The notes: generated by a model from the letters alone, not told the origin. A stretch of DNA of 64,000 nucleotides from Natrialba asiatica DSM 12278 (GCF_000337555.1 NZ_AOIO01000041.1:1-64000), one strand, 5' to 3'; positions 1 to 64,000 are shown, numbered from the stretch's first letter. Numbers and translations: made by a program.

Positions 1-144
1 CGCGTAGGACCGACTTGAGTCATAGATCGGACCGTCAGGCAACGCGGCCTCGCTCTTCGGGACCGTCGCGACGGAGATATCGACCTTCGCAAGCAACTCT
101 TGGACCATCGATTCCCACGCCCCGATCGCCGAATCCCTGTCCAT
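1..144 (-). CDS. Partial hypothetical protein, cut by window edge
   Basis: An open frame starts at the ATG complementary to 142-144 and runs off the window at position 1, giving 48 residues (begins MDRDSAIGAWESMVQELL). The ATG lies just after the stop of the decayed upstream frame, so the two were probably co-transcribed. I do not recognise the family. The stretch is acidic, with haloarchaeal codon use, and no motif is visible. Confidence 0.4.
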   Translation of the reverse strand, partial: MDRDSAIGAWESMVQELLAKVDISVATVPKSEAALPDGPIYDSSRSYA

Positions 145-556
145 CTTCTAGCGGAGGTCCTCGAAGACGTCGGCGACCTCCGCATACGCCCCGTTGAAAT
201 CCCGGAGCCAGTCCTCAAGGCCCTCGATTTGGTGCGGGACTCGACGTTGTCTTCCCACTCGACGCCGCGACGGTCGTTTTTGTGCTCGAGATCTAGGTCG
301 GTGTAGCGCTCAAGGGCTGACCAAACGATACGACGGAACTCGTCGAGATGTTGCTGAGAGCATTCAATTCGGTCGCGCCAACCCGTGTTCCTGTTCCTAC
401 TCGGTGATACAGCGGTTGTACGCCACGCCGCCGGTCCCTCTTGCCTCGCTTTCTTCGATTGGCTTTTGCTGGAGGTCTAACCCCTCGATTTGGGCTTTCG
501 TCACGGCCAGTCGTTCAATCACGACGCGTTGCTCGAGGTGTCTTATTGGGAGTCAT
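145..556 (-). pseudogene. Frameshifted remnant of an unknown gene
   Basis: The minus strand gives coherent protein-like pieces in successive frames: an N-terminal piece containing VIERLAVTKAQIEGLDLQQ, a middle piece containing LDEFRRIVWSALERYTDLD, and a C-terminal piece containing IEGLEDWLRDFNGAYAEV that ends in TAG just before the next gene. At least two frame changes separate them, so the gene is broken. It lies directly left of the orc1 origin. The family is not recognised. A sequencing error could explain one frame change but hardly both. Confidence 0.5.
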
Positions 557-635
557 GATTCCTCGTTTGCGTACTGGTTGTACAACAGTACGCAAAAAGT
601 TGGAAGACTAGTGCCGCCATAATGATAGAGAGGGA

Positions 636-779
636 CACCCCCCTTTGTCCGCATAATCTTCTGAAAAAGAACTGGAGATATCGAAAGAAGAGAACCCCCG
701 CCCCCCACCATGTCCGCATAAATTGTTCGGAGATGTTTGAGACGACGTCCCGTCACACCCCACCACGTCCGCATAATTT
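636..779 (+). repeat. Origin recognition box-like repeats, left arm
   Basis: Three direct copies of a C-rich string followed by GTCCGCATAA occur at 636-656, 695-721 and 755-779. The strings vary in length while the GTCCGCATAA core is constant, as expected for Orc1 contact sites that include a G-string element on the other strand. Confidence 0.75.
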
Positions 780-950
780 GGACGCAAGAACGTCAGACGT
801 TCCGACTTGCGTTGATTCTTGCTAGATAAGACTCATTCATCTACTGGAAATTGACTACTACGGACCGACTAGCTTTCGTACCATTTAGTTCTTTGCCTAT
901 CCTAGTTCTTTCACCGGGACTTTGTGTGAGAGTGGTTTCTTGGTCCGTGG

Positions 951-1009
951 TTATGCGGACACGGTGGGGGGCGGGGGTATAAACTAATCTGGCTATGCAG
1001 ACACACTGG
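951..1009 (-). repeat. Origin recognition box-like repeats, right arm
   Basis: The sequence TTATGCGGACACGG followed by a G-rich run (951-977) is the inverted counterpart of the copy at 695-721. A second, degenerate copy (TATGCAGACACACTGG) lies at about 994-1009. Partial cores (CCGCAT and CCGCATAA) also abut the orc1 promoter and start, so Orc1 may repress its own gene. Confidence 0.7.
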
Positions 1010-1027
1010 ACGCTCCGGACAAGGGGG

Positions 1028-1036
1028 TTTTATATA
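1028..1036 (+). promoter_or_regulatory. TATA box of orc1
   Basis: TTTTATATA lies about 27 bp before the ATG at 1063, the usual archaeal TATA spacing for a leaderless transcript. It supports the start at 1063 rather than the TTG at 1048. Confidence 0.6.
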
Positions 1037-1062
1037 CTTCCGCATTATTGGTGCCGCATAAC

Positions 1063-2334
1063 ATGGCCGGTGATGAAGCGAACTCAGAGAATCCCTATGG
1101 GACACTTGACGACAATCCCTACGGCACGTCGGTTGAGATCTTCGCCGATGAAAGCGTCTTAAAAGAAGATTGGCAACCTGAACAGCTCCCCGAGCGGGAA
1201 CCTGAGCTCGAGGAGATCAGGAACGCTCTCGCCCCCGCAACAAGGGGAGTCAACGCCCACAATCTATTTCTCTACGGGAAAACCGGCCAAGGAAAAACCG
1301 TTGCCATCGACCACGAAATCGAATTGCTTCAAGAATACGCTGACAGTAGTAATGAACTCAATCTAAGTGTCATCAAGACGAGCGCGAACAATCAAACAAC
1401 AAGCTATCAACTCTGTGCGCATCTCATCAAGGAGATCCGTGGTGGGACGAAGAAGCCGAGTGGTATCGACCAGCAATCGATGTTCGATCTCCTCTATCAA
1501 GAAATCAGTAATCTCAAAGACACCGTCATCATCGTCATTGACGAGATCGATGCAATCGGAAGTAACGACGAACTCCTGTATGAACTCCCGAGAGCCCGGA
1601 AAAACGGCCATATCGAGGACCAATGGGTGAGTGTAATCGGGATCAGCAACAATCTCCAATTCCGTGATAATCTTTCGCCCAAGGTCAAAGATTCCCTCTA
1701 CGATTCGGAAATCGAGTTCGCTCCATACAACGCTAATCAGTTGACGACAATTCTGGAACGACGTGCAGAACGCGCATTCGTTGATGGTGTTCTCGATGGC
1801 GAGGTCATTCCATTGTGTTCAGCGTTTGCTGCCCAGGACGAAGGCAGCGCTCGGCAGGCTATTCGTCTCTTGTATAAAGCGGGCGAACTAGCGCTCAATC
1901 ACGATGACGAGGGCGTACTTGAACAACACGTACGCGAAGCTCGCGATATCCTCGAACGGAAACGAATTGAAGAAGGGATGCGTAGCTTGACGACACAGGA
2001 TCAGTTCGCACTTCTTTCCGTAGTTGCCCTCGAGATCGACGAAGAGACGCCGGCCCGGACACGCCAAGTATTCCAGAAGTACAAATCAATCGTCGACCGA
2101 CTAAATGGGAATCAACTCGTTGAGCGTCGCGTCCGTGATCATCTCCAAAGTCTCGGGATGCAGGGATTCCTTCTAGCAGAAACCCGGAATACAGGAATTC
2201 AGGGTGGGTCTCACTATCGATTCGAACTGAAAACAGATCTCGAAGCTACCCTTGACATCCTCGGTGAGGATGGCCGAATTGACGATGTCGTTGAGGATCT
2301 GATTGATATCGCGACTGCGAAGAAACTGGTATAG
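1063..2334 (+). CDS. orc1: Orc1/Cdc6 replication initiator
   Basis: This is a 423-residue AAA+ initiator of the archaeal Orc1/Cdc6 family, which binds origin boxes and recruits the MCM helicase. Walker A (GKTGQGKT) lies at residues 72-79 and Walker B is VIIVIDEIDAIG near residue 160. The C-terminal part fits the winged-helix DNA-binding domain. The length is normal for the family. I chose the ATG at 1063 because a TATA box stands 27 bp upstream; an in-frame TTG at 1048 is the alternative. The gene directly follows the inverted-repeat origin, so it likely serves this origin. Because it travels with defence genes and an integrase, the replicon may be a plasmid, a chromid or an integrated element. 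Confidence 0.93.
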   Translation: MAGDEANSENPYGTLDDNPYGTSVEIFADESVLKEDWQPEQLPEREPELEEIRNALAPATRGVNAHNLFLYGKTGQGKTVAIDHEIELLQEYADSSNELNLSVIKTSANNQTTSYQLCAHLIKEIRGGTKKPSGIDQQSMFDLLYQEISNLKDTVIIVIDEIDAIGSNDELLYELPRARKNGHIEDQWVSVIGISNNLQFRDNLSPKVKDSLYDSEIEFAPYNANQLTTILERRAERAFVDGVLDGEVIPLCSAFAAQDEGSARQAIRLLYKAGELALNHDDEGVLEQHVREARDILERKRIEEGMRSLTTQDQFALLSVVALEIDEETPARTRQVFQKYKSIVDRLNGNQLVERRVRDHLQSLGMQGFLLAETRNTGIQGGSHYRFELKTDLEATLDILGEDGRIDDVVEDLIDIATAKKLV

Positions 2335-2382
2335 TGTAGCCGTATCCTCCAATCTAAGAGCTATAGTCGATTACGTGAGTTA

Positions 2383-2425
2383 GTTAACCAACACCGGGTT
2401 AGCTGTCAATTCTATGTTGGTTAAC
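2383..2425. repeat. TTAACCAACA inverted-repeat pair, copy 1
   Basis: GTTAACCAACA (2383-2393) and its exact complement TGTTGGTTAAC (2415-2425) are separated by 21 bp, between the convergent 3' ends of orc1 and the RHH gene. The same paired motif recurs near 3.9, 4.3 and 18.4 kb. Confidence 0.8.
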
Positions 2426-2432
2426 TTGATGG

Positions 2433-2747
2433 TCACATCTCACGATCTATTTCGAGCTTCCGCATTGCTCGTTCGAACACGTCGGGATGTCGATGCGCGA
2501 GATTTTCGAGATGATTCCGAATGGACTGGGCAGGGTCGACGTCGACGTCGTCCGTATCCTGGAGTTCACGCCAGAACTGATGCATCTCTTCGCTTACGGA
2601 GACGCCTATCGTGTGGTCCTTTACGCCAGTGTTGAGCGCGTCGTAGTAGGGTTCGGTATCGAAGTCTGATGCAGGTTGCTGGTCCTCTCGGTCTTTTTCC
2701 TCTGATGCCTCATCCATCGCTTCGCCGAATGGATTGTCGTTGCTCAT
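2433..2747 (-). CDS. Ribbon-helix-helix-like DNA-binding protein
   Basis: This is a 104-residue acidic protein. The first half is low-complexity and charged. The second half, from about residue 48 (IGVSVSEEMHQFWREL, then helices), has the strand-helix-helix pattern of a MetJ/Arc/CopG ribbon-helix-helix domain. It lies 24 bp downstream of the AAA ATPase gene on the same strand and is probably co-transcribed with it. An ATPase followed by a small RHH protein is the layout of many plasmid partition cassettes, so a centromere-binding role is plausible. AT-rich palindromic motifs lie directly upstream of this gene and of its partner. An antitoxin-like or purely regulatory protein is the alternative. 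The fold call rests on pattern only. Confidence 0.7.
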   Translation of the reverse strand: MSNDNPFGEAMDEASEEKDREDQQPASDFDTEPYYDALNTGVKDHTIGVSVSEEMHQFWRELQDTDDVDVDPAQSIRNHLENLAHRHPDVFERAMRKLEIDREM

Positions 2748-2750
2748 ACA

Positions 2751-2778
2751 CCCTTATTCTTAAGCTTAATATTAAAGA
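2751..2778. repeat. AT-rich palindromic motif, copy 1
   Basis: The sequence TTCTTAAGCTTAATATTAAAG lies between the AAA ATPase and RHH genes and overlaps the ATPase stop codon. It is one of nine related sites around the core AATCTTAATATTA. Confidence 0.6.
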
Positions 2779-3701
2779 TATGTGTCTAACGTCTCGTTCG
2801 TGATTTCGACGTCTCGTTCGGCAGCGAACTGCTGTGCGCCAGCTCGGAAGGCATGATAGCACTTCTGTCGAGTATCACGCGGGGTCCCATCACTGACCTC
2901 GACGATAGTCTCGATAGCATTCGCCGTGTAGGGGTCTGACGGATATCCAGAATCGTACTCTTCTTCACGGGCCCAGGCAAGCCACCTGGCGATGAGTTCC
3001 TCGGTTTCTGCGAATCCGAACCGTTCCAACGTTCGATCCTTTGCGACGAGTCGCGAACTGAGCGTCTCACGCAGTTCGTCGATTCGATCACCAGCACGTT
3101 CAGTTCCGAATAGGAAGAGAATGAATACAGGTTCACTTTCTCCGAGGTCACCGACGCTCTGCAACGCGGCTAGTAGCTGCTCGAAAGTTCGTGTATTCCG
3201 AGCGGCATCCTCGAGTTGGTCAACTTGGATGATACACGCGATATTGAGAGATTCGAGTTGTTCGGCAACCTCTTCGACAAGCTGACGAACTTCGTCTGTG
3301 GCATGAGGGTACGACTCTGGAATCTCAAGGTCATCGTACTCACTAAGTTCGTCAAGAAGACGCGTATAGAAACGACGGGTTGTGATGGACTCGACTTCGC
3401 GTATTCGAGCGACTCGGAACTCCTCGCTCCGAGGGCCCTCTGAAAGAGCATCGTACACGAGATCACGGAAGTGAGATTTCCCAGCTCCCCGTTCATCGAT
3501 GATCGAGATGTGGCCTGCTCGATTCAGGATGTGGCTCGCAACTTCATTGAGCAGATCTTGATTCGTGCGTACCGCAATACCCGCGTCAGGAAGTGTTTCA
3601 GCCGTAAACGGAATCTTCTCTGGTTTGATCCCGAGTTGATTCGCATAGGTTTCCTGTGCCTCCTCTGTTTGATCGAGGGCTTCGGTGAATTGGTCGCTCA
3701 T
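2772..3701 (-). CDS. AAA ATPase, candidate partition or Orc-like ATPase
   Basis: This 309-residue P-loop ATPase has Walker A DERGAGKSH near residue 69-77 and a Walker B-like IIQVDQLED near residue 158-166, with an AAA+ lid-type C-terminus. The overall look is closer to ORC/TniB-type AAA+ proteins than to deviant-Walker ParA. The middle Walker B residue is Q-V-D rather than the common D-E. It is the first gene of a two-gene minus-strand unit with the RHH gene. An AT-rich palindrome lies upstream (3743-3759) and another at its end. The context beside an origin suggests replication, segregation or copy-number control. The function is inferred from context, not from a recognised family. Confidence 0.7.
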   Translation of the reverse strand: MSDQFTEALDQTEEAQETYANQLGIKPEKIPFTAETLPDAGIAVRTNQDLLNEVASHILNRAGHISIIDERGAGKSHFRDLVYDALSEGPRSEEFRVARIREVESITTRRFYTRLLDELSEYDDLEIPESYPHATDEVRQLVEEVAEQLESLNIACIIQVDQLEDAARNTRTFEQLLAALQSVGDLGESEPVFILFLFGTERAGDRIDELRETLSSRLVAKDRTLERFGFAETEELIARWLAWAREEEYDSGYPSDPYTANAIETIVEVSDGTPRDTRQKCYHAFRAGAQQFAAERDVEITNETLDTYL

Positions 3702-3724
3702 AGTGGATGCACATACTCAATCGA

Positions 3725-3760
3725 CTTAAATCTAATTTGAACATTAATATTAAGATTAAC
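3725..3760. repeat. AT-rich palindromic motif, copy 2
   Basis: ATTAATATTAAGATTAA (3743-3759), preceded by the related half TTAAATCTAATTTGAA, stands directly upstream of the AAA ATPase start. Its position suits an operator or centromere-like site for the AAA/RHH pair. Confidence 0.7.
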
Positions 3761-3885
3761 CTCGGCTACTTCGGCCACGCTCTGAATTGAGTATCTATTG
3801 AGATCTGATTCTCCCGAATACGGGGAAGATATCTACCGTACAGCACGATCTTGATATCGGTACCTGCAACAACAAGTCCACAGAA

Positions 3886-3927
3886 TTAACCAACAATCAC
3901 GCTGGCAATCAACCAAATGTTGGTTAA
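3886..3927. repeat. TTAACCAACA inverted-repeat pair, copy 2
   Basis: TTAACCAACA (3886-3895) and TGTTGGTTAA (3918-3927) with a 22 bp spacer sit directly past the stop of the 107-residue gene. Confidence 0.8.
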
Positions 3928-3930
3928 CCC

Positions 3931-4254
3931 TCACTCGCTCGGATTCACCGGGCCCTTGTATTGGGATTTGATTTTATCACCTTCTCTCCACTGCCAGTAG
4001 TAATATCGATTCCCGTTGATTTCCTTCTCTGTCAGTGTCGCTTTGGTGGGGACATCTTCGGGCATATCCTCAGGGTGTTCTTGAGCAGTCTCTTCATCTT
4101 CAGTCTCGTTGATCCGCTCTTCTCGCTCTTGATACTCTGCGAGTGCATCTGCATACTTGGCAATAGACCGGAGTGTTTCCGCATTACACTCATCGAGTAA
4201 GGCCGCTAACTCTCCGGGAACCTCGGGTGGGATCGTTGGTTCTGAGTACGACAT
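3931..4254 (-). CDS. Small conserved haloarchaeal protein
   Basis: This is a 107-residue protein. The N-terminal part, up to about residue 65, is helical and very acidic. The C-terminal segment contains TEKEINGNRYYYWQWREGDK followed by IKSQYKGP, a beta-rich pattern seen in small proteins of haloarchaeal plasmids and viruses that resemble DUF6788. I chose the ATG at 4254; an upstream in-frame start at 4290 would run through the repeat. The gene is bracketed on both sides by TTAACCAACA inverted-repeat pairs, which may mark it as a small moveable unit. No catalytic motif is visible and the function is unknown. Confidence 0.75.
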   Translation of the reverse strand: MSYSEPTIPPEVPGELAALLDECNAETLRSIAKYADALAEYQEREERINETEDEETAQEHPEDMPEDVPTKATLTEKEINGNRYYYWQWREGDKIKSQYKGPVNPSE

Positions 4255-4262
4255 GTGACGAC

Positions 4263-4306
4263 TTAACCAACAATTGGGGGCAGAAGACATTAGTCCTGTT
4301 GGTTAA
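4263..4306. repeat. TTAACCAACA inverted-repeat pair, copy 3
   Basis: TTAACCAACA (4263-4272) and TGTTGGTTAA (4297-4306) with a 24 bp spacer lie between the divergent starts of the small gene and the yhaO-like gene. This position argues against a pure terminator role. Confidence 0.8.
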
Positions 4307-4377
4307 ATTGGAGAGCTATTCATAGCATTTGTATTAAACAGGAAACTTGATATACGATTCATATAACAGTCCACTGA

Positions 4378-5730
4378 ATGGGAGTCACGTTCCTCCACAC
4401 TGCAGATTTCCATCTCGGAAGTCCTCTCCGCGCTGTGGAAGCGGCATCTGAATCATTGGCTGAGCGCCTGCAGCGAGCGACACACGAAGCTCTCTGTCGA
4501 GTTATCCAAGTCGCACTCGACAAGGACGTCGACTTCGTCGTCGTCGCTGGCGACCTCTACGATCAACAAGCGCGCTCCGTCTACGCGAATGAATTTCTCG
4601 TCGATCAGTTCGAGCGGCTCGAAGACGCTGAAATACCATGTTATGTCATCCATGGGAATCATGATCCATTGGGAGCAGGGGCAGAGAAACTCCCCTTACC
4701 CAATAATGTCCATGTGTTCGGTGCAGACGACGTTGAAACGGTTCTGTACCCGAATGACGATGAACCGGAGGCCCGCATCATGGGGCAATCGTATGGAAGC
4801 CAGTGGGAAAGCAACTCCCTGTATTACCACTACACACCGCCAGATACAGCAATCCCGAATATCGGCCTGCTCCATACGGGCCTAAATCCGGATGGTCGGC
4901 GGTACGCCCCCTGTGGGCCGAGCGACTTAGCACAGAAGGAGATCGACTACTGGGCGCTCGGGCACATCCATACGCCACAGCTGGTCGACGGAGCGCCAGC
5001 AGCGTACGCTGGTATACCACAAGGACGAAATATTGGCGAAACTGCCATCGGTGGTTGTTTGCTCGTCGACGTGGATGCAGGCAGCGATCCTGACATCGAG
5101 TTTGTTCCGACGAGCCCGATTGTCTGGCAAGAAATCGTGGTCGATCTCAGTACCGCGAGTACAGACGATGATACTCCCCTTCGTAACCTCGCAGATGCAG
5201 AAGGGTACCTCGAGGAGCGTATGCTGGATCTCCGGGCAGCGGACCAAGACTCTCTCACTGACACCCTTTCGATGCCGGTGGCTGAGACAGACTGGATGCC
5301 AGAGGGGTTTGTGTGCCGATGGACGCTGAGTGGCCGTGGAGAGCTGTTTGAAGCGCTCGACGAGGAAGCAACGGATGTGCTCGCCAACCGATTGCGGGAC
5401 CGCAGCAGTAGTGCCTCACCCTTTGTGTGGACCGAGTCCGTCCGTGATTACTCTGCACCACCACTTCCAGACCTCGAGACGTTGGTAGAATCGGACGAGA
5501 TTATCAGCGAACTGGTTGAGCTTTCCAACGAGATTCGAGAAGACGACGCGACACGAGCTGAACTGCGAGCGAAAACAGGTGATGTCTGGGAGTGGCGTGC
5601 GGACGAAGAACACGAAGACATTTCCGAGGATCGGATTGGTTTGGACGAGAAACGGCTAGACGATTTGATTGACCGTGCCGTCACTCGGTCAATCGACGAA
5701 CTTGCGACGCGGAGGGACAATGCAAATTAA
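4378..5730 (+). CDS. YhaO/SbcD-like metallophosphoesterase nuclease
   Basis: This is a 450-residue calcineurin-like phosphoesterase of the Mre11/SbcD/YhaO group. Metal-binding motifs are visible in order: D10-x-H12 (HTADFHLGS), GDLYD at 58-62, GNHD at 93-96, a later H in LLHTGL, and GHIH near residue 193-196. A TATA-like GATATAC lies about 27 bp before the ATG, so the transcript is probably leaderless. The stop overlaps the start of the downstream ATPase gene by 11 bp, so the two are translationally coupled. With that partner it should form an SbcCD-like exo/endonuclease that acts on DNA ends or hairpins. The pair resembles bacterial YhaO-YhaN more than archaeal Mre11-Rad50, which is normally chromosomal. 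Confidence 0.9.
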   Translation: MGVTFLHTADFHLGSPLRAVEAASESLAERLQRATHEALCRVIQVALDKDVDFVVVAGDLYDQQARSVYANEFLVDQFERLEDAEIPCYVIHGNHDPLGAGAEKLPLPNNVHVFGADDVETVLYPNDDEPEARIMGQSYGSQWESNSLYYHYTPPDTAIPNIGLLHTGLNPDGRRYAPCGPSDLAQKEIDYWALGHIHTPQLVDGAPAAYAGIPQGRNIGETAIGGCLLVDVDAGSDPDIEFVPTSPIVWQEIVVDLSTASTDDDTPLRNLADAEGYLEERMLDLRAADQDSLTDTLSMPVAETDWMPEGFVCRWTLSGRGELFEALDEEATDVLANRLRDRSSSASPFVWTESVRDYSAPPLPDLETLVESDEIISELVELSNEIREDDATRAELRAKTGDVWEWRADEEHEDISEDRIGLDEKRLDDLIDRAVTRSIDELATRRDNAN

Positions 5731-8623
5731 GAACCTCGATCTGGATGATTTTGGATGCTTCAGGCGAGCTCGACTCCAAAATGTCGATAGCGGATTGACC
5801 GTCATCGCTGGTCCACAACGGGCTGGGAAAACGACGTTTATGGAAGCGGTTCGCCATCTTGGCTATGGGATTCCTCGCGGCAATGGTCTCCCGCCAGCAA
5901 CGGACCAGTATGACCTCACGGCCGATGTCGTCGTTGATGGCGCTGAATACGAGCTAGCACTCACTGGCTATGGTGATCCCGCACTAGTGCCTATCAATGG
6001 TGCCCCCGATCGAGCACTCTCTGATGTATTCGGCAATCTAGGGCCCGCACAGTACCAGCAGCTCTTCACCATTAGCCTCGACGAACTCCGGCGTATGCCA
6101 ACGAGTCTCGACGACGACGTTAGCCTGTCTGCAATCTTACTCGGTGCGGCATATGGCGACGTTCTCAAAATTCCCCAGATTCAAGCCGCATTCAGTGATC
6201 GGGCGAAATCGATCGGAGGTAAACACGGACGCTCGGTCTATGAGCTTAAAGAGCCGATTAGCGAGATTCAGTCGGGGGTCGATGCGCGAGATGCCGCCGT
6301 CGCTCAGGTCGACGAGCACGATCGGAAAGAGGCTGCTCGAGACGATGTCAATTCCCGCGTAGCGGAACTCGATGAGGAGATTGCTGATCTAACAACGGAA
6401 CAAACTCGTCTTAACACGGTTCTCACGGAATACGGGGAGTTCGAGACACTCCAGGAGCTGAATCTTGAACTTGATGGTGCCGACCTTGACCAGGTCGATG
6501 CGTTCCCGACAGAGCAACTTGACCGTGGTCGGCAACTACAAAGTCAACTTGAGGAAGTGCAGGAGGAACTGACGACTGCAGAAGAGGAGTTCGCTCAACA
6601 GGTTACTGTAGAGGATCCCGAAGCATATCGCGACCAATTACTGGATGCTACGTCTACGATACAGACATATAATAGGGAAATCGCTGGCTGGCGTGAGCGG
6701 GTAAATTCACTTCAGGAGCAACGGTCAGAGCTTGCGAAAGAGCGTCGAAAACTTCGCTCCCGGGCAGCGGATTTGCAACCCGGGTGGGATGACGACTCCT
6801 TGCTTGACCGGGTCCGTGATGTTGAAACCGACCTGTTCTCTCGAGACGAGGTTCGGTCGATTACGCGGACCTGTGAGGATGTCCGATCCGAATTGAACGA
6901 GGTCGAGCGAAACCTGACCGAAAAGACGGCTCGTCACGAGCAGCTGGAACACGAAATCGACACTGCAACCGACTCGTCATCTGAGGCATCTCTTACACTT
7001 CGTGACCAGCTTCCTGTCGCTGCAGGTGGGACGGTACTCGCGCTGATCGTGGGAAGTGCGCTAAGAGTTGTTGGTGGTGCGGTTCTTGGTGTCGTCATCA
7101 CACTCGTGATAATACTGATCGTCGGCGCGTATGCTGCATCACGGCTTAAATTCGAGTCCCTTGAAGTCGATGGCGTATCTGTCGAGACCCTTCGGGCAGA
7201 CAAACGCAGCCTGACTGCCGATATTGAAGGACTGCGTTCCCGGAAAACGGATCTCGAAACGGAGTATTCGACCGCGACCGAGCAATTGGACTCGCTTCGA
7301 GAGAAGCTTGGACTCTCAGACGATACGAGTCCGGCTGCCGTGCGAGAGTTCTATGAAGACCTCTCATCGCTCCGGAACGATCTCACAACGTTGGAAGGCG
7401 ACGTTGAAGCTCTCGACACGAAAGAGGAAACTCTCCGTTCAGACCTCGCAGCAGCCGCCGAGACCGTATCCGAACTCGGTGTTCTCGATACTGACGATAG
7501 TGACCCGCTCGAAGACGCAGAGAAATTATTCACGACTATCGAAAGTATTGAAGAGGATCTCGACCTTGCACAAACGGTCACTACAGCCCAGCAGACTGTC
7601 ACCAGTCGCAAAGATGACCTCCGTGATCTCCTTGCCGAGTGGAACGATGCACCAGATCTTACTAATGCTGATTCAGCAACCCTCGTTCGTACTGTCGACC
7701 AGTTCCTCGAACGCGGTAAGAACGTCACTGAGCTCGTGGAAGCGCGGGAACAGCGTGACGGAATTCGCGTCCGACTCCAGCGGCGACTGACGGCCTCAGC
7801 TATCGAACCGGCGTTTGAACCGTACCGCGACTCGGAGCATGACGATGACGACTGGGCGATCGCTGCGTTCGAGCGTATCATTGAGGCGTACACTGATAGA
7901 GAGGCAATCGAAGAACGACTCGATACGATCGACGAAACAATCGAGAATCTTGAAACAGAGCGATCGGGATGCGTTGAAGAGCGAGTTGAGCTTACGAAGG
8001 AACTCGAAGAGCTAGCATCCGATGATGATGTCCGCGAGGCACATGCGACGATCGAGGCGGGACGACGTCGGCTCGAACCGCTTGCCGAAGAGTATGCGAT
8101 GCACCGCATCGCGGAGTACCTGCTGAACGAACTCCACGAACGATTCATTGACCGAACGACTGGGCCACTCCTCGACGAAGCCAGCGAGATTTTCGCGCGG
8201 ATTACCGACAACGCCTACACCAAAGTTGACTCCACCAAGGAATTCGACAATCTCGACTTCCAATCGGTGCTCGCTGATGGACAGACACAACAAACTGCGG
8301 AACTATCACGAGCCACCGCTGAGCAGCTCTTCCTCGCGATTCGCCTTGCACGAATTCGTCGCCATGAGTCGTCACTCCCTGTGTTACTCGATGATTCGCT
8401 GACAAACTTCGACCCCAGCCATCACGTTCGAACGCTACAGACGATCTCTGAACTCGCGGATACGAACCAAGTGTTCTTGCTGACATGCCACCCGGAACTT
8501 CTTGAACGAGTTGATACGCACATAGATAGCGTCCAGTACTGGAGTCTTGACGATGGGCAGTTCAATGGTCCCTACTCGAAGCCGGACGACCCCTGCGAAC
8601 TGCTGGAGCCGACCTGGTCGTAG
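5720..8623 (+). CDS. YhaN/SbcC-like coiled-coil AAA ATPase
   Basis: This is a 967-residue SMC/Rad50-like ATPase. Walker A is GPQRAGKT at residues 31-38, long charged coiled-coil segments fill the middle, and the C-terminus has an ABC-type nucleotide-binding half with SRATAEQLFLAIRLARIR (signature region) and LPVLLDDSLTNFD (Walker B and D-loop). A hydrophobic segment of about 40 residues near residues 430-470 is likely two membrane spans, a feature of YhaN/AAA_27 proteins and not of Rad50. No Rad50 zinc hook is seen. The ATG at 5720 overlaps the end of the phosphoesterase gene. The complex may act at the membrane on incoming DNA; this is inference. Confidence 0.88.
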   Translation: MQIKNLDLDDFGCFRRARLQNVDSGLTVIAGPQRAGKTTFMEAVRHLGYGIPRGNGLPPATDQYDLTADVVVDGAEYELALTGYGDPALVPINGAPDRALSDVFGNLGPAQYQQLFTISLDELRRMPTSLDDDVSLSAILLGAAYGDVLKIPQIQAAFSDRAKSIGGKHGRSVYELKEPISEIQSGVDARDAAVAQVDEHDRKEAARDDVNSRVAELDEEIADLTTEQTRLNTVLTEYGEFETLQELNLELDGADLDQVDAFPTEQLDRGRQLQSQLEEVQEELTTAEEEFAQQVTVEDPEAYRDQLLDATSTIQTYNREIAGWRERVNSLQEQRSELAKERRKLRSRAADLQPGWDDDSLLDRVRDVETDLFSRDEVRSITRTCEDVRSELNEVERNLTEKTARHEQLEHEIDTATDSSSEASLTLRDQLPVAAGGTVLALIVGSALRVVGGAVLGVVITLVIILIVGAYAASRLKFESLEVDGVSVETLRADKRSLTADIEGLRSRKTDLETEYSTATEQLDSLREKLGLSDDTSPAAVREFYEDLSSLRNDLTTLEGDVEALDTKEETLRSDLAAAAETVSELGVLDTDDSDPLEDAEKLFTTIESIEEDLDLAQTVTTAQQTVTSRKDDLRDLLAEWNDAPDLTNADSATLVRTVDQFLERGKNVTELVEAREQRDGIRVRLQRRLTASAIEPAFEPYRDSEHDDDDWAIAAFERIIEAYTDREAIEERLDTIDETIENLETERSGCVEERVELTKELEELASDDDVREAHATIEAGRRRLEPLAEEYAMHRIAEYLLNELHERFIDRTTGPLLDEASEIFARITDNAYTKVDSTKEFDNLDFQSVLADGQTQQTAELSRATAEQLFLAIRLARIRRHESSLPVLLDDSLTNFDPSHHVRTLQTISELADTNQVFLLTCHPELLERVDTHIDSVQYWSLDDGQFNGPYSKPDDPCELLEPTWS

Positions 8624-9007
8624 TTATCCAGATTCTTTGTTCTCTGCGAGTTCCTTTGCACGATGCAATCGCTTCTGAAGATCTTCCCGGGGTGAGGAAG
8701 CGTTATTGAGGTAGCGCTTGATGACCTGAACCTCATCCTCGTATCGGTTCTCCTTACGATAGACGATTGCGAGATGTTTGTAGTACCACGGCGCTGGATT
8801 ACCAGCATCCTCCTGTTCAGTTTGCTCAATACACCAGAGGAGCAACGATTCGGCTTCGTCGTGGCGCTGCTCTCGCTTTAGCTGTTTGATTGTATCGACT
8901 GTGTCTGTGTAGTGATTGAACGAATCGTCCGGGGAAGCCGTTGCTGAATCCTCCTTTGGGCTATCATCCACTTTGCTTCCGAGTGTACGCAGTAATCGGC
9001 TGAACAT
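8624..9007 (-). CDS. Small TPR-like hypothetical protein
   Basis: This 127-residue protein is convergent with the YhaN-like gene, its stop directly abutting that gene's stop. The helical pairs, including DEAESLLLWCIEQTE and PWYYKHLAIVYRKENRYEDE, look like one to two tetratricopeptide-type repeats. The N-terminal 30 residues are polar and probably unstructured. A scaffold role is possible, but nothing indicates a partner apart from position between the SbcCD-like and AddAB-like operons. Confidence 0.65.
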   Translation of the reverse strand: MFSRLLRTLGSKVDDSPKEDSATASPDDSFNHYTDTVDTIKQLKREQRHDEAESLLLWCIEQTEQEDAGNPAPWYYKHLAIVYRKENRYEDEVQVIKRYLNNASSPREDLQKRLHRAKELAENKESG

Positions 9008-9085
9008 GGTTTTTCGCGTTATATCTCCGTCATCGCATAGTCACGTACTGAAGATTTATCAAATGGGGGTGCAGACGACAGTACT

Positions 9086-11164
9086 ATGTCTGCAATTGGT
9101 CACACAATGTCGGAGCTTCCTGGTGAGCTTCATCTGTTCTCTCCAACCGGCCCCCCGATCGAGGAGCGAGTCGCGCCTATCTTCGTCGAGTGTCTGAGTG
9201 AACACGATGTCGGCGATATCCTCGTGTTGAAGCGGTTCCCGACCGGCATCGAGACGTTTACCGATATTCTGGCAACTCACGTCGATACCGTTGAACGACC
9301 AGAAGTGATGTCGCTCACGCGATTTGCTCGAACAATCCTCGAAGCAAGCCCACAGAACCCGACGCTCGTCTCGCAGCATGAGCGTGCTGCTGTTCTTGCG
9401 TCGGTGCTCTCCGAGTACGAATGGGCCGATTCGTTTCTGCAACAAGCGTCGGCCTTCGATGCCTTCGAAGACGACGTCGGACGCTTCACGCTCGCAGCAG
9501 CGTGGCAAAATCAGAACGTGGACCCGAACGATTCTTCGCTCACTGAATTATTTGACTTCACGGCTCACCTGCAGGAGGTTCTTGCGACGAACGGATATGC
9601 TGAACGTGCGAGCATTATCCCACGAGCTTTAGAGTACCTGGAGGCGGAGACCGCACGTCCGCCGATTCTCGATCAGTTCGATGTGATTCTGACAGTAGAG
9701 GTTGAGGAGTTTTCTGCCCTGGAACGCCGATTCTTGGCAGCCGCGTCGACGGACACTGATTTGGTGTGTGTCGGAGAACGACATGGGAGTATTCAGCGGG
9801 TCCGGAACGAACCCGGAGACATCACCGACCATCTTCGCATGGAAACCATCGATCACGATTCATCGCGCCCCATATCAGGACCTGCTCAGGTAGCAGCGTA
9901 TCTCACGACAGGCGAAGCGCCACAACTGGCAGCTACGGACGGTCTATTCGAGATAACCGAGGAAACGTTCGCCGATCAGGTGCAGACCGTCGCAGAAGAA
10001 ATCGAACGCCGTCGAACGACAGAGGGGTGGTCGTACGATGAATTCGCGGTCGTCCTCAAAGATTCGAGTTCACCTATCCAAGAGACCGTTCGTATCTTAC
10101 AGCAAGCAGGCATTCCGACGGCGTCCATCACCACGAGTGCGCTTTCTGATGACCCTGCCGCTCGGGAGCTGTATCATGTTGCTCGATCTCTTGAGTCGGG
10201 TGGAGATGACCAATCCCGAACTCTGCTTGAAGCGAGAGTTCCGGACTTCACAACGATTCTCGACGATGACGAGCTGGCGACTGAACCAGTTTCGAACGCA
10301 TTGACGACCTGGGTTCTTGACACGGATCTCAAGCAACGGGTAGCTGCGAACGAATCACGTCTGGAGGCTCGTATCCAGTTCCAGCACATCGGGCGTATTC
10401 TCGACCTCGCGAGGTTCGTTGAGGATTGTCCGCTACTGGACTCCTCGTGGGACGCGTTCTGTCAGGCACTGGAGCGAGCATTCCGATACTCTGCTCCTGA
10501 CTTCTACAGCGAGGTCGACGTGAAGGAGGGCGGGGTCCTTGTCGACTCTGCTCGTGTGGTCAAAAACGCTTCCTGGAAGGCGGTGTTCGTCCTGAACGTC
10601 GTTGAGGAAGAGTACCCTGCAGTCCCACGCTTTTCATCGCTCTTTCCGATTGCACAACTCAAATCACTCCCCGAATACCCTGCTGTTACGAGTCCGACTC
10701 GAGACGAAGTCCGTGAAACCTTCCCGACTGCAGATGACGACATCAACCACCCATTCTCGGCGTACTACACTGAACTGAGCCGACGGCTCCTCGCGGTTGG
10801 CGCCAATGCGGCGACGGATCAACTGTATTTCTGTACCTATACAGAGAACGCAGCAGATCCAGGAAAGTACAAACAGCCGTCCCGCTTCTTGCAACAGCTC
10901 CGGGACCAGTTTGAATTCGACTCAATCACCCACGAGGACGTCCATAGCCAGGGTCGTGCTGCAACGAGAGTACTCTCCAGCGTAGATCGTGCTCTTCAGG
11001 ACGTACGGACCGCACCCGTCACTGGCGGCGACGTCGACCTGAACGCGATTGAGACGCAGTTCGGCGCGATCCAGCAGCTGTTGGATGAGACAGATGACCC
11101 CGGACTTGAAGCCGCATTCGAAGCACATGTCGACTTCGCTGAAGGGAGGGTTCGCCGTGACTGA
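9086..11164 (+). CDS. AddB/UvrD-like inactive helicase subunit
   Basis: This 692-residue protein is the first gene of a tightly overlapping three-gene unit with a RecB-type nuclease and a UvrD-type helicase. No Walker A is visible at the N-terminus (SPTGPPIEERVAP takes its place). The C-terminal half keeps features of helicase domain 2: a KEGGVLVDSARVVKNASWK stretch and NVVEEEYPAVPRFS, as in AddB or RecC relatives that have lost ATPase activity. A TATA-like TTTATC lies about 27 bp before the ATG. The likely role is the recognition or scaffold subunit of an AddAB-like DNA end-resection complex. The relationship is inferred from context and partial motifs. Confidence 0.7.
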   Translation: MSAIGHTMSELPGELHLFSPTGPPIEERVAPIFVECLSEHDVGDILVLKRFPTGIETFTDILATHVDTVERPEVMSLTRFARTILEASPQNPTLVSQHERAAVLASVLSEYEWADSFLQQASAFDAFEDDVGRFTLAAAWQNQNVDPNDSSLTELFDFTAHLQEVLATNGYAERASIIPRALEYLEAETARPPILDQFDVILTVEVEEFSALERRFLAAASTDTDLVCVGERHGSIQRVRNEPGDITDHLRMETIDHDSSRPISGPAQVAAYLTTGEAPQLAATDGLFEITEETFADQVQTVAEEIERRRTTEGWSYDEFAVVLKDSSSPIQETVRILQQAGIPTASITTSALSDDPAARELYHVARSLESGGDDQSRTLLEARVPDFTTILDDDELATEPVSNALTTWVLDTDLKQRVAANESRLEARIQFQHIGRILDLARFVEDCPLLDSSWDAFCQALERAFRYSAPDFYSEVDVKEGGVLVDSARVVKNASWKAVFVLNVVEEEYPAVPRFSSLFPIAQLKSLPEYPAVTSPTRDEVRETFPTADDDINHPFSAYYTELSRRLLAVGANAATDQLYFCTYTENAADPGKYKQPSRFLQQLRDQFEFDSITHEDVHSQGRAATRVLSSVDRALQDVRTAPVTGGDVDLNAIETQFGAIQQLLDETDDPGLEAAFEAHVDFAEGRVRRD

Positions 11165-12071
11165 TTCCGACTCATCGCGACCGTTGTCTCCTTCCCGACT
11201 GGGAACGTACACTCGGTGTTCGCGTCAGTACGAATACAAGCACAACCTCTCTGTCGAAAATCCCAATCAAACGCGCCGATATTTAGACCGTGGGCTGGCG
11301 CTGCACGGCACCATTGAGTATGTCTGTGAGACCGTAACTGGAGAGTCGGATGAAGAGATTCGTACTCTCGCGCTCGATGCCTTCGCCGACGAGTGGGACT
11401 CTCGCATGAGTCGCACTGAGTACGCCACTGCTGCTCACTACGAGTATGATAAACAACTCGCCCGTGCAGCGATTGAGGCCTACTTCTCGACCGGTCCAGG
11501 ACTTGATCACGTTCGTGGATCCATTCTCACGGAAGTCGAACTCGAATGTGAACGAGATGGTATTTTCCTCCACGGATACGCTGATAATGTCGTCCGTACG
11601 GACGACGGCCTCCAGATTATCGACTACAAGCCATCCGTCAGGTATGAGCTCTCGACGAGCGACCGCGCAAAGGAGAAGCTCCGCGAGCACCTTGCCGGCG
11701 AGGACTATCACCCTCGTATCGTTAAGAGCGCAATTCAGGTGGCGACCTACATCGAGGGGATTCAGAATACATCCGTCTACGAGCCGGGGATGGAGGTCGT
11801 CTTCACGTACTATGGGCTACTCGCAAACACGGATCTCGAAAAGAGTACTGCCGGCGTCCGACCCCGTGTCTCGGGCTATGGTCGCGATGTCGAGGAAACC
11901 TACTATAGCGAAGAAGAAACGATCTGGGGGCTGATTCAGCGGGCACACGACGGGATACGTGAGAACAACTTCGAACCCATTCAGTGGGACGCCATCCGCG
12001 AGAACGCCTGTGACCGATGTGATTATCGATCTATGTGTACCGATGCACTCGCAGAGGAGGTGCAGTTCTGA
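11157..12071 (+). CDS. PD-(D/E)XK (RecB/Cas4-like) nuclease
   Basis: This is a 304-residue nuclease starting at GTG 11157, which overlaps the previous stop by 8 bp. The N-terminus has LSPSRLGTYTRCSRQYEYKH, a typical PDDEXK_1 opening with the first cysteine of an iron-sulfur or zinc cluster. The catalytic core is LHGYADNVVRTDDGLQIIDYK (D and D-Y-K). The C-terminal ENACDRCDYRSMC supplies three more cysteines. The layout is that of Cas4 and the AddB nuclease domain. It probably acts with its neighbours as a separately encoded nuclease module. Longer upstream frames lack homology, so the GTG start is preferred. Confidence 0.85.
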   Translation: MTDSDSSRPLSPSRLGTYTRCSRQYEYKHNLSVENPNQTRRYLDRGLALHGTIEYVCETVTGESDEEIRTLALDAFADEWDSRMSRTEYATAAHYEYDKQLARAAIEAYFSTGPGLDHVRGSILTEVELECERDGIFLHGYADNVVRTDDGLQIIDYKPSVRYELSTSDRAKEKLREHLAGEDYHPRIVKSAIQVATYIEGIQNTSVYEPGMEVVFTYYGLLANTDLEKSTAGVRPRVSGYGRDVEETYYSEEETIWGLIQRAHDGIRENNFEPIQWDAIRENACDRCDYRSMCTDALAEEVQF

Positions 12072-15000
12072 TGTCACCACCCTCCGAAGACGAACCCGTC
12101 GAAGAGCCGTCACCGCGGATTCCCCAACAGCGCATCATCGAGTCTGGTGAGTATCCGATGCGAGTGTTGGCCGGAGCCGGGACCGGTAAGACGTTCACGA
12201 TGGTTCGAAAGGTCGAGCACCTGATCGACGAACACGATGTCTCACCGGATCGAATCCTCGCATTGACGTTCACGAACAAGGCTGCAGACTCGATGCGAGA
12301 GAAGCTGAACGAGAAGCTTGGCGCACCGGGATACGACGTAAACGCGTATACCTATCACTCCATCTGCCACGATATCCTTCGAGAGTATGCGTATCACGCT
12401 GAAATCGATCCGCAATTCGATGTCGTGAATAACGCTGATCGAACCGCCCTCATTCACGAAGCGCTTGATGAAATCACCTATCGATTCACCAGTCCTGAAG
12501 TCTATGGCCCCGATTCGCATGCCGATGGGGCGGCAGGCAGCCTGCTCAAATTCATCTCCACGATGAAGAGCAAAGGGATCTCCCCGAGTACCATCGAGAC
12601 ATTCCTTGGTGACGCTGACCGCCTCCTAGAACTAGAGGCACTCGTCGACCGAATTGTCGACCGGGCGAACGAGACGGTGCGGGTCAGCTGGCGGGCTCCG
12701 TCTGCAGACCGCCTCGAGGAGATGCGTGACGGAATCGCTGACCTTCAGCAATCGATAGCAAACGAACGATCCGCGCTCGGTCAGGCTGGGGTTGAACGGT
12801 CGGTCGCGACATATCTGCGCGGCATGGAGGAAACCTGTACTTCACTCGCTGAGCTATTAGAAACGGAGGAGGCGTCGATCATCGATGGTGAGCACAAGCC
12901 CGCGTTCCGTTTACCGGCCTATCTGTTCGGGACGTATTCCAGTCCACCGAGCGGTATCCCCGATTCGATCTCCGTCACGCTCACCGGGAAACTTCGGTCG
13001 TTCGTCGAGGAATGCCAAGAAGCAGCCGATCTGGTAGCCGGCTATACGGCGTACGAGCAACGCCTACACGAGGCATCGTTGGTCGACTTTGCCGACTTGA
13101 TCGGTGCGACACTCGAGCTCCTTGAGGACCCAGACATCCGTGCCGAGATTGCGGGACAGTATGATTACGTGTTCTGTGACGAATTCCAGGATACGGATGC
13201 TGTCCAATTCGAGCTCGTCGACCAGCTCGCCGACGATGACCAACTGTTCGTGGTCGGTGATGATGACCAGGCGGTTTACGAATGGCGTGGGGCGGCAGTT
13301 GAGAATATCGGGCGCCGACTCGAGGAAAGATACGAGACACTGGTTTCAGAAACACTTGAGGAGAACTTCCGCTCCAAGCAACCGATTCTGGATGTCGCGA
13401 ACAACGTCATCGCACAGCTAGAGGCCCGGGGGAGCGAGAAGGAACTCACCGCGGTCGGTGACGCTGCGGATGCGAGCGATGGCATTGCGACGATAACGGC
13501 AGCTGAGGACGATGAAGAGCAAGCTGAACAGATTGCGACTGCAATCGGCCACCTCCTTACAGGGTCACTCGATGACGTCGATGAAACGTACGACGCAGGC
13601 GACATCGCACTTCTCGTACGGAAAAATCGTCATGCAAAGCCGATTGTACGGGCGCTTGAAGAGCGCGGCATCCCGTATCAACTCGCTGGTGGACTCGCAG
13701 CTGATTCGGTTGGTGTTGAGACCGTCCTCGCGTATCTCAAAGCACTCGCAAATCCAGCGGACGAGGTCAGTCTGAATCGTGTGTTGACGATGCGCTATCG
13801 CCTTCACGACGCTGATCTCATATCACTCAACACTGCCTCTGATTCGTTATCGGAGGCATTGCAGTCGCTTCCGCTCGACCAGTTTCGTGAACCGGAACGT
13901 GTTCAACGAGCCCGCGAAGATTTCCAGGCGCTGCGTGCCAAGCGAGAGATCTACTCTGTAGCTCGTCTGTTCCGCGAGTTGAAAGAACAAACAAATATCG
14001 ACTGGTACCTGTCGCCACAAGAACGACGAGACCTACGAACACTGGAGTCACTTATCGACTCCTTCGGAGAGGGAGCGCTCCAGCCAGCATTAGACGAGTC
14101 GTTCCTCGATCTGCTCTCCCTCATGGAGTCACTCGACGATAGTATCGCTGGCGTGCAAGACCAAGCTGAAGCGGTGAATGACGCGGTCAATATCATGACC
14201 GTACACAAGAGCAAGGGACTAGAATTCCCGGTCGTCTTTCTTCCGAACCTTTCTGCTGACCAGTGGGAACCAGGCACGCGCTCGTACGATACACTCGGTC
14301 ACACGCTCGAAGAGACGGCTGCTACCCCTCTCGACCAGGACTTCGAAAAGCGCGACGAGTATGAAGCGCGCCGCATTTTCCACGTCGCCATGACGCGTGC
14401 GGAAGAGCAACTCGTACTCGTTGGTCGGCACGCCGACGACGGCGGAGTTGATGACGGTGATCTCTCGCTATCGTTCATCGACTCCTGGCTCCCCGAGCAA
14501 ATCCCTTGGCGAGCCACCGGTGCGTCCTTCCCTATCTGGCAAGAGGTCACCACTGGACTTCCACCGGAGGCTACAGATTGGACGGATGAGGTTGCTCCGA
14601 CCGATGGCGGCCTGGATCCGACTATCTCTGTGAACGGCGAACCCTTATCCCAGTCAGCGGCGCGGGATCGCGTCCTTGAACTTGCTCGTGGTTTGCTGAA
14701 CGGGGACCTCGACTCTGTCTCACCTGCAACGGCTGGATTTGCCGTTGAAGCACTGTCGACGGATGGTGGCCCCGCGTTGAGTCACCGGCACAGCTATACT
14801 TCGCTCGAGAAGTACAGCCAGTGTTCCCGGCGACACTATCTCGATTATCTTGTTCGTGCGTTCGAGGACCCCCAGCGAGGTGCCACCGGTTCCGACACCG
14901 TGTCGATTCGGGACATGGGTATCCTCTTCCACGATACTGCTGAGATAGCTGCGAAACGGAGCCTAATGTCACCCGAGGAGTGGAACAATGTCTGTGAGGA

Positions 15001-15499
15001 ACTCGGCCGCCAGGAGAGTTACTCGGCTGATATCGTTGATCAGGCCAAGGATTGCGTCGATCGGTACTTCAGCACTGAGGCGAGTTCGTGGGAGATCCTC
15101 GATGCAGAACGGTCGTTCACGCTCGACATTGATGGTCATACGATTACGGGGAAAATTGACGTTGTCTGTCGCAACTCGGCTGGTAATCTCGTCGTCCTCG
15201 ATTACAAGGCGACCACGGTGAAGCGCTCACTCGATGACAACCTCCAGTTACCGATCTACCTGCTCGCATGTCAACAGCTCTTCGACGAACGAATCGATGA
15301 AGCCGGCTATGTCTATGTCGGTTCAGTTGGCCCCGACATGAGTACTCGTTCGTTTTCGAGAGATGAGTTAGATCAGTGTCGGGAAGACCTCCTCACACGG
15401 TTACAAGAGGCTGAAGACTCGACCTTTGATAACTATACTGCAGGTGATCACTGCAAATGGTGTCCCCATCGCAGCCTGTCCTGCAGCCAAATTCGCTAA
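12071..15499 (+). CDS. AddA-like UvrD helicase with C-terminal nuclease
   Basis: This is a 1142-residue SF1A helicase fused to a PD-(D/E)XK nuclease. Motif I is AGAGTGKTFT near residue 33, motif Ia is LALTFTNKAA, motif II is FCDEFQDTD, motif III is VGDDDQAVYEWRGA, and motif VI includes HVAMTRAEEQL. The C-terminal domain has SYTSLEKYSQCSRRHYLDYL, the core GKIDVVCRN...LVVLDYKAT, and a cysteine cluster ending in CKWCPHRSLSC. The ATG overlaps the TGA of the nuclease gene (TGATG). This is the AddA/RecB domain order. Together the three genes encode an AddAB-like end-processing complex on an accessory replicon, useful for plasmid maintenance, for defence, or both. Confidence 0.9.
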   Translation: MSPPSEDEPVEEPSPRIPQQRIIESGEYPMRVLAGAGTGKTFTMVRKVEHLIDEHDVSPDRILALTFTNKAADSMREKLNEKLGAPGYDVNAYTYHSICHDILREYAYHAEIDPQFDVVNNADRTALIHEALDEITYRFTSPEVYGPDSHADGAAGSLLKFISTMKSKGISPSTIETFLGDADRLLELEALVDRIVDRANETVRVSWRAPSADRLEEMRDGIADLQQSIANERSALGQAGVERSVATYLRGMEETCTSLAELLETEEASIIDGEHKPAFRLPAYLFGTYSSPPSGIPDSISVTLTGKLRSFVEECQEAADLVAGYTAYEQRLHEASLVDFADLIGATLELLEDPDIRAEIAGQYDYVFCDEFQDTDAVQFELVDQLADDDQLFVVGDDDQAVYEWRGAAVENIGRRLEERYETLVSETLEENFRSKQPILDVANNVIAQLEARGSEKELTAVGDAADASDGIATITAAEDDEEQAEQIATAIGHLLTGSLDDVDETYDAGDIALLVRKNRHAKPIVRALEERGIPYQLAGGLAADSVGVETVLAYLKALANPADEVSLNRVLTMRYRLHDADLISLNTASDSLSEALQSLPLDQFREPERVQRAREDFQALRAKREIYSVARLFRELKEQTNIDWYLSPQERRDLRTLESLIDSFGEGALQPALDESFLDLLSLMESLDDSIAGVQDQAEAVNDAVNIMTVHKSKGLEFPVVFLPNLSADQWEPGTRSYDTLGHTLEETAATPLDQDFEKRDEYEARRIFHVAMTRAEEQLVLVGRHADDGGVDDGDLSLSFIDSWLPEQIPWRATGASFPIWQEVTTGLPPEATDWTDEVAPTDGGLDPTISVNGEPLSQSAARDRVLELARGLLNGDLDSVSPATAGFAVEALSTDGGPALSHRHSYTSLEKYSQCSRRHYLDYLVRAFEDPQRGATGSDTVSIRDMGILFHDTAEIAAKRSLMSPEEWNNVCEELGRQESYSADIVDQAKDCVDRYFSTEASSWEILDAERSFTLDIDGHTITGKIDVVCRNSAGNLVVLDYKATTVKRSLDDNLQLPIYLLACQQLFDERIDEAGYVYVGSVGPDMSTRSFSRDELDQCREDLLTRLQEAEDSTFDNYTAGDHCKWCPHRSLSCSQIR

Positions 15500-15564
15500 A
15501 CTCTCGCAAACTCTTCTACTCTCCTGCCTGTCGATTGCTGTTGTTGCCGATGTCCAACCGAACC

Positions 15565-15596
15565 AATCTTAATATTAGAATTAAACTTAGGATTAA
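15565..15596. repeat. AT-rich palindromic motif, copy 3
   Basis: AATCTTAATATTAGAATTAA (15565-15584) is followed by a second half-site CTTAGGATTAA, downstream of the AddA-like gene. Confidence 0.75.
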
Positions 15597-15660
15597 TGCG
15601 TCTCCTATAGCTTGGAGTATTTGATAGCGATTTGTTTATTGTATCTGGAACGTAATATCT

Positions 15661-16089
15661 CTGGATGTCTGCTCAGAGTGGTTCGTCCTCAATTGGTCGA
15701 CCCGACATGGAGAGAAGTCCGTATTCGAGGCTCTTACTGAAGCAATTGCTTCGCTGGAAAGCGTCGATCAAGCACTGTTAGACGACTATCGAGTAATCTG
15801 GGAGACGGTGGACTGAAACTACGACTCGACTTCATACGCTATCACTGGCTTTGGAACGAGCGTTGGCGAAACAACCCTGAAAATTAGGGGTGGGCGTGGT
15901 GGTGAGTACGAGATTTTCCCCAAACCGAGCTTTGCCCCTTGGATCGTCTACACTCACCCTCAGGCTGGATGGGAAGAGGAACTCACAAAGCTCGCTATCC
16001 TTTCCCCGGATTTCGAGTACATTGAGAAGAATGGCTGGCGAGGCTTCCTCTCGAATGCATTCGAGATATTGGAGGAAGTGCGTCCATAG
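15661..16089 (+). pseudogene. Degraded unknown gene with in-frame stop
   Basis: One frame reads coherently on both sides of a TGA at 15814-15816. Before it is FEALTEAIASLESVDQALL and after it is EYEIFPKPSFAPWIVYTHPQ, ending in TAG at 16087-16089. No ATG or GTG start is present in the frame before the TGA. The simplest reading is a gene with a nonsense mutation and a lost start. Readthrough is possible but there is no evidence for it. The family is unknown. AT-rich palindromic motifs bracket the stretch. Confidence 0.45.
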
Positions 16090-16095
16090 ATGGAA

Positions 16096-16114
16096 CTTAA
16101 TCTTAAGGATAAGG
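16096..16114. repeat. AT-rich palindromic motif, copy 4
   Basis: CTTAATCTTAAGGATAAGG sits between the decayed gene and the 3' end of the 269-residue gene. It is a weaker copy with a CTTAATCTTAAG core. Confidence 0.5.
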
Positions 16115-16122
16115 TTATTCTT

Positions 16123-16932
16123 CTACTGTTGTTCCCAGCTCGGTCTGGGAGATCCTGGAAGCTCGTCCGTTGCTCCGAGTAGTTCATCCACAGTTGTCCA
16201 GGGATAACACCGCCCGTGGAGTTCGAAGAGGCGAAAGTCGTTCAAGTGAACCCAGCTGTACGAGGGAACGTCGATCTGCTGATCCTCGAGCTTGCTAATC
16301 ACGTCGTCGACCGTGATGTCGATACCAGCGTGTTCTGCCCGGTCGACGAGCGCCTCGAGTTCTGCAGCTTTCGTCTCCTCGTCGACGTCCGTAGCAGCCA
16401 TAATCTGTGCCCCAGCAGCGAGAACGTCGCGTTCAGTTGCGAAATTTCCCTCCATTTCCCAGTGGTACGCGCGGGGGAAGGCGTACGCCTTCTCGAAGTA
16501 CTCGGTTTCACCAAGTTTGCCGAGTTCGTTGACTTCGCCACCTGCATCCTGTTCGAAGACGGCAGCGACGTAGTCACTAAGTGTTGCTGTGATATGGAAT
16601 TTCACGCGAAATTCGGGGAGACGTGGGATGTCGATGTCGGTGAGGTCGCCGATGAGAAATGCGTACGTTCCATAGCGGCGGTTCAATCGATCGCTGACCG
16701 CCCGTACGCGTCGGAGATACGAATCACGATAGCTTCCAAGGACGAGATAGGCAGTCTGGTCGCGGTCGTAGATTGCCGGCGTCTCACTGTTTGCCCATGA
16801 CAGAATTTGGGTCGCTTCGGTGGACCCGACGTCAAGGCCGCGTAACGCCCGCTGCACGGCCGCCATAATTTTGCCTGCGTTCGGCGGAACGGACGGACTA
16901 CTCATACCGTTAGACACAATTGGTTGGGTCAT
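16123..16932 (-). CDS. Conserved hypothetical protein, divergent from HTH gene
   Basis: This 269-residue soluble acidic protein has no membrane span. A central segment (RYGTYAFLIGDLTDIDIPRL, then EFRVKFHITATLSDYVAAVF) looks like alternating strands and helices, and the C-terminus is rich in aromatics (SYSWVHLNDFRLFELHG). It is transcribed divergently from a winged-helix regulator with a shared, operator-like intergenic region. Similar pairs occur on haloarchaeal plasmids in my general knowledge, but I cannot name the family. The start could also be the Met at residue 10. The function is unknown. Confidence 0.75.
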   Translation of the reverse strand: MTQPIVSNGMSSPSVPPNAGKIMAAVQRALRGLDVGSTEATQILSWANSETPAIYDRDQTAYLVLGSYRDSYLRRVRAVSDRLNRRYGTYAFLIGDLTDIDIPRLPEFRVKFHITATLSDYVAAVFEQDAGGEVNELGKLGETEYFEKAYAFPRAYHWEMEGNFATERDVLAAGAQIMAATDVDEETKAAELEALVDRAEHAGIDITVDDVISKLEDQQIDVPSYSWVHLNDFRLFELHGRCYPWTTVDELLGATDELPGSPRPSWEQQ

Positions 16933-16990
16933 AGGCGTTTCTAATTGACTCAGTCAAACAACGACTTTATTGACCTAGTTGACCCAAACC
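16922..16990. promoter_or_regulatory. Operator-like repeats between divergent genes
   Basis: TTGACTCAGTCAA (16945-16957) is an exact inverted repeat around its centre, followed by related TTGAC/GTTGAC elements at 16970-16983. GGTTGGGTC (16922-16930) mirrors GACCCAAACC (16981-16990). Their placement between the divergent starts suggests binding by the winged-helix protein encoded at 17021. Confidence 0.55.
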
Positions 16991-17020
16991 ATTATGCAGT
17001 CGAGAAGGCTAGGTTGAGAT

Positions 17021-17497
17021 ATGAGCGATACGGCTCCGGAGGGATTCGAGGATCCATTTGCAGAGCAGCGACGAATACGTGAGCTGCTCTCGCAGGAGAC
17101 TCGGCACCTCATCATCCAGTTAATCCTCGGCCATCCAGCTCACCTCGTGTCGCTGGCCGAACTTGACTACATGATCCCGAAGAACGAGGCTGCTATCCTC
17201 GATCAACTTGAGCGGCTTCGAAAGGCGGATATCCTTGACGTCTACGTTCATGAACCGAATGCGTCGACGCGGAATCTCCCCTCAAAATTCTGGGGACCAA
17301 CTGAACGCGGTGTCGAGATTCTCTACGAACACAACTTCCTCCGGGGCGTCCCGATAGCACGCGCAGTCTATGAGGAGACGAAAAAGTCTGAGCGGGTGAT
17401 GCGTCACGAAGGCGCTCCGCGACCAGATCTCCCTCAGGGCGTCACTGACGCCCTCGAGTTTGATGAGCCCGAGTCCGAGACACCTAACGCTCGATAA
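17021..17497 (+). CDS. Winged-helix transcriptional regulator
   Basis: This is a 158-residue protein. Residues 20-75 (RHLIIQLILGHPAHLVSLAEL, then AILDQLERLRKADILDVYVH) have the helix-turn-helix plus wing pattern of ArsR-like or MarR-like archaeal regulators. The following part (FWGPTERGVEILYEHNFLRG) is a usual wing and dimer helix. The gene is divergent from the 269-residue gene, with inverted TTGAC repeats in between, so it likely controls that gene and itself. The signal it senses is unknown. A disordered acidic tail closes the protein. Confidence 0.8.
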   Translation: MSDTAPEGFEDPFAEQRRIRELLSQETRHLIIQLILGHPAHLVSLAELDYMIPKNEAAILDQLERLRKADILDVYVHEPNASTRNLPSKFWGPTERGVEILYEHNFLRGVPIARAVYEETKKSERVMRHEGAPRPDLPQGVTDALEFDEPESETPNAR

Positions 17498-17640
17498 CGG
17501 GTGACCGAGATAGGACAGGCCAATTCGATCGACTATTGGTCGGACTACTGGCACCCATATCCAACGAATTTTCGGAAAGCATTTTCTCTCCGACCGAACT
17601 TCTCCTATTCATCTTGGCGCTGAACCTCGGTTGATATGGT

Positions 17641-17669
17641 ATAATCTTATTCTTAAGATTAAGAATTAG
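17641..17669. repeat. AT-rich palindromic motif, copy 5
   Basis: AATCTTATTCTTAAGATTAA (17643-17662) is followed by GAATTAG in the gap before the phage-head-like gene. It contains the perfect palindrome AATCTTAAGATT-type halves with a 4 bp insertion. Confidence 0.7.
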
Positions 17670-17760
17670 GGTTGATGTCTGAATTGGCTCTATGAGAAAG
17701 CGAGTGTAACACCCCTCCAATCGTGTGAATTATTTTGTAGTAACAAATATCAATCCTACT

Positions 17761-18324
17761 ATGGGACTTATTGACCGGCTGTTTGGGAACACCCGTATGT
17801 CCGAGGAAGAACCGTCAGAGACGATTCCACAGTACGATTGGAACGACGTTAACGCTCGTTCTGAGGCGATACACCAGTATTATGAAGGAATACCGAAGTC
17901 TCAGGCCCAGCAAATCGCAGAGATTCTATGCAGAAAACTAACTGAGGGCAATTACAGTATGCGAGGAATCGCCGACGAGGTAATTGAACGCACGGAATTA
18001 GATGAAGATCGAGCATTCACGATTATAGGAACGGAAAGTACCGCGATGTCGAACCTGAGACGGGTACAAAGCTATTCGTCCCAAGCTGATTCCCAAGAGT
18101 ACGTCTACCAGTGGATGGGGCCCGATGACCATCGAACGACAGAAATCTGTGCTGGCATCAAACGAGACATAGAGTCTCGAGATGGAGCTGTTCCGCTCAC
18201 AATGCTTCAGTCACTTATCAAGGAGCATGCGAGTCAACACGAGAATGGAACGCCAGAACGTGCCTCTGAGTTCCTTCCCCACCGTGAGTGTCGGAACGTA
18301 ATCTCTCGACACGTCGATTTCTGA
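17761..18324 (+). CDS. Phage minor-head (Mu gpF/SPP1 gp7)-like protein
   Basis: This is a 187-residue protein (ATG 17761; an in-frame ATG at 17725 gives 12 more residues). The C-terminal part YVYQWMGPDDHRTTEICAGI, then a gap, then FLPHRECRNVISRHVDF matches the layout of the phage head-morphogenesis domain: W-x2-D/D-x-R-x-C followed by P-H-x-x-C-R. The usual proteins are longer, so this is the C-terminal domain on a short helical N-terminus. No portal, terminase or capsid gene is nearby, so it may be a provirus leftover or a domesticated gene. AT-rich palindromes stand on both sides. Confidence 0.6.
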   Translation: MGLIDRLFGNTRMSEEEPSETIPQYDWNDVNARSEAIHQYYEGIPKSQAQQIAEILCRKLTEGNYSMRGIADEVIERTELDEDRAFTIIGTESTAMSNLRRVQSYSSQADSQEYVYQWMGPDDHRTTEICAGIKRDIESRDGAVPLTMLQSLIKEHASQHENGTPERASEFLPHRECRNVISRHVDF

Positions 18325-18329
18325 GCAGA

Positions 18330-18352
18330 TTTAATCTTAATATTACGATTAA
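18330..18352. repeat. AT-rich palindromic motif, copy 6
   Basis: TTAATCTTAATATTACGATT (18331-18350) lies directly after the phage-head-like gene and is one of the best copies of the motif. Confidence 0.8.
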
Positions 18353-18376
18353 CTGGCCTTCCGGTAGTGCTGGTTC

Positions 18377-18415
18377 TTAACCAACAAACTACTCCAGAAA
18401 CTTCCTGTTGGTTAA
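18377..18415. repeat. TTAACCAACA inverted-repeat pair, copy 4
   Basis: TTAACCAACA (18377-18386) and TGTTGGTTAA (18406-18415), with a 19 bp spacer, lie directly past the integrase stop codon. Confidence 0.8.
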
Positions 18416-18416
18416 A

Positions 18417-19541
18417 TCATTCGCTCAGTAGATCATCGACCTGCTGCGCAGTCTCTGCAGCTTGGATATCGGAGTAGGATTCGTGGGTCGTCTCGATGCT
18501 GGCGTGACGGAGCGCTGACTGCGCTAATTCAGCATGACCGTTAGCGTAGAGTTCGTGGCCCAGTCCTCGACGAGCACCGTGGGGTTTCAGATAGTCACCG
18601 TCGACAGCGATGTCGGCATCCTTACAGAGCCGCTTCATCAGGTTGCGTGCTCCGTTCGTCGAAATTGCTGGGGGGACGACATCGTGTTCTCGGAGTATCG
18701 TATCGATGTTGTCGCTCTCGAGGATGGTCTCGATTTCGTCGTCTGGAACATCCCGCTGCGACAGCTGCTCGCGTACGGCGCGATATTTCGAGGGAGCGTG
18801 TGCACTGGGAAAGACCGGCCACTCGTCGGTCGGTGGATCGAGGACGTTCTTGTACCGTTTGAGCGCCGTCGCAGCCCTCTCAGGAAGCTGGGCATACTCG
18901 TACTCGCGTGACTTCCCGAGGACGCGGACGGCACCAGCGTCGAGCTGGACGTCCCTCCAGGTGATTCCGGTGCGTTTCTCGTCGGAAGGCTCGGCGAATA
19001 CCTCTGCCCCACGGACACCCGAGAGAGACAAGAGATAGATGATTGCCCGGTCACGGTAGGCACGATCCCGAGCGATGTCTGCCTCGTCATCGAGGGCACG
19101 CTGGACTCGCTCGTCGACATAGCGCAGGATCGCACGCCGTTCTTCTTGTCGCCAGAACTGGCGATCGGCATCACCGAGGTCTTCTGGGAGTTCGTCAGTC
19201 GCGCGCTTGGCCTTCGCTGGATTCGAGTCCAGGAGTTCGTCGGCAACACAGAAGGAGAGGAACGCACGGACGTACGCGTAGTAGGTCGTCACGGTGCTTG
19301 CTTTCAGGTCCCCGGTACGGACACGTCGCTTGAGGTGGCGAGCGTACCGTCGACAGTCGAGGACGTCCAGCTCTTCGAGGCTCGTCACTCCCCGCTCCTC
19401 GTGTAGCCAAGACTGCCACGTCACGAGGGTCGACTGGAAGTTCTTCCGGGAGTTGCCAGCCTCAACACTGTCGAGGTACTGCTGGATGGCCGCCTCGACC
19501 GGCGTTCCCCCGGGTGTAGCGTCTCCCTCGTCCGGTTCCAT
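18417..19541 (-). CDS. Tyrosine recombinase / integrase (XerC/D type)
   Basis: This 374-residue protein has an N-terminal SAM-like core-binding domain (residues about 15-120, including TVTTYYAYVRAFLSFCVAD) and a C-terminal catalytic domain. Catalytic residues are visible: Arg in LSGVRGAEVF, Lys in LGKSREYEYA, HGARR (H-x-x-R), His in LRHASIETTH and a Tyr in ESYSDI. The length is normal. A 14 bp perfect inverted repeat lies 34-73 bp upstream, probably an operator or a recombinase binding site, and a TTAACCAACA pair lies just downstream. It could catalyse integration or dimer resolution of the element. No tRNA gene or obvious attachment duplication is seen nearby. Confidence 0.92.
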   Translation of the reverse strand: MEPDEGDATPGGTPVEAAIQQYLDSVEAGNSRKNFQSTLVTWQSWLHEERGVTSLEELDVLDCRRYARHLKRRVRTGDLKASTVTTYYAYVRAFLSFCVADELLDSNPAKAKRATDELPEDLGDADRQFWRQEERRAILRYVDERVQRALDDEADIARDRAYRDRAIIYLLSLSGVRGAEVFAEPSDEKRTGITWRDVQLDAGAVRVLGKSREYEYAQLPERAATALKRYKNVLDPPTDEWPVFPSAHAPSKYRAVREQLSQRDVPDDEIETILESDNIDTILREHDVVPPAISTNGARNLMKRLCKDADIAVDGDYLKPHGARRGLGHELYANGHAELAQSALRHASIETTHESYSDIQAAETAQQVDDLLSE

Positions 19542-19574
19542 GGTTCGTGCTTGACCGACGGCGGCGACCCACGT

Positions 19575-19614
19575 AAATCTACTGTGTACAACTGGGATAA
19601 TACACAGTAGATTT
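19575..19614. promoter_or_regulatory. 14-bp perfect inverted repeat upstream of integrase
   Basis: AAATCTACTGTGTA (19575-19588) and TACACAGTAGATTT (19601-19614) are exact complements with a 12 bp spacer, 34 bp before the integrase start. Such a site could be the operator or the core-type binding site of the recombinase. Confidence 0.7.
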
Positions 19615-20250
19615 GGATTCTCGAATTCTTCCTATATCGAAGGATAGGAGGGATGTAACGGCGACATTCTAATTTATAAATTGTATGTGGCTATACGAAG
19701 CCCTAGGCCTGAAGGCCACAACTTCGGAGGATGGTTTTGAAGCGTGCCTTCTGTTCTCCGGGAATAGTTATGAAACGGGAGATGCCTAGCGATTCTGATT
19801 TCCTCTCACATCACCGGAAGAGAACCTAGCCGGTCTCATCAGCAGTGAAAATAAGGCACACAACACAACCAAAAACTCCGAAACTGTGGATCCTTCTCAG
19901 AAGTTGGCAGCTTAGTGTGATTTACAAACGATACAGGGGAATTGGTAACTGTTCAAATGAAAGATCACCGTTTAGCAGCAATATATTTCAATCAGCTATT
20001 AAATGCCTCTCATGGAGTCTCTATGTTAGAATCTCATTTGAGTCGCGACACCAGCCAAATGTAGCCGTATTCGACAAAGCGAGAGTAAGTAATTAATTCC
20101 GATATTTACAATACCATTGGATCCAATGTCACCCTTATGGATTATAATAGGGTTCGAAAGCAGGAATGAAGATGAACAAGATTAAAGACATTGAATTGTC
20201 CAGCAATTCCGAAGCAACACTAACCGACAGAACTCGCTCTAAACTGCAAA
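19615..20250. other. Gene-free stretch with an IS-like remnant
   Basis: No convincing gene is seen here. The frame at 19845-20096 has no family features and untypical composition. The piece ACAACTTCGGAGGATGGTTT (from about 19719) and the bases after it resemble a sequence near 40,108, which suggests both are ends of the same insertion sequence type. The rest is AT-rich and includes the promoter region of the SIR2 gene. Confidence 0.5.
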
Positions 20251-20257
20251 GGAGGAG
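20251..20257 (+). promoter_or_regulatory. Shine-Dalgarno sequence deciding SIR2 start
   Basis: GGAGGAG lies 6 bp before the GTG at 20264. This strong ribosome binding site favours GTG 20264 over the TTG at 20258, which abuts it. Confidence 0.65.
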
Positions 20258-20263
20258 TTGCTC

Positions 20264-21481
20264 GTGACTACACATAACCCGATAGAGTATGCAAATTCAC
20301 TCAGTTCGAAGTTAGCGACGCGGGAGCGTCACGTCTGTACCTTCCTCGGTGCTGGTGCTGCCTCTGCGTGTGGACTGTCGGACGTATCGGCCCTTCAAAG
20401 GGAGGTTCTCTCAGAGTTGAGTACGAAACACGCAGTGGCATTTGAGAATCAGTTAGCTGAAAACGAACTAGAGGATGCATTAAGTAGAATTAGGTCTATT
20501 TCAGCCTTAGTCAACGAGGGGCAGTCTCTCGATGATCTGACGGCAGAAGACGCGGCGGCTCTTGACGAAGCAATTTGTCGAGAAATTGTGCAGGCATTGG
20601 ATATTGAACAGGCTGACATCGACCCGATGCTATATTTCGCCACGTGGGCAGCGCGTGGAGACTACCATCGCCCTGTAGAAGTGTTCACAGTAAATTACGA
20701 CCTATTGTTAGAGACTGCATTTGAGAAAGTCGGTGCGCGGTACTTCGACGGGTTCGTCGGCAACCTGAACGCACGGTTCCAGACGGAGCTCGTCGAACGG
20801 ACGAAAGGTGCCAATGGCGATGAAATACCGTCGTCATTCGTGCGACTGTGGAAAGTGCATGGCTCGATTAACTGGGTCCGGAAAGACGGTGACATCGTCC
20901 GGGTCGGCCAAGAAGCAGAGGAAAGTGCGGCCGCAATATATCCGTCCGACAGGAAGTACGAAGAGTCAAGGAGAGTTCCCTTCTTGGCGCTCCAAGATCG
21001 GTTCCGACGGGCACTACACGAAGACGAGACCATCCTCATCATTTCGGGATATGGATTCGGAGACCAGCACCTGAACGAAATAATCTTTGAGGCCGCGACT
21101 CGGTGCAAACGATCAGAGTTTATCGCGTTTTGCTATTCCGAGATACCCGAGAAACTTGCCGAGCGAGCCGAAAAGATACCGAATATTCAGGCTATAGGCC
21201 CCCACGAGGCTATTATCGGAGGCAACCGTGGTGAGTGGGAGACTCCGAGAGACGAAACGGAAAACGGAGACTTGGTCTGGAAAGATGGAAAGATGGCCCT
21301 GCGGGACTTCCGAAATCTCTCGAAATATCTCGCTCGAAATTTGTCTGTCGAGACGCAGCGTAGATCGGAAACGATGGAAGAGCAACTGGCAGAAATGCTC
21401 AGTGAAACTGACGAAGAGGGTAGTTTTGATGAGTCCATAGAGGAAGACGAGATTAGTCGTTTCGGGGAGAGCAATGTTTAA
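20264..21481 (+). CDS. SIR2-domain NADase of SIR2-HerA defence system
   Basis: This is a 405-residue SIR2-family protein. The Rossmann NAD-binding motif is GAGAAS at residues 29-34, then VNYDLLLE (the N-x-D motif), KVHGSINW with the catalytic His, and LIISGYGFGDQHLNEII typical of SIR2_2 proteins. The C-terminal part is helical and acidic. Its stop overlaps the start of the herA gene by 8 bp. Pairs of these sizes are known as the SIR2-HerA (Nezha) antiviral system, in which SIR2 depletes NAD after phage sensing and HerA forms the hexameric partner. This copy has all expected motifs and looks functional. It is preceded by a clear Shine-Dalgarno, unusual beside leaderless neighbours. Confidence 0.9.
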   Translation: MTTHNPIEYANSLSSKLATRERHVCTFLGAGAASACGLSDVSALQREVLSELSTKHAVAFENQLAENELEDALSRIRSISALVNEGQSLDDLTAEDAAALDEAICREIVQALDIEQADIDPMLYFATWAARGDYHRPVEVFTVNYDLLLETAFEKVGARYFDGFVGNLNARFQTELVERTKGANGDEIPSSFVRLWKVHGSINWVRKDGDIVRVGQEAEESAAAIYPSDRKYEESRRVPFLALQDRFRRALHEDETILIISGYGFGDQHLNEIIFEAATRCKRSEFIAFCYSEIPEKLAERAEKIPNIQAIGPHEAIIGGNRGEWETPRDETENGDLVWKDGKMALRDFRNLSKYLARNLSVETQRRSETMEEQLAEMLSETDEEGSFDESIEEDEISRFGESNV

Positions 21482-23225
21482 CGATAGTCCCACCCAGATT
21501 GGTCGGGTCCGTGATGTCAACGGTGCTTCTATCACTGTTGGCCTCGACCAAGAGATGGCGGGGACATCTCCCATCTACCGTGGGAATCTCCACTCGATTG
21601 GGCAGGTCGGGTCGTTAGTCAGAATTCCGCAAGGGTTGGTGGATCTTGTAGCGACAGTCAACAAAGTCAGCATCACAGAATCGGTTACTGATTCTGAAAT
21701 GACGGCCGCACAAATTGACGACGAGCGCGGACTACGAGTTGAATTGATTGGACAGATCGACCGTGGAACAGAACAATTTCAACGTGGCGTCGGGTCGTAT
21801 CCTGGATTGAACGATCCTGTTCACTTCACGACGTCGTCAGATTTAAAGTCGATTTTTCCGCTCTCTGACGGCGAACGGTTCCGAGCAGGTTGTCTCTCTG
21901 TCGACGAGGACATCCCAGTGACCCTGAACGCCGAGCAATTGGTAGTCCAACACGCAGCAATCGTAGGGTCCACTGGTTCGGGAAAGACGAGTGCCGTTTC
22001 CTCTCTTCTGCAGAATTTCGTAAAAGAAGGATGGAATGCTAGCAACATTATCGTCATAGACCCACACGGAGAGTACGCGACGGCGTTAGAGGATATCGCA
22101 TCAGTTCTCAGCGTTTTTGCAGATGGAGACGCCCAATTGCGAGTTCCGTATTGGGCACTCCCTGCAGAGGAAATTTTGGAAATATTCGTGGGCGGTCAAC
22201 CGAATAAGACATTTCAAAACCGTTTTGAGGAACTCATAACCGAAGCACGTGGTGATTTTGCTAAGGAAGCGGAGTGGTTGGACATCGATCCAACTGCCGT
22301 GAGTTCGGAGACACCGATTCCGTTCGACATACGCTCAATTTGGCACAAGATCGATGCGGAAAATCGAGAGACTCGCCAAGTAACAGATGACCCCGAAACA
22401 GCATGTCAGACCGACCCTGGTGACGCTGGCGACCTTGAACCAGCACAGTACGAACCATACGGGCCAGCTGGTCAGCCACCAAACAAAGGACCGAAGTACA
22501 ACCACTACGGAAATAGCCCAGAACATCTCCGACTGGGATTACTCGACCCGCAACTCCGGTTCTTCCAGCGGCCACTCGGAGACCCGACGGGTGAGGACCC
22601 ACTTGTTGAAGTCACAAAAGGATGGCTTGGAGGCGAAAAACCGATATCGGTACTCGACTTTAGTGGTGTCCCAAATCAGACCGCCGACATTGCCATTGGA
22701 GTTGTTTTAGACCTACTTTTTGAACTGGCATTGCGAAGTGATGCCGATGGGAGGGGGATTGGGCGCCCATCTCCCGTTCTGGTAGTTCTAGAGGAGGCCC
22801 ACCGATACCTCAGCGACAGTGCGGATGGTCTCACGCGGGATGCAGCGAATCGTATAGCACGGGAAGGACGTAAGTACGGAGTGGGACTCCTGGCAGTGAC
22901 TCAACGCCCGAAAGAGCTTCCTGCGACGGCATTGGCCCAGTGTGGAACCCTTATTTCTCTTCGACTCACCAACTCCGAAGATCAAGGAACAATCAAGGCA
23001 GCGCTTCCCGACACTGTCACTGGCATCGCTGACGTTCTTCCATCGCTACGTACGCATGAAGCAATCATTAGCGGTGAAGCCGTAGAATTGCCGGTACGGG
23101 CTTTCCTCGATAAACCGAACCCCTGGCCTGAAGCAGAGGACCCCTCACTAGAACCATGGCGTTCAAATCCCGAAGCTCCTGATGTCGAAGACGTTTTGAC
23201 ATCTTGGCGGGATATCTATCAATAA
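21474..23225 (+). CDS. herA: HerA-type hexameric ATPase of SIR2-HerA system
   Basis: This 583-residue protein has an N-terminal HAS-barrel-like beta domain (IGRVRDVNGASITVGL), Walker A GSTGSGKT at residues 165-172, IIVIDPHGEYA after it, and a Walker B region PVLVVLEEAHRYL around residue 435. Next come the arginine-finger region and GLLAVTQRPKELPATALAQC, characteristic of HerA/FtsK-type ATPases. It overlaps the SIR2 gene. Chromosomal archaeal HerA normally pairs with NurA, and the SIR2 partner here marks the defence variant. An insertion rich in Pro, Gln and Asp (about residues 300-350) is longer than in compact HerA proteins. Confidence 0.9.
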   Translation: MFNDSPTQIGRVRDVNGASITVGLDQEMAGTSPIYRGNLHSIGQVGSLVRIPQGLVDLVATVNKVSITESVTDSEMTAAQIDDERGLRVELIGQIDRGTEQFQRGVGSYPGLNDPVHFTTSSDLKSIFPLSDGERFRAGCLSVDEDIPVTLNAEQLVVQHAAIVGSTGSGKTSAVSSLLQNFVKEGWNASNIIVIDPHGEYATALEDIASVLSVFADGDAQLRVPYWALPAEEILEIFVGGQPNKTFQNRFEELITEARGDFAKEAEWLDIDPTAVSSETPIPFDIRSIWHKIDAENRETRQVTDDPETACQTDPGDAGDLEPAQYEPYGPAGQPPNKGPKYNHYGNSPEHLRLGLLDPQLRFFQRPLGDPTGEDPLVEVTKGWLGGEKPISVLDFSGVPNQTADIAIGVVLDLLFELALRSDADGRGIGRPSPVLVVLEEAHRYLSDSADGLTRDAANRIAREGRKYGVGLLAVTQRPKELPATALAQCGTLISLRLTNSEDQGTIKAALPDTVTGIADVLPSLRTHEAIISGEAVELPVRAFLDKPNPWPEAEDPSLEPWRSNPEAPDVEDVLTSWRDIYQ

Positions 23226-23234
23226 GATATTATC

Positions 23235-23450
23235 GTGCTTGACTGGGACCCGGTTCATCACTCCTCACGAATCGTCGCTGAAGCGTACGACGAAGATGTA
23301 CAGCGTATTTACGTTCGATTTACGGACGGAACTGAGTGGTGGTATGGAAATTGCCCACGACATGTTTGGGAAGAGTTTACTACCCCAGGACAGTCACGCG
23401 GTAAATACATACATCAGGTATTGGACAATAAGCCAAACGGCCGGCATTAG
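23235..23450 (+). CDS. KTSC-domain small protein
   Basis: This 71-residue protein starts at GTG 23235, nine bases past herA. It matches the KTSC domain pattern: S-x-I-x-E-A-Y-D near the N-terminus, IYVRFTDGTEWWYGNCP in the middle, and SRGKYIHQVLDN at the end (the S-x-G-x-Y/F-x-N-like tail). The domain occurs alone and fused to lysyl-tRNA synthetase. Its biochemical role is not settled. The tight spacing suggests it is co-transcribed with SIR2-HerA, which may be accidental or may point to an accessory part. Confidence 0.75.
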   Translation: MLDWDPVHHSSRIVAEAYDEDVQRIYVRFTDGTEWWYGNCPRHVWEEFTTPGQSRGKYIHQVLDNKPNGRH

Positions 23451-23489
23451 GCCAAGAAGTGAATTCCGTTCCTCACACCAGATCTCGCA

Positions 23490-24323
23490 GACGCATGGGA
23501 CGGTTACAGAGATGCTGGGCCACGGGACGCACAATCAGCCTGCAGGGACCATTACTGACGATACCGAAATGGCGCTTTGTATTGCCCGAAGCCTTTCCGA
23601 GCATCACGCGTTCAGGCCGGACGATATCGCTAAGCGCTTTGTCGCCTGGTATGACGGTGGTCCGTTCGATATTGGCCTGATGACCAGCGATGCCCTCCAA
23701 AAAATCAAACACGGTGTATCCTGGCGTGATGCTGGCCAGCAGGTGTGGGAATCCCGCGCTGAAGGGAGCAATGCCGGAATTGGGAGTATCATGCGCTGTG
23801 CACCATATTCAGCCGCCTTTCGAGATGAGTGGAGCGACCTCGCACGTGTGAGTGCGACGTCTTCAGCGATCACGCGGATTCGCGCTGCACGTATGGTTGC
23901 ATCGTGCTCAATCTCATTTTGGCAGAATTAGTAGCCCAGCGACCAACGCATCTCAAAGACGCTCTCGTTCATGTCGAAGCCGATGCTCCCGAGGAACTCC
24001 TCACAGCATTACGATCGATTCCGGACGATACTAATCCCGATACGCTCCGTGCAAGCGGCTACGTAATCGATACGTTGCAAACGTCGCTGTATCACGGACT
24101 TACTGCGGACACGGCGGAGGAAGCCATCGTCTCTGCTGTAAATATGGGAGAAGACACCGACACCGTCGGTGCAGTTACGGGAGCTATCGCGGGAGCTCGC
24201 TTCGGAGCAGATGCACTCCCCGATCGATGGATCGGCGAGTTGGAGTGTGCTGATGAAATCGAACACCTCGAGTCGGTACTAATCACTGCAGAATTCACCG
24301 TGGACGAGGATTCCGTTAGCTAG
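23490..24323 (+). pseudogene. ADP-ribosylglycohydrolase, truncated and frameshifted
   Basis: The first frame (about 23490-23875) contains GTHNQPAGTITDDTEMALCI and AGIGSIMRCAPYSAAF; the DDTEM-type metal-binding segment and the G-x-G-S-x-M-R motif are typical of DraG/ADP-ribosylglycohydrolases. At about 23870 the reading moves to another frame that continues HADSRCTYGCIVLNLILAEL and NMGEDTDTVGAVTGAIAGAR. Joining the two gives the family's S-x-I-T-H-A-D/P-x-R-C segment with four bases missing. The N-terminal motif (G-x-x-G-D-A-x-G) is also absent. The gene is therefore dead unless both defects are errors. ADP-ribosylhydrolases near NAD-consuming defence genes are noteworthy, but this one looks relict. 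Confidence 0.8.
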
Positions 24324-24346
24324 CTTTCCGAGGCCCCAGTTTATCA

Positions 24347-24376
24347 CTTAATCTTAATATTATGATTCTGGTTAAG
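24347..24376. repeat. AT-rich palindromic motif, copy 7
   Basis: CTTAATCTTAATATTATGAT (24347-24366) is followed by TCTGGTTAAG, between the ADP-ribosylglycohydrolase and SWIM remnants. Confidence 0.75.
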
Positions 24377-24395
24377 TTCAACCGCTACTGACAGC

Positions 24396-24706
24396 CTACA
24401 GTAGCGAATTTGGCTGCTGTTTCGATTCCGTGAGAGGACGATGTTCGTCTGGTCTTGGGACGTGCCCTGCCTCAATTTCGATATCGACGCGACGCATATC
24501 CTTACAGCCCTCTTCGGGTCGTACCGCTGCCAGTCGAGACAGGTACTCGTCTCAGCGGCGACATCGTAGAAATTCCTTGATTCGGTATGAACCTCGTACA
24601 CGCCGCCCTTCTTCGCTAGCGAGACATCCATCTTTTCGTCGCATGCTCGCCGCGTTCGTGGTGCGAGTTTATCGGCTGACGGTTGTGCCGAGACCGTATC
24701 TGTCAC
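24396..24706 (-). pseudogene. SWIM zinc-finger protein remnant
   Basis: The minus strand reads KLAPRTRRACDEKMDVSLAK and YEVHTESRNFYDVAAETSTC in one frame, then needs one extra base to continue EEGCKDMRRVDIEIEAGHVP and end at TAG 24396. This is the haloarchaeal SWIM-domain layout (C-x-C...C-x-H), but the second Cys and the final His are replaced (CLD and CKD). So both the frame and the zinc ligands are lost. A relative lies at 37737-38290. Confidence 0.7.
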
Positions 24707-24871
24707 CAGTTGGATGGCGCTCTAGGTGTCTCTGCTTGTTACCCATCCACTGTCCGGGGCGAGACGGAGTTGTTAGGTTCCACGAGGCGAGTAGGGTGTT
24801 CCTCGATCGGGTGATTGTAGGGTAGGAGAAAGCGCGTCTTCACTTCTGTCGGCTGACTTCACTCCCTTGCG

Positions 24872-25804
24872 TCAACGTGTCCGCTCTACCTTCGTATCAG
24901 GATACGCGGCCGATGAAGATTTGCACTTTTCACAGAACTCATACCTCCCTTTCACCGCGTTCTGGGGGTTGTCGATAATCAAATCTGCAGTAAGCGGTTC
25001 AACTTTTTCGCCGCAACTCATCACAAGTTCCACGCCTGGAATCCGGAGTGCCCCATCTACTTCTTCCAGTATTTCGTTGGGGATGAAGTGCCACTCCCCA
25101 ATAGACGAGTCAGGAACGATTACAATTCCTTCCAACTGCATTACATCTAACTGTGCCTCTACGGGAATCTCATCCAATACTTCCTTCCGCTTTGGGTCAA
25201 CATCTAATGTCGAATCTGGACCGATATTGTATGTCTCAACGATTCTCCTGTCACCACGGGATGTGAACTGAAGATGGCCGAGAACGCTGGTAGACACGTT
25301 TTCGGTACGTCCAAGATATCGACCGTTTCGAGTTTCGTAGATGTGAACTGCGTTGTCTGGGAACGCGGTAGCCACAGCAGCGTACTGACCATCGGGTGAG
25401 ATCGCTAACGCTGCAGTGTTACTCTCAAAGGACTCTTTCAAAAGCTGCGTGCCGTTAGAATCGAACAAATAGAACGTATTGCCTCGATCGCCTAGCGCTG
25501 CTATCGTTCCATCATTCCCAGGAACCGCTTCCGAGATGCCAGAAACTTCGATTACTTGAACGACCTTGTGGGTGCTGACAAGACAGATTCCGGCTGGTTC
25601 GTAACCCCTGGAATATTCCCGTTCGTTCTCTGCCCAGCATGCAATGTACTGTCCATTGTCTGATGGAACGCCGTAAAAATCTCGACACCTATCCGGGAAA
25701 AAGGATTGATAGGATTCAGGATCAAATGTTGCCCATGCCCTAGTCTTGTCATAGATGTGGTCTTGGGCTTCACATATCTCGATACGCACCTTATCGTCTC
25801 TCAT
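24872..25804 (-). CDS. WD40-like beta-propeller protein with zinc-finger tail
   Basis: This is a 310-residue protein. Repeats such as GVPSDNGQYIACWAENERE, TAALAISPDGQYAAVATAFP and VHIYETRNGRYLGRTENVS have the SPDG and W/I-Y-D pattern of WD40/YVTN-type propeller blades, with about five blades visible. The C-terminus has VMSCGEKVE and FCEKCKSSS, probably a zinc-binding knuckle. No signal peptide is seen, so it should be cytoplasmic. It is divergent from the tandem-nuclease gene with a shared promoter region of 70 bp. This suggests co-regulation, and the propeller could be a sensor or scaffold for the nuclease. Function unknown. Confidence 0.7.
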   Translation of the reverse strand: MRDDKVRIEICEAQDHIYDKTRAWATFDPESYQSFFPDRCRDFYGVPSDNGQYIACWAENEREYSRGYEPAGICLVSTHKVVQVIEVSGISEAVPGNDGTIAALGDRGNTFYLFDSNGTQLLKESFESNTAALAISPDGQYAAVATAFPDNAVHIYETRNGRYLGRTENVSTSVLGHLQFTSRGDRRIVETYNIGPDSTLDVDPKRKEVLDEIPVEAQLDVMQLEGIVIVPDSSIGEWHFIPNEILEEVDGALRIPGVELVMSCGEKVEPLTADLIIDNPQNAVKGRYEFCEKCKSSSAAYPDTKVERTR

Positions 25805-25874
25805 CTGAATCCTACCATGAGATTCAAAGAGATAATCTTTTATAGATGACTTACCATTTTATAGTGACAATTCA

Positions 25875-27875
25875 ATGGCCGCATTTATCGAAGCTCTGCT
25901 GAAGGAACGGCTCTGGTACTGGTTAGAGACTCAGAAAGGGATGGATGTTGAAGGAGAGGTGAATCTTGGAACGGGACGCATCGATCTGATTGCCAAGACG
26001 CCGGACAACGAGGTATGGGGGATTGAGTTGAAAAGCAAATCTGGAGTCGGTTTTGGATCTACTCTCTATGATCAGAGCCATCGATACATGGAGAGCGGTG
26101 CTCTAGATCGGATTTTCTTCGCATCCCATGCCGTTGATGGTCTCCAGAATGTTCTCAATGGGTCGAACAAACCAGACATCGGCATTTTAAACCAGACCAG
26201 TCAGAAGCTGTGTGCTGGTATCACTGCTGGGGAGTATAAACGGGAAACCGTCGATCATGCGATTGAACAGGCGCTCCCGGAGGAATTTCTGAATCGTCGC
26301 ACTTCGGCGGCCGCTACTATTCGGAAGTACATCTCCTCTAAACTTGATGGGCCAGTGGCGGACTCAAAATCCCCGATTCCGTTGACACAGGCTATGACCG
26401 AGCTTCAACGCGCTCGCTGCCCCACGGAGATGGGAATTATCCATGTCCCGCTCAATCTCAGGGGAGGCGTCCTCTACGATATTGAGAAAAATATCGACCC
26501 AGACCAAGCCTACGAACCTCATATCTTGCGCGATGCTGAGTTCCTCTCTCGCGAGACCGACCCCGTGTTCGCGCGACGTGAAGAACCGTGGGTCCGTCAT
26601 TGTATCTGGCGAGAGTATGGGGGTCTTCCCGAGGCGTATCTCCCTAATGTACGGGAGTCGGATCAGGCGTTCCGCCCGATAGATCTCCTCGCATTCCCAG
26701 AAAGTCCAGACCCGACAGATGCTGTCGAGGCCCCGGATCTCAACGAGGTCATTGGCGTTGAAGCAAAGGGTGAATCATCCTTTGGCGGGGACCGAATGAT
26801 TCGGCAGCTCTCTGAATTTCTCCAGACAAAGACCCTATCTCGGCTCTATCTTGCAGTTCCTCAATCCCTCGAAGAGGAGAGTCTAAACGTTCTATCTCTG
26901 CATGAGGAACTGGATGAAGTAGGGATCCTGGCCGTCGATGAGGACGGGACGGTCAGCCTCGCTCGGCGAGCGACGAATATGATCCCTCAGCACGATGGAT
27001 ACATGGATAGATACAGGCCCAGAAAAATCGGCTACGGGGACATCACACTTGAACGAGGACAGGATGTCATCTCTCCCTTTGTTACTGAAGAAGAAGCAGA
27101 ACGCTTGAAGAACTCAGATGCAGCCGAGTATGCACAGGATCTCCTGACCGACAATTCAGAATTAGCGGATACAAATGGCTGGATCTCTGCAACCTTTTCA
27201 AACTCACTCCGGTCGCCAGAGTCTGAGTTTGAACAAGGGAAAAAAGCTCGATCGTATCTCCTCAAAGGACGGTCTGCTGATCCCTACCATGATAGCGAGG
27301 ACCCGTTCGAAAACCCATCAGAGATGAAACAAGGCTATGTTCGCCTCACTATCACCGATTTCGAAGCGGATGGAGACTTTGCTCTCAAGCTTCATTTTGG
27401 ACGCGGGTCGTGGGAGGGAGGTTACATCTGGTTAGCTGGCGACGAGGTCAAACAACTGGAGGCTGTGCTGGTATCGCTTGAGACAATTTCTGGTGGTGAG
27501 GTCCCTGGTCAGGGAAAAGTCCTCGATCTGGAGACATACCCGTTCGATCATGCCGAGAACGAGCCTCACCGGATATCCGGCAGCTCTGGCGAAGAAGAAC
27601 CATTAATACTGCAGATTACTTCCTCGAACGAAGACAATGTGTTCGCAAAAATGCGTCTCGGAGAAGGTAATGCCGAAGGGGTTGATGTGGAACTCACCAA
27701 ACCGCAATGGCTTGACCTTCTCGCCACAATCGACATACTGCAAACCGCCAACCATCGCGAACTACCGGGTGAATATAGTTCGTATCCCCGTATCGGCCCT
27801 AGTGGGGAAGATACCTGGAGCCTTGGGACAGACATAGAGAAACAGAACAACCCTGACCCTCTTCCAGAGACGTAG
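25875..27875 (+). CDS. Protein with two PD-(D/E)XK nuclease-like domains
   Basis: This is a 666-residue protein. The N-terminal domain has G-R-I-D37-L-I-A, then GIE51LKSK (D-x13-E-x-K), a clean restriction-endonuclease-like core. A second core follows: FRPID270LLAF, then VIGVE296AK298GE. The C-terminal 200 residues (from about 460) are beta-rich and acidic with no motif I know. Tandem nuclease folds in one chain could give a double-strand cutter or a nuclease plus an inactive recognition copy. Leaderless promoters for this gene and the divergent propeller gene overlap. The setting among SIR2-HerA, GHKL-zincin and Argonaute genes suggests defence. The family is not recognised. Confidence 0.75.
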   Translation: MAAFIEALLKERLWYWLETQKGMDVEGEVNLGTGRIDLIAKTPDNEVWGIELKSKSGVGFGSTLYDQSHRYMESGALDRIFFASHAVDGLQNVLNGSNKPDIGILNQTSQKLCAGITAGEYKRETVDHAIEQALPEEFLNRRTSAAATIRKYISSKLDGPVADSKSPIPLTQAMTELQRARCPTEMGIIHVPLNLRGGVLYDIEKNIDPDQAYEPHILRDAEFLSRETDPVFARREEPWVRHCIWREYGGLPEAYLPNVRESDQAFRPIDLLAFPESPDPTDAVEAPDLNEVIGVEAKGESSFGGDRMIRQLSEFLQTKTLSRLYLAVPQSLEEESLNVLSLHEELDEVGILAVDEDGTVSLARRATNMIPQHDGYMDRYRPRKIGYGDITLERGQDVISPFVTEEEAERLKNSDAAEYAQDLLTDNSELADTNGWISATFSNSLRSPESEFEQGKKARSYLLKGRSADPYHDSEDPFENPSEMKQGYVRLTITDFEADGDFALKLHFGRGSWEGGYIWLAGDEVKQLEAVLVSLETISGGEVPGQGKVLDLETYPFDHAENEPHRISGSSGEEEPLILQITSSNEDNVFAKMRLGEGNAEGVDVELTKPQWLDLLATIDILQTANHRELPGEYSSYPRIGPSGEDTWSLGTDIEKQNNPDPLPET

Positions 27876-28035
27876 CTGTCCTCTGTAACTACTAGGTGCC
27901 CATTCTGCGACGTGGACTTAATTAGGCTAGCACTCATTTTACAGCGGTTCTTGGGCTTTGATCCCTGACGAGAAAGTAACCAACAGGCTCTCGATAGACG
28001 GCACATTTATCGTATAGAAGTCAATTCTGGAAGAC

Positions 28036-29430
28036 ATGAATACGAAAACTGGAAAGTTCGACCTAAATATGGAGGACGTTCTTGAGGCTTGGGGGCCTGC
28101 TGACGGGGCTCGAGAACTCATTGCTAACGCCCTCGACGAACACGCACTCACCGACACGCAAGAGCCTGATATCTACCTGGATGATAAGGGTCGGTGGCAC
28201 ATTCGAGATTTCGGCCGAGGACTCCGATATGATCACTTCACGCAGGCAGAAAACGAGGAGAAACTCGAACGCCCAGATACGGTCATTGGGAAGTTCGGCG
28301 TTGGGCTGAAGGATGCGCTCGCGACCTTCCATCGGCACGGTATCAACGTGGTTATTCACTCGAAGCACAACACGTTCCGAACCGAGGAAGCACCAAAGCA
28401 TGGATTCGAAGACATCTCTACCCTTCACGTCGACGTGCAACCGCCAAAGCAGTCTCTCGAGGGGACCGACGTCATTCTCGACGGAATAAGCAAAGACGCG
28501 ATCGAGGAAGCGAAAGGGAACTTCATCCGGTACAGCGATGTCGAACAACTGGAAGCGACTCGCTTTGGGAACGTCTATCGGGTCGCCGACGGCGAATCCG
28601 CCGCGGTCTACGTCACCGGATTAAAAGTCGCTGAAGAGGAGAACTTCCTCTTCTCGTACGACATCACCAACACGACGAAGCAAATCCGAGATGCGCTCAA
28701 TCGGGAGCGTTCGAACGTTGGGCGAACGGCCTATACTGCCCGAGTGAAACGAATCCTTCGGGCATGCGAGTCTGAAACTGTCGCCGAACGTCTTGTCGAC
28801 GATCTCCAGCGGTTTACTGAGGGGAGTACCCACGACGAACTCGGTTGGAAGCCAATTCAGCTTCACGCAGTCCAGATCCTCAACGCCCGCCGGAAGGTCG
28901 TGGTCTCGACCGTCGACGAACAACGACGCAACAGAGACCTGCTTGACCATGCCCGAGACGACGGATACGATGTCGTGACGGTTCCTGACCGGATCCGTGA
29001 CGAATTGAACTCGACAGATGATATCGATGGGAACACGATTCGCGACGTCTCCGTGTATCAGAACGAGTATGAGGACAGCTTCGAGTTCACGTGGGTTACG
29101 GAGACCGACCTCAGGGAACCTGAACGACAAATCTGGGACCTCCGTCACGACCTCTTTGAAATTGTAAGCCACCCTGCTGACTATGAGTTCCGCATTGCAC
29201 AACAGTTCAGAGCGACTGACGACGATTCAACGCAGGGACTCCATCAGGGTCGTGACCAACGTATTATCGTCCATCGAGATGTCCTGACTGACGCAAGCAC
29301 TTTCCTGGGGGTGCTGCTTCATGAGCTGGCGCACACTCGGACTCCATTCCCGGATCAAACTAGGGAATTCGAGAACGCGCTTACCGACCTTCTCGGCGAG
29401 GTCGGACAGGTGGCTGTACACAAGGAGTAA
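28036..29430 (+). CDS. GHKL ATPase fused to zincin metallopeptidase-like domain
   Basis: This is a 464-residue protein. The N-terminal domain has the GHKL/Hsp90-type ATP-binding boxes: E27-L-I-A-N31-A-L-D34 (N box), D58-F-G-R-G62 (G1), and G85-K-F-G-V-G90-L (G2). A helical middle region follows. The C-terminus has LLH429E430LAH433T, a zinc protease motif, with glutamates at about 444-446 as a possible third ligand. ATP-driven dimer closure could gate the protease, as in MORC-like or Hsp90-like switches; this is inference. A TTTATC box about 27 bp before the ATG suggests a leaderless transcript. It precedes the exonuclease-Argonaute cluster on the same strand. No named family comes to mind for this fusion. 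Confidence 0.8.
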   Translation: MNTKTGKFDLNMEDVLEAWGPADGARELIANALDEHALTDTQEPDIYLDDKGRWHIRDFGRGLRYDHFTQAENEEKLERPDTVIGKFGVGLKDALATFHRHGINVVIHSKHNTFRTEEAPKHGFEDISTLHVDVQPPKQSLEGTDVILDGISKDAIEEAKGNFIRYSDVEQLEATRFGNVYRVADGESAAVYVTGLKVAEEENFLFSYDITNTTKQIRDALNRERSNVGRTAYTARVKRILRACESETVAERLVDDLQRFTEGSTHDELGWKPIQLHAVQILNARRKVVVSTVDEQRRNRDLLDHARDDGYDVVTVPDRIRDELNSTDDIDGNTIRDVSVYQNEYEDSFEFTWVTETDLREPERQIWDLRHDLFEIVSHPADYEFRIAQQFRATDDDSTQGLHQGRDQRIIVHRDVLTDASTFLGVLLHELAHTRTPFPDQTREFENALTDLLGEVGQVAVHKE

Positions 29431-29507
29431 CCCAGAATCAAAACATCTGGTAGAAACAACTGCGTATTTGCCGGATTTTCCCCGAACCATGGATGAGTCT
29501 ACCAGTG

Positions 29508-29516
29508 ATTTATATC
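29508..29516 (+). promoter_or_regulatory. TATA box of the DEDD exonuclease gene
   Basis: GATTTATAT lies about 27 bp before the ATG at 29540. This places the transcription start at the start codon and argues against the upstream in-frame ATG at 29489. Confidence 0.55.
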
Positions 29517-29539
29517 CACGTATTGAGCAGTCAGCGGAT

Positions 29540-30238
29540 ATGAGTCACGGAACGCTCGCGATTGACGTCGAAACTGCTAGCCCCTTTAACGATCCTGGCT
29601 GGGATGATTTCGATGACACCGCTTACTTCGAACTGGTTGCAATTGCGCTTGGCTATCAATCTGAACCTGAGGGCCCAATTGAGACGACGGTGCTCTTTCG
29701 TCGTGGGGGATGGGACGATGACTCTACCGCCTCTCTGTTAGAAGACGCCGTCTCCTGGTGTCGTGCTCGGGATGCAAGTCGTACGCTCACCTATAACGGA
29801 GATGGGTTTGACGCCATCCACCTTCGCAACTGGGGTGCACTCGTGGGTGTCGACGTTGAACCGCTGCTCGTTGGTCACGAGGATCTGAGACATCCAGCGA
29901 CTGAACGCCACGGTAATCGACTTCCGGAATGGAAGGACTTCCCGAAGTTCGAGACGCTCTGTGACTGGGAGGGCGTTGAGACGACATCTACCTACTACTC
30001 CGATTATAATCTGGAGACGTCTCTGCAGGGATACGATGCGATTGACTCCGCACATGTACAGGGCAAGCACATCGGGCAGGTTCTGGGAGAGCTGTATGTC
30101 GATGGACTTGATAACGGTGATACTGGCCCCTGCTCGATAGATGACCTCGAACGATTGATTTCGCATTATGCTACAGGGGACATTGAGCCCCTTTTCGAAC
30201 TCGACCGTCTATTTAACCCTCCTGAAGAGCCCGTATAG
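29540..30238 (+). CDS. DEDDy 3'-5' exonuclease (DnaQ-like) next to Argonaute
   Basis: This is a 232-residue RNase H-fold exonuclease. Motif I is TLAID9VE11TA, motif II is LTYNGDGFD91AIHL, and motif III is Y210ATGD214, so all four acidic residues and the tyrosine of the DEDDy class are present. The size fits a single exonuclease domain without a polymerase. I chose the ATG at 29540 because of its TATA box; 29489 would add 17 residues. It lies 219 bp before the Argonaute start on the same strand. A trimming exonuclease beside a DNA-guided Argonaute could make or mature guides, or degrade cut targets. That role is inference. Confidence 0.85.
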   Translation: MSHGTLAIDVETASPFNDPGWDDFDDTAYFELVAIALGYQSEPEGPIETTVLFRRGGWDDDSTASLLEDAVSWCRARDASRTLTYNGDGFDAIHLRNWGALVGVDVEPLLVGHEDLRHPATERHGNRLPEWKDFPKFETLCDWEGVETTSTYYSDYNLETSLQGYDAIDSAHVQGKHIGQVLGELYVDGLDNGDTGPCSIDDLERLISHYATGDIEPLFELDRLFNPPEEPV

Positions 30239-30299
30239 CGAATTCAATTCTCCCCTTACAATTCTGTGACCCGAATAGTGGCTCGATACCGGTTCTGAC

Positions 30300-30329
30300 A
30301 CTCTTAAGATTAATATTATCATTAAATGG
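30300..30329. repeat. AT-rich palindromic motif, copy 8
   Basis: CTTAAGATTAATATTATCAT (30302-30321) with a following TAAATGG lies in the region between the exonuclease and Argonaute genes, about 130 bp before the preferred Argonaute start. Confidence 0.7.
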
Positions 30330-30456
30330 CTGTAGTACTTCTTCTGATGTGCCAATTCAAAAATCGACCCCCAATTGGGTTTCTAGAATCAAAAGCAACA
30401 TCGCGTTTCAGCTTTCCCCTAGAATTAAGTTATGTGATGCGTACCTCTGTTTGAGG

Positions 30457-32976
30457 ATGAAGACTCAGGACGACATCGCTCACAAGCAGCCGATAACAAT
30501 CGAGGTTCAGATCCTCAAGGAACTCGACAAGCCCAGTCCGAAGATGGCGACCCGTTTTCTTGTCGCTGACCGTGACGGGAACCGGTTCTCGTTGGCGATC
30601 TGGAAGAATAACGCGCTCTCGGATTATGACTGGACGATCGGCCAATGGTACCGACTCGAGAACGCACGCGGAAATGTCTTCAACGGGAAACAGAGTCTGA
30701 ATGGCTCGTCGAAAATGCGTGCAACACCCCTGGAGGCATCAGAGGAAGACGAGACCAGTACCGACGATGTAGGCCGTGTTGATACCATCCTCGGAAACAT
30801 GTCGCCTGACCAGGCATACCTTTCGCTCTTCCCGATCAGTCGATCCTTCGATACCCTCTCGGTCTACGAGTACTCGATTGAAGCGGCTGAGGCCTTCGAG
30901 GATGCCCCTGATACAGTCACCTACCGGTGCGCTGGTCGACTCCGACGGATCACTGGCGCGGGTGTAGCGTATGCTGGTTCAATGCGAATAGTATCGACCC
31001 GAAAACTCCCAGATAAACTCGCGGATCCCTTTTCACTGAGCGAGCCCACAGAGCGAGAGTTGAATGCGACTGATGCTCGAGACCGTCATCGGATCGAGCG
31101 GCTCCTCAAGTCACTCGTCAAAGCTGCAATCGACGACTCGACGTACGACCCGTACCAGATCAACCGGATTCGTGCGCGAACACCGTCGATCACTGCCGGA
31201 GATGGGCTCTTCGAGGCGTGTTACGAATTCGCCGCACGGGTTGATGTCATGCCATCGGGTGATGCATTCGTAGGCATCGAAGTGCGCTACCACACACGGA
31301 GTCAGGTCACTGCTGACGTCTACGAGGACAAGACTGCCGAGTTGGTCGGAACTATCGTCGAGCACGACCCCGAGCGGTACAACATCAGTGGGACCGGACG
31401 AGTAGTGGGATTCACCGATCACCACTTCACCGATGCTCTCGACGAACTCGGCGGCCTCTCACTTGCAGACTGGTATGCTCAGAAGGATCGCGTTCCCGAA
31501 GGTGTCCTTGAGGCGCTCCGCGAGAAAAATCCACGGCTCGTCGATATCCAGTATCAAGAAGACGAACCTGCTCGAATCCACGTGCCAGATCTGCTCCGAG
31601 TCGCGCCGCGCAAGGAAGTGGTCAAGGAACTGGACCCAGCCTTCCATCGACGGTGGGACCGCGAGGCAAAGATGCTCCCAGACAAGCGGTTCCGCCACGC
31701 TATCGAGTTCGTCGATCATCTCGGCAGCCTTCCCGACATCGATGCGACGGTTGCTCCAGAGCCTCTCGGTCCGAGTCTCTCCTATATGTCGACAGCCGTC
31801 GATCGCGAGAAGAATCTCCGATTCAAGGACGGACGAACGGCTACCACTCCGTCGAGTGGGATTCGCTCAGGGGTTTACCAGCAACCCACGAGCTTCGATA
31901 TCGCGTACGTCTACCCCACGGAGAGCGAACAGGAGAGTAAGCAGTTCATCTCGAACTTCGAGAACAAGCTTTCACAATGCCAGTGTGAGCCAACGGCAGC
32001 GCGTCATGTTCCCTACGAACTCGGTGGTGAACTCAGCTACCTTGCTGTCATCAACGAACTGGAGTCGGTAGACGCTGTCCTTGCTGTCGTCCCACCACGG
32101 GACGACGACCGAATCACTGCTGGGGATATCACCGATCCGTACCCTGAATTCAAGAAAGGGCTCGGAAAGCAAAAGATTCCGTCTCAGATGATCGTGACCG
32201 AAAACCTCGGCACGAGATGGGTGATGAACAACACTGCAATGGGGCTCATTGCAGGTGCTGGTGGTGTTCCATGGCGCGTCGACGAGATGCCCGGCGAAGC
32301 GGACTGTTTCATCGGCCTCGACGTCACTCGCGATCCGGAGACGGGGCAACATCTCGGGGCCAGTGCAAACGTGGTCTACGCTGACGGTACGGTCTTCGCC
32401 TCGAAGACCCAGACACTGCAATCGGGAGAGACGTTCGACGAACAATCCATCATCGACGTCATCAAAGACGTCTTCCAGGAATTCGTTCGACGCGAAGGGC
32501 GGTCACCCGAGCATATCGTCATCCATCGCGACGGTCGGCTATTCGAGGATGCAGATGAGATTCAGGCTCCATTTGCAGACTCGGGCGTCTCAATCGACAT
32601 CCTCGACATCCGGAAGAGCGGTGCTCCACGCATCGCCCAGTACGAGGATAACTCGTTCAAAATCGATGAAAAGGGCAGGCTGTTCATCTCCCAAGATGAT
32701 ACCCACGGGTTCATCGCGACCACCGGGAAACCCGAATTCGATGATTCGGATAACCTCGGTACCCCGAAAACGCTACGCGTCGTTCGACGTGCGGGCGACA
32801 CGCCGATGCTGACGCTCCTGAAGCAGGTGTACTGGCTGAGTGAAGCCCACGTCGGAAGTGTCTCGCGGAGTGTTCGGCTTCCAATTACGACCTACTATGC
32901 AGACCGCTGCGCTGAGCACGCTCGAGAAGGCTATCTACTCCACGGTGAACTGATCGAGGGGGTTCCGTACCTGTAG
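30457..32976 (+). CDS. ago: Long prokaryotic Argonaute, NgAgo-like, catalytically intact
   Basis: This is an 839-residue Argonaute. The N-terminus (residues about 8-90, KMATRFLVADRDGNRFSLAI and after) is an OB-fold-like domain resembling the RPA-like domain of Natronobacterium gregoryi Argonaute. The MID region is around residues 490-600. In the PIWI domain all four catalytic residues are present: D622 (FIGLDVTRD), E658 (QSGETFDEQ), D692 (VIHRDGRLF) and D816 (TTYYADRCAEHA). The C-terminal segment LPITTYYAD is the same as I recall in NgAgo. Nicking or cutting of DNA with a short guide is expected from the family, and the actual guide type is unknown. The start at 30457 leaves out a 36-residue upstream extension from GTG 30349 that has no domain features. 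Confidence 0.93.
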   Translation: MKTQDDIAHKQPITIEVQILKELDKPSPKMATRFLVADRDGNRFSLAIWKNNALSDYDWTIGQWYRLENARGNVFNGKQSLNGSSKMRATPLEASEEDETSTDDVGRVDTILGNMSPDQAYLSLFPISRSFDTLSVYEYSIEAAEAFEDAPDTVTYRCAGRLRRITGAGVAYAGSMRIVSTRKLPDKLADPFSLSEPTERELNATDARDRHRIERLLKSLVKAAIDDSTYDPYQINRIRARTPSITAGDGLFEACYEFAARVDVMPSGDAFVGIEVRYHTRSQVTADVYEDKTAELVGTIVEHDPERYNISGTGRVVGFTDHHFTDALDELGGLSLADWYAQKDRVPEGVLEALREKNPRLVDIQYQEDEPARIHVPDLLRVAPRKEVVKELDPAFHRRWDREAKMLPDKRFRHAIEFVDHLGSLPDIDATVAPEPLGPSLSYMSTAVDREKNLRFKDGRTATTPSSGIRSGVYQQPTSFDIAYVYPTESEQESKQFISNFENKLSQCQCEPTAARHVPYELGGELSYLAVINELESVDAVLAVVPPRDDDRITAGDITDPYPEFKKGLGKQKIPSQMIVTENLGTRWVMNNTAMGLIAGAGGVPWRVDEMPGEADCFIGLDVTRDPETGQHLGASANVVYADGTVFASKTQTLQSGETFDEQSIIDVIKDVFQEFVRREGRSPEHIVIHRDGRLFEDADEIQAPFADSGVSIDILDIRKSGAPRIAQYEDNSFKIDEKGRLFISQDDTHGFIATTGKPEFDDSDNLGTPKTLRVVRRAGDTPMLTLLKQVYWLSEAHVGSVSRSVRLPITTYYADRCAEHAREGYLLHGELIEGVPYL

Positions 32977-32990
32977 CCACCCCTCGGCCG

Positions 32991-35096
32991 ATGGTGAGCG
33001 GTGATCTCACCACTGAGTCCGTTCAAACCCACAAATCCATGAACTTCAGCACCCCTATCACAGTCCCACGCAGTGACGGCGACGACACGGTCGAAATCGA
33101 GATGGAGTTCGCGATGGTCCGGTCGTGGCGGTCGTTCGTGAAGTACTTCGGTGAAGCACGGGCGATTCGCACTGTCACCTACTCGCAGTCGCCACAGATA
33201 ATTCACGAAGTATTCAATCACGAAAAGCTCGACATCGACTTCCTCGAAGTGGTTATCGGTGATTACCGCCAGAGTGAGTATCGAAAAGATCTGCAGGGAG
33301 ACGTCGACTTGGCAGCGCAACTAAACCATCTGCTCCAGAATGAGCAGCTTCAGCTGTTTACTCTCGATAAGCAGGTGACGCTTCACTCGAAGCTGTACCT
33401 GATCGAGAATCGCGATGGTACTCGTACACTCATACTCGGGTCACCCAACCTCTCGAAACAAGCGTGGGAGGGAAACCAGACGAACATGCTGGTTGCCTTT
33501 ACAACGGATGGGACTTCACTTATCGACACCTGGTTCGAGAAGTTCTATGAGGCACATCGAAAGCAATGCGAGGTGTTCATGAAGGATCTCACAGAGCGAC
33601 TCGATGCTGCCGAGACACCAGAGGAGCAAACAGAGGAACTGCACCTCTGGGTCGATGGAACGATGCCGTCGAACAACCCCACTGGAGATCTTCACCGCCG
33701 TATCGTCGATCTTCTCGACGAAAACGACGAGCGGATTCGACGGGTCAACGTGGCTTCCGACCCGGATGAGGCAGACGAAGTTATTGCGCTCGCAACGGAC
33801 GGTTCCGGAGATGTCGACCCCACCGATGTTGGACCGAGCCAACAGATTCGACTCTCGCCACAGGGTCTCGAAGACCCGGTCAAAAGCGCCAAATCTACGC
33901 TTACACGTCACAACGTTGCCGTGAAACCGACCGAACTTCGTGGATCACCAGCTGGCTTCGCTCGCTATATGCGGTCGTTCAATGACGACTTTCCGATAAT
34001 GTGGCTCAATGAGAAAGAGCAGTCGGTTAGAATGCAGGTGGACAACACCACCCTAGAACTCACTGCTTCGCCCGACCACGCCTCGGAGGTCGACGACGCA
34101 CTAGCGCATATTGAATCTTACATCGAGACGATTCAGCGCTTTGGGGACACGAAGTACTCCGAGGCCACGATGGCCCATTTCTATGAGGCACTGATCTACT
34201 TTTTTTGGGCCCCGTTCGCGGATTACTTCGCTAGCCACTACGCTGGTACTCCCGGCGCTGAGCTCGACAAGGATCTCCCATTCCTCTACATTCACGGTGG
34301 AAACGACTCCGGAAAGGGGATGTTCATCCGGTTTGCGATTCGACTCATCTCGAATGGGTATGTGGCAGAACCTGTGGAAGGAACACAGTTCACGAAGGAC
34401 GCAATCAACCGGTGTCGAGGGTCGAATACCGTCTTCCCGTTCGTCGTCGACGACGTCGATAAGGGCAATGTCGAGCGAGACATCGTCAAGACCTACTGGG
34501 AAGGGGGATGGGATGGCTCAGTTTCGTTCCCCACATTCATTTTCACCAGTAACCACACGAAGCCCAAATCGGAGTTCCGCACCCGAATGAAGGTCCTCGA
34601 CTTCGACGTCATGTTCGATGTCACTGGTGACCAGCGCGAGAAAGCCGCCCGAATTGCAAACGAACCGAACCGACTCTTCTCCTGGTTCTCGCACTTCATG
34701 TTCGAGCAAGACCTTTCGCTTCCGGACCGGTCGGACAAGTTAGCTGTCGCTCGAGATGTCTTCAAACAGCTCTACGAATTTGCCGAGCGTGACGAACCAA
34801 ACTACTTCCCGTCTGAAGGCCCTGCCGAGGACATCTATGACCATGGCCGGCGAGTGTGGCGACACGCACACGAGAGCGGCCTGTTCACCCTTGAAACGCG
34901 GAACGGGGTCATCCGGGCCGACTTCTCCGCTGAACTCGAGTCACAAGACGTCTGGAAGTACCAGAAGCTCGTGCCCGCGACGATTCGGGCAGAAAAGCAA
35001 CGAGCACGGATCGAGTTTAGTCAACCTGAGCGGTTCTTTGAGTGGACTGGTATCAAACCCAAACGCGGGTTCTTGCAGCGTCTGGGATTCAGATAG
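32991..35096 (+). CDS. PLD-type nuclease fused to P-loop (SF3-like) ATPase
   Basis: This is a 701-residue protein starting 14 bp after the Argonaute stop, so almost certainly co-transcribed. The N-terminal domain (1-200) has one HKD motif, H132-S-K134 with the downstream GSPN (150-153), as in phospholipase-D-superfamily nucleases that act as dimers. A central acidic linker follows. The C-terminal half has Walker A GGNDSGKG (436-443), a Walker B-like PFVVDDVD (483-490) and a sensor-type FTSNHTK near 518-524, resembling SF3 or D5-like helicase ATPases. PLD nucleases are known neighbours of long Argonautes, but I do not know this fusion as a described component. An ATG at 33039 is a possible later start. 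Confidence 0.82.
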   Translation: MVSGDLTTESVQTHKSMNFSTPITVPRSDGDDTVEIEMEFAMVRSWRSFVKYFGEARAIRTVTYSQSPQIIHEVFNHEKLDIDFLEVVIGDYRQSEYRKDLQGDVDLAAQLNHLLQNEQLQLFTLDKQVTLHSKLYLIENRDGTRTLILGSPNLSKQAWEGNQTNMLVAFTTDGTSLIDTWFEKFYEAHRKQCEVFMKDLTERLDAAETPEEQTEELHLWVDGTMPSNNPTGDLHRRIVDLLDENDERIRRVNVASDPDEADEVIALATDGSGDVDPTDVGPSQQIRLSPQGLEDPVKSAKSTLTRHNVAVKPTELRGSPAGFARYMRSFNDDFPIMWLNEKEQSVRMQVDNTTLELTASPDHASEVDDALAHIESYIETIQRFGDTKYSEATMAHFYEALIYFFWAPFADYFASHYAGTPGAELDKDLPFLYIHGGNDSGKGMFIRFAIRLISNGYVAEPVEGTQFTKDAINRCRGSNTVFPFVVDDVDKGNVERDIVKTYWEGGWDGSVSFPTFIFTSNHTKPKSEFRTRMKVLDFDVMFDVTGDQREKAARIANEPNRLFSWFSHFMFEQDLSLPDRSDKLAVARDVFKQLYEFAERDEPNYFPSEGPAEDIYDHGRRVWRHAHESGLFTLETRNGVIRADFSAELESQDVWKYQKLVPATIRAEKQRARIEFSQPERFFEWTGIKPKRGFLQRLGFR

Positions 35097-35134
35097 TCTG
35101 CACGTATTCTTTTCACTATCCAATCTTTGTGTCG

Positions 35135-36733
35135 CTATGTGAGCATGAGGTAGAACCAGTATGGAATACGTACGATCGGAGTCTCTTCAAGAACTTCGAC
35201 TGGTTCTGGCAAGGTCGCTGTGTCTCCCGCAACAACAACCCCAAGCGGAGCTTCGTAGGTCTCGATGAACTCCGCGACTGCATTCGTTGTTGGCTCCATC
35301 GAACCTGCCCTGTAGCCGAGTCCGATCGGAACAGGAACACCAGCACATTCGAACACGAAATCGACCTCGCCTTCCGTTCCGGGCCAGTACTCGACTGTCG
35401 GTTCAGCTGGTGGATCATAGTCATTGAATTCATACCCTGCGGAAAAGTTCATATTGAAACTGAGACGCATCGAGTGGTCGAAGGCTGCCACATGCGCCAG
35501 CTTCGATTCGAGCTGATAGTCATTGAGGACCTCACTGGGCGTGTGGCCTGTATAGGCATTGACGAGTGCTGTATCACGTAGGTAGAGTCGAATGGAACGT
35601 GGTCGACTGTTATCGTATTCTGGCGATGGTGTGAGGAGGAACAGCTTACTGAGAGCTTCGAAGTAGCTCTCTCGAAGTGTTCGCCGATCGACGTCGAAGA
35701 GTTCAGAAAGACGGTTGTATCTGAACGGTGTTTCCAGATCTGCTGCAACGAGTGCACACAGCCGCTCCAAGTCTGCAATATTCTTTACTGCATCTAGGCC
35801 CGGTATCTCTTGGTAGAGAGAGAGCCGTACGTCTTCGCGACGGTGTTTGTACGCATCTTCTGAGAGGTTAGATGCAGAATCGATCCCTTCTGCTTCGTAG
35901 CTGAGGACCCCACCGAGTGCGAGGTAGTGCACCACCTGTGAACGAATGCGACTCGCATCGATCTCTACAGAGTCATAGAGTTCGCGTAATGTCTCGAAAA
36001 ATTGCGTTGGGTCGTTCGTGCGACAGGCGTTTGGTAAACCTGTCTCACCTTGACGAATTGGTGAGGGGCTTAGTCGTCTCTCATCTTCTTCGAGTTCTGG
36101 GAAAACACTCTGAATATGGTCACGGAATTTTTCAGGAAAAATCGGCCAGACCGAATATCGATCTGCATCGAATCCAACTCGTTTGAGTTCCCGTTCGATT
36201 TGGAGTTCTGCACTTGCAGTGAGAATCACATGTCGGTCTTCCGCTCCCTCGAGTAGTGACTTAACTTCCTTACCCCATCCTTCCAGAGACTTATTCGGAT
36301 GTTCAATCCGATGTACGTCGTCTAAGATGATGTACTGTGGTGCTTCGTTCTCAAACACTTGGCTCAGGATGCGTCCCTCGTAATAATTGACCGCACGTCG
36401 CAGCTGATCATTTGACTGGAGCTGATATAGCGGGTTTTCGTCGAACGGAATGTAGAGTACGTTTTGAGGAGGTATCTCGTCTGCTTTGATTCGCTGACGG
36501 ATAAACTGATTAATGAGTACGGTTTTTCCGACTCCTCTTTGCCCAACTAACGCATACACGTCGTATTTGTCGGGTTCCGGCTCGGATTTGTAGGGTGATG
36601 CGAACCGATAAAAATCACTTTTCTTTTGCGCTGGGATGTCTAATTCATCAAGTGCGCTCACTCCGTTTCTCCACCATGGATTGTGGCGATGGAGGTTAGA
36701 TAGAAGCGAGTTGTCGATTGTGTCTTCGGCCAT
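35135..36733 (-). CDS. AAA ATPase with DUF4143-type C-terminal domain
   Basis: This 532-residue protein is convergent with the PLD-ATPase gene (39 bp between stops). Walker A is GQRGVGKT (64-71), and Walker B is PQYIILDDVHRI around residue 133-144. The region HVILTASAELQIERELKRVG is the sensor segment of AAA_14 ATPases. The C-terminal half, with LYLRDTALVNAYTGHTPSEV and EVDFVFECAGVPVPIGLGYR, matches the DUF4143 layout (a nuclease-like fold whose E-x-D-F-V...P-x-x-x-x-x-R looks like a degenerate D/E-x-K site). These proteins are common in archaea and mobile DNA, and their job is poorly known. It may belong with the defence cluster or only flank it. Confidence 0.82.
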   Translation of the reverse strand: MAEDTIDNSLLSNLHRHNPWWRNGVSALDELDIPAQKKSDFYRFASPYKSEPEPDKYDVYALVGQRGVGKTVLINQFIRQRIKADEIPPQNVLYIPFDENPLYQLQSNDQLRRAVNYYEGRILSQVFENEAPQYIILDDVHRIEHPNKSLEGWGKEVKSLLEGAEDRHVILTASAELQIERELKRVGFDADRYSVWPIFPEKFRDHIQSVFPELEEDERRLSPSPIRQGETGLPNACRTNDPTQFFETLRELYDSVEIDASRIRSQVVHYLALGGVLSYEAEGIDSASNLSEDAYKHRREDVRLSLYQEIPGLDAVKNIADLERLCALVAADLETPFRYNRLSELFDVDRRTLRESYFEALSKLFLLTPSPEYDNSRPRSIRLYLRDTALVNAYTGHTPSEVLNDYQLESKLAHVAAFDHSMRLSFNMNFSAGYEFNDYDPPAEPTVEYWPGTEGEVDFVFECAGVPVPIGLGYRAGSMEPTTNAVAEFIETYEAPLGVVVAGDTATLPEPVEVLEETPIVRIPYWFYLMLT

Positions 36734-36882
36734 TATTCTCTATTTTCGACTTTGTGATGATACTACTTTTGCTAATTCGTTTGTCTAGCGGGCCTTCCAG
36801 CGATTATTAAACAGTCTAACGTATCTAATTAGGCCAGCGTTATCACCCTTTCTAAAATCCGGTTTTTGGCGCTCATCCCATT

Positions 36883-36909
36883 GGCTTAATGTTAAAGTTA
36901 ATTTTAACC
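36883..36909. repeat. AT-rich palindromic motif, copy 9
   Basis: GGCTTAATGTTAAAGTTAAT (36883-36902) with TTTAACC following lies upstream of the AAA/DUF4143 gene. It is the last copy I see, and none appears in the rest of the window. Confidence 0.6.
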
Positions 36910-36953
36910 TTCTCTTGACCGCTGGTCTATCTGAATAGTAGCTGAATTTTCCT

Positions 36954-37232
36954 TTACACCTCCTCCCAACGGAGACTCTTGAGAACTGTTTGTAGCTCGT
37001 GGAGCTGTTGACATCTCCGCGACCGATGTTCTATCTTTCTCAGCGTCTGTTCAACCTCGAGGAGTATCTCGTGTAGTTCGTCGACAGGAATCTGCCCACC
37101 ATCCACGGCGCCACGTTCTGGGTGATACCCTTGATCACCGTACGCCGAGTCGGGAACCGGATCGTCGACACCGAGAGCTCGATCGAACTCAGGACATCCT
37201 GTGGATCGGGCCCGTTTAGCGTCAAAGATCAA
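36954..37232 (-). CDS. Hypothetical protein, end of small operon
   Basis: This 92-residue frame starts at TTG 37232 and overlaps the preceding gene by 11 bp. It contains TGCPEFDRALGVDDPVPDSA and then a helical part, DELHEILLEVEQTLRKIEHR and SRRCQQLHELQTVLKSL. It looks like a small conserved haloarchaeal protein that may be missing a proper start, since the first residues overlap another frame. The function is unknown. Three small genes here run as a tight minus-strand unit. Confidence 0.5.
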   Translation of the reverse strand: MIFDAKRARSTGCPEFDRALGVDDPVPDSAYGDQGYHPERGAVDGGQIPVDELHEILLEVEQTLRKIEHRSRRCQQLHELQTVLKSLRWEEV

Positions 37233-37422
37233 TTACTTCGACGTCGGGATTCGCACCGGTTGGCCCAGCGACCACTTTCGCACGCTCGAGTTCGCGGAGC
37301 TCTTGCTGGGCCTGCCGTTCGAGAGCGTCTACCCGACGACAGCGGTCGATTCCCACGTCATCGACGACGTCGTCGTCATCGATCGTGAAACGCTTGCCTC
37401 GGTGGTCGATCTGCTCGAGCAT
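37222..37422 (-). CDS. Small hypothetical protein
   Basis: This 66-residue frame has an ATG that overlaps the stop of the zinc-finger gene (TGATG). It begins MLEQIDHRGKRFTIDDDDVV and continues as a charged helix (RVDALERQAQQELRELERAK). No family is recognised. The overlap on both sides supports it as a real gene of the small operon. Confidence 0.55.
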   Translation of the reverse strand: MLEQIDHRGKRFTIDDDDVVDDVGIDRCRRVDALERQAQQELRELERAKVVAGPTGANPDVEVIDL

Positions 37423-37577
37423 CAGAGTGCAGCCTCCTGAGCCGCGTCTCGAGCGTCCGCCTGTAGGTGATCGTATCGGACCTCACAGCTGTCCGAACAG
37501 AATCGGCCAGCGTACCCTGGTTGATCGCGGGCAAGTCTCGTACAGGTTGGCAGTTGACACTCGCTAGAGTCGGTCAT
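37422..37577 (-). CDS. Tiny zinc-finger protein
   Basis: This 51-residue gene (begins MTDSSECQLPTCTRLARDQP) has two cysteine pairs, C-x4-C near the N-terminus and FCSDSC further on, followed by an acidic helix. The pattern is that of small treble-clef or zinc-ribbon proteins frequent in haloarchaeal mobile DNA. Its stop overlaps the next ATG. It may bind DNA or act as an accessory regulator of the operon; no direct evidence shows which. Confidence 0.65.
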   Translation of the reverse strand: MTDSSECQLPTCTRLARDQPGYAGRFCSDSCEVRYDHLQADARDAAQEAAL

Positions 37578-37736
37578 CTGGCGATACCTCGATTCAGAAA
37601 ACGAGTCGTCCCACTGGCTGGTGACGCTGTTACTCCATCAGTTCTATTCATGGATTGCTGCGGTGGACTCCGTTCGAGCCCCGCACCCCTTCTGGGGGCG
37701 ATAAACTGTCTCAAGAGACGTCTCGGTCACTCACAG

Positions 37737-38290
37737 TTAGTGATCGAATGTGCTGTCCGGGGTAGGAATCAGCCCCGTGCGGATCTCGAGGTCGACATGC
37801 CGAAGATGCTTACAGCCGTCGTCTGGCTGACGTTACTCGAAATCCGGACAGCTACACATCTCTCCCTCGATGTCGACGTTGTAGATGTTTTCGCTCTCAC
37901 TAATAACCTCGTAGAGGGAACCCACCGAGGCGAAGCGGACGTCCATATTCTTGCTCAGCGCGCGGCGGGTTCGCGGCTCGTCGATTGAGAAGCCACCGGC
38001 CTCGAGTGGAGTCGGTGGTGTTGGTGTCTCGCACTGATCGTTGAACGCATTACGGCGATTTCGCTCCTGACCACAGTTTCGACAGCGCCATTCTCGTGTC
38101 CGGTATTCGAAGCCGTCAGTAAGGTTAATCTCGTATGGTGTTGGTTCCTTACCTGGTAGCCACTCATCAATCGCGATCAGTTCATGTCCGTTCAGTCGAG
38201 CGATGTAGCCGAAATACCTCTGCTCTCGGTCACTGGTCTCTCTCTATAGTCGTGATGCTGCTCGCGATGGATCGGTTGATCTGTACTCAT
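37737..38290 (-). pseudogene. SWIM zinc-finger protein with frameshift and nonsense codon
   Basis: The ATG at 38290 opens a frame (MSTDQPIHREQHHDYRER) that must shift to continue as RYFGYIARLNGHELIAIDEW. Next come a C-x-x-C pair (WRCRNCGQERNRRNAF) and the SWIM region (RTRRALSKNMDVRFASVG and further on CSCPDFE). A TAA at 37833-37835 interrupts the SWIM domain exactly where a Tyr is usual, before RQPDDGCKHLRHVDLEIRTG and the final stop. All zinc ligands (C-x-C...C-x-H) are kept, so decay is recent. It is homologous to the remnant at 24396-24706. Confidence 0.75.
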
Positions 38291-38512
38291 AGGAACTCTT
38301 GAGACACACATTGTTGCGCCTCACCCGTCAGGCGCGAAAAAACAGCTTTCAGGTACTCGGTGGTGGAGAGATCATCTATATGGGGATCTCAGTTCCCGTT
38401 TGTTCGAAGTAGCATCCCGTGATCGTTCAGTATCTCACGGAATCGATCCTGTCCCCTACTGAGGGATATTCTTAAGCAGGACGATAGCAAAGATTGGAAG
38501 CACGAAGTCGCG
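38291..38512. other. Non-coding gap
   Basis: I see no gene here. The stretch lies between the divergent starts of the SWIM remnant and the small gene at 38513 and probably holds their promoters. A CTTAAGCAGG-like AT-rich patch stands about 40 bp before the latter. Confidence 0.4.
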
Positions 38513-38776
38513 ATGAACGATCTCTCTGATCCACGGCCACCGCTTCCAGAGTGGATAGTGGATGCGTACGATATCCTTTGTACTCACAGTTACAACTCGG
38601 CTGAGCATGAAAACGTCCAGTTGATCTCTCGAGAGCAAGCGCTCGAGGTCCTCTGTAGTACCGATGAATTGGCCCTCGAACCCGAGGACGCGACCCATGC
38701 ACTTACTCGGTTGCTCGAACGAGGTTATTTCTATGAGGTTGACGGTGAACTTCGCGTGACCATGCCGGAAAACTGA
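38513..38776 (+). CDS. Small winged-helix-like protein
   Basis: This is an 87-residue protein (MNDLSDPRPPLPEWIVDAYD). Three helices followed by LTRLLERGYFYEVDGELRVT, a typical wing hairpin, suggest a small winged-helix fold. Proteins of this size and pattern are common and uncharacterised in haloarchaea. It stands alone between decayed genes. DNA binding is likely from the fold, and its targets are unknown. Confidence 0.65.
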   Translation: MNDLSDPRPPLPEWIVDAYDILCTHSYNSAEHENVQLISREQALEVLCSTDELALEPEDATHALTRLLERGYFYEVDGELRVTMPEN

Positions 38777-38802
38777 CTTCGTCGGCTTTAGTACACCAGT
38801 AC

Positions 38803-39005
38803 CTACTCGCATATTTTATCAGGGTGAAAGATTTTCTCGCCGACTGTTCGCGTCACGCCTCGGCGCTCAAGGCCGACGTGTAGGAACGTCTCGCTAGGAG
38901 CGACCGCGCCACACCCCTGACAGTGCGTCTAGTCGGGATAGCCGGCCACGCTGAGTCCGATCATATCCCACGGCTCGAGGCGCGATAGCCGGAAGAATAA
39001 ATACG
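38803..39005 (-). pseudogene. Remnant of a zinc-ribbon-containing gene
   Basis: One minus-strand frame reads AYLFFRLSRLEPWDMIGLSV, then an in-frame TAG where Trp would fit, then THCQGCGAVAPSETFLHVGL and RRGVTRTVGEKIFHPD before a stop. No start codon is visible upstream. It looks like the C-terminal part of a broken gene with a C-x-x-C knuckle. Confidence 0.35.
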
Positions 39006-39058
39006 CTCCTTGCTTCAGTTTCGAGCGCCTACGTTCGATACGGGCGTTAGTGCTGCTT

Positions 39059-39160
39059 CTAGCGCTTTCGTATCCGATACCAGAGACTAGCGAGGCTAAC
39101 GATTAGCTGTGCTATTCCGACGAGGACGATCGCCACGGCGATTCCAGCGGGGCCTGACAT
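39059..39160 (-). CDS. 33-residue single-span membrane peptide
   Basis: The frame begins MSGPAGIAVAIVLVGIAQLI and ends WYRIRKR, giving one hydrophobic span of about 22 residues with a positively charged cytoplasmic end. This fits an inserted membrane peptide and the positive-inside rule. Its start has an upstream AGGTATCT stretch but no clear TATA box. The function is unknown. Confidence 0.5.
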   Translation of the reverse strand: MSGPAGIAVAIVLVGIAQLIVSLASLWYRIRKR

Positions 39161-39296
39161 AGATACCTCTGCCCGTTGCGTGCCCGACCTCACTGCCTAC
39201 GTTCGGTACCGGTCTTTGCGGGCAAGAAATCGATTTTTCGAGGAGGCTTTAATCCTACCGAATGGATTTAAGTCCAAAGCCGAGCCCAACCTCCAC

Positions 39297-39469
39297 ATGC
39301 GAACCTCACAAGAAGACTTGCTCCTAATCGAGGCGCTCGTCGAATACCACGCAGATCGAATGAACGTCCAACCCGAACGGGCGGCTCGAGCGTGGTGATG
39401 GCCGGCGAGATCGCCGCGAGTCACGGGCTTGTGATTGAGGATGCACTTTCGCAGCGGGATACGGTGTAG
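39297..39469 (+). pseudogene. Frameshifted small gene remnant
   Basis: The ATG at 39297 opens MRTSQEDLLLIEALVEYHAD and reaches a TGA at about 39396. One base later another frame continues VMAGEIAASHGLVIEDALSQ to a stop at 39469. Joined, the pieces form a plausible helical protein of about 58 residues. No family is recognised. Confidence 0.4.
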
Positions 39470-39482
39470 GAGAGACTACGAA

Positions 39483-39914
39483 CTACCGGCGAGCAAGCGC
39501 CTTATTCGCCCGCCGGTTCTGTTTCCACTCGCGAACACGTTTCTGGAGTCGTGCTTTCCACCCACGGTATTCTACGTCGATCGACACGGCCTCGAGATCC
39601 TGGCCGCTTTGGGTATCGATCGAAAGCCGGTCGGCATTTTCGAGCGCCGACGCGGATACCCAGCACTCGCTGCGAGACTTGCCGTCGACAGTGGTCGTGG
39701 TAACGAGGCCACTGTCAATCTCCTTGGGGTCGTCGTCTTGCGGGAACACGTGGATGAACGACACATCGGGGTCGGCCCGAAGTACGGCTACATGATCGCT
39801 CTTCGATGGAGCCGAGAATGTCACGGTCTGAGGGGCGGCCATCGGAGGCTCGCCGTCGGTTTGGACCACCGTGGCGTTGCCGAGTAGTTCGAGTTCGATT
39901 GTATCGTTACTCAT
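39483..39914 (-). CDS. Hypothetical haloarchaeal protein
   Basis: This is a 143-residue acidic protein with alternating strands (IELELLGNATVV, DHVAVLRADPDVSFIHVFPQ, GLVTTTTVDG) and a basic C-terminal tail (KARLQKRVREWKQNRRANKA). Its ATG overlaps the stop of the fluoride-channel fragment (ATGA), which suggests an old operon. It is not a family I can name. The basic tail might contact nucleic acid or membrane. Confidence 0.6.
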   Translation of the reverse strand: MSNDTIELELLGNATVVQTDGEPPMAAPQTVTFSAPSKSDHVAVLRADPDVSFIHVFPQDDDPKEIDSGLVTTTTVDGKSRSECWVSASALENADRLSIDTQSGQDLEAVSIDVEYRGWKARLQKRVREWKQNRRANKALARR

Positions 39915-40102
39915 TCGTTCTCACCTTGGACCTCACCCGGTATAGGTGACCGCTCTCCATCGCGCCGTTCAACTCCCGGATTGCTGCCTGCTAGTCGTCG
40001 ACTGTTGCCAGCCACTGTGACGACCGAGTCGAGACTCAGTCCGAATGAGAACGATGAGAACGTTGTGAACGACCCGCACATACCTGTACCCAGTAATAAC
40101 AT
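39911..40102 (-). pseudogene. crcB: CrcB/FluC fluoride channel fragment
   Basis: The frame contains LLLGTGMCGSFTTFSSFSFG, which matches the TM3 signature of CrcB/FluC fluoride exporters (G-x-C-G-x-x-T-T-F-S). The first half of the protein is missing, and the part after the signature lacks the last membrane span. The break at the 5' side coincides with an IS-like remnant at about 40,103-40,180, so an insertion probably cut the gene. Confidence 0.55.
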
Positions 40103-40180
40103 TCGGAACTACACAACCTCGAAGGATGATTTTGATGCGTGGCTTTGTTTCCCCTTAGACAGAAGAGAAACTGACAGCAA
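40103..40180. mobile_element. Insertion-sequence end-like remnant
   Basis: ACAACCTCGAAGGATGATTT and the following TGATGCGTGGCTT match a stretch at about 19,719-19,755 at roughly 27 of 32 bases. It lies exactly where the crcB fragment loses homology. No transposase gene is left, and the IS family cannot be told from this. Confidence 0.4.
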
Positions 40181-40309
40181 GTAGGAGTACGAGTCGCTCA
40201 GTAACTAATCGATTCCAGACCCTCTGCGTCGCGTGATTCAACCGAAGGTAGTAGTAGTGCATGAAAATGACAATAGCCGAGGGTCGTGGAAGCGAATCCC
40301 AAACTCTTC

Positions 40310-40555
40310 TTACGACAGTTTGATGGTCCCATCCGAAGAGATTGTTACGTCATACCCTCGGTACCGGAACGAAACGTGTCCGCTTCGGACCGAGTCGTCA
40401 GCAGCGGTCGGTTCAAACAATCGGTCCAGCGCAGCAGGATCCACAACGTCGTTGAGCGGTGGCTCGAGGGTAATCGGGGAGACATCTTCCGCGTCGGCAA
40501 TCGCTTCAAGGACGCGTAGGCTCGGCTTTGAGCGCGTTGACTCGGTGGCAGTCAT
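40310..40555 (-). CDS. HalOD1 output-domain protein
   Basis: This 81-residue protein matches the HalOD1 domain along nearly its whole length: SLRVLEAIADAEDVSPITLE, a P-L-x-D-V-V-D segment, then GHVSFRYRGYDVTISSDGTI. HalOD1 is a haloarchaea-specific signalling output domain of unsettled mechanism. It starts 3 bp after the dsrE-like stop, so it is the third gene of the tusA-dsrE unit and may tie sulfur trafficking to signalling. Confidence 0.85.
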   Translation of the reverse strand: MTATESTRSKPSLRVLEAIADAEDVSPITLEPPLNDVVDPAALDRLFEPTAADDSVRSGHVSFRYRGYDVTISSDGTIKLS

Positions 40556-40558
40556 GGA

Positions 40559-41149
40559 TTAGACGAGGAGCTGAATGTCGGATTCAGCCATGTGTTGCAG
40601 CGCGGTGGCCGCACCGACGCCAGTGGTGACGCCGTCGTAGAAGTCGTCCTCATCATAGTCCATCAGTTCGATCGTCATCTGACACGCCTGCAGATCGACG
40701 CCGCTCTCGAGCGAGAGGTCGATCAGTTCCTCGATGGTGGCAGTCCCGTTGTCGTCAATCTTCTTCTGCATCATCTTCGTGGCCATCTTGTCCATGCCTG
40801 GCAGAGCAGCGACGGCGTTCGGGACCGGCATATTCGGGTTGCCGACGGCGCTCAACTTGAGGTCCTTCGACTTCTCCTCGTGGAGGATATCGAGCCCCCA
40901 AAACGTGTGGAAGACGACAACCTCCCAGCCGAAGGCGGCCGCAGTGCTCGCGAGGATTAACGGTGGATACGCCATGTCGAAGCTCCCCTGTGTCGCGACG
41001 ATGGTCATCTTCTTCTGATCGTCGCCAGTGTCCACCGCTGCCATCGATTCTTCCAATTCCTCGACGCGCTCGCGCAGCGCCTGTAACTCGGCGGCGTCGA
41101 CGTCCGAATCGGCGTCGTCGACTGCCGTCGTTGGGTTATCCGTGCTCAT
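40559..41149 (-). CDS. DsrE/DsrF-like (DsrE-family) sulfur protein
   Basis: This is a 196-residue protein. A coiled N-terminal helix (AELQALRERVEELEESMAAV) precedes the DsrE-like Rossmann domain (KMTIVATQGSFDMAYPPLIL, WEVVVFHTFWGLDIL). The Cys in LQACQMTIELMD is the likely persulfide carrier, and MMQKKIDDNGTATIEELIDL is typical of the DrsH-like subgroup. Its ATG overlaps the TusA stop (TAATG). TusA and DsrE pass sulfane sulfur to each other by transpersulfidation in known pathways, so the pair should work together in the cytoplasm. An N-terminal extension in the same frame (from 41236) was rejected because it overlaps tusA. Confidence 0.88.
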   Translation of the reverse strand: MSTDNPTTAVDDADSDVDAAELQALRERVEELEESMAAVDTGDDQKKMTIVATQGSFDMAYPPLILASTAAAFGWEVVVFHTFWGLDILHEEKSKDLKLSAVGNPNMPVPNAVAALPGMDKMATKMMQKKIDDNGTATIEELIDLSLESGVDLQACQMTIELMDYDEDDFYDGVTTGVGAATALQHMAESDIQLLV

Positions 41150-41394
41150 TATTCCGTTTTCTTCACGTAGTGAGTGTACAAATCGTCCTCCTCGACCTGC
41201 TCGAGGAGTTCGACGCCGTCGGTGCCGTCGGCCCACCCCTGAATGTCGCTCATGCTGCCCGAGTCAGTCGCGACGACCTCGAGGACGTCGCCGGCCTCGA
41301 GATCGTCGATCGATTGCTTGGTCTTCACGATGGGCATCGGGCACGACTGTCCTTTCACGTCTAGCGTCTCCGTGGTCTGGTATTCCGAACTCAT
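41149..41394 (-). CDS. tusA: TusA-family sulfur carrier protein
   Basis: This 81-residue protein has the TusA/SirA signature KGQSCPMPIVKTKQSIDDLE, with the persulfide-carrying Cys in C-P-M-P and the two-layer alpha/beta ending in VEEDDLYTHYVKKTE. The ATG at 41394 gives the usual family length; an upstream ATG at 41427 would add 11 residues. It is first in the tusA-dsrE-HalOD1 unit. A TTGCACAA motif lies 70-77 bp upstream, shared with other sulfur genes here. Confidence 0.92.
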   Translation of the reverse strand: MSSEYQTTETLDVKGQSCPMPIVKTKQSIDDLEAGDVLEVVATDSGSMSDIQGWADGTDGVELLEQVEEDDLYTHYVKKTE

Positions 41395-41462
41395 AGTTTC
41401 GTTCTGGCCCCGTATTGGAGCTATCATACAATATTGGATGCTCCCATATAAGGCCTCCGGTT

Positions 41463-41472
41463 ATTGCACAAT
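41463..41472. promoter_or_regulatory. TTGTGCAA-type operator upstream of tusA
   Basis: ATTGCACAAT lies 69 bp before tusA and between it and the divergent rhodanese-MBL gene. The same 10-mer, or its reverse complement, occurs before the HTH regulator (55561) and the second thioredoxin (60501). Confidence 0.6.
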
Positions 41473-41636
41473 ACACGAACACCCCCAATCCTGAGGAGGG
41501 CAAAATAACTAGTTAGTACCTTGCATACGCGCATATAGAAATCTAGAGGCTGTATTGGGCTAGCTTGTATTGTAGATAATAGGAAATACTACACAAACCC
41601 TTAAGTGCCAGTAGCCGATACTGGGAACTGTACAAC

Positions 41637-42830
41637 ATGGACGATATGGATCTTCCAATGCCGGACGTCGAGATCGAATCGGTCAGTCCAGACGAATTGA
41701 AGGGGCAAATCGACGCGGGCGAGGACGTCACGCTCCTCGATACCCGCATGGAATCGGAGTACAACGAGTGGAAGATCGACGGAGAGACCGTTGAATCGAT
41801 CAACATCCCGTACTTCGAGTTCCTGGACGACGAAATTGACGACGATGTCCTTGCACAGATTCCCGATGACCGCGAAATCACGGTTCTCTGTGCGAAGGGT
41901 GGCTCGAGCGAGTACGTCGCCGCACAGTTGAGAGAGCGCGGCTACGACGTCGACCACCTTGAGGACGGGATGAACGGCTGGGCGCGCATCTACGAGCGCG
42001 TCGAGGTCGAGCGCTACGACGGCGCGGGGACGCTCTACCAGTACCAGCGTCCCTCGAGCGGCTGTCTCGGCTACCTCATCGTTGACGGCGACGAGGCGGC
42101 CTTGATTGACCCACTGCGTGCATTCACCGACCGATATCTCCAAGATGCGGACGAACTGGACGCCGACCTGAAGTACGCAATCGATACGCACATCCACGCG
42201 GATCACATCTCAGGCATCCGCGACCTCGCCGATGAGGGCGTCGAGGGCGTCATCCCCAAGGCGGCGGTCGACCGCGGTATCACCTACGCCGACGAGATGA
42301 CTCTCGCAGCAGACGGCGACGAGTTCGAAGTCGGTGCTGCCACGATCGAAACCGTCTACACGCCCGGACATACCTCCGGGATGACCTCGTACCTGATCGA
42401 CGACTCGCTGCTTGCGACTGGCGACGGCCTGTTCGTCGAGAGTGTTGCCCGCCCTGACTTAGAGGAGGGCGACGAGGGCGCAGAAGACGCCGCACGCCAG
42501 CTCTACGAGTCGCTGCAGGAGCGCGTGCTGACCCTGCCTAACGACACGCTCGTCGGCGGGGCTCACTTCAGTGACTCCGCCGATCCCGCCGACGATGGCA
42601 CCTATACGGCACCGATCGGCCAACTCGAAGAAGAGATGGACGCTCTAACGATGGACGAAGACGAGTTCGTCGAGCTGATCCTCTCGGATATGCCGCCCCG
42701 TCCGGCCAACTACGAGGATATCATCCTCACGAACCTCGGACAGCAGGAGGCCAACGACAAGGAAGCGTTCGAACTCGAGCTCGGCCCGAACAACTGCGCG
42801 GCCAGCCAAGAGTCGCTGGCGGGTGACTGA
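41637..42830 (+). CDS. Rhodanese-MBL fusion, persulfide dioxygenase type
   Basis: This is a 397-residue fusion. Residues 10-110 form a rhodanese domain (TLLDTRMESEYNEWKIDGET) with the active loop LCAKGGSSEYVA. From about 125 on it is a metallo-beta-lactamase domain with THIHADHISG (H-x-H-x-D-H), then VYTPGHTSGMTSYL and LATGDGLFV, and ending in a PDO-like C-terminus. Persulfide dioxygenases oxidise glutathione or other thiol persulfides to sulfite, and the rhodanese domain moves sulfane sulfur. In haloarchaea the thiol would be gamma-glutamylcysteine or similar (inference). Unlike most fusions, the rhodanese domain is N-terminal. It is divergent from tusA and followed at 5 bp by the transporter genes. 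Confidence 0.9.
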   Translation: MDDMDLPMPDVEIESVSPDELKGQIDAGEDVTLLDTRMESEYNEWKIDGETVESINIPYFEFLDDEIDDDVLAQIPDDREITVLCAKGGSSEYVAAQLRERGYDVDHLEDGMNGWARIYERVEVERYDGAGTLYQYQRPSSGCLGYLIVDGDEAALIDPLRAFTDRYLQDADELDADLKYAIDTHIHADHISGIRDLADEGVEGVIPKAAVDRGITYADEMTLAADGDEFEVGAATIETVYTPGHTSGMTSYLIDDSLLATGDGLFVESVARPDLEEGDEGAEDAARQLYESLQERVLTLPNDTLVGGAHFSDSADPADDGTYTAPIGQLEEEMDALTMDEDEFVELILSDMPPRPANYEDIILTNLGQQEANDKEAFELELGPNNCAASQESLAGD

Positions 42831-42835
42831 TCACC

Positions 42836-43348
42836 GTGATCGAGATCGCACTGTTCGCCGAACTTGCCGCCCCGGGTCAGGTAGTGCCCGCCGAGCCGTT
42901 TCCCAACGGCATCTCCCGGTACGCTATCGGTGGACTGCTCGTCGGCCTCGGCGCGGTCGTCATCTATCTCGGGACGGGGATCGCCGCGGGCGCGAGTACG
43001 TTCCTCGAGTCGACGCTGTCGTACGTTTCGGATCAGTCACGGTTCAAGCAGTACCGCGGCTCCCGGGACTGGCGCGTCGTCTTCACGCTCGGAATCATTC
43101 TGGGAGCGGCGGTCTACGCCGTCTTCTGGCAGGGCGGGACGTGGACAACCGACGTCCAGCCCTGGCGGTTGCTGCTCGGTGGCGTCCTCGTCGGGATCGG
43201 GACGCGCGTCGGGAAGGGTTGCACGTCGGGCCACGGCGTCTGCGGCGTCGGCTCGGCCTCGAAAACGTCGATCGTCGGCGTGATCACGTTCCTGACGGTC
43301 GCGATCGTGACCGCCCAGATCGTCCAGGCAATGGGGGTGAGTCCGTAA
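42836..43348 (+). CDS. YeeE/YedE-family sulfur transporter, first half
   Basis: This 170-residue membrane protein starts at GTG 42836, five bases after the rhodanese-MBL stop. It has four to five hydrophobic spans and the signature GTRVGKGCTSGHGVCGVGSA, the cysteine-containing motif of YeeE/YedE (TsuA-like) proteins that import thiosulfate or sulfane sulfur. The next gene encodes the second half, so the transporter is split as in many bacteria and archaea. Confidence 0.88.
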   Translation: MIEIALFAELAAPGQVVPAEPFPNGISRYAIGGLLVGLGAVVIYLGTGIAAGASTFLESTLSYVSDQSRFKQYRGSRDWRVVFTLGIILGAAVYAVFWQGGTWTTDVQPWRLLLGGVLVGIGTRVGKGCTSGHGVCGVGSASKTSIVGVITFLTVAIVTAQIVQAMGVSP

Positions 43349-43349
43349 C

Positions 43350-43811
43350 ATGAGCAGAAATCGCCATCCGCTGTTCATGCCGCTGATCCTCGTCGGCGGT
43401 CTGATCTTCGGCTTCGGACTGGCGTACAGCCACATGGCCCGGCCGGAAGTCGTGCTGGACTTCCTCCAGTTCGACGACCTCGGCCTGCCGTTCGTCATGT
43501 TTGGCGCCGCGATCGTCTCCGGGATCGCCTTCGCGATCATGCCCCGGATTCGCGACAGCGCACCGCTGACGGGCGACGTGTACCGTCGACGGCTGAAATC
43601 GTTCGATCGAAACGTCCTGATCGGCGGCGGGATCTTCGGTGTCGGCTGGGGGCTCTCGGGGATCTGCCCCGGCGCGGCCTACGCCAGCCTCGGGATCGGA
43701 AACGTCGCCATCCTGTGGGCGCTCGTCGGCATGTTCGCCGGCGCCTACTTGCAGGGGGTCTGGCGCAGCAAGCGCGCCGCGGCCGACTCCGGTCCAGCGA
43801 GTGCTGACTAA
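43350..43811 (+). CDS. YeeE/YedE-family sulfur transporter, second half
   Basis: This 153-residue membrane protein overlaps or abuts the preceding stop. It has about four spans and the motif GVGWGLSGICPGAAYASLGI, equivalent to the second cysteine motif of YeeE (G-x-C-P-G). Together with the first half it should form one channel for thiosulfate-like sulfur compounds, feeding TusA, DsrE and the rhodanese-MBL enzyme. Confidence 0.88.
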   Translation: MSRNRHPLFMPLILVGGLIFGFGLAYSHMARPEVVLDFLQFDDLGLPFVMFGAAIVSGIAFAIMPRIRDSAPLTGDVYRRRLKSFDRNVLIGGGIFGVGWGLSGICPGAAYASLGIGNVAILWALVGMFAGAYLQGVWRSKRAAADSGPASAD

Positions 43812-43864
43812 CACCGTTCGAATTTCGCACCTCGAGAACTGAAACGGAGGATTTTCGTACACTA

Positions 43865-45037
43865 ATGGAACCCACAACGATACTCCTGTTCGCAGCGGCC
43901 GCGGTCGCGAGCCTCTTCATGGCGTGGGTCATCGGCGCCGGCTCGAGCGGCGCGACCCCGTTCGCCCCGGCCGTCGGCGCGAACGCGATTCCGACGATGC
44001 GCGCGGCGTTTCTCGTCGGCATTCTCGGCTTCGCTGGCGCGGTGACGCAGGGCGGAAACGTCTCCGAAGCCGTCGGCAGCGGCCTCGTCGACGGGATCAG
44101 CCTCCCGGTCAGCGGCGTCATCGTCGTCCTGCTGATTGGCGCCGGACTGATGGCGATCGGCATCTACACCGGATATCCGATCGCGACCGCGTTTACCGTG
44201 ACCGGATCGGTCATCGGCGTCGGCCTCGCGCTCGGCGGCAATCCGGCCTGGGGGAAGTACGCCGAAATCGGCGCGGTCTGGGTCCTTACACCGTTCGTGG
44301 GCGGGGGAATCGCCTACGGTATCGCGAGTGTTCTTCCGCGACCGGACGTTCCCGAGGCGACGAGCGTTCCGATTCTCGCTGGCGTCGTTGGCCTCGTGGT
44401 CGCGAACCTCGAGTTCGCGTTCCTCGCGTCGGTCGGCGGGACGCTCGCCGCCGGCGGCGCCACCGCGATTCCGTTCGACGGTACCGCCGCCACGGTCGTA
44501 GTCTCGCTAGGTTTCGGAGCTGTCGCTGCGGCCGTCGTCCGCTGGGACGTCGGTCGCGACGAGGCCGGCGGTCTGCGCCGGTTCCTGCTCTCGCTGGGTG
44601 CGCTCGTGGCGTTCTCGGCGGGCGCGAGTCAAGTGGGACTCGCCGTCGGACCGCTGTTCCCGCTGCTCGAGGAGTTGCCGACGGTGTCGCCGATCGCAGT
44701 CCTGCTCGGCGGCGGCGTCGGAATCCTCGTCGGCTCGTGGACGGGCGCCCCGCGAATGATCAAGTCGATCTCCCAGGAGTACGCGTCGCTGGGGCCGCGT
44801 CGCTCGATCGCGACGCTCGTCCCTTCGTTTCTCATCGCACAGAGCGCGGTTCTGCTGGGAGTCCCGGTCTCGTTCAACGAGATCATCGTGAGTGCGATCG
44901 TCGGCAGCGGGGCCGCGGTCGCCGGCGGAGCCGGCGTCAGTCCGCGAAAGCTGGGACTCACCGTTGCCGCCTGGGTCGGATCGTTCATACTCGCGTTCGG
45001 TCTCGGCTACGGGTCGATGCTTCTTCTGGACCTCTGA
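43865..45037 (+). CDS. PiT-family anion permease
   Basis: This is a 390-residue protein with about ten hydrophobic spans. It has the inverted-repeat signature of inorganic phosphate transporters: PAVGANAIPTMRAAFLVGIL in the first half and the related SPRKLGLTVAAWVGSFILAF in the second. The usual G-A-N-D is replaced by G-A-N-A, so the transported ion may differ. PiT relatives also carry sulfate (CysP), which fits the surrounding sulfur genes better than phosphate. It lies 53 bp downstream of the YeeE genes and is likely in the same unit. Confidence 0.85.
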   Translation: MEPTTILLFAAAAVASLFMAWVIGAGSSGATPFAPAVGANAIPTMRAAFLVGILGFAGAVTQGGNVSEAVGSGLVDGISLPVSGVIVVLLIGAGLMAIGIYTGYPIATAFTVTGSVIGVGLALGGNPAWGKYAEIGAVWVLTPFVGGGIAYGIASVLPRPDVPEATSVPILAGVVGLVVANLEFAFLASVGGTLAAGGATAIPFDGTAATVVVSLGFGAVAAAVVRWDVGRDEAGGLRRFLLSLGALVAFSAGASQVGLAVGPLFPLLEELPTVSPIAVLLGGGVGILVGSWTGAPRMIKSISQEYASLGPRRSIATLVPSFLIAQSAVLLGVPVSFNEIIVSAIVGSGAAVAGGAGVSPRKLGLTVAAWVGSFILAFGLGYGSMLLLDL

Positions 45038-45130
45038 AGCTGCAGGACGCGTTCGGCCCTTCTTCGATCACCGTCCGTTTTCGATCGAATCTCGGTCGGA
45101 ATAGCGGGTTGCCTATACGCTTTCGAGAAG

Positions 45131-45475
45131 CTACGGTAGCAATCGGCCGATCGACGGCCGGTTCGACGCGACGACGCGATAGACGAACTCGCGGACGGGT
45201 GCATATCCAGGAATACGACGAAACAGCGGAAAAAACTGCGATGGCAGAAGGCCGGTCCGTTCGTAGGCGCGTTCCATCGCTGCCCCACAGGAGTAGGTCG
45301 TCTCGTCGGTAACCAGATGCGCACACGCCTCGTAGTCGAGCGGCAAGCGCGCTTGCAGGCCGTCTGTGAGTTCCGAAAAGCCGACGATGTCAATCGCCGC
45401 GCGGCGGTCCACGAACCGCGCTGCACGAGTACAGACCCCGCAATCGTCGTCGTAGACGAGCGTCGGTGGTGACAT
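45131..45475 (-). CDS. DCC-family thiol-disulfide oxidoreductase (DUF393)
   Basis: This 114-residue protein opens with TLVYDDDCGVCTRAARFVDR, the D-x-x-C-x-x-C motif that names the DCC family, on a thioredoxin-like fold. The conserved later part SCGAAMERAYERTG and PGYAPVREFVYRVVASNR is also present. It probably reduces or isomerises disulfides, and its partners are unknown. It is convergent with the PiT gene. Confidence 0.88.
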   Translation of the reverse strand: MSPPTLVYDDDCGVCTRAARFVDRRAAIDIVGFSELTDGLQARLPLDYEACAHLVTDETTYSCGAAMERAYERTGLLPSQFFPLFRRIPGYAPVREFVYRVVASNRPSIGRLLP

Positions 45476-45567
45476 TCTCGAGCCGAAGGCGTGGATACCG
45501 ATGAGGTTCTCAAGCCACTAAACTCTCAACCCCAACGACTACCCTTACGCTTCCCGTTCGGGTTCTC

Positions 45568-45840
45568 ATGCCATCGGAGTCGGCCGACGTTCGCGTGTGG
45601 CTGGTCGAGCGCGATTACGACAATCGAGACCTCATCATCCTCACCTATGCGACTCCTGACGGAACTCGAACCTTCCGAAAGGAACTCGCAGTACAGGCGG
45701 TCGACCTGGACACGGTCACTGCCGCGAAGGACGTCTCTCCCGATGACCTCGCGACCGTCGAGGATCCAGACGTTCGCGACCGGTATGCCGACGAAGCAGC
45801 GCGCATGGTGGAGGAACACGATCCCGACGAGACGATATAG
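45568..45840 (+). CDS. Small conserved haloarchaeal protein
   Basis: This is a 90-residue protein. A beta meander (VRVWLVERDYDNRDLIILTY, TRTFRKELAVQ) is followed by an acidic helix (DRYADEAARMVEEHDPDE). It resembles small haloarchaeal proteins seen near metabolic genes, but I cannot name the family. It stands 10 bp before the lipoprotein gene and may be co-transcribed with it. Confidence 0.7.
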   Translation: MPSESADVRVWLVERDYDNRDLIILTYATPDGTRTFRKELAVQAVDLDTVTAAKDVSPDDLATVEDPDVRDRYADEAARMVEEHDPDETI

Positions 45841-45849
45841 TTGTGGCAG

Positions 45850-46280
45850 ATGACCGGACCCGATCTGTCCCGACGGCGACTACTCGAGCGTACGGCGGGA
45901 ACGCTCGCGATCGCCGCGCTGGCCGGCTGTAGCGACCTCGGTTGGGACATTGACTCGAGCGACGTCAACAGGACCGACAAGAACGACGGCGGAGACGTGA
46001 CCGACGGCGAGGACGGCTACACGAACTGGTGGCAGGTCGAGCGCCTCAACGGGACGCTCCTCGGTTGGCGCGACCTGACACCCCCCACTCCGAACAGCCG
46101 TTCACTCGTTCCGAGTGCGTTAAAGTGCCTGACGACGTCTCGTGTGTCATTGTCCACGGTTACGACGAGATCCACGGCTACGGTGGACGAGCGATGCTTG
46201 TCGCACTCCAGTCAGGCGAGACGCGGGTCGCCGACCAGGGATCGTTCGCTTGCTCGTTCGGCGAGCGCGACTGTCCGTAA
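45850..46280 (+). pseudogene. Tat lipoprotein gene with poly-C frameshift
   Basis: The ATG at 45850 opens a Tat-lipoprotein signal: SRRRLLERTAGTLAIAALAG followed by a lipobox Cys. The mature part goes on to NWWQVERLNGTLLGWRDLT. At a run of six C (about 46080-46086) the sense moves to another frame, which continues HSEQPFTRSECVKVPDDVSC and ends GSFACSFGERDCP at 46280. One missing C accounts for it. It may be a true mutation, a phase-variable tract or a sequencing error. The mature domain is not recognised. Confidence 0.7.
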
Positions 46281-46325
46281 CGGTCTCGCGAGTCCCGCGC
46301 TGCGACGGTCATCGCCGGTGGTCGG

Positions 46326-47480
46326 TCAGTAGATGCGCTCGGTCGCGATCTCGGCGCCCTCGACGAGCGCCTCGAGTTTTGCCCACGCGATCTCGGGGTC
46401 GACCATGCCGAGGCCGGCCTGCGTGCCGAAGCCGCAGTCGGGCGCGGCGACGATCGGCGTCGACTCGTCGACCGCGTCCGCGACGCGCTCGAGGCGGTCC
46501 GCGATCGTCTCCGGGTGGTCGATGATGTTCGTCTTGACGTCGACGACGCCGGGCATCAGCGTCCAGCCGTCGGGAAGCGGCTGTTCGGCGAACGCGCGGT
46601 ACTCGTGCTGGTGGCGGGGGTTGGCCTGTTCGACGCTCAGTCCAGTGATATCGGCCTCGTAGATCTCCGGCAGGAGGTCAACGAGGTCCGCGTCGAGGTG
46701 GTGGGGGCCCTCGTAGCTCCCCCAGCAGGTGTGGAGGCGGACCTGCTCAGCGGGGATGTTCTCGAGGGCTTCGTTGAGCGCCTCGACGTGGAGACGCGTG
46801 GCTGCTCTGATCTCCTCGAGCGGTTCGTCCGCGTAGGCCGCCGTCTGGCCAATGGTGAGGAGTTCGGGTGCGTCGATCTGGAGGGTCATTCCGGTCTCGG
46901 CGATCAGTTCGTACTCCGCTTGCATCGCGTCCGCGACGGCGAAGAGGAACTCCTCGTAGGTATCGTAGTACTCGTTGACGTGCGTGGTTGCGACGATGCT
47001 CGGCGACGCCGAGGTCACGAACGTCCCCTCGAAGTCGGCGTCGACGGCCGCGAGCGCGTCTCGGAACTCCTCGAGTTCGTCCTCGGCTTCCCCGTGGCCG
47101 GTGTACTCGATGGGACCGTCGATGACGGGCTGCATCGAGAGATCGATGACGTCCGTCTTGAACGTCTCCTCGGCGTACTCGGGGAACTCCTGAAGATCCG
47201 CCCAGAGCTCCTGTTCGCGCTTCCCGTCAATCCCGCTCAGACGGTCCGCAACGTACCAGTTGAACGAGACCCGCGACTGTTCGCCGTTATTGATGACGTC
47301 GAGCCCGACCTCGGCCTGTCGCTCGACGACGGCCCGCGTGGCCTCCGCGACAGTTTCGTTCCAGTCGTCCTCGTCGACCGGTTCGTCGTTCTGACGCGCC
47401 TCGAGGAGGTCGAGAAGCGCCGGCGGGCGTGGGAGGCTCCCGATGTGCGTCGTTCGGATTCGGTCTTCGGTGGTCGTCAT
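46326..47480 (-). CDS. MetE-like cobalamin-independent methyltransferase
   Basis: This is a 384-residue TIM-barrel protein of the MetE C-terminal domain family (methionine synthase II type). It opens with RTTHIGSLPRPPALLDLLEA, and the zinc ligands are in LHTCWGSYEGPHH and in IVAAPDCGFGTQAG. It lacks the MetE N-terminal domain, as archaeal enzymes do. It may methylate homocysteine using a corrinoid protein or another methyl donor. Relatives also act on small thiols, which would fit the sulfur-rich region. It is transcribed alone. Confidence 0.88.
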   Translation of the reverse strand: MTTTEDRIRTTHIGSLPRPPALLDLLEARQNDEPVDEDDWNETVAEATRAVVERQAEVGLDVINNGEQSRVSFNWYVADRLSGIDGKREQELWADLQEFPEYAEETFKTDVIDLSMQPVIDGPIEYTGHGEAEDELEEFRDALAAVDADFEGTFVTSASPSIVATTHVNEYYDTYEEFLFAVADAMQAEYELIAETGMTLQIDAPELLTIGQTAAYADEPLEEIRAATRLHVEALNEALENIPAEQVRLHTCWGSYEGPHHLDADLVDLLPEIYEADITGLSVEQANPRHQHEYRAFAEQPLPDGWTLMPGVVDVKTNIIDHPETIADRLERVADAVDESTPIVAAPDCGFGTQAGLGMVDPEIAWAKLEALVEGAEIATERIY

Positions 47481-47628
47481 TGGGTACTCTTGTGAGTAAT
47501 AGTTTCAGCAGACAATATAACTGGTGGTATTCTCACGATCGACGACGGTCACGGTGGTTCGCTAGCGTCTACGTCGTTCGAAAACGGCTAAATTCCGTTG
47601 AGGGCGCCGAATTAGTCCGGAACCATCG

Positions 47629-48168
47629 TCAGTGGTACGCCTGTTCGCCGGCCTCGATCGAGATCTCGAGCCAGTTTTCCGTCGGCGGGAGCGGGCACTC
47701 GTACCGATCCGAGTACGCGCACGTCGGATTGTACGCCTCGTTAAAGTCGAGGATCCAGTTACCGTCGTCCGTTCGATGGCCGTCGCCTTCGAGGTCGAGG
47801 TACCGACCGGCGCCGTAGGTCTCGTCGCCGCTGGTCACGTCTCGGAACGGGACCCAAAGCCGATCGTCGTCCGGATCCGCCTTGTAGGCCTGCAGTGTGA
47901 TGTCTTCGCCGTCGACGGTGAATCGGAACTCGCCCCACCGAAGGTACTTCCGCTCGCCGTCGGTACTCGTCCCGACGGTGACCGGTTCAGGGTCGTTGTA
48001 CTCGTGCAGCGGCAGTTCGAACCGGTATGCCTCGTCGATCGGGTAATACTCGAGGCCGTCGAACGACTCGCGCTCGTCCGACGGAATCGGCGAGTGCGGG
48101 TCGCCGCCGAAGTACCGGTCTTTCTCTTCCCGTTGCGTCTCGATCGCTCGCCGCCAATCGGTGGTCAT
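47629..48168 (-). CDS. DUF1684-family protein
   Basis: This 179-residue protein shows the DUF1684 layout: WRRAIETQREEKDRYFGGDP near the start, the beta-rich YLRWGEFRFTVDGEDITLQA, VPFRDVTSGDETYGAGRYLD, and the closing LDFNEAYNPTCAYSDRYECP LPPTENWLEI. The family is widespread and without a proven function. All conserved blocks are present, so the gene should be intact. Confidence 0.9.
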   Translation of the reverse strand: MTTDWRRAIETQREEKDRYFGGDPHSPIPSDERESFDGLEYYPIDEAYRFELPLHEYNDPEPVTVGTSTDGERKYLRWGEFRFTVDGEDITLQAYKADPDDDRLWVPFRDVTSGDETYGAGRYLDLEGDGHRTDDGNWILDFNEAYNPTCAYSDRYECPLPPTENWLEISIEAGEQAYH

Positions 48169-48278
48169 GGTTGAAGGTCAGTGTGTCGTGGTCGTGTCGC
48201 CAGTCCCCGTATTTAGGTCGGACCAGGGCGCTGTTCAGATAATCACTATCGACTGCCGTGGCCTCGGCAGGTGCGTCA

Positions 48279-48713
48279 CTACGCATGTTGCTCGATTAGC
48301 CCCTCCAGCGTTCCGCGGTCCTGGACGCCGACCATCCGCTCGACCGGCTGGCCGTCGGCGTAGAGGACGAGCGTCGGGACGCCGCGAGCGCCCAGTTGCT
48401 GGGCGATCTGCTGGTGAGCGTCGACGTCGACCTTCGCGACCGCGGCGTCGGTCTCCGCCGCGAGGGCCTCGATCGTCGGCTCCATCATCTGACAGGGGCC
48501 ACACCAGTCGGCGTAACAGTCCACGAGGACGACGTCGTGCTCCGCGACGACCTCATCGAGGTGACCCTGGCCTGTGATCGCGATTGGCTCGTCGGGTGCG
48601 GTGCTCCCCCCGTCGGCCGCGTCGAGGCTCCCACCGTTCTCGAGACGTTCCTGCAGCTCTCGCTTCTTCTGGTCGCGGATCCGTTGGCGTTCGTCGTTTG
48701 CGGAGTCGCTCAT
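48279..48713 (-). CDS. Thioredoxin
   Basis: This 144-residue protein has a charged N-terminal extension of about 50 residues (RQRIRDQKKRELQERLENGG), then a thioredoxin fold with VLVDCYADWCGPCQMMEPTI (WCGPC active site) and the cis-Pro loop RGVPTLVLYADG. The ATG at 48713 is preferred over 48740, which adds nine basic residues. It is a general cytoplasmic disulfide reductase. The N-terminal coil could mediate docking. It is not preceded by the TTGTGCAA motif seen at the other thioredoxin. Confidence 0.9.
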   Translation of the reverse strand: MSDSANDERQRIRDQKKRELQERLENGGSLDAADGGSTAPDEPIAITGQGHLDEVVAEHDVVLVDCYADWCGPCQMMEPTIEALAAETDAAVAKVDVDAHQQIAQQLGARGVPTLVLYADGQPVERMVGVQDRGTLEGLIEQHA

Positions 48714-48984
48714 CGATCGACGGTACGGTTTCCACAGCAATAACGGTTTTGTGAGCTAACTACAATATCATATGGCCGGTTTGGACTCGCACTAGTCTCG
48801 TCGCGGATCGCCGGCCGACCCTCACATCGTTCGGGCTGAGCAGACCGGGAACAGAGCGTCCTCGAGTCCAGTAATGAACCATACCACGGCGTTGACACCG
48901 CCCGTTTGATCGGGTAGTGCAGTACCGTATCGACCGCTCTCGTGGCTGCTGCGGTGACCCAAGACCGCTTCGCCGCGTCTCGCA

Positions 48985-49314
48985 CCTCCTCCCATTCCGT
49001 TTGTCGTTGGTGAACTGCCGACGGTGCATCTCCGCGACCGTTTCCGACTCGAGGATCCGATCAGTATCGACGGCTCCGCCGTGAAGGTGTACCCGGACGA
49101 ACCGTGCCATGTTAGTCGCGGTCGCGCTCATCGCTCCAGTCGGTACCATTCCGACGAACTCGAAAGGACGGTCCTCGAATCCGCCGTCTGCGGCCGTGTA
49201 CCCCGTTGCGAGATCAGCGAAAAGCACGTCCGGGACCGACTGGGCGAACGTGCTTCGATCCATCGAGAGAGGGCACTGCCGGACAGAAGTGGCGGCGTCC
49301 CGCTCGGAATGCAT
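48985..49314 (-). pseudogene. Serine beta-lactamase-like fragment
   Basis: The frame contains LFADLATGYTAADGGFEDRP and MVPTGAMSATATNMARFVRV, followed by a HLHGG and ETVAEMH segment. This is the central part of a class C beta-lactamase/esterase-like serine hydrolase (PF00144), where P-A-G-x-M/L-x-S-T-A-x-D-M-A-R is usual. The active S-x-x-K half is missing and the frame degrades past 48985. The gene is a remnant. Confidence 0.65.
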
Positions 49315-49325
49315 CCACCCGCGTA

Positions 49326-49682
49326 CTACTTCTCCTGTCGCAAGCGTTCACGGCGCTCCTCGAACTCCTCGTCTGTGAGGTCGCCGCGGGCGTAGGCGGT
49401 TCTCAGTTCCTCGAGTGCAGGATCCGCCCGTTGTCCGCCTGAGTGCCGAACCGCGCTGTACAGGAGATATCCGAGACCGAGAAGCACCAACAACGGAATA
49501 ACCGACATGAGGAGCCACATCCACGTGGCGCCAGTTCCGTCCCACATTCCGCCGTTCCACATGTGGCCGCCGCCCCAGACGCCCATCATGGGCATCGCGA
49601 GCGCCATCATGAGTACCGGCAGGAGCAGGATCGCGGCGATAACGATCAACAGCGTTCGAATCAGTGAGTCGTCGGTTGCCAT
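49326..49682 (-). CDS. Membrane protein with SHOCT domain
   Basis: This 118-residue protein has two hydrophobic spans (residues about 8-32 and 53-75), separated by a Gly/Met/Trp-rich loop with HMWNGGMWDG. A C-terminal SHOCT motif (ALEELRTAYARGDLTDEEFE) follows. SHOCT-bearing membrane proteins are common in haloarchaea. The role is unknown, though the Met/His-rich loop could bind metal. Confidence 0.88.
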   Translation of the reverse strand: MATDDSLIRTLLIVIAAILLLPVLMMALAMPMMGVWGGGHMWNGGMWDGTGATWMWLLMSVIPLLVLLGLGYLLYSAVRHSGGQRADPALEELRTAYARGDLTDEEFEERRERLRQEK

Positions 49683-49757
49683 ACGTTGTCCTTCGATCGC
49701 CAGAGTATTGAACGATATGGTGAATACCGAGTACCGGGAACGATCCGTCCGTCCGCG

Positions 49758-50768
49758 TCAAGAGGCTCTGTCAGTCCTCCGGGACGGCCACTCTCGAGCG
49801 TCGGAGTCGACGAGTCCGTACAGCAGTCGCCGTCGCGCTTCGAGTTCATCGAGGGCAGTCTCGAACTCGTCGTCCGACACGGTAGGAATACCTGCCTCGC
49901 GGAGGGTGCGAAGATCGGGCGCAGGAGGTAGGTCGTCTGCGGGTTCGACGAACCTCTCGCGGAGCGTCTCGAGGTAGTGTTCAACACTTATGCGGGCGTT
50001 TCGGACGGTAATCTCGTTCGGCCGCTGTCGTTTCGGAACGCCGAATCGGAGCAGCGTCAACGCCTCATCGAGGACTACGATTTCGACGATCGGCGATCGA
50101 TCCGGCCGGGCGCTGTGAAAGTAGTGAAGGATCGGGTAGGCCTTGTGATTCTCGGTGAGGGTCGCGAGCTGCGTCGCGACGGTATTCAGCGGGACCTCAA
50201 GTCCTCGAAACTCTTCGCCGGTCCAACTCGTTCGAACGAGCTCCTCACTGTGGGTCCCGAACGCGCTCACAGTGCTGGCGAACGCGCGTTTCTGGGTGAC
50301 CGCCTCGAGGACAGAAAGCGCGTAGGTGACGATCAGGGTGACGAAGAGCAATCCGTTCCCAGTCGCGAGTATCGTGACGACCTGCCAGCGTCCTGTTCTG
50401 GGAACGAAATCTCCGATACCTAACGTGAATATCGTATAGCCGGTGAAATAGAATCGGTCGGACCACGAGACGGACTCTCGGTTGAGCGTATCAATGAGGA
50501 CGTTCTCGGCACTGGCGAAGACGAGCGTCCAACCACCCCAGAGCAGCACGATCCATATCGTGAGAGTCAGCACAAAGAGTAACGGTCCGGACAGGCTGAG
50601 CAGTCTGGGATTCTGACCGCCTATTCGTCGTAGCGTGCGCCACGTCCACACCATCAGTCGAGACGTGAGCGGGCCGGCCCCCCCTTCGACCCAGAGCGTC
50701 GTCCAGACGATATCGATGACAGTGGTAGCGAGAAGGCCGACACCGAGCGCGAGATAAACGACGTTCAT
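49758..50768 (-). CDS. Two-span ion channel protein (potassium channel type)
   Basis: This is a 336-residue protein. There is an N-terminal span, another near 60-85, then a pore region FYFTGYTIFTLGIGDFVPRT and a final span VVTILATGNGLLFVTLIVTY. The filter TLGIGD is a variant of T-V-G-Y-G-D, so potassium selectivity is likely but not certain. The long cytoplasmic C-terminal half (from about 170) has no known RCK domain and may be a specific regulatory part. It is transcribed alone on the minus strand. Confidence 0.85.
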   Translation of the reverse strand: MNVVYLALGVGLLATTVIDIVWTTLWVEGGAGPLTSRLMVWTWRTLRRIGGQNPRLLSLSGPLLFVLTLTIWIVLLWGGWTLVFASAENVLIDTLNRESVSWSDRFYFTGYTIFTLGIGDFVPRTGRWQVVTILATGNGLLFVTLIVTYALSVLEAVTQKRAFASTVSAFGTHSEELVRTSWTGEEFRGLEVPLNTVATQLATLTENHKAYPILHYFHSARPDRSPIVEIVVLDEALTLLRFGVPKRQRPNEITVRNARISVEHYLETLRERFVEPADDLPPAPDLRTLREAGIPTVSDDEFETALDELEARRRLLYGLVDSDAREWPSRRTDRAS

Positions 50769-50992
50769 TTCTGACCCGTGTTGATGTGAATAGATTCACG
50801 CGTCCTTCGTGTCCGACTCGAGAGGAGACCTATCGTAGCGTAGTCGGGCCGGGATATAGAAAGTGTGCCCGGCTAGTGAAGAGACGAGGCGAAATCGTTC
50901 ACGGGGAATAGCGTTGCACGCTGTCCGTCACGAGAGAAACCGGACGATGGTTGTGCACACAGCACTTGGATCGACCGAGTTCGGAATCGCAC

Positions 50993-52342
50993 TCAGGCCG
51001 GCGACGCGCGTGACCGTACTGCCCACCGTTGCTCGATGATTTTGAATAGATAGTAGCCCCAGAAACCGAGGAGGACGGCGAATCCTGAGCCGTGCAGTAG
51101 CGCCGACCACGGCTGGTCCTGATAGAAGAAGCCGATCCCGACAGCGAGTACTGCGAGATTCCATGCAAGAACGGAACCTCGTCCAACGACCATCGGCAGA
51201 CGATCGGTGGGAACGAGTCCATCGACGCGGTCCTCGCGGTCGTCACCACAGACAGTTTCGGGATCCCACTCGAGCGAGCGGGCGACGAGCAGCGAGCCCG
51301 CGAGCGCGACCGGAAGCGCCCACCCGAGGAAGAAGAAGTGTAGCGCACCGGTCTCGATCCACGGTTCGGGGATTCCCAGCGGGATGCCGAACAGGATGAA
51401 CGGGGCGAAGCTCGCCGGGCCGAGGATCCACAGCTGGGCGACGAGCACCGAGAGCGCTGTCCCGCTCGGCGTGCCGGCCCGGTAGGTTTGAGCGAGCGTG
51501 TAAATATAGAGAACGTAGCCGGCGGCGTACAGTACTAGTCCGATCGCGGTCACCGTCTTCCCCATGCCGAGCACCGGTCCGACGACGAGCGGGACGATAC
51601 CGAGTGCAAACAGCGGGAACGAGTATCGTTTCAGGCGGTCGCTGTATAGCTCCGCGTCCACGAGCCGCGGAAAGAGATCGTACAGCGTGCCGATCGCCGC
51701 GAGGCCCAGAAACCCCCACGCGTTGGCGTGGACGTGTGCCTCCCGGAGTCCGTACCAGCCGCCGGGGACGTCCCAGCCGTGGCTGTACAGTCCGAACGCG
51801 AACGTGAGCCCGATCTGGTAGACGAACGGTGAGAGGAGGTAAAAGCCAATGGTCGGGTCGCGCGCTCGCCCGCCGTCGCTTCTGCGTACCATCAGGAGAA
51901 CGACGGCGAACAGCCAGCCCGTAAGCAGCCAGATCGTCCCGAGGCCGATGTCGAACCACAGTGGCTCGCCAAAGGCACGACCGTACCAGGCGAGTAGTAC
52001 GGCGCCGTTCAATCCGAGAAAAACGGCTTTGATAGCCGTTGCTGACGGTCCCGGTTGCTCGAGTTTCCGCGCCGTCAGCTGTGGCAGCGTGCCGAAGAGC
52101 AACTGCGTGAACGCGCCGATCGTAACGAAGTGGATGTGCGTCCACGTGATCCACGATACCTGCGGAACGAGTTCGAATGCTTGAAGGCCCTGATAGAGAG
52201 CGAGCGCGAAACCGACAAACAGGAATGCGATGCCAGCAACGTGAAACGGCGTCAGAGTGAGCGTCGGTCCATCAGCCATCCGCCGGGTGGATCGGTATTC
52301 GGAGTCGCTTGGACGTGGGTCGCACGGATCCGTATTAGCCAT
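50993..52342 (-). CDS. Heme-copper oxidase subunit I-like membrane protein
   Basis: This is a 449-residue protein with about twelve hydrophobic spans. Histidine-bearing helices WTHIHFVTIGAFTQLLFGTL and REAHVHANAWGFLGLAAIGT resemble the heme-binding helices of cbb3/NorB-type subunit I and of NnrS-like proteins. Not all six canonical histidines are evident, so catalysis is uncertain. The neighbouring divergent regulator belongs to the HTH_10 group, which often controls respiratory genes in haloarchaea. It could be a nitric-oxide-related or haem-containing accessory protein. The start might also be at residue 22 (MADGPTLTLTPF). Confidence 0.75.
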   Translation of the reverse strand: MANTDPCDPRPSDSEYRSTRRMADGPTLTLTPFHVAGIAFLFVGFALALYQGLQAFELVPQVSWITWTHIHFVTIGAFTQLLFGTLPQLTARKLEQPGPSATAIKAVFLGLNGAVLLAWYGRAFGEPLWFDIGLGTIWLLTGWLFAVVLLMVRRSDGGRARDPTIGFYLLSPFVYQIGLTFAFGLYSHGWDVPGGWYGLREAHVHANAWGFLGLAAIGTLYDLFPRLVDAELYSDRLKRYSFPLFALGIVPLVVGPVLGMGKTVTAIGLVLYAAGYVLYIYTLAQTYRAGTPSGTALSVLVAQLWILGPASFAPFILFGIPLGIPEPWIETGALHFFFLGWALPVALAGSLLVARSLEWDPETVCGDDREDRVDGLVPTDRLPMVVGRGSVLAWNLAVLAVGIGFFYQDQPWSALLHGSGFAVLLGFWGYYLFKIIEQRWAVRSRASPA

Positions 52343-52395
52343 ACACGTTCGTTTGATCGGCCGCTGTGTATCCGTTGTCGCGAATATTGCTGGGT

Positions 52396-52415
52396 GCTTC
52401 GAACATGTTCGAAGC
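52396..52415. promoter_or_regulatory. 20-bp perfect palindrome in divergent promoter region
   Basis: GCTTCGAACATGTTCGAAGC is a perfect 20 bp palindrome lying 54 bp before the oxidase-like gene and 37 bp before the regulator start at 52453. It is a strong candidate operator for that regulator. Confidence 0.65.
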
Positions 52416-52452
52416 GTATGCTACGGTGTTCGACTGCCAATCATCAATACTG

Positions 52453-53109
52453 ATGCCACGGGCGAAACTCACCGTCCAACTCCCCGAATCCCTCTGGATC
52501 CACGAGATTTCGACGGCCTATCCCGACACTACGTTTCGAGTCAGTTCAGTGTTGCCGGGATCGGACGTCGCGATCGGTGTCATCGAACTGGCGGCGTCGA
52601 ATCCGGTCCCGATACTCGCCGCGATCGACGAGCGGAGCGATATCCGGGACCTCGAGTTGCTCTGGAAGCACGACGAGACCGCACTCCTGCAGGTCGAGAC
52701 ATCGAATCCGTCACTGCTCGTTCCCATGCAGCAGGCCGGCGTTCCAATGGAGACGCCGTTTGCGGTCGAAGACGGCGTGGTGACTTGGGAACTGACGACG
52801 AGTGCGGACCGGTTATCGATGCTCGGCGACGCGTTCGATGAGCGTGGCATCGAATACCACATCGAGTACGTACACGCCGTCGCCGCGAGCGACGCAGAGA
52901 ATCTGTTGACGGATCGGCAGCTCGAGGTCTTCCGCACCGCTCTCGAGGCGGGGTACTACGACGTTCCCCGCGAGGCGACGCTGACGGACATCGCGTCGGC
53001 GCTCGGTGTGACCAAGTCGACCTGTAGCGATGTCCTGCATCGCGCGGAGAGCGCGATCGCACACTGGTTTGCCGACGAACGCGTCGACTCCATCTCTCAC
53101 GATCGGTGA
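52453..53109 (+). CDS. HTH_10 (bacterio-opsin activator-like) regulator
   Basis: This is a 218-residue protein. The first 150 residues are a mixed alpha/beta sensor-like domain (AKLTVQLPESLWIHEISTAY). The C-terminal LLTDRQLEVFRTALEAGYYD, EATLTDIASALGVTKSTCSD and VLHRAESAI are the typical HTH_10 segment. The ATG at 52453 is used; the frame could begin at 52366, but that would cover the palindrome. Regulators of this type control oxidative and anaerobic respiratory genes. Here it is divergent from the oxidase-like gene, so it probably controls that gene and itself. Confidence 0.88.
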   Translation: MPRAKLTVQLPESLWIHEISTAYPDTTFRVSSVLPGSDVAIGVIELAASNPVPILAAIDERSDIRDLELLWKHDETALLQVETSNPSLLVPMQQAGVPMETPFAVEDGVVTWELTTSADRLSMLGDAFDERGIEYHIEYVHAVAASDAENLLTDRQLEVFRTALEAGYYDVPREATLTDIASALGVTKSTCSDVLHRAESAIAHWFADERVDSISHDR

Positions 53110-53149
53110 ACCGGTTCACGCTCGAGTGAGCCGACGGTTCGCCCTCGTG

Positions 53150-53995
53150 TTACGCCGTTCGATCCGGCGGTACGAGCATAACGTTGCCGTCCGCCCGTGC
53201 GACGATATCTTCGGAGACGCTCCCGAGCAAGAGTCTGCGGAGCCTGCTGTGACCGCGCGAGCCGACGAGAATCGTCGTCGGTTCGTATTCGACTTCCGCA
53301 GCGAGAATCTCGTCCGCCGGATCACCTTGATGGACCGCCGTTCGCGTCTCGATCTCCCAGTCCTCGAGTTTGGTCGCCAACTCCGCCAGTCGCGCTTCGG
53401 GGTCGGCGCCCTCTGGAAGCGCCGGATCCTTCGGCGTTTCAACGTGGACTAGCGTCGCCTCCTGCGTCGCGTGACGGAGGTACGAGAACGCCTCGAACGC
53501 CCGCTCGGCGTTCTCCGAGAAGTCCGTCGCGAACAGCATCCGCCGAAACAGGTGTTCGCGAACGACGGCTGGCTCGTCCGCCCCGCGTTCGATCCGGTTG
53601 ACCAGCAGTGGGACGATCGTCGTCCGCGCGAGATTGCGTGCAGTCGATCCGATAACGCGGTTCTCAAGCGGACTCTTTCCGCGCGAGCCGATGACTGTAA
53701 GGCTAGCGCCGACCGCCTCTGCGATCCCGTTGATGCGTCGATGAGGCGTCCCGCGAACGACGTGTGCCTCGACGTCGAAGTCCGCGTCTTCGATAACGCT
53801 GCGATAGCGATCGAGCGCTTGCTCGCGTCGCGCTGCGAAGTCGATACCGGGCATCCCCGCGTGGACGTTCGACGGGATCACGGTCACGAGGTGGATCTCC
53901 TCGACACCGATTCGGCCGAGACACTCGAGACAGGTCTCGCTCTCGATCGTCGCCTCGCTGGCGGCCGAGAGATCGGTCGCACAGATCGCTATCAT
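53150..53995 (-). CDS. Tandem universal stress protein (UspA x2)
   Basis: This 281-residue protein has two Usp domains. The first begins MIAICATDLSAASEATIESE and has the ATP loop GASLTVIGSRGKSPLENRVI-G-S (G-S-R-G-x9-G-S). The second starts RRMLFATDFSENAERAFEAF and ends TTILVGSRGHSRLRRLLLGS. Both keep the nucleotide-binding G-x2-G-x9-G-S pattern. The start at 53995 fits the first strand, and a longer start at 54019 is possible. A TTGTGCAA motif lies at 54028-54035, so it may belong to the sulfur regulon. Confidence 0.88.
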   Translation of the reverse strand: MIAICATDLSAASEATIESETCLECLGRIGVEEIHLVTVIPSNVHAGMPGIDFAARREQALDRYRSVIEDADFDVEAHVVRGTPHRRINGIAEAVGASLTVIGSRGKSPLENRVIGSTARNLARTTIVPLLVNRIERGADEPAVVREHLFRRMLFATDFSENAERAFEAFSYLRHATQEATLVHVETPKDPALPEGADPEARLAELATKLEDWEIETRTAVHQGDPADEILAAEVEYEPTTILVGSRGHSRLRRLLLGSVSEDIVARADGNVMLVPPDRTA

Positions 53996-54026
53996 ACCGG
54001 TCGTAGGCTTCGGACGCATAATATTG

Positions 54027-54036
54027 TTTGTGCAAA
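54027..54036. promoter_or_regulatory. TTGTGCAA motif upstream of uspA
   Basis: TTTGTGCAAA stands 32 bp before the uspA start at 53995 and beside an AATATT patch, a promoter position. It shares the eight central bases with the other three sites. Confidence 0.5.
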
Positions 54037-54040
54037 CCAA

Positions 54041-54332
54041 TACCTACTCCGAATTATCAGTCGTAACCGATCCGTAGGTATCGCGACGCCGACTCCGTCT
54101 CGTCACGAATCCGCTGACACCGCGTTCCGACCGCGCGCCAGCGGAAGGAGTCTCCGTCGGTTCGTTCCTCGGCTCCGTATAACTTACTGGAATATTCTCG
54201 TTGGATAGCCGTGAGATAGACTGCAGTAATATTGTGCGGAATTCCCAAAAATGTTATATCCGTCCTCCGGATAGACGATACCGAGTAGAAACCTATGCTC
54301 CGCACACAATCGGGCGACGGAGGTCGGTATCG
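54041..54332. other. Intergenic region before the first TauE gene unit
   Basis: No gene is seen apart from an untypical frame upstream of the small membrane gene. The stretch holds ATTGTGC at 54231-54237, half of the TTGTGCAA motif, and a TTATATCC TATA-like box near 54255, so the promoter of the TauE unit probably lies here. Confidence 0.45.
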
Positions 54333-54479
54333 ATGATCGACCTCGCAGCGTATTCGTCAGCAGTACAGTCAGGCGTCCTCGTTGGCGCCGTCCTCCTCGA
54401 GGCGTTCGTTCTCTACGTCGGGTACGGCGCGCTCGAGCGAGTCGCAGCGCCGATCGTCGAGAAAATCACACGCGCATAG
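54333..54479 (+). CDS. Small single-span protein upstream of TauE/SafE
   Basis: This 48-residue protein, MIDLAAYSSAVQSGVLVGAV and on, has one span of about 23 residues (SGVLVGAVLLEAFVLYVGYG) and a short amphipathic tail (PIVEKITRA). Its stop is directly followed by the ATG of the permease, so they are translated together. Similar tiny proteins precede TauE/SafE genes in other haloarchaea as far as I recall. It may be an accessory subunit. Confidence 0.7.
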   Translation: MIDLAAYSSAVQSGVLVGAVLLEAFVLYVGYGALERVAAPIVEKITRA

Positions 54480-55517
54480 ATGGAGCTATTCGGAATCGCC
54501 CTGATGACGCTCGCACTGTTCGTAAGCTTCGGCTTCATGGTCGGCGTCCTATTCGGCTTCTTTGGCATGGGCGGTTCGTTCCTCGTCACACCGGCGTTAC
54601 TCGTGATGGGGTATCCCGCCAGAGTCGCCGTCGGGAGCGGCATGGCCTTCGTCTTCGGGACGGCCATGATTGCGACGCTGAAACACCGCGACCTCGGCCA
54701 GGTCGACTACAAACTTGGCGGACTGATGATCGTCGGGACGACGAGCGGTATCGAGGTGGGGAGTCGGATAGTGTACTATCTCGAGGAATTGGGACTCGCC
54801 AGCGGTGCCATCGGCATCACGTACGTCGTCCTGTTGGGTGCGGTCGGGCTGTTCGTCACCCGAAATGCGCTCGTAAACGACGGCGGAGACGATTCGAGTG
54901 GCAGCCACCACGAGTCCGACGGGGAGATCGATCCGGACGCGATTCCACCCCTCGCGAAGCGGATTCAGTCTTACCGTATCCCGCCGATGATGACAGTTGC
55001 CGGCGGGATCCAGGTCTCGCTCTGGTTGATTCTGGTCGTCGCGTTCGCCACGGGTCTGCTGTCGGGTTTCCTGGGTGTCGGTGGCGGTTTCATCAAGATG
55101 CCCGCGATGGTCTACCTGATCGGCGTCCCGGTTCCCGTCGCGGTCGGGACCGACCTCTTCGAGATCGTCTTCTCGGGCGGCTTCGGCGCGTTCACCTACG
55201 GACTCAACGGTGGCGTCGACCTTTCGATCGTCGCACCGCTACTTGCGGGGAGCGCGCTCGGCGCCCGGATCGGCTCGGCCGCGACCGGCATCGTCGACGA
55301 AGATGACATCAAGATCTACTTCGGGCTGATGCTGGTCGGTGGTTCGATCGCCGTCGCGTTCCGTCAGGCGGGCGACTACCTCGGGATGGACGTGCTGAAT
55401 ACGGCCAGCTTCGTGCTGATCCTGCTCTCGGCGTTCATGGTCAGCGGGGCCGTGATCTACAGCACGATCACGACGATGCGTGCCCAGTCGAACGCGTCCG
55501 CGACGTCCGCAGACTGA
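54480..55517 (+). CDS. Sulfite exporter TauE/SafE family permease
   Basis: This 345-residue protein has about eight spans in two related halves. The signatures are FGFFGMGGSFLVTPALLVMG in the first half and GFLGVGGGFIKMPAMVYLIG in the second, the paired G-x-G-G-x-x motifs of TauE/SafE. The loop between halves is acidic. These permeases export sulfite or organosulfonates. Next to the persulfide-oxidising enzymes of this region, removal of sulfite is a sensible role (inference). Confidence 0.9.
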   Translation: MELFGIALMTLALFVSFGFMVGVLFGFFGMGGSFLVTPALLVMGYPARVAVGSGMAFVFGTAMIATLKHRDLGQVDYKLGGLMIVGTTSGIEVGSRIVYYLEELGLASGAIGITYVVLLGAVGLFVTRNALVNDGGDDSSGSHHESDGEIDPDAIPPLAKRIQSYRIPPMMTVAGGIQVSLWLILVVAFATGLLSGFLGVGGGFIKMPAMVYLIGVPVPVAVGTDLFEIVFSGGFGAFTYGLNGGVDLSIVAPLLAGSALGARIGSAATGIVDEDDIKIYFGLMLVGGSIAVAFRQAGDYLGMDVLNTASFVLILLSAFMVSGAVIYSTITTMRAQSNASATSAD

Positions 55518-55560
55518 CGCTGTAGACGCCACTCATCCCGTTTGGTATCGGCTCATCGAG

Positions 55561-55570
55561 ATTGCACAAT
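55561..55570. promoter_or_regulatory. TTGTGCAA-type operator upstream of HTH regulator
   Basis: ATTGCACAAT lies 48 bp before the regulator start and just upstream of a CCCTTATACC promoter patch. This suggests autoregulation. Confidence 0.6.
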
Positions 55571-55618
55571 ATTCACACAACCCTTATACCGACGCGGTCC
55601 CTATCGGCTAGTAGTACA

Positions 55619-56026
55619 ATGGCTAATTCGATGGCGGAACAACTGCAGCAGGACATGGAGTGCGAAGGGCTCTTGGAGTGCATTCACGGACTCAAGCAAC
55701 TCGATAAGGACTGTTTCCGCGTGATGGTCGAGAGCGAGGAAGCGCTGACGATCGACGAGGTCGCCGAGCGGGTCGACCGCGAGCGCTCGACCGCGTACCG
55801 ATCGATCCAGCGCCTGCTCCAGAGCGGATTCATCCAGAAGGAGCAGATCAACTACGAGCAGGGCGGCTACTACCACGTCTACTACCCGACGGATCCGACC
55901 CAGATCGCGAACGACATGCAGCGAAAGCTCAATGACTGGTACGCGAAGATGGGGCAGCTCATCCAAGAGTTCGAGGACAAGTACGAACACGCAGAGGCCG
56001 ACATCGAGATGCCCGCACAGAGCTAA
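55619..56026 (+). CDS. TrmB/ArsR-type HTH regulator, candidate sulfur sensor
   Basis: This is a 135-residue protein. Cysteines in ECEGLLECIHGLKQLDKDCF precede a winged HTH (SEEALTIDEVAERVDRERST, YRSIQRLLQSGFIQKEQINY), and a C-terminal helix (DMQRKLNDWYAKMGQLIQEF) probably dimerises. Three cysteines close to the N-terminal helix could sense persulfides by di- or tri-sulfide formation, as ArsR-type sulfane sensors do; this is inference. The ATG at 55619 is chosen over earlier frame starts. The TTGTGCAA motif upstream also occurs before tusA, a thioredoxin and uspA, making this the best candidate for the regulator that binds it. Confidence 0.82.
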   Translation: MANSMAEQLQQDMECEGLLECIHGLKQLDKDCFRVMVESEEALTIDEVAERVDRERSTAYRSIQRLLQSGFIQKEQINYEQGGYYHVYYPTDPTQIANDMQRKLNDWYAKMGQLIQEFEDKYEHAEADIEMPAQS

Positions 56027-56131
56027 TCGTCTTCCGGCCGCTACTCTCTTCGCTCTCGTCCGTACTTTCACTCTCCTCGAACCGCTTTTAGGTCGTTTCG
56101 CTGACGGGAGTCCCCCGACGAGCCCACCGCT

Positions 56132-57982
56132 TCAGCGCTGGGTAGTAGAATCGTCGACGTCGTCGCTATCGGCGCCCCTACCATCGTTCGGTAAGACGGT
56201 GAACGGCCGCATCATGTCATGGTCCTCGTGTTCGAGCATGTGACAGTGCCACATGTACGTGCCCGTCTGATCGTTGAATAGTCCGTCGTGCCCCCCGAAG
56301 TGGACGATTACGTGGACTATTTCACCGGGATCGACGGTGATCACGTCATTCCACCCTCGTTCGTACGGCTTGGGTGCTTCGAGCGCCTCGAGGTCGAGCT
56401 CGTCCTCGTCTGGATCGTAGTCTCCGATCGACTGTCGTCCTACCATCTGGAAGTGCACGAGGTGGAGATGCATCGGATGGGACATCCCACTTCGGTTAGC
56501 GAAACTCCAAATCTCGGTGTCACCGAGCGCAGGTTCCTCGGTCACGGGGGCGTCGATTTTGAGACCGTCCGGCTCTTCAGCAGTTCCGAGCAAGTAGAGC
56601 TGTCGGCTGTAGTCGTCGGTCGCGCCGCCGTTGAGCGTGAGGTATCGCTCGTTGTCGACCGAATCGATGGAAATGTCCGGAACACGAGTGAGTTCGTCGG
56701 GGAGCTCAGTAGCATCCTGTGAATCTCCGGCCTCGTTCACGTCCACGAGCATGATCTCGGGGAGCGGAACGATGTCGTCGTCCCCCAAACCCGTCTTGCC
56801 GCGATACTGAGCGGGCGCGTCGTTGTGGAGCAGCAGCGTCTCGCCGGCGGATTCGGAGAAGTCGACGACGACGTCGGCGCGCTGGCCAGCGCCGAGCTCG
56901 AGGCGATCGCCGATCTCGACCGGCGTCGAGAGGAGGCCGCCGTCGTTCCCGACCTGGACGAACGACGGTCCGTCTCCATCAGTCTCGCCCGGCGATTCGT
57001 CGTACCGGCGGAATTGGAGGGAATAATATCGGCTATTCGACCCATTGAGGAGCCGGAACCGATACGATCTGGGTTCGACGGAGAGCCGAGGCCAGGCCTT
57101 CCCGTTGACGACCGACGTGTCGCCATAGAACTGCGGAACGATACTCGGATCGGGGTGTGACTCGTCGCTGCCGCCTTTCTCGTCCGAGATGGCCGTTGGA
57201 TAGAACAACGATCCATCCCTCTCGAAACTCCGATCCTGCAGGACGAGCGGGATCTCGTACTCGCCCTCGGGCAGACCGAGGCTCCGTTCGTGGTCACTCC
57301 GCAAGAGATAGAACCCCGCGAGCCCGGCGTAGACGTTTAATCGCGTAATGCCGAGCGAGTGGTCGTGATACCACAGCGTCGCCGGCGGCTGGTCGTTTAC
57401 ATAGTAGTAGTCTTTCTTCTCGAACTCGGGGCCCGTCTCCTGAAAGTCTCGAGTGAACCACGCCTGTGCATGACCGTCGCTCTCGGACTCGACGTTTCCG
57501 CCGTGAAGATGCGTTACGGTCCGTACGCCCGGCGTATCGTACGGAATGAGGTCGCTATGAATCGTCGTGTCTTCGGGCAGGAGATGCTCGTCCGGAAGGT
57601 CGTTCGTCCAGCGGACGTAGATCGGTTCGCCCTGCTCGGCTTCGATCGTTGGGCCTGGGAACTGCCCGTCGTAGCCCCAGACGGTCGTCGCCGGGAGATC
57701 GCGGTGTAGCTTCTGTTCGACCTCGCCCATTGCTATCTCGTAGCGAGGGCGTCCATCCTTCGTTCCGGACGGTTCCGCGACGCTCGGCCGGGGGACCTCG
57801 TCGACCCACTTCTCGAGGTCCGGCGACGAGTGGTCCGTTATCGTCGTCGCGTTCCCCGCTCGGGATGAATTCGTATTCCCCGTCGAACAGCCTGCGAGAG
57901 CCGAGATACCCGCGGCCCCGGCTGCGATGCAGAGCTCGCGGCGCGAGACACTCGGTCTGGACGGTCCAGTGTGATTTCCCAT
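56132..57982 (-). CDS. Multicopper oxidase, Tat-exported lipoprotein
   Basis: This is a 616-residue protein. The signal peptide SRRELCIAAGAAGISALAGC has twin Arg and a lipobox Cys. The four copper motifs are in order: HLHGG, LWYHDHSLG, HPMHLHLVHF near the C-terminus, and MWHCHMLEHEDHDMMRPF (H-C-H-x3-H-x4-M), so type 1, 2 and 3 coppers can form. The layout is like CotA/bilirubin-oxidase-type enzymes. It acts outside the cell, and the substrate may be phenolics, Mn or Cu(I). I chose the ATG at 57982 because it starts the signal peptide. Confidence 0.92.
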   Translation of the reverse strand: MGNHTGPSRPSVSRRELCIAAGAAGISALAGCSTGNTNSSRAGNATTITDHSSPDLEKWVDEVPRPSVAEPSGTKDGRPRYEIAMGEVEQKLHRDLPATTVWGYDGQFPGPTIEAEQGEPIYVRWTNDLPDEHLLPEDTTIHSDLIPYDTPGVRTVTHLHGGNVESESDGHAQAWFTRDFQETGPEFEKKDYYYVNDQPPATLWYHDHSLGITRLNVYAGLAGFYLLRSDHERSLGLPEGEYEIPLVLQDRSFERDGSLFYPTAISDEKGGSDESHPDPSIVPQFYGDTSVVNGKAWPRLSVEPRSYRFRLLNGSNSRYYSLQFRRYDESPGETDGDGPSFVQVGNDGGLLSTPVEIGDRLELGAGQRADVVVDFSESAGETLLLHNDAPAQYRGKTGLGDDDIVPLPEIMLVDVNEAGDSQDATELPDELTRVPDISIDSVDNERYLTLNGGATDDYSRQLYLLGTAEEPDGLKIDAPVTEEPALGDTEIWSFANRSGMSHPMHLHLVHFQMVGRQSIGDYDPDEDELDLEALEAPKPYERGWNDVITVDPGEIVHVIVHFGGHDGLFNDQTGTYMWHCHMLEHEDHDMMRPFTVLPNDGRGADSDDVDDSTTQR

Positions 57983-58255
57983 AGCTCTGCCTATGAATGG
58001 TCCGTATATGCAGGACCGGTCGATTCCGATGCAGTAGGAATCGGAAGAAGAGACATCGTCGAGAGCCTCGCGGGCATCGTGCTGGGCGGGGTCTCGAGCA
58101 GAGTGCCCGACCGCGTCGAGATCCATGAGAGAGTGGACCAGTACCAGAGTGACGACGAATACGACTACGTCGTCGACGATTTGCTAGGTTAGCAAATCGT
58201 CAGCGTCGTTTTGCCGTCTCCAGGGTTGGATTACAGTACGCAACTTTCACGAGCC

Positions 58256-60038
58256 ATGACTGACTACCAACTCGCGTTCAAACCGGCGACCGGGCTTTAC
58301 GGCCAGCACGACCCGAGCGCCGTTCTCTTCGATGATGGGACGCCCGTCTTCGGCGTCGAGGAAGAGCGATACACGCGGGACAAACACGCGACGGATACGT
58401 TTCCCAAACACGCGATCCGGGCGTGTCTCGACCATCGAAACCTGTCCCTTCCGGACCTGAATCGGATCCTCCTCCCGTACGAGCCGCAGCTCCGGGGCGA
58501 GATCGCTTCACACTACGTTTCCGACGCGATCCGAGCGCCCGGAATCGGACGAAAATTCTCCGCACTCGAACAGACGCTCGTCACGCAGGTTCGGAGCCGG
58601 TTCGTTCCGACCCGACAGATCGAGAACCGCCTCGAGTCGATCGGTTCGCCGGTGCCGCCGATCGAGACGATTCCGCATCACCGCTGCCACGCTGCGAGCG
58701 CGTTCCATCCGTCGGGTTCGACGAGGGGATTGTCCTCACGGTCGACGCGAAAGGTGAGTACGACTCGACGGTCGTCTGGCGCGGCGACGAGGACGGCCTG
58801 ACACGCGCGTACACTTACGAACACCCGAACAGTCTCGGGCTCTTCTTCGCGGTCGTCACGGAGTTCCTCGGCTACCGGATGTTCAACGGCGAGGGGAAAG
58901 TGATGGGGCTGGCACCCTATGGCGAGGACAATCCAGAGATCGAAGGCGTCCTACGCGGGCTGATCGACACAGGCGCCGATTACGACGTCACCGAACTGAC
59001 GAAGCGCTGGGGAACCGGCCACGGCATCGAAACCCTCGAGGACGCGTTTGGCCGTCCTCGAAACGAAACGCCCGGCGAGTTCGACCAGTGGGAGAAAGAC
59101 CTCGCGTACACTGCTCAGAATCTGCTCGAGGAGACAGTCGTCGACATCGCGGAGACAGCCGTCGATCAGTTGGGCACGGCGAACGTCGCACTCGCCGGTG
59201 GTGTCGCGCTGAACTGCAAGCTGAACAAGCGCGTTCGTGAGTCACCATACGTCGACGACGTCTTCGTCCAGCCGGTCGCCAACGATGCGGGGCTCGCGCT
59301 CGGTGCGGGATGGACGGGACAGCCACCGTCGGCCGTCGACCGCCAGACCGATGTCTACCTCGGTCCCCAATACGAAACCGAGGAGATTCGTTCGACCCTC
59401 AAGACGAACAAACTGAGTACGGGGAACCGGACGACCTCGAGCGGTACGTCGCCGAACGGCTTGCCGACGGCGACCTCGTTGGCTGGTTCCAAGGCCGGAT
59501 GGAGATGGGGCCGCGGGCACTCGGTGCCAGGAGCATCCTCGCCGATCCGCGCACCGCCGAGTCCCGTGATCGAGTGAATCGGTTTGTCAAACATTGCGAG
59601 GAGTGGCGCCCGTTCGCTCCCTCGCTGCTCGAGTCGGCCGTCGAGGAGTACCTCATCGACGGCGGTTCGGCGCCGTTCATGATCGATGCCTACGACATCC
59701 GTCCTGAGAGAACCGACGAACTTGAGGCCGTTTTGCATCCGGCCGACGACTCGACGCGCCCTCAGACCGTTCGCGAGGACCATCACCCGAGCTATCACCG
59801 GCTCATCTCCGAGTTCGCCGACATCACCGGCGTGCCGGTCGTCCTCAACACCTCGTTCAACGATCACGCCGAACCGATCGTCCAGACGCCGACACAGGCG
59901 ATCAAGGACTTTTACGGAATGGGACTTGACGTGCTCGTCCTCGAGGACCTCGTGGTCGAAAAGGACGTGACGAAAACTGATCGGCGGTCGGCCCTATCAC
60001 TCCGTTCGGAAGACGCGCTGGACCCGATACAGCAGTAG
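58256..60038 (+). pseudogene. NodU/CmcH-family carbamoyltransferase with two frameshifts
   Basis: Three consecutive frames together give a complete protein. Frame one (from ATG 58256) has LFDDGTPVFGVEEERYTRDK and the metal-binding HHRCHAASAFHPSG. Frame two (from about 58715) has GIVLTVDAKGEYDSTVVWRG, MGLAPYG and VALAGGVALNCKLNKRV. Frame three (from about 59400) has WFQGRMEMGPRALGARSILA, GVPVVLNTSFNDHAEPIVQT and the end at 60038. One missing T near 58715 and a second indel near 59400 are needed. All motifs of the Kae1-like and C-terminal carbamoyltransferase domains remain, so either decay is recent or the sequence has errors. Confidence 0.85.
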
Positions 60039-60073
60039 CAGCGAGACCGTCCTTGGGACAGTCGTCGGCGACG

Positions 60074-60445
60074 TTAGCGCGCCGCGTGTGTCTCCAGGAC
60101 GTCCACGAGCGTTTCAGTGCTCTGGAACCCGTCGTCGAGGCGGGCGACTTCGTCGCCGTCGCGCAGGACGACGAGCGTCGGGACGCTCTGGACGCCGAAC
60201 TCGGTGGCGAGATCCGGAACGAGACCGGCGTTCACCGTCGCCACGACGCCAGGTGCGCTGCGCGCGACTCCAGTGAGCACCGGCTCCATCGACGCGCAGA
60301 TTCCACAGCCGGACGTGACGAACTCGAGCAAGACGAGGTCGTGTGCCGTGAGTAAGTCGTCGTAGTCCGCCATATCGTGTAACTGGACGGGTTTGTGGGT
60401 CGCGCGGCCGTCACCGGTCAGCTCTGAGGGTGTGGGTTTGCTCAT
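60074..60445 (-). CDS. Thioredoxin-like protein
   Basis: This 123-residue protein has a thioredoxin fold with VLLEFVTSGCGICASMEPVL (active site C-G-I-C) and the cis-Pro segment GVQSVPTLVVLRDG. The C-G-I-C pair is unusual for thioredoxin, and such variants often serve special redox partners. The ATG at 60445 is preferred over the much longer frame from 60628. An ATTGTGCAAT motif lies 56 bp upstream, which links it to the sulfur genes. Confidence 0.85.
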   Translation of the reverse strand: MSKPTPSELTGDGRATHKPVQLHDMADYDDLLTAHDLVLLEFVTSGCGICASMEPVLTGVARSAPGVVATVNAGLVPDLATEFGVQSVPTLVVLRDGDEVARLDDGFQSTETLVDVLETHAAR

Positions 60446-60776
60446 CACGACTGCTAGGGTCCGAATGGGTATCAGTGTTTTGCATAATGGGCACAATACT
60501 ATTGTGCAATCGGTCGATCGATCCACAGATGAAGATGGTGATGACTGCGTACCGACGATCGGAAAATTGATGGCTAATATTGCCCCTATAGACGACAGAG
60601 CTATTTCTTGAGTTATCCCTGGAGACAAGTTCGAGAAGGACTAATCTGACGATTTGCCAGATTACCGGTAACTTGAGCTTCGATAAATCTCGCCGAATAG
60701 CACAGTGGAATACGGATGGCCGACCGATGTCATCGAAACGGTGATCTCGAGGGTCGAGATGCGCCTTCGAACTAGT
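60446..60776. other. Divergent promoter region of thioredoxin and TauE genes
   Basis: No gene is seen in this stretch. It contains the TTGTGCAA-type site at 60501-60510, a related GGCACAATAC at 60490-60499, and an AT-rich part before the permease start at 60777. Confidence 0.5.
60501..60510. promoter_or_regulatory. TTGTGCAA-type operator upstream of thioredoxin
   Basis: ATTGTGCAAT is the exact complement of the 10-mers at 41463 and 55561. A second half GCACAAT lies next to it at 60491-60497. Confidence 0.6.
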
Positions 60777-61700
60777 ATGAGTGCTCCCGAAAATACAGTC
60801 GATGTCGAACAGTTCTTCACCAATCTCTTCGAGTTTCAGTACCGCGAGGTGACGATGGTCGGCGCGACGCTGACCGTTCTCGTCGCCTCGATCGTCTTCT
60901 TCCCGGGTTTCGAGAACGCCGGACGGGGCGTTCAGTCCGAACTTTCAGTCGGATTGCTCGCCGTACTGAGCATGGTCGCGATTGTCGCTGGCATCGTCAA
61001 GGGAATGACCGGCTTTGGCTACTCGCTCATCATGACACCGATATTCGCGACGGTGATCGATCCGACCGTCGCCGTCGTCGTCTTGGCGATTCCCCCGTGG
61101 ATGCTCAATATGTTCCAGATCGCGGAAACCGGAACGGGGCGGTCGTTCGTTCGCGAGGAGTGGTCGCTCCTATTGCTCGCCGTTATTGGGACTATTATCG
61201 GCGTCGCAGCGTTGGCAACGTACAGCGCCGGACCGCTCGTCCCCTTCGTTATCGGACTCGTCCTCCTCAGTTACGTTGTCTTTCAGGTCGTACAGAACTT
61301 CGTCACGGTCGAGGAAGCACACCACCCAGTCGCCCTCGGTATGGCTGGGTTTTCCCAAGGCTTCCTGCTCGCTCTCGCGAATCTCGGGCCGCTGCTCCCG
61401 GCGTACTTCCATACCTTCGAGCGGGATGCCGAGCGATACATCGGCGGGTTGGCAATGGTTCTCGGAACGATATTTACGGTTCGTATCATACAGATGGCGC
61501 TGTTCACCGATCTCCTGACGACCTACCGGCTCTGGCTCGGGTCGGTGATCGCCGTCGTCACGATCGTCGGCCTGCTGGTGGGGACGTATCTCCGACGCCT
61601 CGAGTTCGACGAGCGCGCGTTCAACTGGTTCGTCGTCGGACTCCTGTTCGTTATCTCGCTCAACATCTTCCGGAACTCCGTGCCGGCGCTGTTCTTCTAA
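60777..61700 (+). CDS. Second TauE/SafE family permease
   Basis: This 307-residue protein (ATG 60777; an upstream start at 60705 adds 24 polar residues) has about eight spans. GIVKGMTGFGYSLIMTPIFA is the first conserved half motif, and GMAGFSQGFLLALANLGPLL sits in the second half. It is a distant paralogue of the permease at 54480. It probably moves sulfite or another small anion across the membrane. It is transcribed divergently from the C-G-I-C thioredoxin. Confidence 0.85.
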   Translation: MSAPENTVDVEQFFTNLFEFQYREVTMVGATLTVLVASIVFFPGFENAGRGVQSELSVGLLAVLSMVAIVAGIVKGMTGFGYSLIMTPIFATVIDPTVAVVVLAIPPWMLNMFQIAETGTGRSFVREEWSLLLLAVIGTIIGVAALATYSAGPLVPFVIGLVLLSYVVFQVVQNFVTVEEAHHPVALGMAGFSQGFLLALANLGPLLPAYFHTFERDAERYIGGLAMVLGTIFTVRIIQMALFTDLLTTYRLWLGSVIAVVTIVGLLVGTYLRRLEFDERAFNWFVVGLLFVISLNIFRNSVPALFF

Positions 61701-61827
61701 CAGTCGTTGGAATACGGGTTTAGTGTGCAATACGGCACCTGAAACTGGAGCACTTGATCCGGTAAGTACGTGTGTATATCGAATGCACCCCCTAAAACCA
61801 TGATAGATAGACACGTTTGAGAGAGAT

Positions 61828-62025
61828 ATGGGATACACGTTTCGGGATTGGCTTTCATGCCCTAGCTGTGAAAGACAGGAAAACGCACGGATGATGGCTC
61901 ATAAGACAGATTTCGTCCTTGAGTGCTACGACTGTGGGCAAATATCAGAATACACAATTGGCAGAGACATGCCTCTCCAAAACCTCGATATTGATGCGGT
62001 CGCCGAAATCATGCACGAGGAATAA
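61828..62025 (+). CDS. Small zinc-ribbon protein
   Basis: This 65-residue protein has two C-x-x-C pairs, LSCPSCERQ and ECYDCGQIS, spaced by about 18 residues, which form a zinc ribbon. An acidic helix ends the chain. It may be an orphan nucleic-acid-binding or protein-binding module. The function is unknown. Confidence 0.65.
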   Translation: MGYTFRDWLSCPSCERQENARMMAHKTDFVLECYDCGQISEYTIGRDMPLQNLDIDAVAEIMHEE

Positions 62026-62049
62026 AAACAAAATGGGTTTGAGAAGGAG

Positions 62050-62178
62050 CTACAATATAACCGACCATTCGTGTTCGCAGCTTCGGCACTGGAAACTCGC
62101 TTTTGCAACCTCTTCCACAGCGTACTTTTCGACCAGTTCACCCAGTCCACTGTCGCATTCGGGGCAACAAGCGTTCAT
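62050..62178 (-). CDS. Tiny zinc-ribbon protein
   Basis: This 42-residue protein, beginning MNACCPECDSGLGELVEKYA, has C-x-x-C at the start and QCRSCEHEWSVIL at the end. This is a complete zinc ribbon and resembles the family of very small haloarchaeal zinc-finger proteins. An upstream start at 62262 is possible but adds unlikely residues. It is convergent with the other zinc-ribbon gene. Confidence 0.6.
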   Translation of the reverse strand: MNACCPECDSGLGELVEKYAVEEVAKASFQCRSCEHEWSVIL

Positions 62179-62457
62179 CGCGGCTACTGGTAGTAGTTTC
62201 CTATTAATAGGCTCAATTCCCATACACGTAGGTGTCCAAAATAATGAACAACAATATTGCACCAGTTGCGAATTACAAGTAGGAGGAGAAGCGGTTAAGT
62301 AGTGAACATAACTTAAATCCCTAATTTGAGAAATAGCTACTCACACCGGTATGTCCTTGCCCTCTACGAACAGCAATTACGTATACGAACATATTGCTGT
62401 GCTTCGACGTGACCGGAACAGTAACATTTCAATGAGTCCTGTTCACGTCCCTACTTT

Positions 62458-62643
62458 TCAGAACTGTCGTAACAGCCAATCGATCATTAGTACTGTACCA
62501 CCGATGACAAGCCAAAGGATAGGAACAACAACGAGCAGTACGACCCAATGGGGGACTGGCGGCGGTGGCGCTTGCGGAGGACCATGTAACGGACTTCCGT
62601 ATAACAGAAGCCCAAGCATTGAGAGGATACGTAGAACAAACAT
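62458..62643 (-). CDS. Small two-span membrane protein
   Basis: This 61-residue protein has hydrophobic segments at the start (MFVLRILSMLGLLLYGSPLH) and after a Pro-rich turn (VPHWVVLLVVVPILWLVIGG). It follows the DUF2243 gene by 21 bp on the same strand and is probably co-transcribed. It may be a small partner of that membrane protein. Confidence 0.55.
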   Translation of the reverse strand: MFVLRILSMLGLLLYGSPLHGPPQAPPPPVPHWVVLLVVVPILWLVIGGTVLMIDWLLRQF

Positions 62644-62664
62644 GAGTATGAAATTGCAGACAAA

Positions 62665-63204
62665 TTATGTGGCTTCTTCCCGCTCGCCACTACGATTCTG
62701 TATCCCCGTTCTATAGACGTAGTACCCCGCAGTGATGAAGAGGAGGCTGACCACTATCCAATGAGGGTTATACTGACCACCCCAAGACAAGGATTTCCCG
62801 CCAGGACCGACTGGCTGATGAAGGCCTAACAGAGCGTGGTCAATGAAGGCGTCATAGACATCAAACACGCCGAGACCGATGAGAGCAGCACCAGCCAGCG
62901 GTTGGACGGCCAACGGAACAACAGTTCGTCGCTCAGACTGCCACACAAGGCCGGCCCCGACTCCCATAATAATTAACATCGCAAGTGAGAACAGCCCATC
63001 TGCAAGGATGTTTGTCTCAAGGCCGTCCAGCGTGTACATTGGATAGATTCCAGAAACCAAGTGATGCCACTGGAGGATATGGTGCAAAACGAGTACGTCA
63101 ATTAACCCGCTGAATCCAAATCCGAATACTCCTGCCGCGATTAGCGCGCGTTGAGTCACCGTATTCTGGGTCTGATCACGCGTGGTGTCTGGATGATTGC
63201 TCAT
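62665..63204 (-). CDS. DUF2243 membrane protein
   Basis: This 179-residue protein has four spans and the DUF2243 signature GFGFSGLIDVLVLHHILQWH, with a His pair in the first helix, then GLETNILADGLFSLAMLIIM and GVFDVYDAFIDHALLGLHQP. These proteins are usually found with caa3-type oxidase assembly genes (CtaG). The histidines suggest metal or haem binding. The ATG at 63204 is preferred to one at 63228. Confidence 0.85.
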   Translation of the reverse strand: MSNHPDTTRDQTQNTVTQRALIAAGVFGFGFSGLIDVLVLHHILQWHHLVSGIYPMYTLDGLETNILADGLFSLAMLIIMGVGAGLVWQSERRTVVPLAVQPLAGAALIGLGVFDVYDAFIDHALLGLHQPVGPGGKSLSWGGQYNPHWIVVSLLFITAGYYVYRTGIQNRSGEREEAT

Positions 63205-63319
63205 CGTATTTGCGCTTACTACCAACACAGAAAGTTCTGAGTTATTGCGAACGTGAATTTAACCTCGTACTTTGAGATCATTTTCGTAACCATCTGTACA
63301 GAACGGTAACTACGTGTGC

Positions 63320-64000
63320 TTACTGATCGATGATTTGTTCTTGTTCAGCAAGGATGTTCTCATGTTCGTCACGTGCCTCCTTGTGTGCTTTAACATCCCC
63401 TCCATCTCGGTCTGCAAGTTCCTGTAATCGATCTTCTTTCCCATAGAGGACAACGGTATCTCCCGGTTGGATCTCTGTATCAGGACCGGGGGCACCGATA
63501 TAGTCACCATTTCGCTCAACCCCAAGCAGGATCACGCCTTCGTCAGAGAGATTCAATCCTCTGGCCGTATCATTTGCCAACCATTCATCATCGTTGACCT
63601 CAACTTCAGCAATGCGATATTCACTCTGAAGACCAAGTACCTTCGTGTAATCTTGGATAGCAAGATCCGTCGTCTGGTCAAGTGTCCATTCGATAACTGG
63701 CGTTACTGCTCGATTTAATAGCTGGCTATGAGCGAGAAGAATAATCCCGACAATCCCACTGATAACGTAGATGAGGGTAAGAAAGTCCTCGCCCTCAGCG
63801 TTGATGAACGATAGAAGGACCGACGCAAGCGCACTCACAACCCCGATACTTCCGATTCGGATGAGCCAGATGACAATAGTTCGTCTGCTCGGCTCTGAGA
63901 CCGTAAACTCTGCTTCTTCGGTCGTGTACCCCGCTCCCGAAAATGCCGATGCTGACTGAAATGTGGCCACGTCCGGTGAGAGACCAGTCATTCGAAGCGC
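63320..64000 (-). CDS. Membrane protein with TrkA-C domain, cut by window edge
   Basis: The frame is open to position 64000, so the start lies outside the window. The visible part has one conserved entry (FQSASAFSGAGYTTEEAEFT), two spans (IVIWLIRIGSIGVVSALASV and LIYVISGIVGIILLAHSQLL), and a C-terminal RCK/TrkA-C domain (GVILLGVERNGDYIGAPGPD, then IQPGDTVVLYGKEDRLQEL). It is a haloarchaeal type of ion-transport-related protein, perhaps binding a nucleotide such as c-di-AMP. At least one N-terminal span is missing. Confidence 0.8.
   Translation of the reverse strand, partial: ALRMTGLSPDVATFQSASAFSGAGYTTEEAEFTVSEPSRRTIVIWLIRIGSIGVVSALASVLLSFINAEGEDFLTLIYVISGIVGIILLAHSQLLNRAVTPVIEWTLDQTTDLAIQDYTKVLGLQSEYRIAEVEVNDDEWLANDTARGLNLSDEGVILLGVERNGDYIGAPGPDTEIQPGDTVVLYGKEDRLQELADRDGGDVKAHKEARDEHENILAEQEQIIDQ

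Follow-up and report, generated by a model that had tools for sequence, protein, structure and literature searches.

The window analysed here is a 64,000-nucleotide stretch of DNA from Natrialba asiatica DSM 12278. Positions 2218–47692 are near-collinear (about 98%) with plasmid unnamed3 of N. zhouii YPL30, and the window is therefore plasmid-type DNA that genomes have shared recently. Three plus-strand open reading frames, read in an initial annotation as same-strand genes for an exonuclease, an Argonaute (Ago) and a PLD-ATPase, are present at the predicted sites (Table 1), and the 14 bp gap between the last two was confirmed. A minus-strand gene for an AAA_14/DUF4143 ATPase, overlooked in that annotation, lies 38 bp past the PLD-ATPase gene.

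Table 1. Genes of the Argonaute locus and of the DNA-end-processing block in the window
Feature	Position	Strand	Basis and remarks
Mre11/SbcD-like metallophosphoesterase, plasmid backbone block (possible)	4378..5730	+	domain match
Rad50/SbcC-like ATPase, plasmid backbone block (possible)	5720..8623	+	domain match
c8, AddB-like helicase-fold half without nuclease domain	9107..11164	+	hhalign, structure matches
c9, stand-alone PD-(D/E)XK (RecB/Cas4-like) nuclease, apparent other half of split AddB	11184..12071	+	PDDEXK_1 6.7e-23
AddA-like UvrD helicase with C-terminal PD-(D/E)XK nuclease	12071..15499	+	Pfam domains
DEDDy-type 3'-5' exonuclease-like protein, 232 aa	29540..30238	+	motif residues; loosely linked satellite, not core partner
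Long-A Argonaute, 839 aa, tetrad D622/E658/D692/D816, putative OB-like N-terminal segment	30457..32976	+	Pfam Piwi, PADLOC pAgo
PLD nuclease + SF3-like helicase/ATPase fusion, AgaP-type, 701 aa, compact HxK-x15-GSxN	32991..35096	+	motifs, structure search
AAA_14 + DUF4143 ATPase, 532 aa, Ago-linked conserved partner	35135..36733	-	Pfam, synteny

Other features lie between these genes. A SIR2-like and HerA-like pair (20258–23225) matches the PADLOC SIR2/HerA models; because it is missing from the sister locus in genome G358, it is taken to be a separate inserted cassette. Two overlapping ORFs at 23296–24323, annotated in N. zhouii as two ADP-ribosylglycohydrolase pieces, are probably a broken gene. 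Just 5' of the exonuclease (25875–29430) are two genes, one for a protein of 666 aa that matches PD-(D/E)XK weakly and one for a 464-aa ATPase of the GHKL type; at locus L132 a GHKL gene 74% identical to that of the window likewise sits 5' of an exonuclease. An AT-rich palindrome family (consensus TTAATCTTAATATTAAGATTAA) gave seven matches in the window against 0.01 expected, with copies at 3740–3759, 15565–15584, 17643–17662, 18331–18352, 24348–24367 and 30304–30323 and cores also at 2765, 16096 and 36885. Every copy lies shortly 3' of a stop codon, several of them between convergent genes, and the palindromes are candidate terminators or operators.

The Ago protein has 839 residues when read from its ATG, a start that aligns with relatives; a longer ORF with a GTG start begins at 30349. 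It matched Pfam Piwi (1.5e-16) and the PADLOC pAgo model (1090 bits, residues 76–839). The catalytic tetrad is intact at exactly the residues named in the initial annotation and is invariant in an alignment of ten divergent haloarchaeal Agos. A motif reading suggests an OB-fold-like N-terminal segment, missed earlier, at about residues 1–95.

Motifs and structure searches back the earlier description of the PLD-ATPase as a single HKD nuclease fused to an SF3-like ATPase. Its one HxK (H132, K134) and one GSxN motif (G150–N153) are nearly or fully invariant among 26 homologues, and G436, G441 and K442 of Walker A, together with D488, N521 and R532, are invariant in the same set. Structure searches with the AlphaFold model (pLDDT 82.7) matched the N-terminal part to restriction-type PLD proteins, namely the NgoAVII R protein, SauUSI and Nuc. 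For the C-terminal part the matches were SV40 large T (E 0.013) and SF3/D5/VapE helicases of viruses, the best named SF3 match having E 7.7e-5; the TM-scores were low for the whole chain, yet the matches were consistent. The C-terminal half combines Walker A, a Walker B acid, a motif C asparagine and an arginine finger with an SF3 fold, and the model supports its assignment as an SF3-type helicase. A profile search of PDB sequences gave no match, and no relative was confirmed in the viral contigs searched.

The initial annotation did not recognize a described defence system at this locus. Ago and the PLD-ATPase, however, correspond to the haloarchaeal APAP system, reported in 2024 for the long-A Argonaute and AgaP of Natrinema pellirubrum (Cheng et al., 2024; PMC11442185). 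AgaP is toxic alone and Ago suppresses this toxicity; plasmid restriction requires the AgaP HxK site, whereas immunity to ssDNA virus requires the Ago tetrad, and in H. hispanica the operon of these two genes was enough to confer immunity to plasmids and virus (PMC11442185). The defence against plasmids or viruses proposed at the outset has thus been shown in a relative for the Ago and PLD pair (PMC11442185).

The N. pellirubrum pair is located on plasmid pNATPE02 (locus L092). The window shares with it the two families in the same order on a haloarchaeal plasmid, a long-A Argonaute with a complete DEDX tetrad, and an adjoining same-strand AgaP homologue with an N-terminal PLD domain; identities to N. 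pellirubrum are 55.7% for Ago and 33.5% (over 97% of the protein) for the PLD-ATPase. The 14 bp spacing, compared with 31–64 bp reported on the same strand, would be compatible with co-transcription. Toxicity, its neutralization by Ago and HxK-dependent plasmid loss would be predicted for the window protein, in which the corresponding residues are present. The window protein lacks the split HxK-(x)~49-GSxN motif of the published AgaP: its HxK and GSxN start 18 residues apart, as in 36 of 51 relatives, whereas the N. pellirubrum-type separation of about 50 residues is confined to one clade (15/51 homologues). Because the split motif is limited to that clade and APAP is defined by Ago and PLD, we treat the split as a clade trait that does not define APAP and the compact window system as a putative APAP variant.

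From the haloarchaeal class 391 genomes were sampled, and 100 regions were extracted, their genes called, the proteins clustered and maps drawn. Ago occurs in 53 of these genomes and the PLD-ATPase in 93. Both are present in 39 of the 53 Ago genomes, where 12.6 would be expected if kinship is ignored, and the two genes are adjacent in about 20 loci. The linkage anticipated for all three families of the initial annotation therefore holds for Ago and the PLD-ATPase in many genomes, and adjacency of the exonuclease holds in one lineage only. Even the common Ago–PLD pairing is not universal, since loci L094, L096, L100 and L101 and most loci of clades D–H have an Ago without a PLD-ATPase. These clades come from a quick Ago tree: clade A (nine rows) holds the window Ago and NpAgo, B has two, C 13, D ten and E–H 15. 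The label 'NgAgo-like' was rejected for clade C, because a comparison of NgAgo motifs suggests that NgAgo belongs with clades E–H. In 14 of 15 clade E–H loci (L126–L140) ago is preceded at short distance by a gene for DUF2797 (PF10977), which in most of them abuts or overlaps it (0–42 bp) and is possibly another unstudied Ago partner.

The PLD-ATPase tree does not follow that of Ago. The nearest relatives of the window protein are from Ago-free loci (65–67% identical), and it groups first with these and next with clade C, apart from the AgaPs that go with its own Ago clade. A tree that holds it together with the NpAgo-type AgaPs was rejected (AU p about 1e-235, for a group picked after the identities had been seen). 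This rejection points to partner exchange, since the PLD-ATPase of the window belongs to another branch. At least six to seven gains or losses of Ago linkage are needed across the tree.

The AAA_14/DUF4143 ATPase gene is found within 3 kb of 24 of the 25 clade A–C Agos, including some that have no PLD gene. It is convergent in the window and mostly divergent elsewhere, about 255–290 bp upstream of ago. No second copy was detected in the window's genome at E 1e-5, and its profile found none in 40 sampled Ago-free genomes, a search set without a positive control. A search of ∼ 85,000 species genomes confirmed 17 relatives, all haloarchaeal; the flanks of 15 could be judged, and 12 of these are beside Ago and three beside split AddAB and an exonuclease, with a PLD-ATPase also visible in two of the three. 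The structure model of the ATPase was of low confidence (pLDDT 58) and was left out of the fold search. The words ATPase and exonuclease are absent from the main text of PMC11442185. The ATPase is an unreported, steady companion of clade A–C Agos.

Genes for DNA-end processing (counted as split AddAB, Mre11–Rad50–NurA–HerA, MrfAB and Dna2-like) lie within ∼ 10 kb of 40/52 Ago loci, 15/28 Ago-free PLD-ATPase loci and 1/20 control loci, the controls being a small set of exonuclease loci, mostly from large contigs. NurA by itself is useless as an island marker (382/391 genomes). Within the window, the split AddAB (9107–15499) is 15 kb upstream of Ago. Its AddA has the expected UvrD helicase with a C-terminal PD-(D/E)XK nuclease, and c8 is weakly AddB/UvrD-like (hhalign to AddB-like E 2.7e-4; structure matches to AddB 3u44, E 0.002, and UvrD1, 2e-4). 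As c8 is distantly AddB/UvrD-like and the nuclease domain it lacks is encoded in its own gene, c9, the two together look like a split AddB. The close AddA family (> 900 bits) is present in 54/391 genomes and shares 22 with Ago, against 7.3 expected with kinship ignored; 32 of the 54 have no Ago, which excludes AddAB as an obligate partner. The block 4378–15499 (Mre11/Rad50-like genes plus split AddAB) occurs without Ago in genome G125 and may therefore be plasmid backbone in the window rather than an Ago partner. The PLD and DEDD exonuclease genes had brought DISARM/MrfAB into consideration, but no YprA-type (DEAD + MZB/DUF1998) gene was found among the Pfam-scanned window proteins, and DISARM/MrfAB was rejected for the window; MrfAB is seen only at other Ago loci.

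Clade C has the fixed order ATPase, Ago, PLD-ATPase, c8, c9, AddA. The Agos of its 13 loci are 83–97% identical (proteins 73–99%), and the clade is, judged by these identities, one recent spread, so linkage counts overstate independence. The other Ago clades have AddAB, Dna2-like, Mre11–Rad50–NurA–HerA or MrfAB genes nearby. Kuzmenko and colleagues reportedly found in 2020 that the guide supply of CbAgo depends on RecBCD/AddAB. That case resembles the window in combining Ago with an AddAB-type helicase-nuclease; there the enzyme is the host's own repair machine, whereas here genes of that class are on the mobile DNA of Ago. A passage of PMC9040764 cites the CbAgo–RecBCD link. In Synechococcus elongatus, SeAgo, a Cas4-like nuclease, UvrD and RecJ restrict a plasmid (PMC10653904). 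The same enzyme classes act there against the same plasmid, but they emerged from a genetic screen and not from one gene cluster, and no PLD-ATPase or DUF4143 ATPase was reported (PMC10653904). Ryazansky et al. (2018) listed PLD (og_136), UvrD + PD-(D/E)XK (og_6) and Cas4 (og_56/60) proteins among pAgo neighbours and did not see operons of a set make-up in particular groups of pAgos (PMC6299218), in contrast to the fixed gene order of clade C.

We consider it probable that the window encodes a divergent APAP-type system with an unreported ATPase partner, and that it is set in islands of modular make-up whose end-processing genes may provide the guides. The core would be the genes for Ago, the PLD-SF3 protein and, on the other strand, the AAA_14/DUF4143 ATPase. 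Homology and synteny with the pNATPE02 pair and intact catalytic residues in both enzymes argue for an APAP-type core; the ATPase is included because it is beside 24/25 clade A–C Agos, whereas none was detected in 40 genomes that lack Ago. As the linkage suggests, helicase-nucleases of the island, here the split AddAB, would open and chop the DNA ends of plasmids and viruses that invade or replicate fast; this step is proposed because such genes are near so many more Ago than control loci, although clustering of defence and repair genes is usual on plasmids in any case. By analogy with CbAgo and TtAgo, the short fragments would be taken up by Ago as guides and lead it to matching DNA. Genetics of the N. 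pellirubrum relative suggest that the PLD protein would be restrained by Ago and freed on target, and that Ago's own slicer would take a larger share against ssDNA viruses (PMC11442185). The SF3 ring would presumably load and unwind DNA for the PLD site to cut, and the replicon would be lost. The ATPase, as constant companion, might be a regulator or loader; our guess is a switch that arms the Ago–PLD pair. A fuller version, a self-contained DNA-interference pathway borne by haloarchaeal mobile DNA, in which dedicated AddAB-like or Mre11–Rad50–NurA–HerA enzymes make the fragments from the ends of invader DNA, Ago uses them as guides, PLD-SF3 destroys the target, the ATPase is an obligate control subunit and Ago is exchangeable, is quite unlikely to hold in all its parts.

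It is possible, if less than probable, that the PLD-SF3 protein works primarily in a DNA-end-processing (repair or anti-plasmid) system to which Ago adds targeting as an optional extra, gained or lost several times; this is partly compatible with the APAP-type reading that we prefer. The PLD-ATPase is the more widespread of the two (93 genomes versus 53), its tree requires repeated changes of Ago linkage and the window protein is closest to Ago-free relatives. Ago-free PLD loci lie beside split AddAB (L154–L160) or beside Mre11–Rad50, mostly with NurA and HerA (L143–L147, L152, L166, L169). However, in 13 of the 28 Ago-free PLD loci that were sampled, the 10 kb around contain no gene for end processing, and suppression of PLD toxicity by Ago in the one tested pair indicates a dedicated complex.

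A plain APAP pair, in which only Ago and PLD matter and the genes for the ATPase and for resection merely travel along on plasmid defence and repair islands without a common mechanism, seems unlikely. The two-gene operon was sufficient in H. hispanica, as noted above, and modules do shuffle freely, as with the SIR2–HerA cassette that G358 lacks. Against this, the ATPase family is found at hardly any loci other than those of Ago and split AddAB, occupies a fixed divergent spot relative to ago in most of them, and also accompanies Agos without a PLD gene.

The initial annotation instead suggested a chain that makes guides, cuts the target and destroys it; in this chain the exonuclease would trim guides or targets on behalf of Ago, and the PLD-ATPase would destroy the target. 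The exonuclease residues D9, E11, D91 and D214 are all where they were described. In the family alignment D9, E11 and D91 are present in 27/27 and Y210 and D214 in 26/27 sequences; with the D-x-E, D and Y-x3-D motifs all present and conserved, the protein is DEDDy-type, while no Pfam family scored above the cut-off and no PADLOC model matched. Trimming of guides by a 3'-5' exonuclease is plausible, and the gene adjoins ago in the window and, intact, on the N. zhouii plasmid, which at 98% identity is the same element. The family (101/391 genomes) is also near eight Ago loci, adjoins the PLD-ATPase in L154–L159 and L170, and has an odds ratio of 3.4 for co-occurrence at the genome level. Of 52 Argonaute loci, however, those of the window lineage are the only ones in which it directly adjoins ago; elsewhere it is mostly scattered among mixed, unrelated neighbours, and in the window 218 bp holding a copy of the recurring palindrome divide it from ago. 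Moreover, in the G358 sister locus (91% identical DNA) the stretch matching window 28227–30034 is deleted and two thirds of the exonuclease are lost, yet Ago, the PLD-ATPase and the AAA_14/DUF4143 ATPase remain. Because adjacency is limited to one lineage and G358 deleted most of the gene, the exonuclease was ruled out as a core partner. Under the refuting condition given in the initial annotation the proposed three-part set fails, as Ago orthologues regularly occur without an adjoining exonuclease, and the Agos without a PLD-ATPase fall under that condition too; we regard the chain as very improbable. The exonuclease is taken to be an optional gene, separate from the core but somewhat enriched on the same islands, and may have a loose accessory role. 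Zucchini, an animal nuclease of the PLD family, cuts precursors. That the PLD domain would likewise cut precursors into guides for Ago is barely credible: the PLD folds that the model matches do include Zucchini structures, but Foldseek places restriction enzymes and Nuc above them, AgaP is toxic without Ago, and the AgaP site, not that of Ago, removes plasmids (PMC11442185).

The Ago of the proven defence system has served to improve gene editing. The modelled SF3 half of AgaP suggests that the nuclease would need no outside helicase to gain access to double-stranded DNA of plasmids. Beside 24 of 25 related Agos, the AAA_14/DUF4143 ATPase is a specific, unstudied partner candidate of a defence system that is already proven. 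Finally, islands that pair an end-processing machine with Ago make the origin of the guides of catalytically active archaeal Argonautes a directly testable question.
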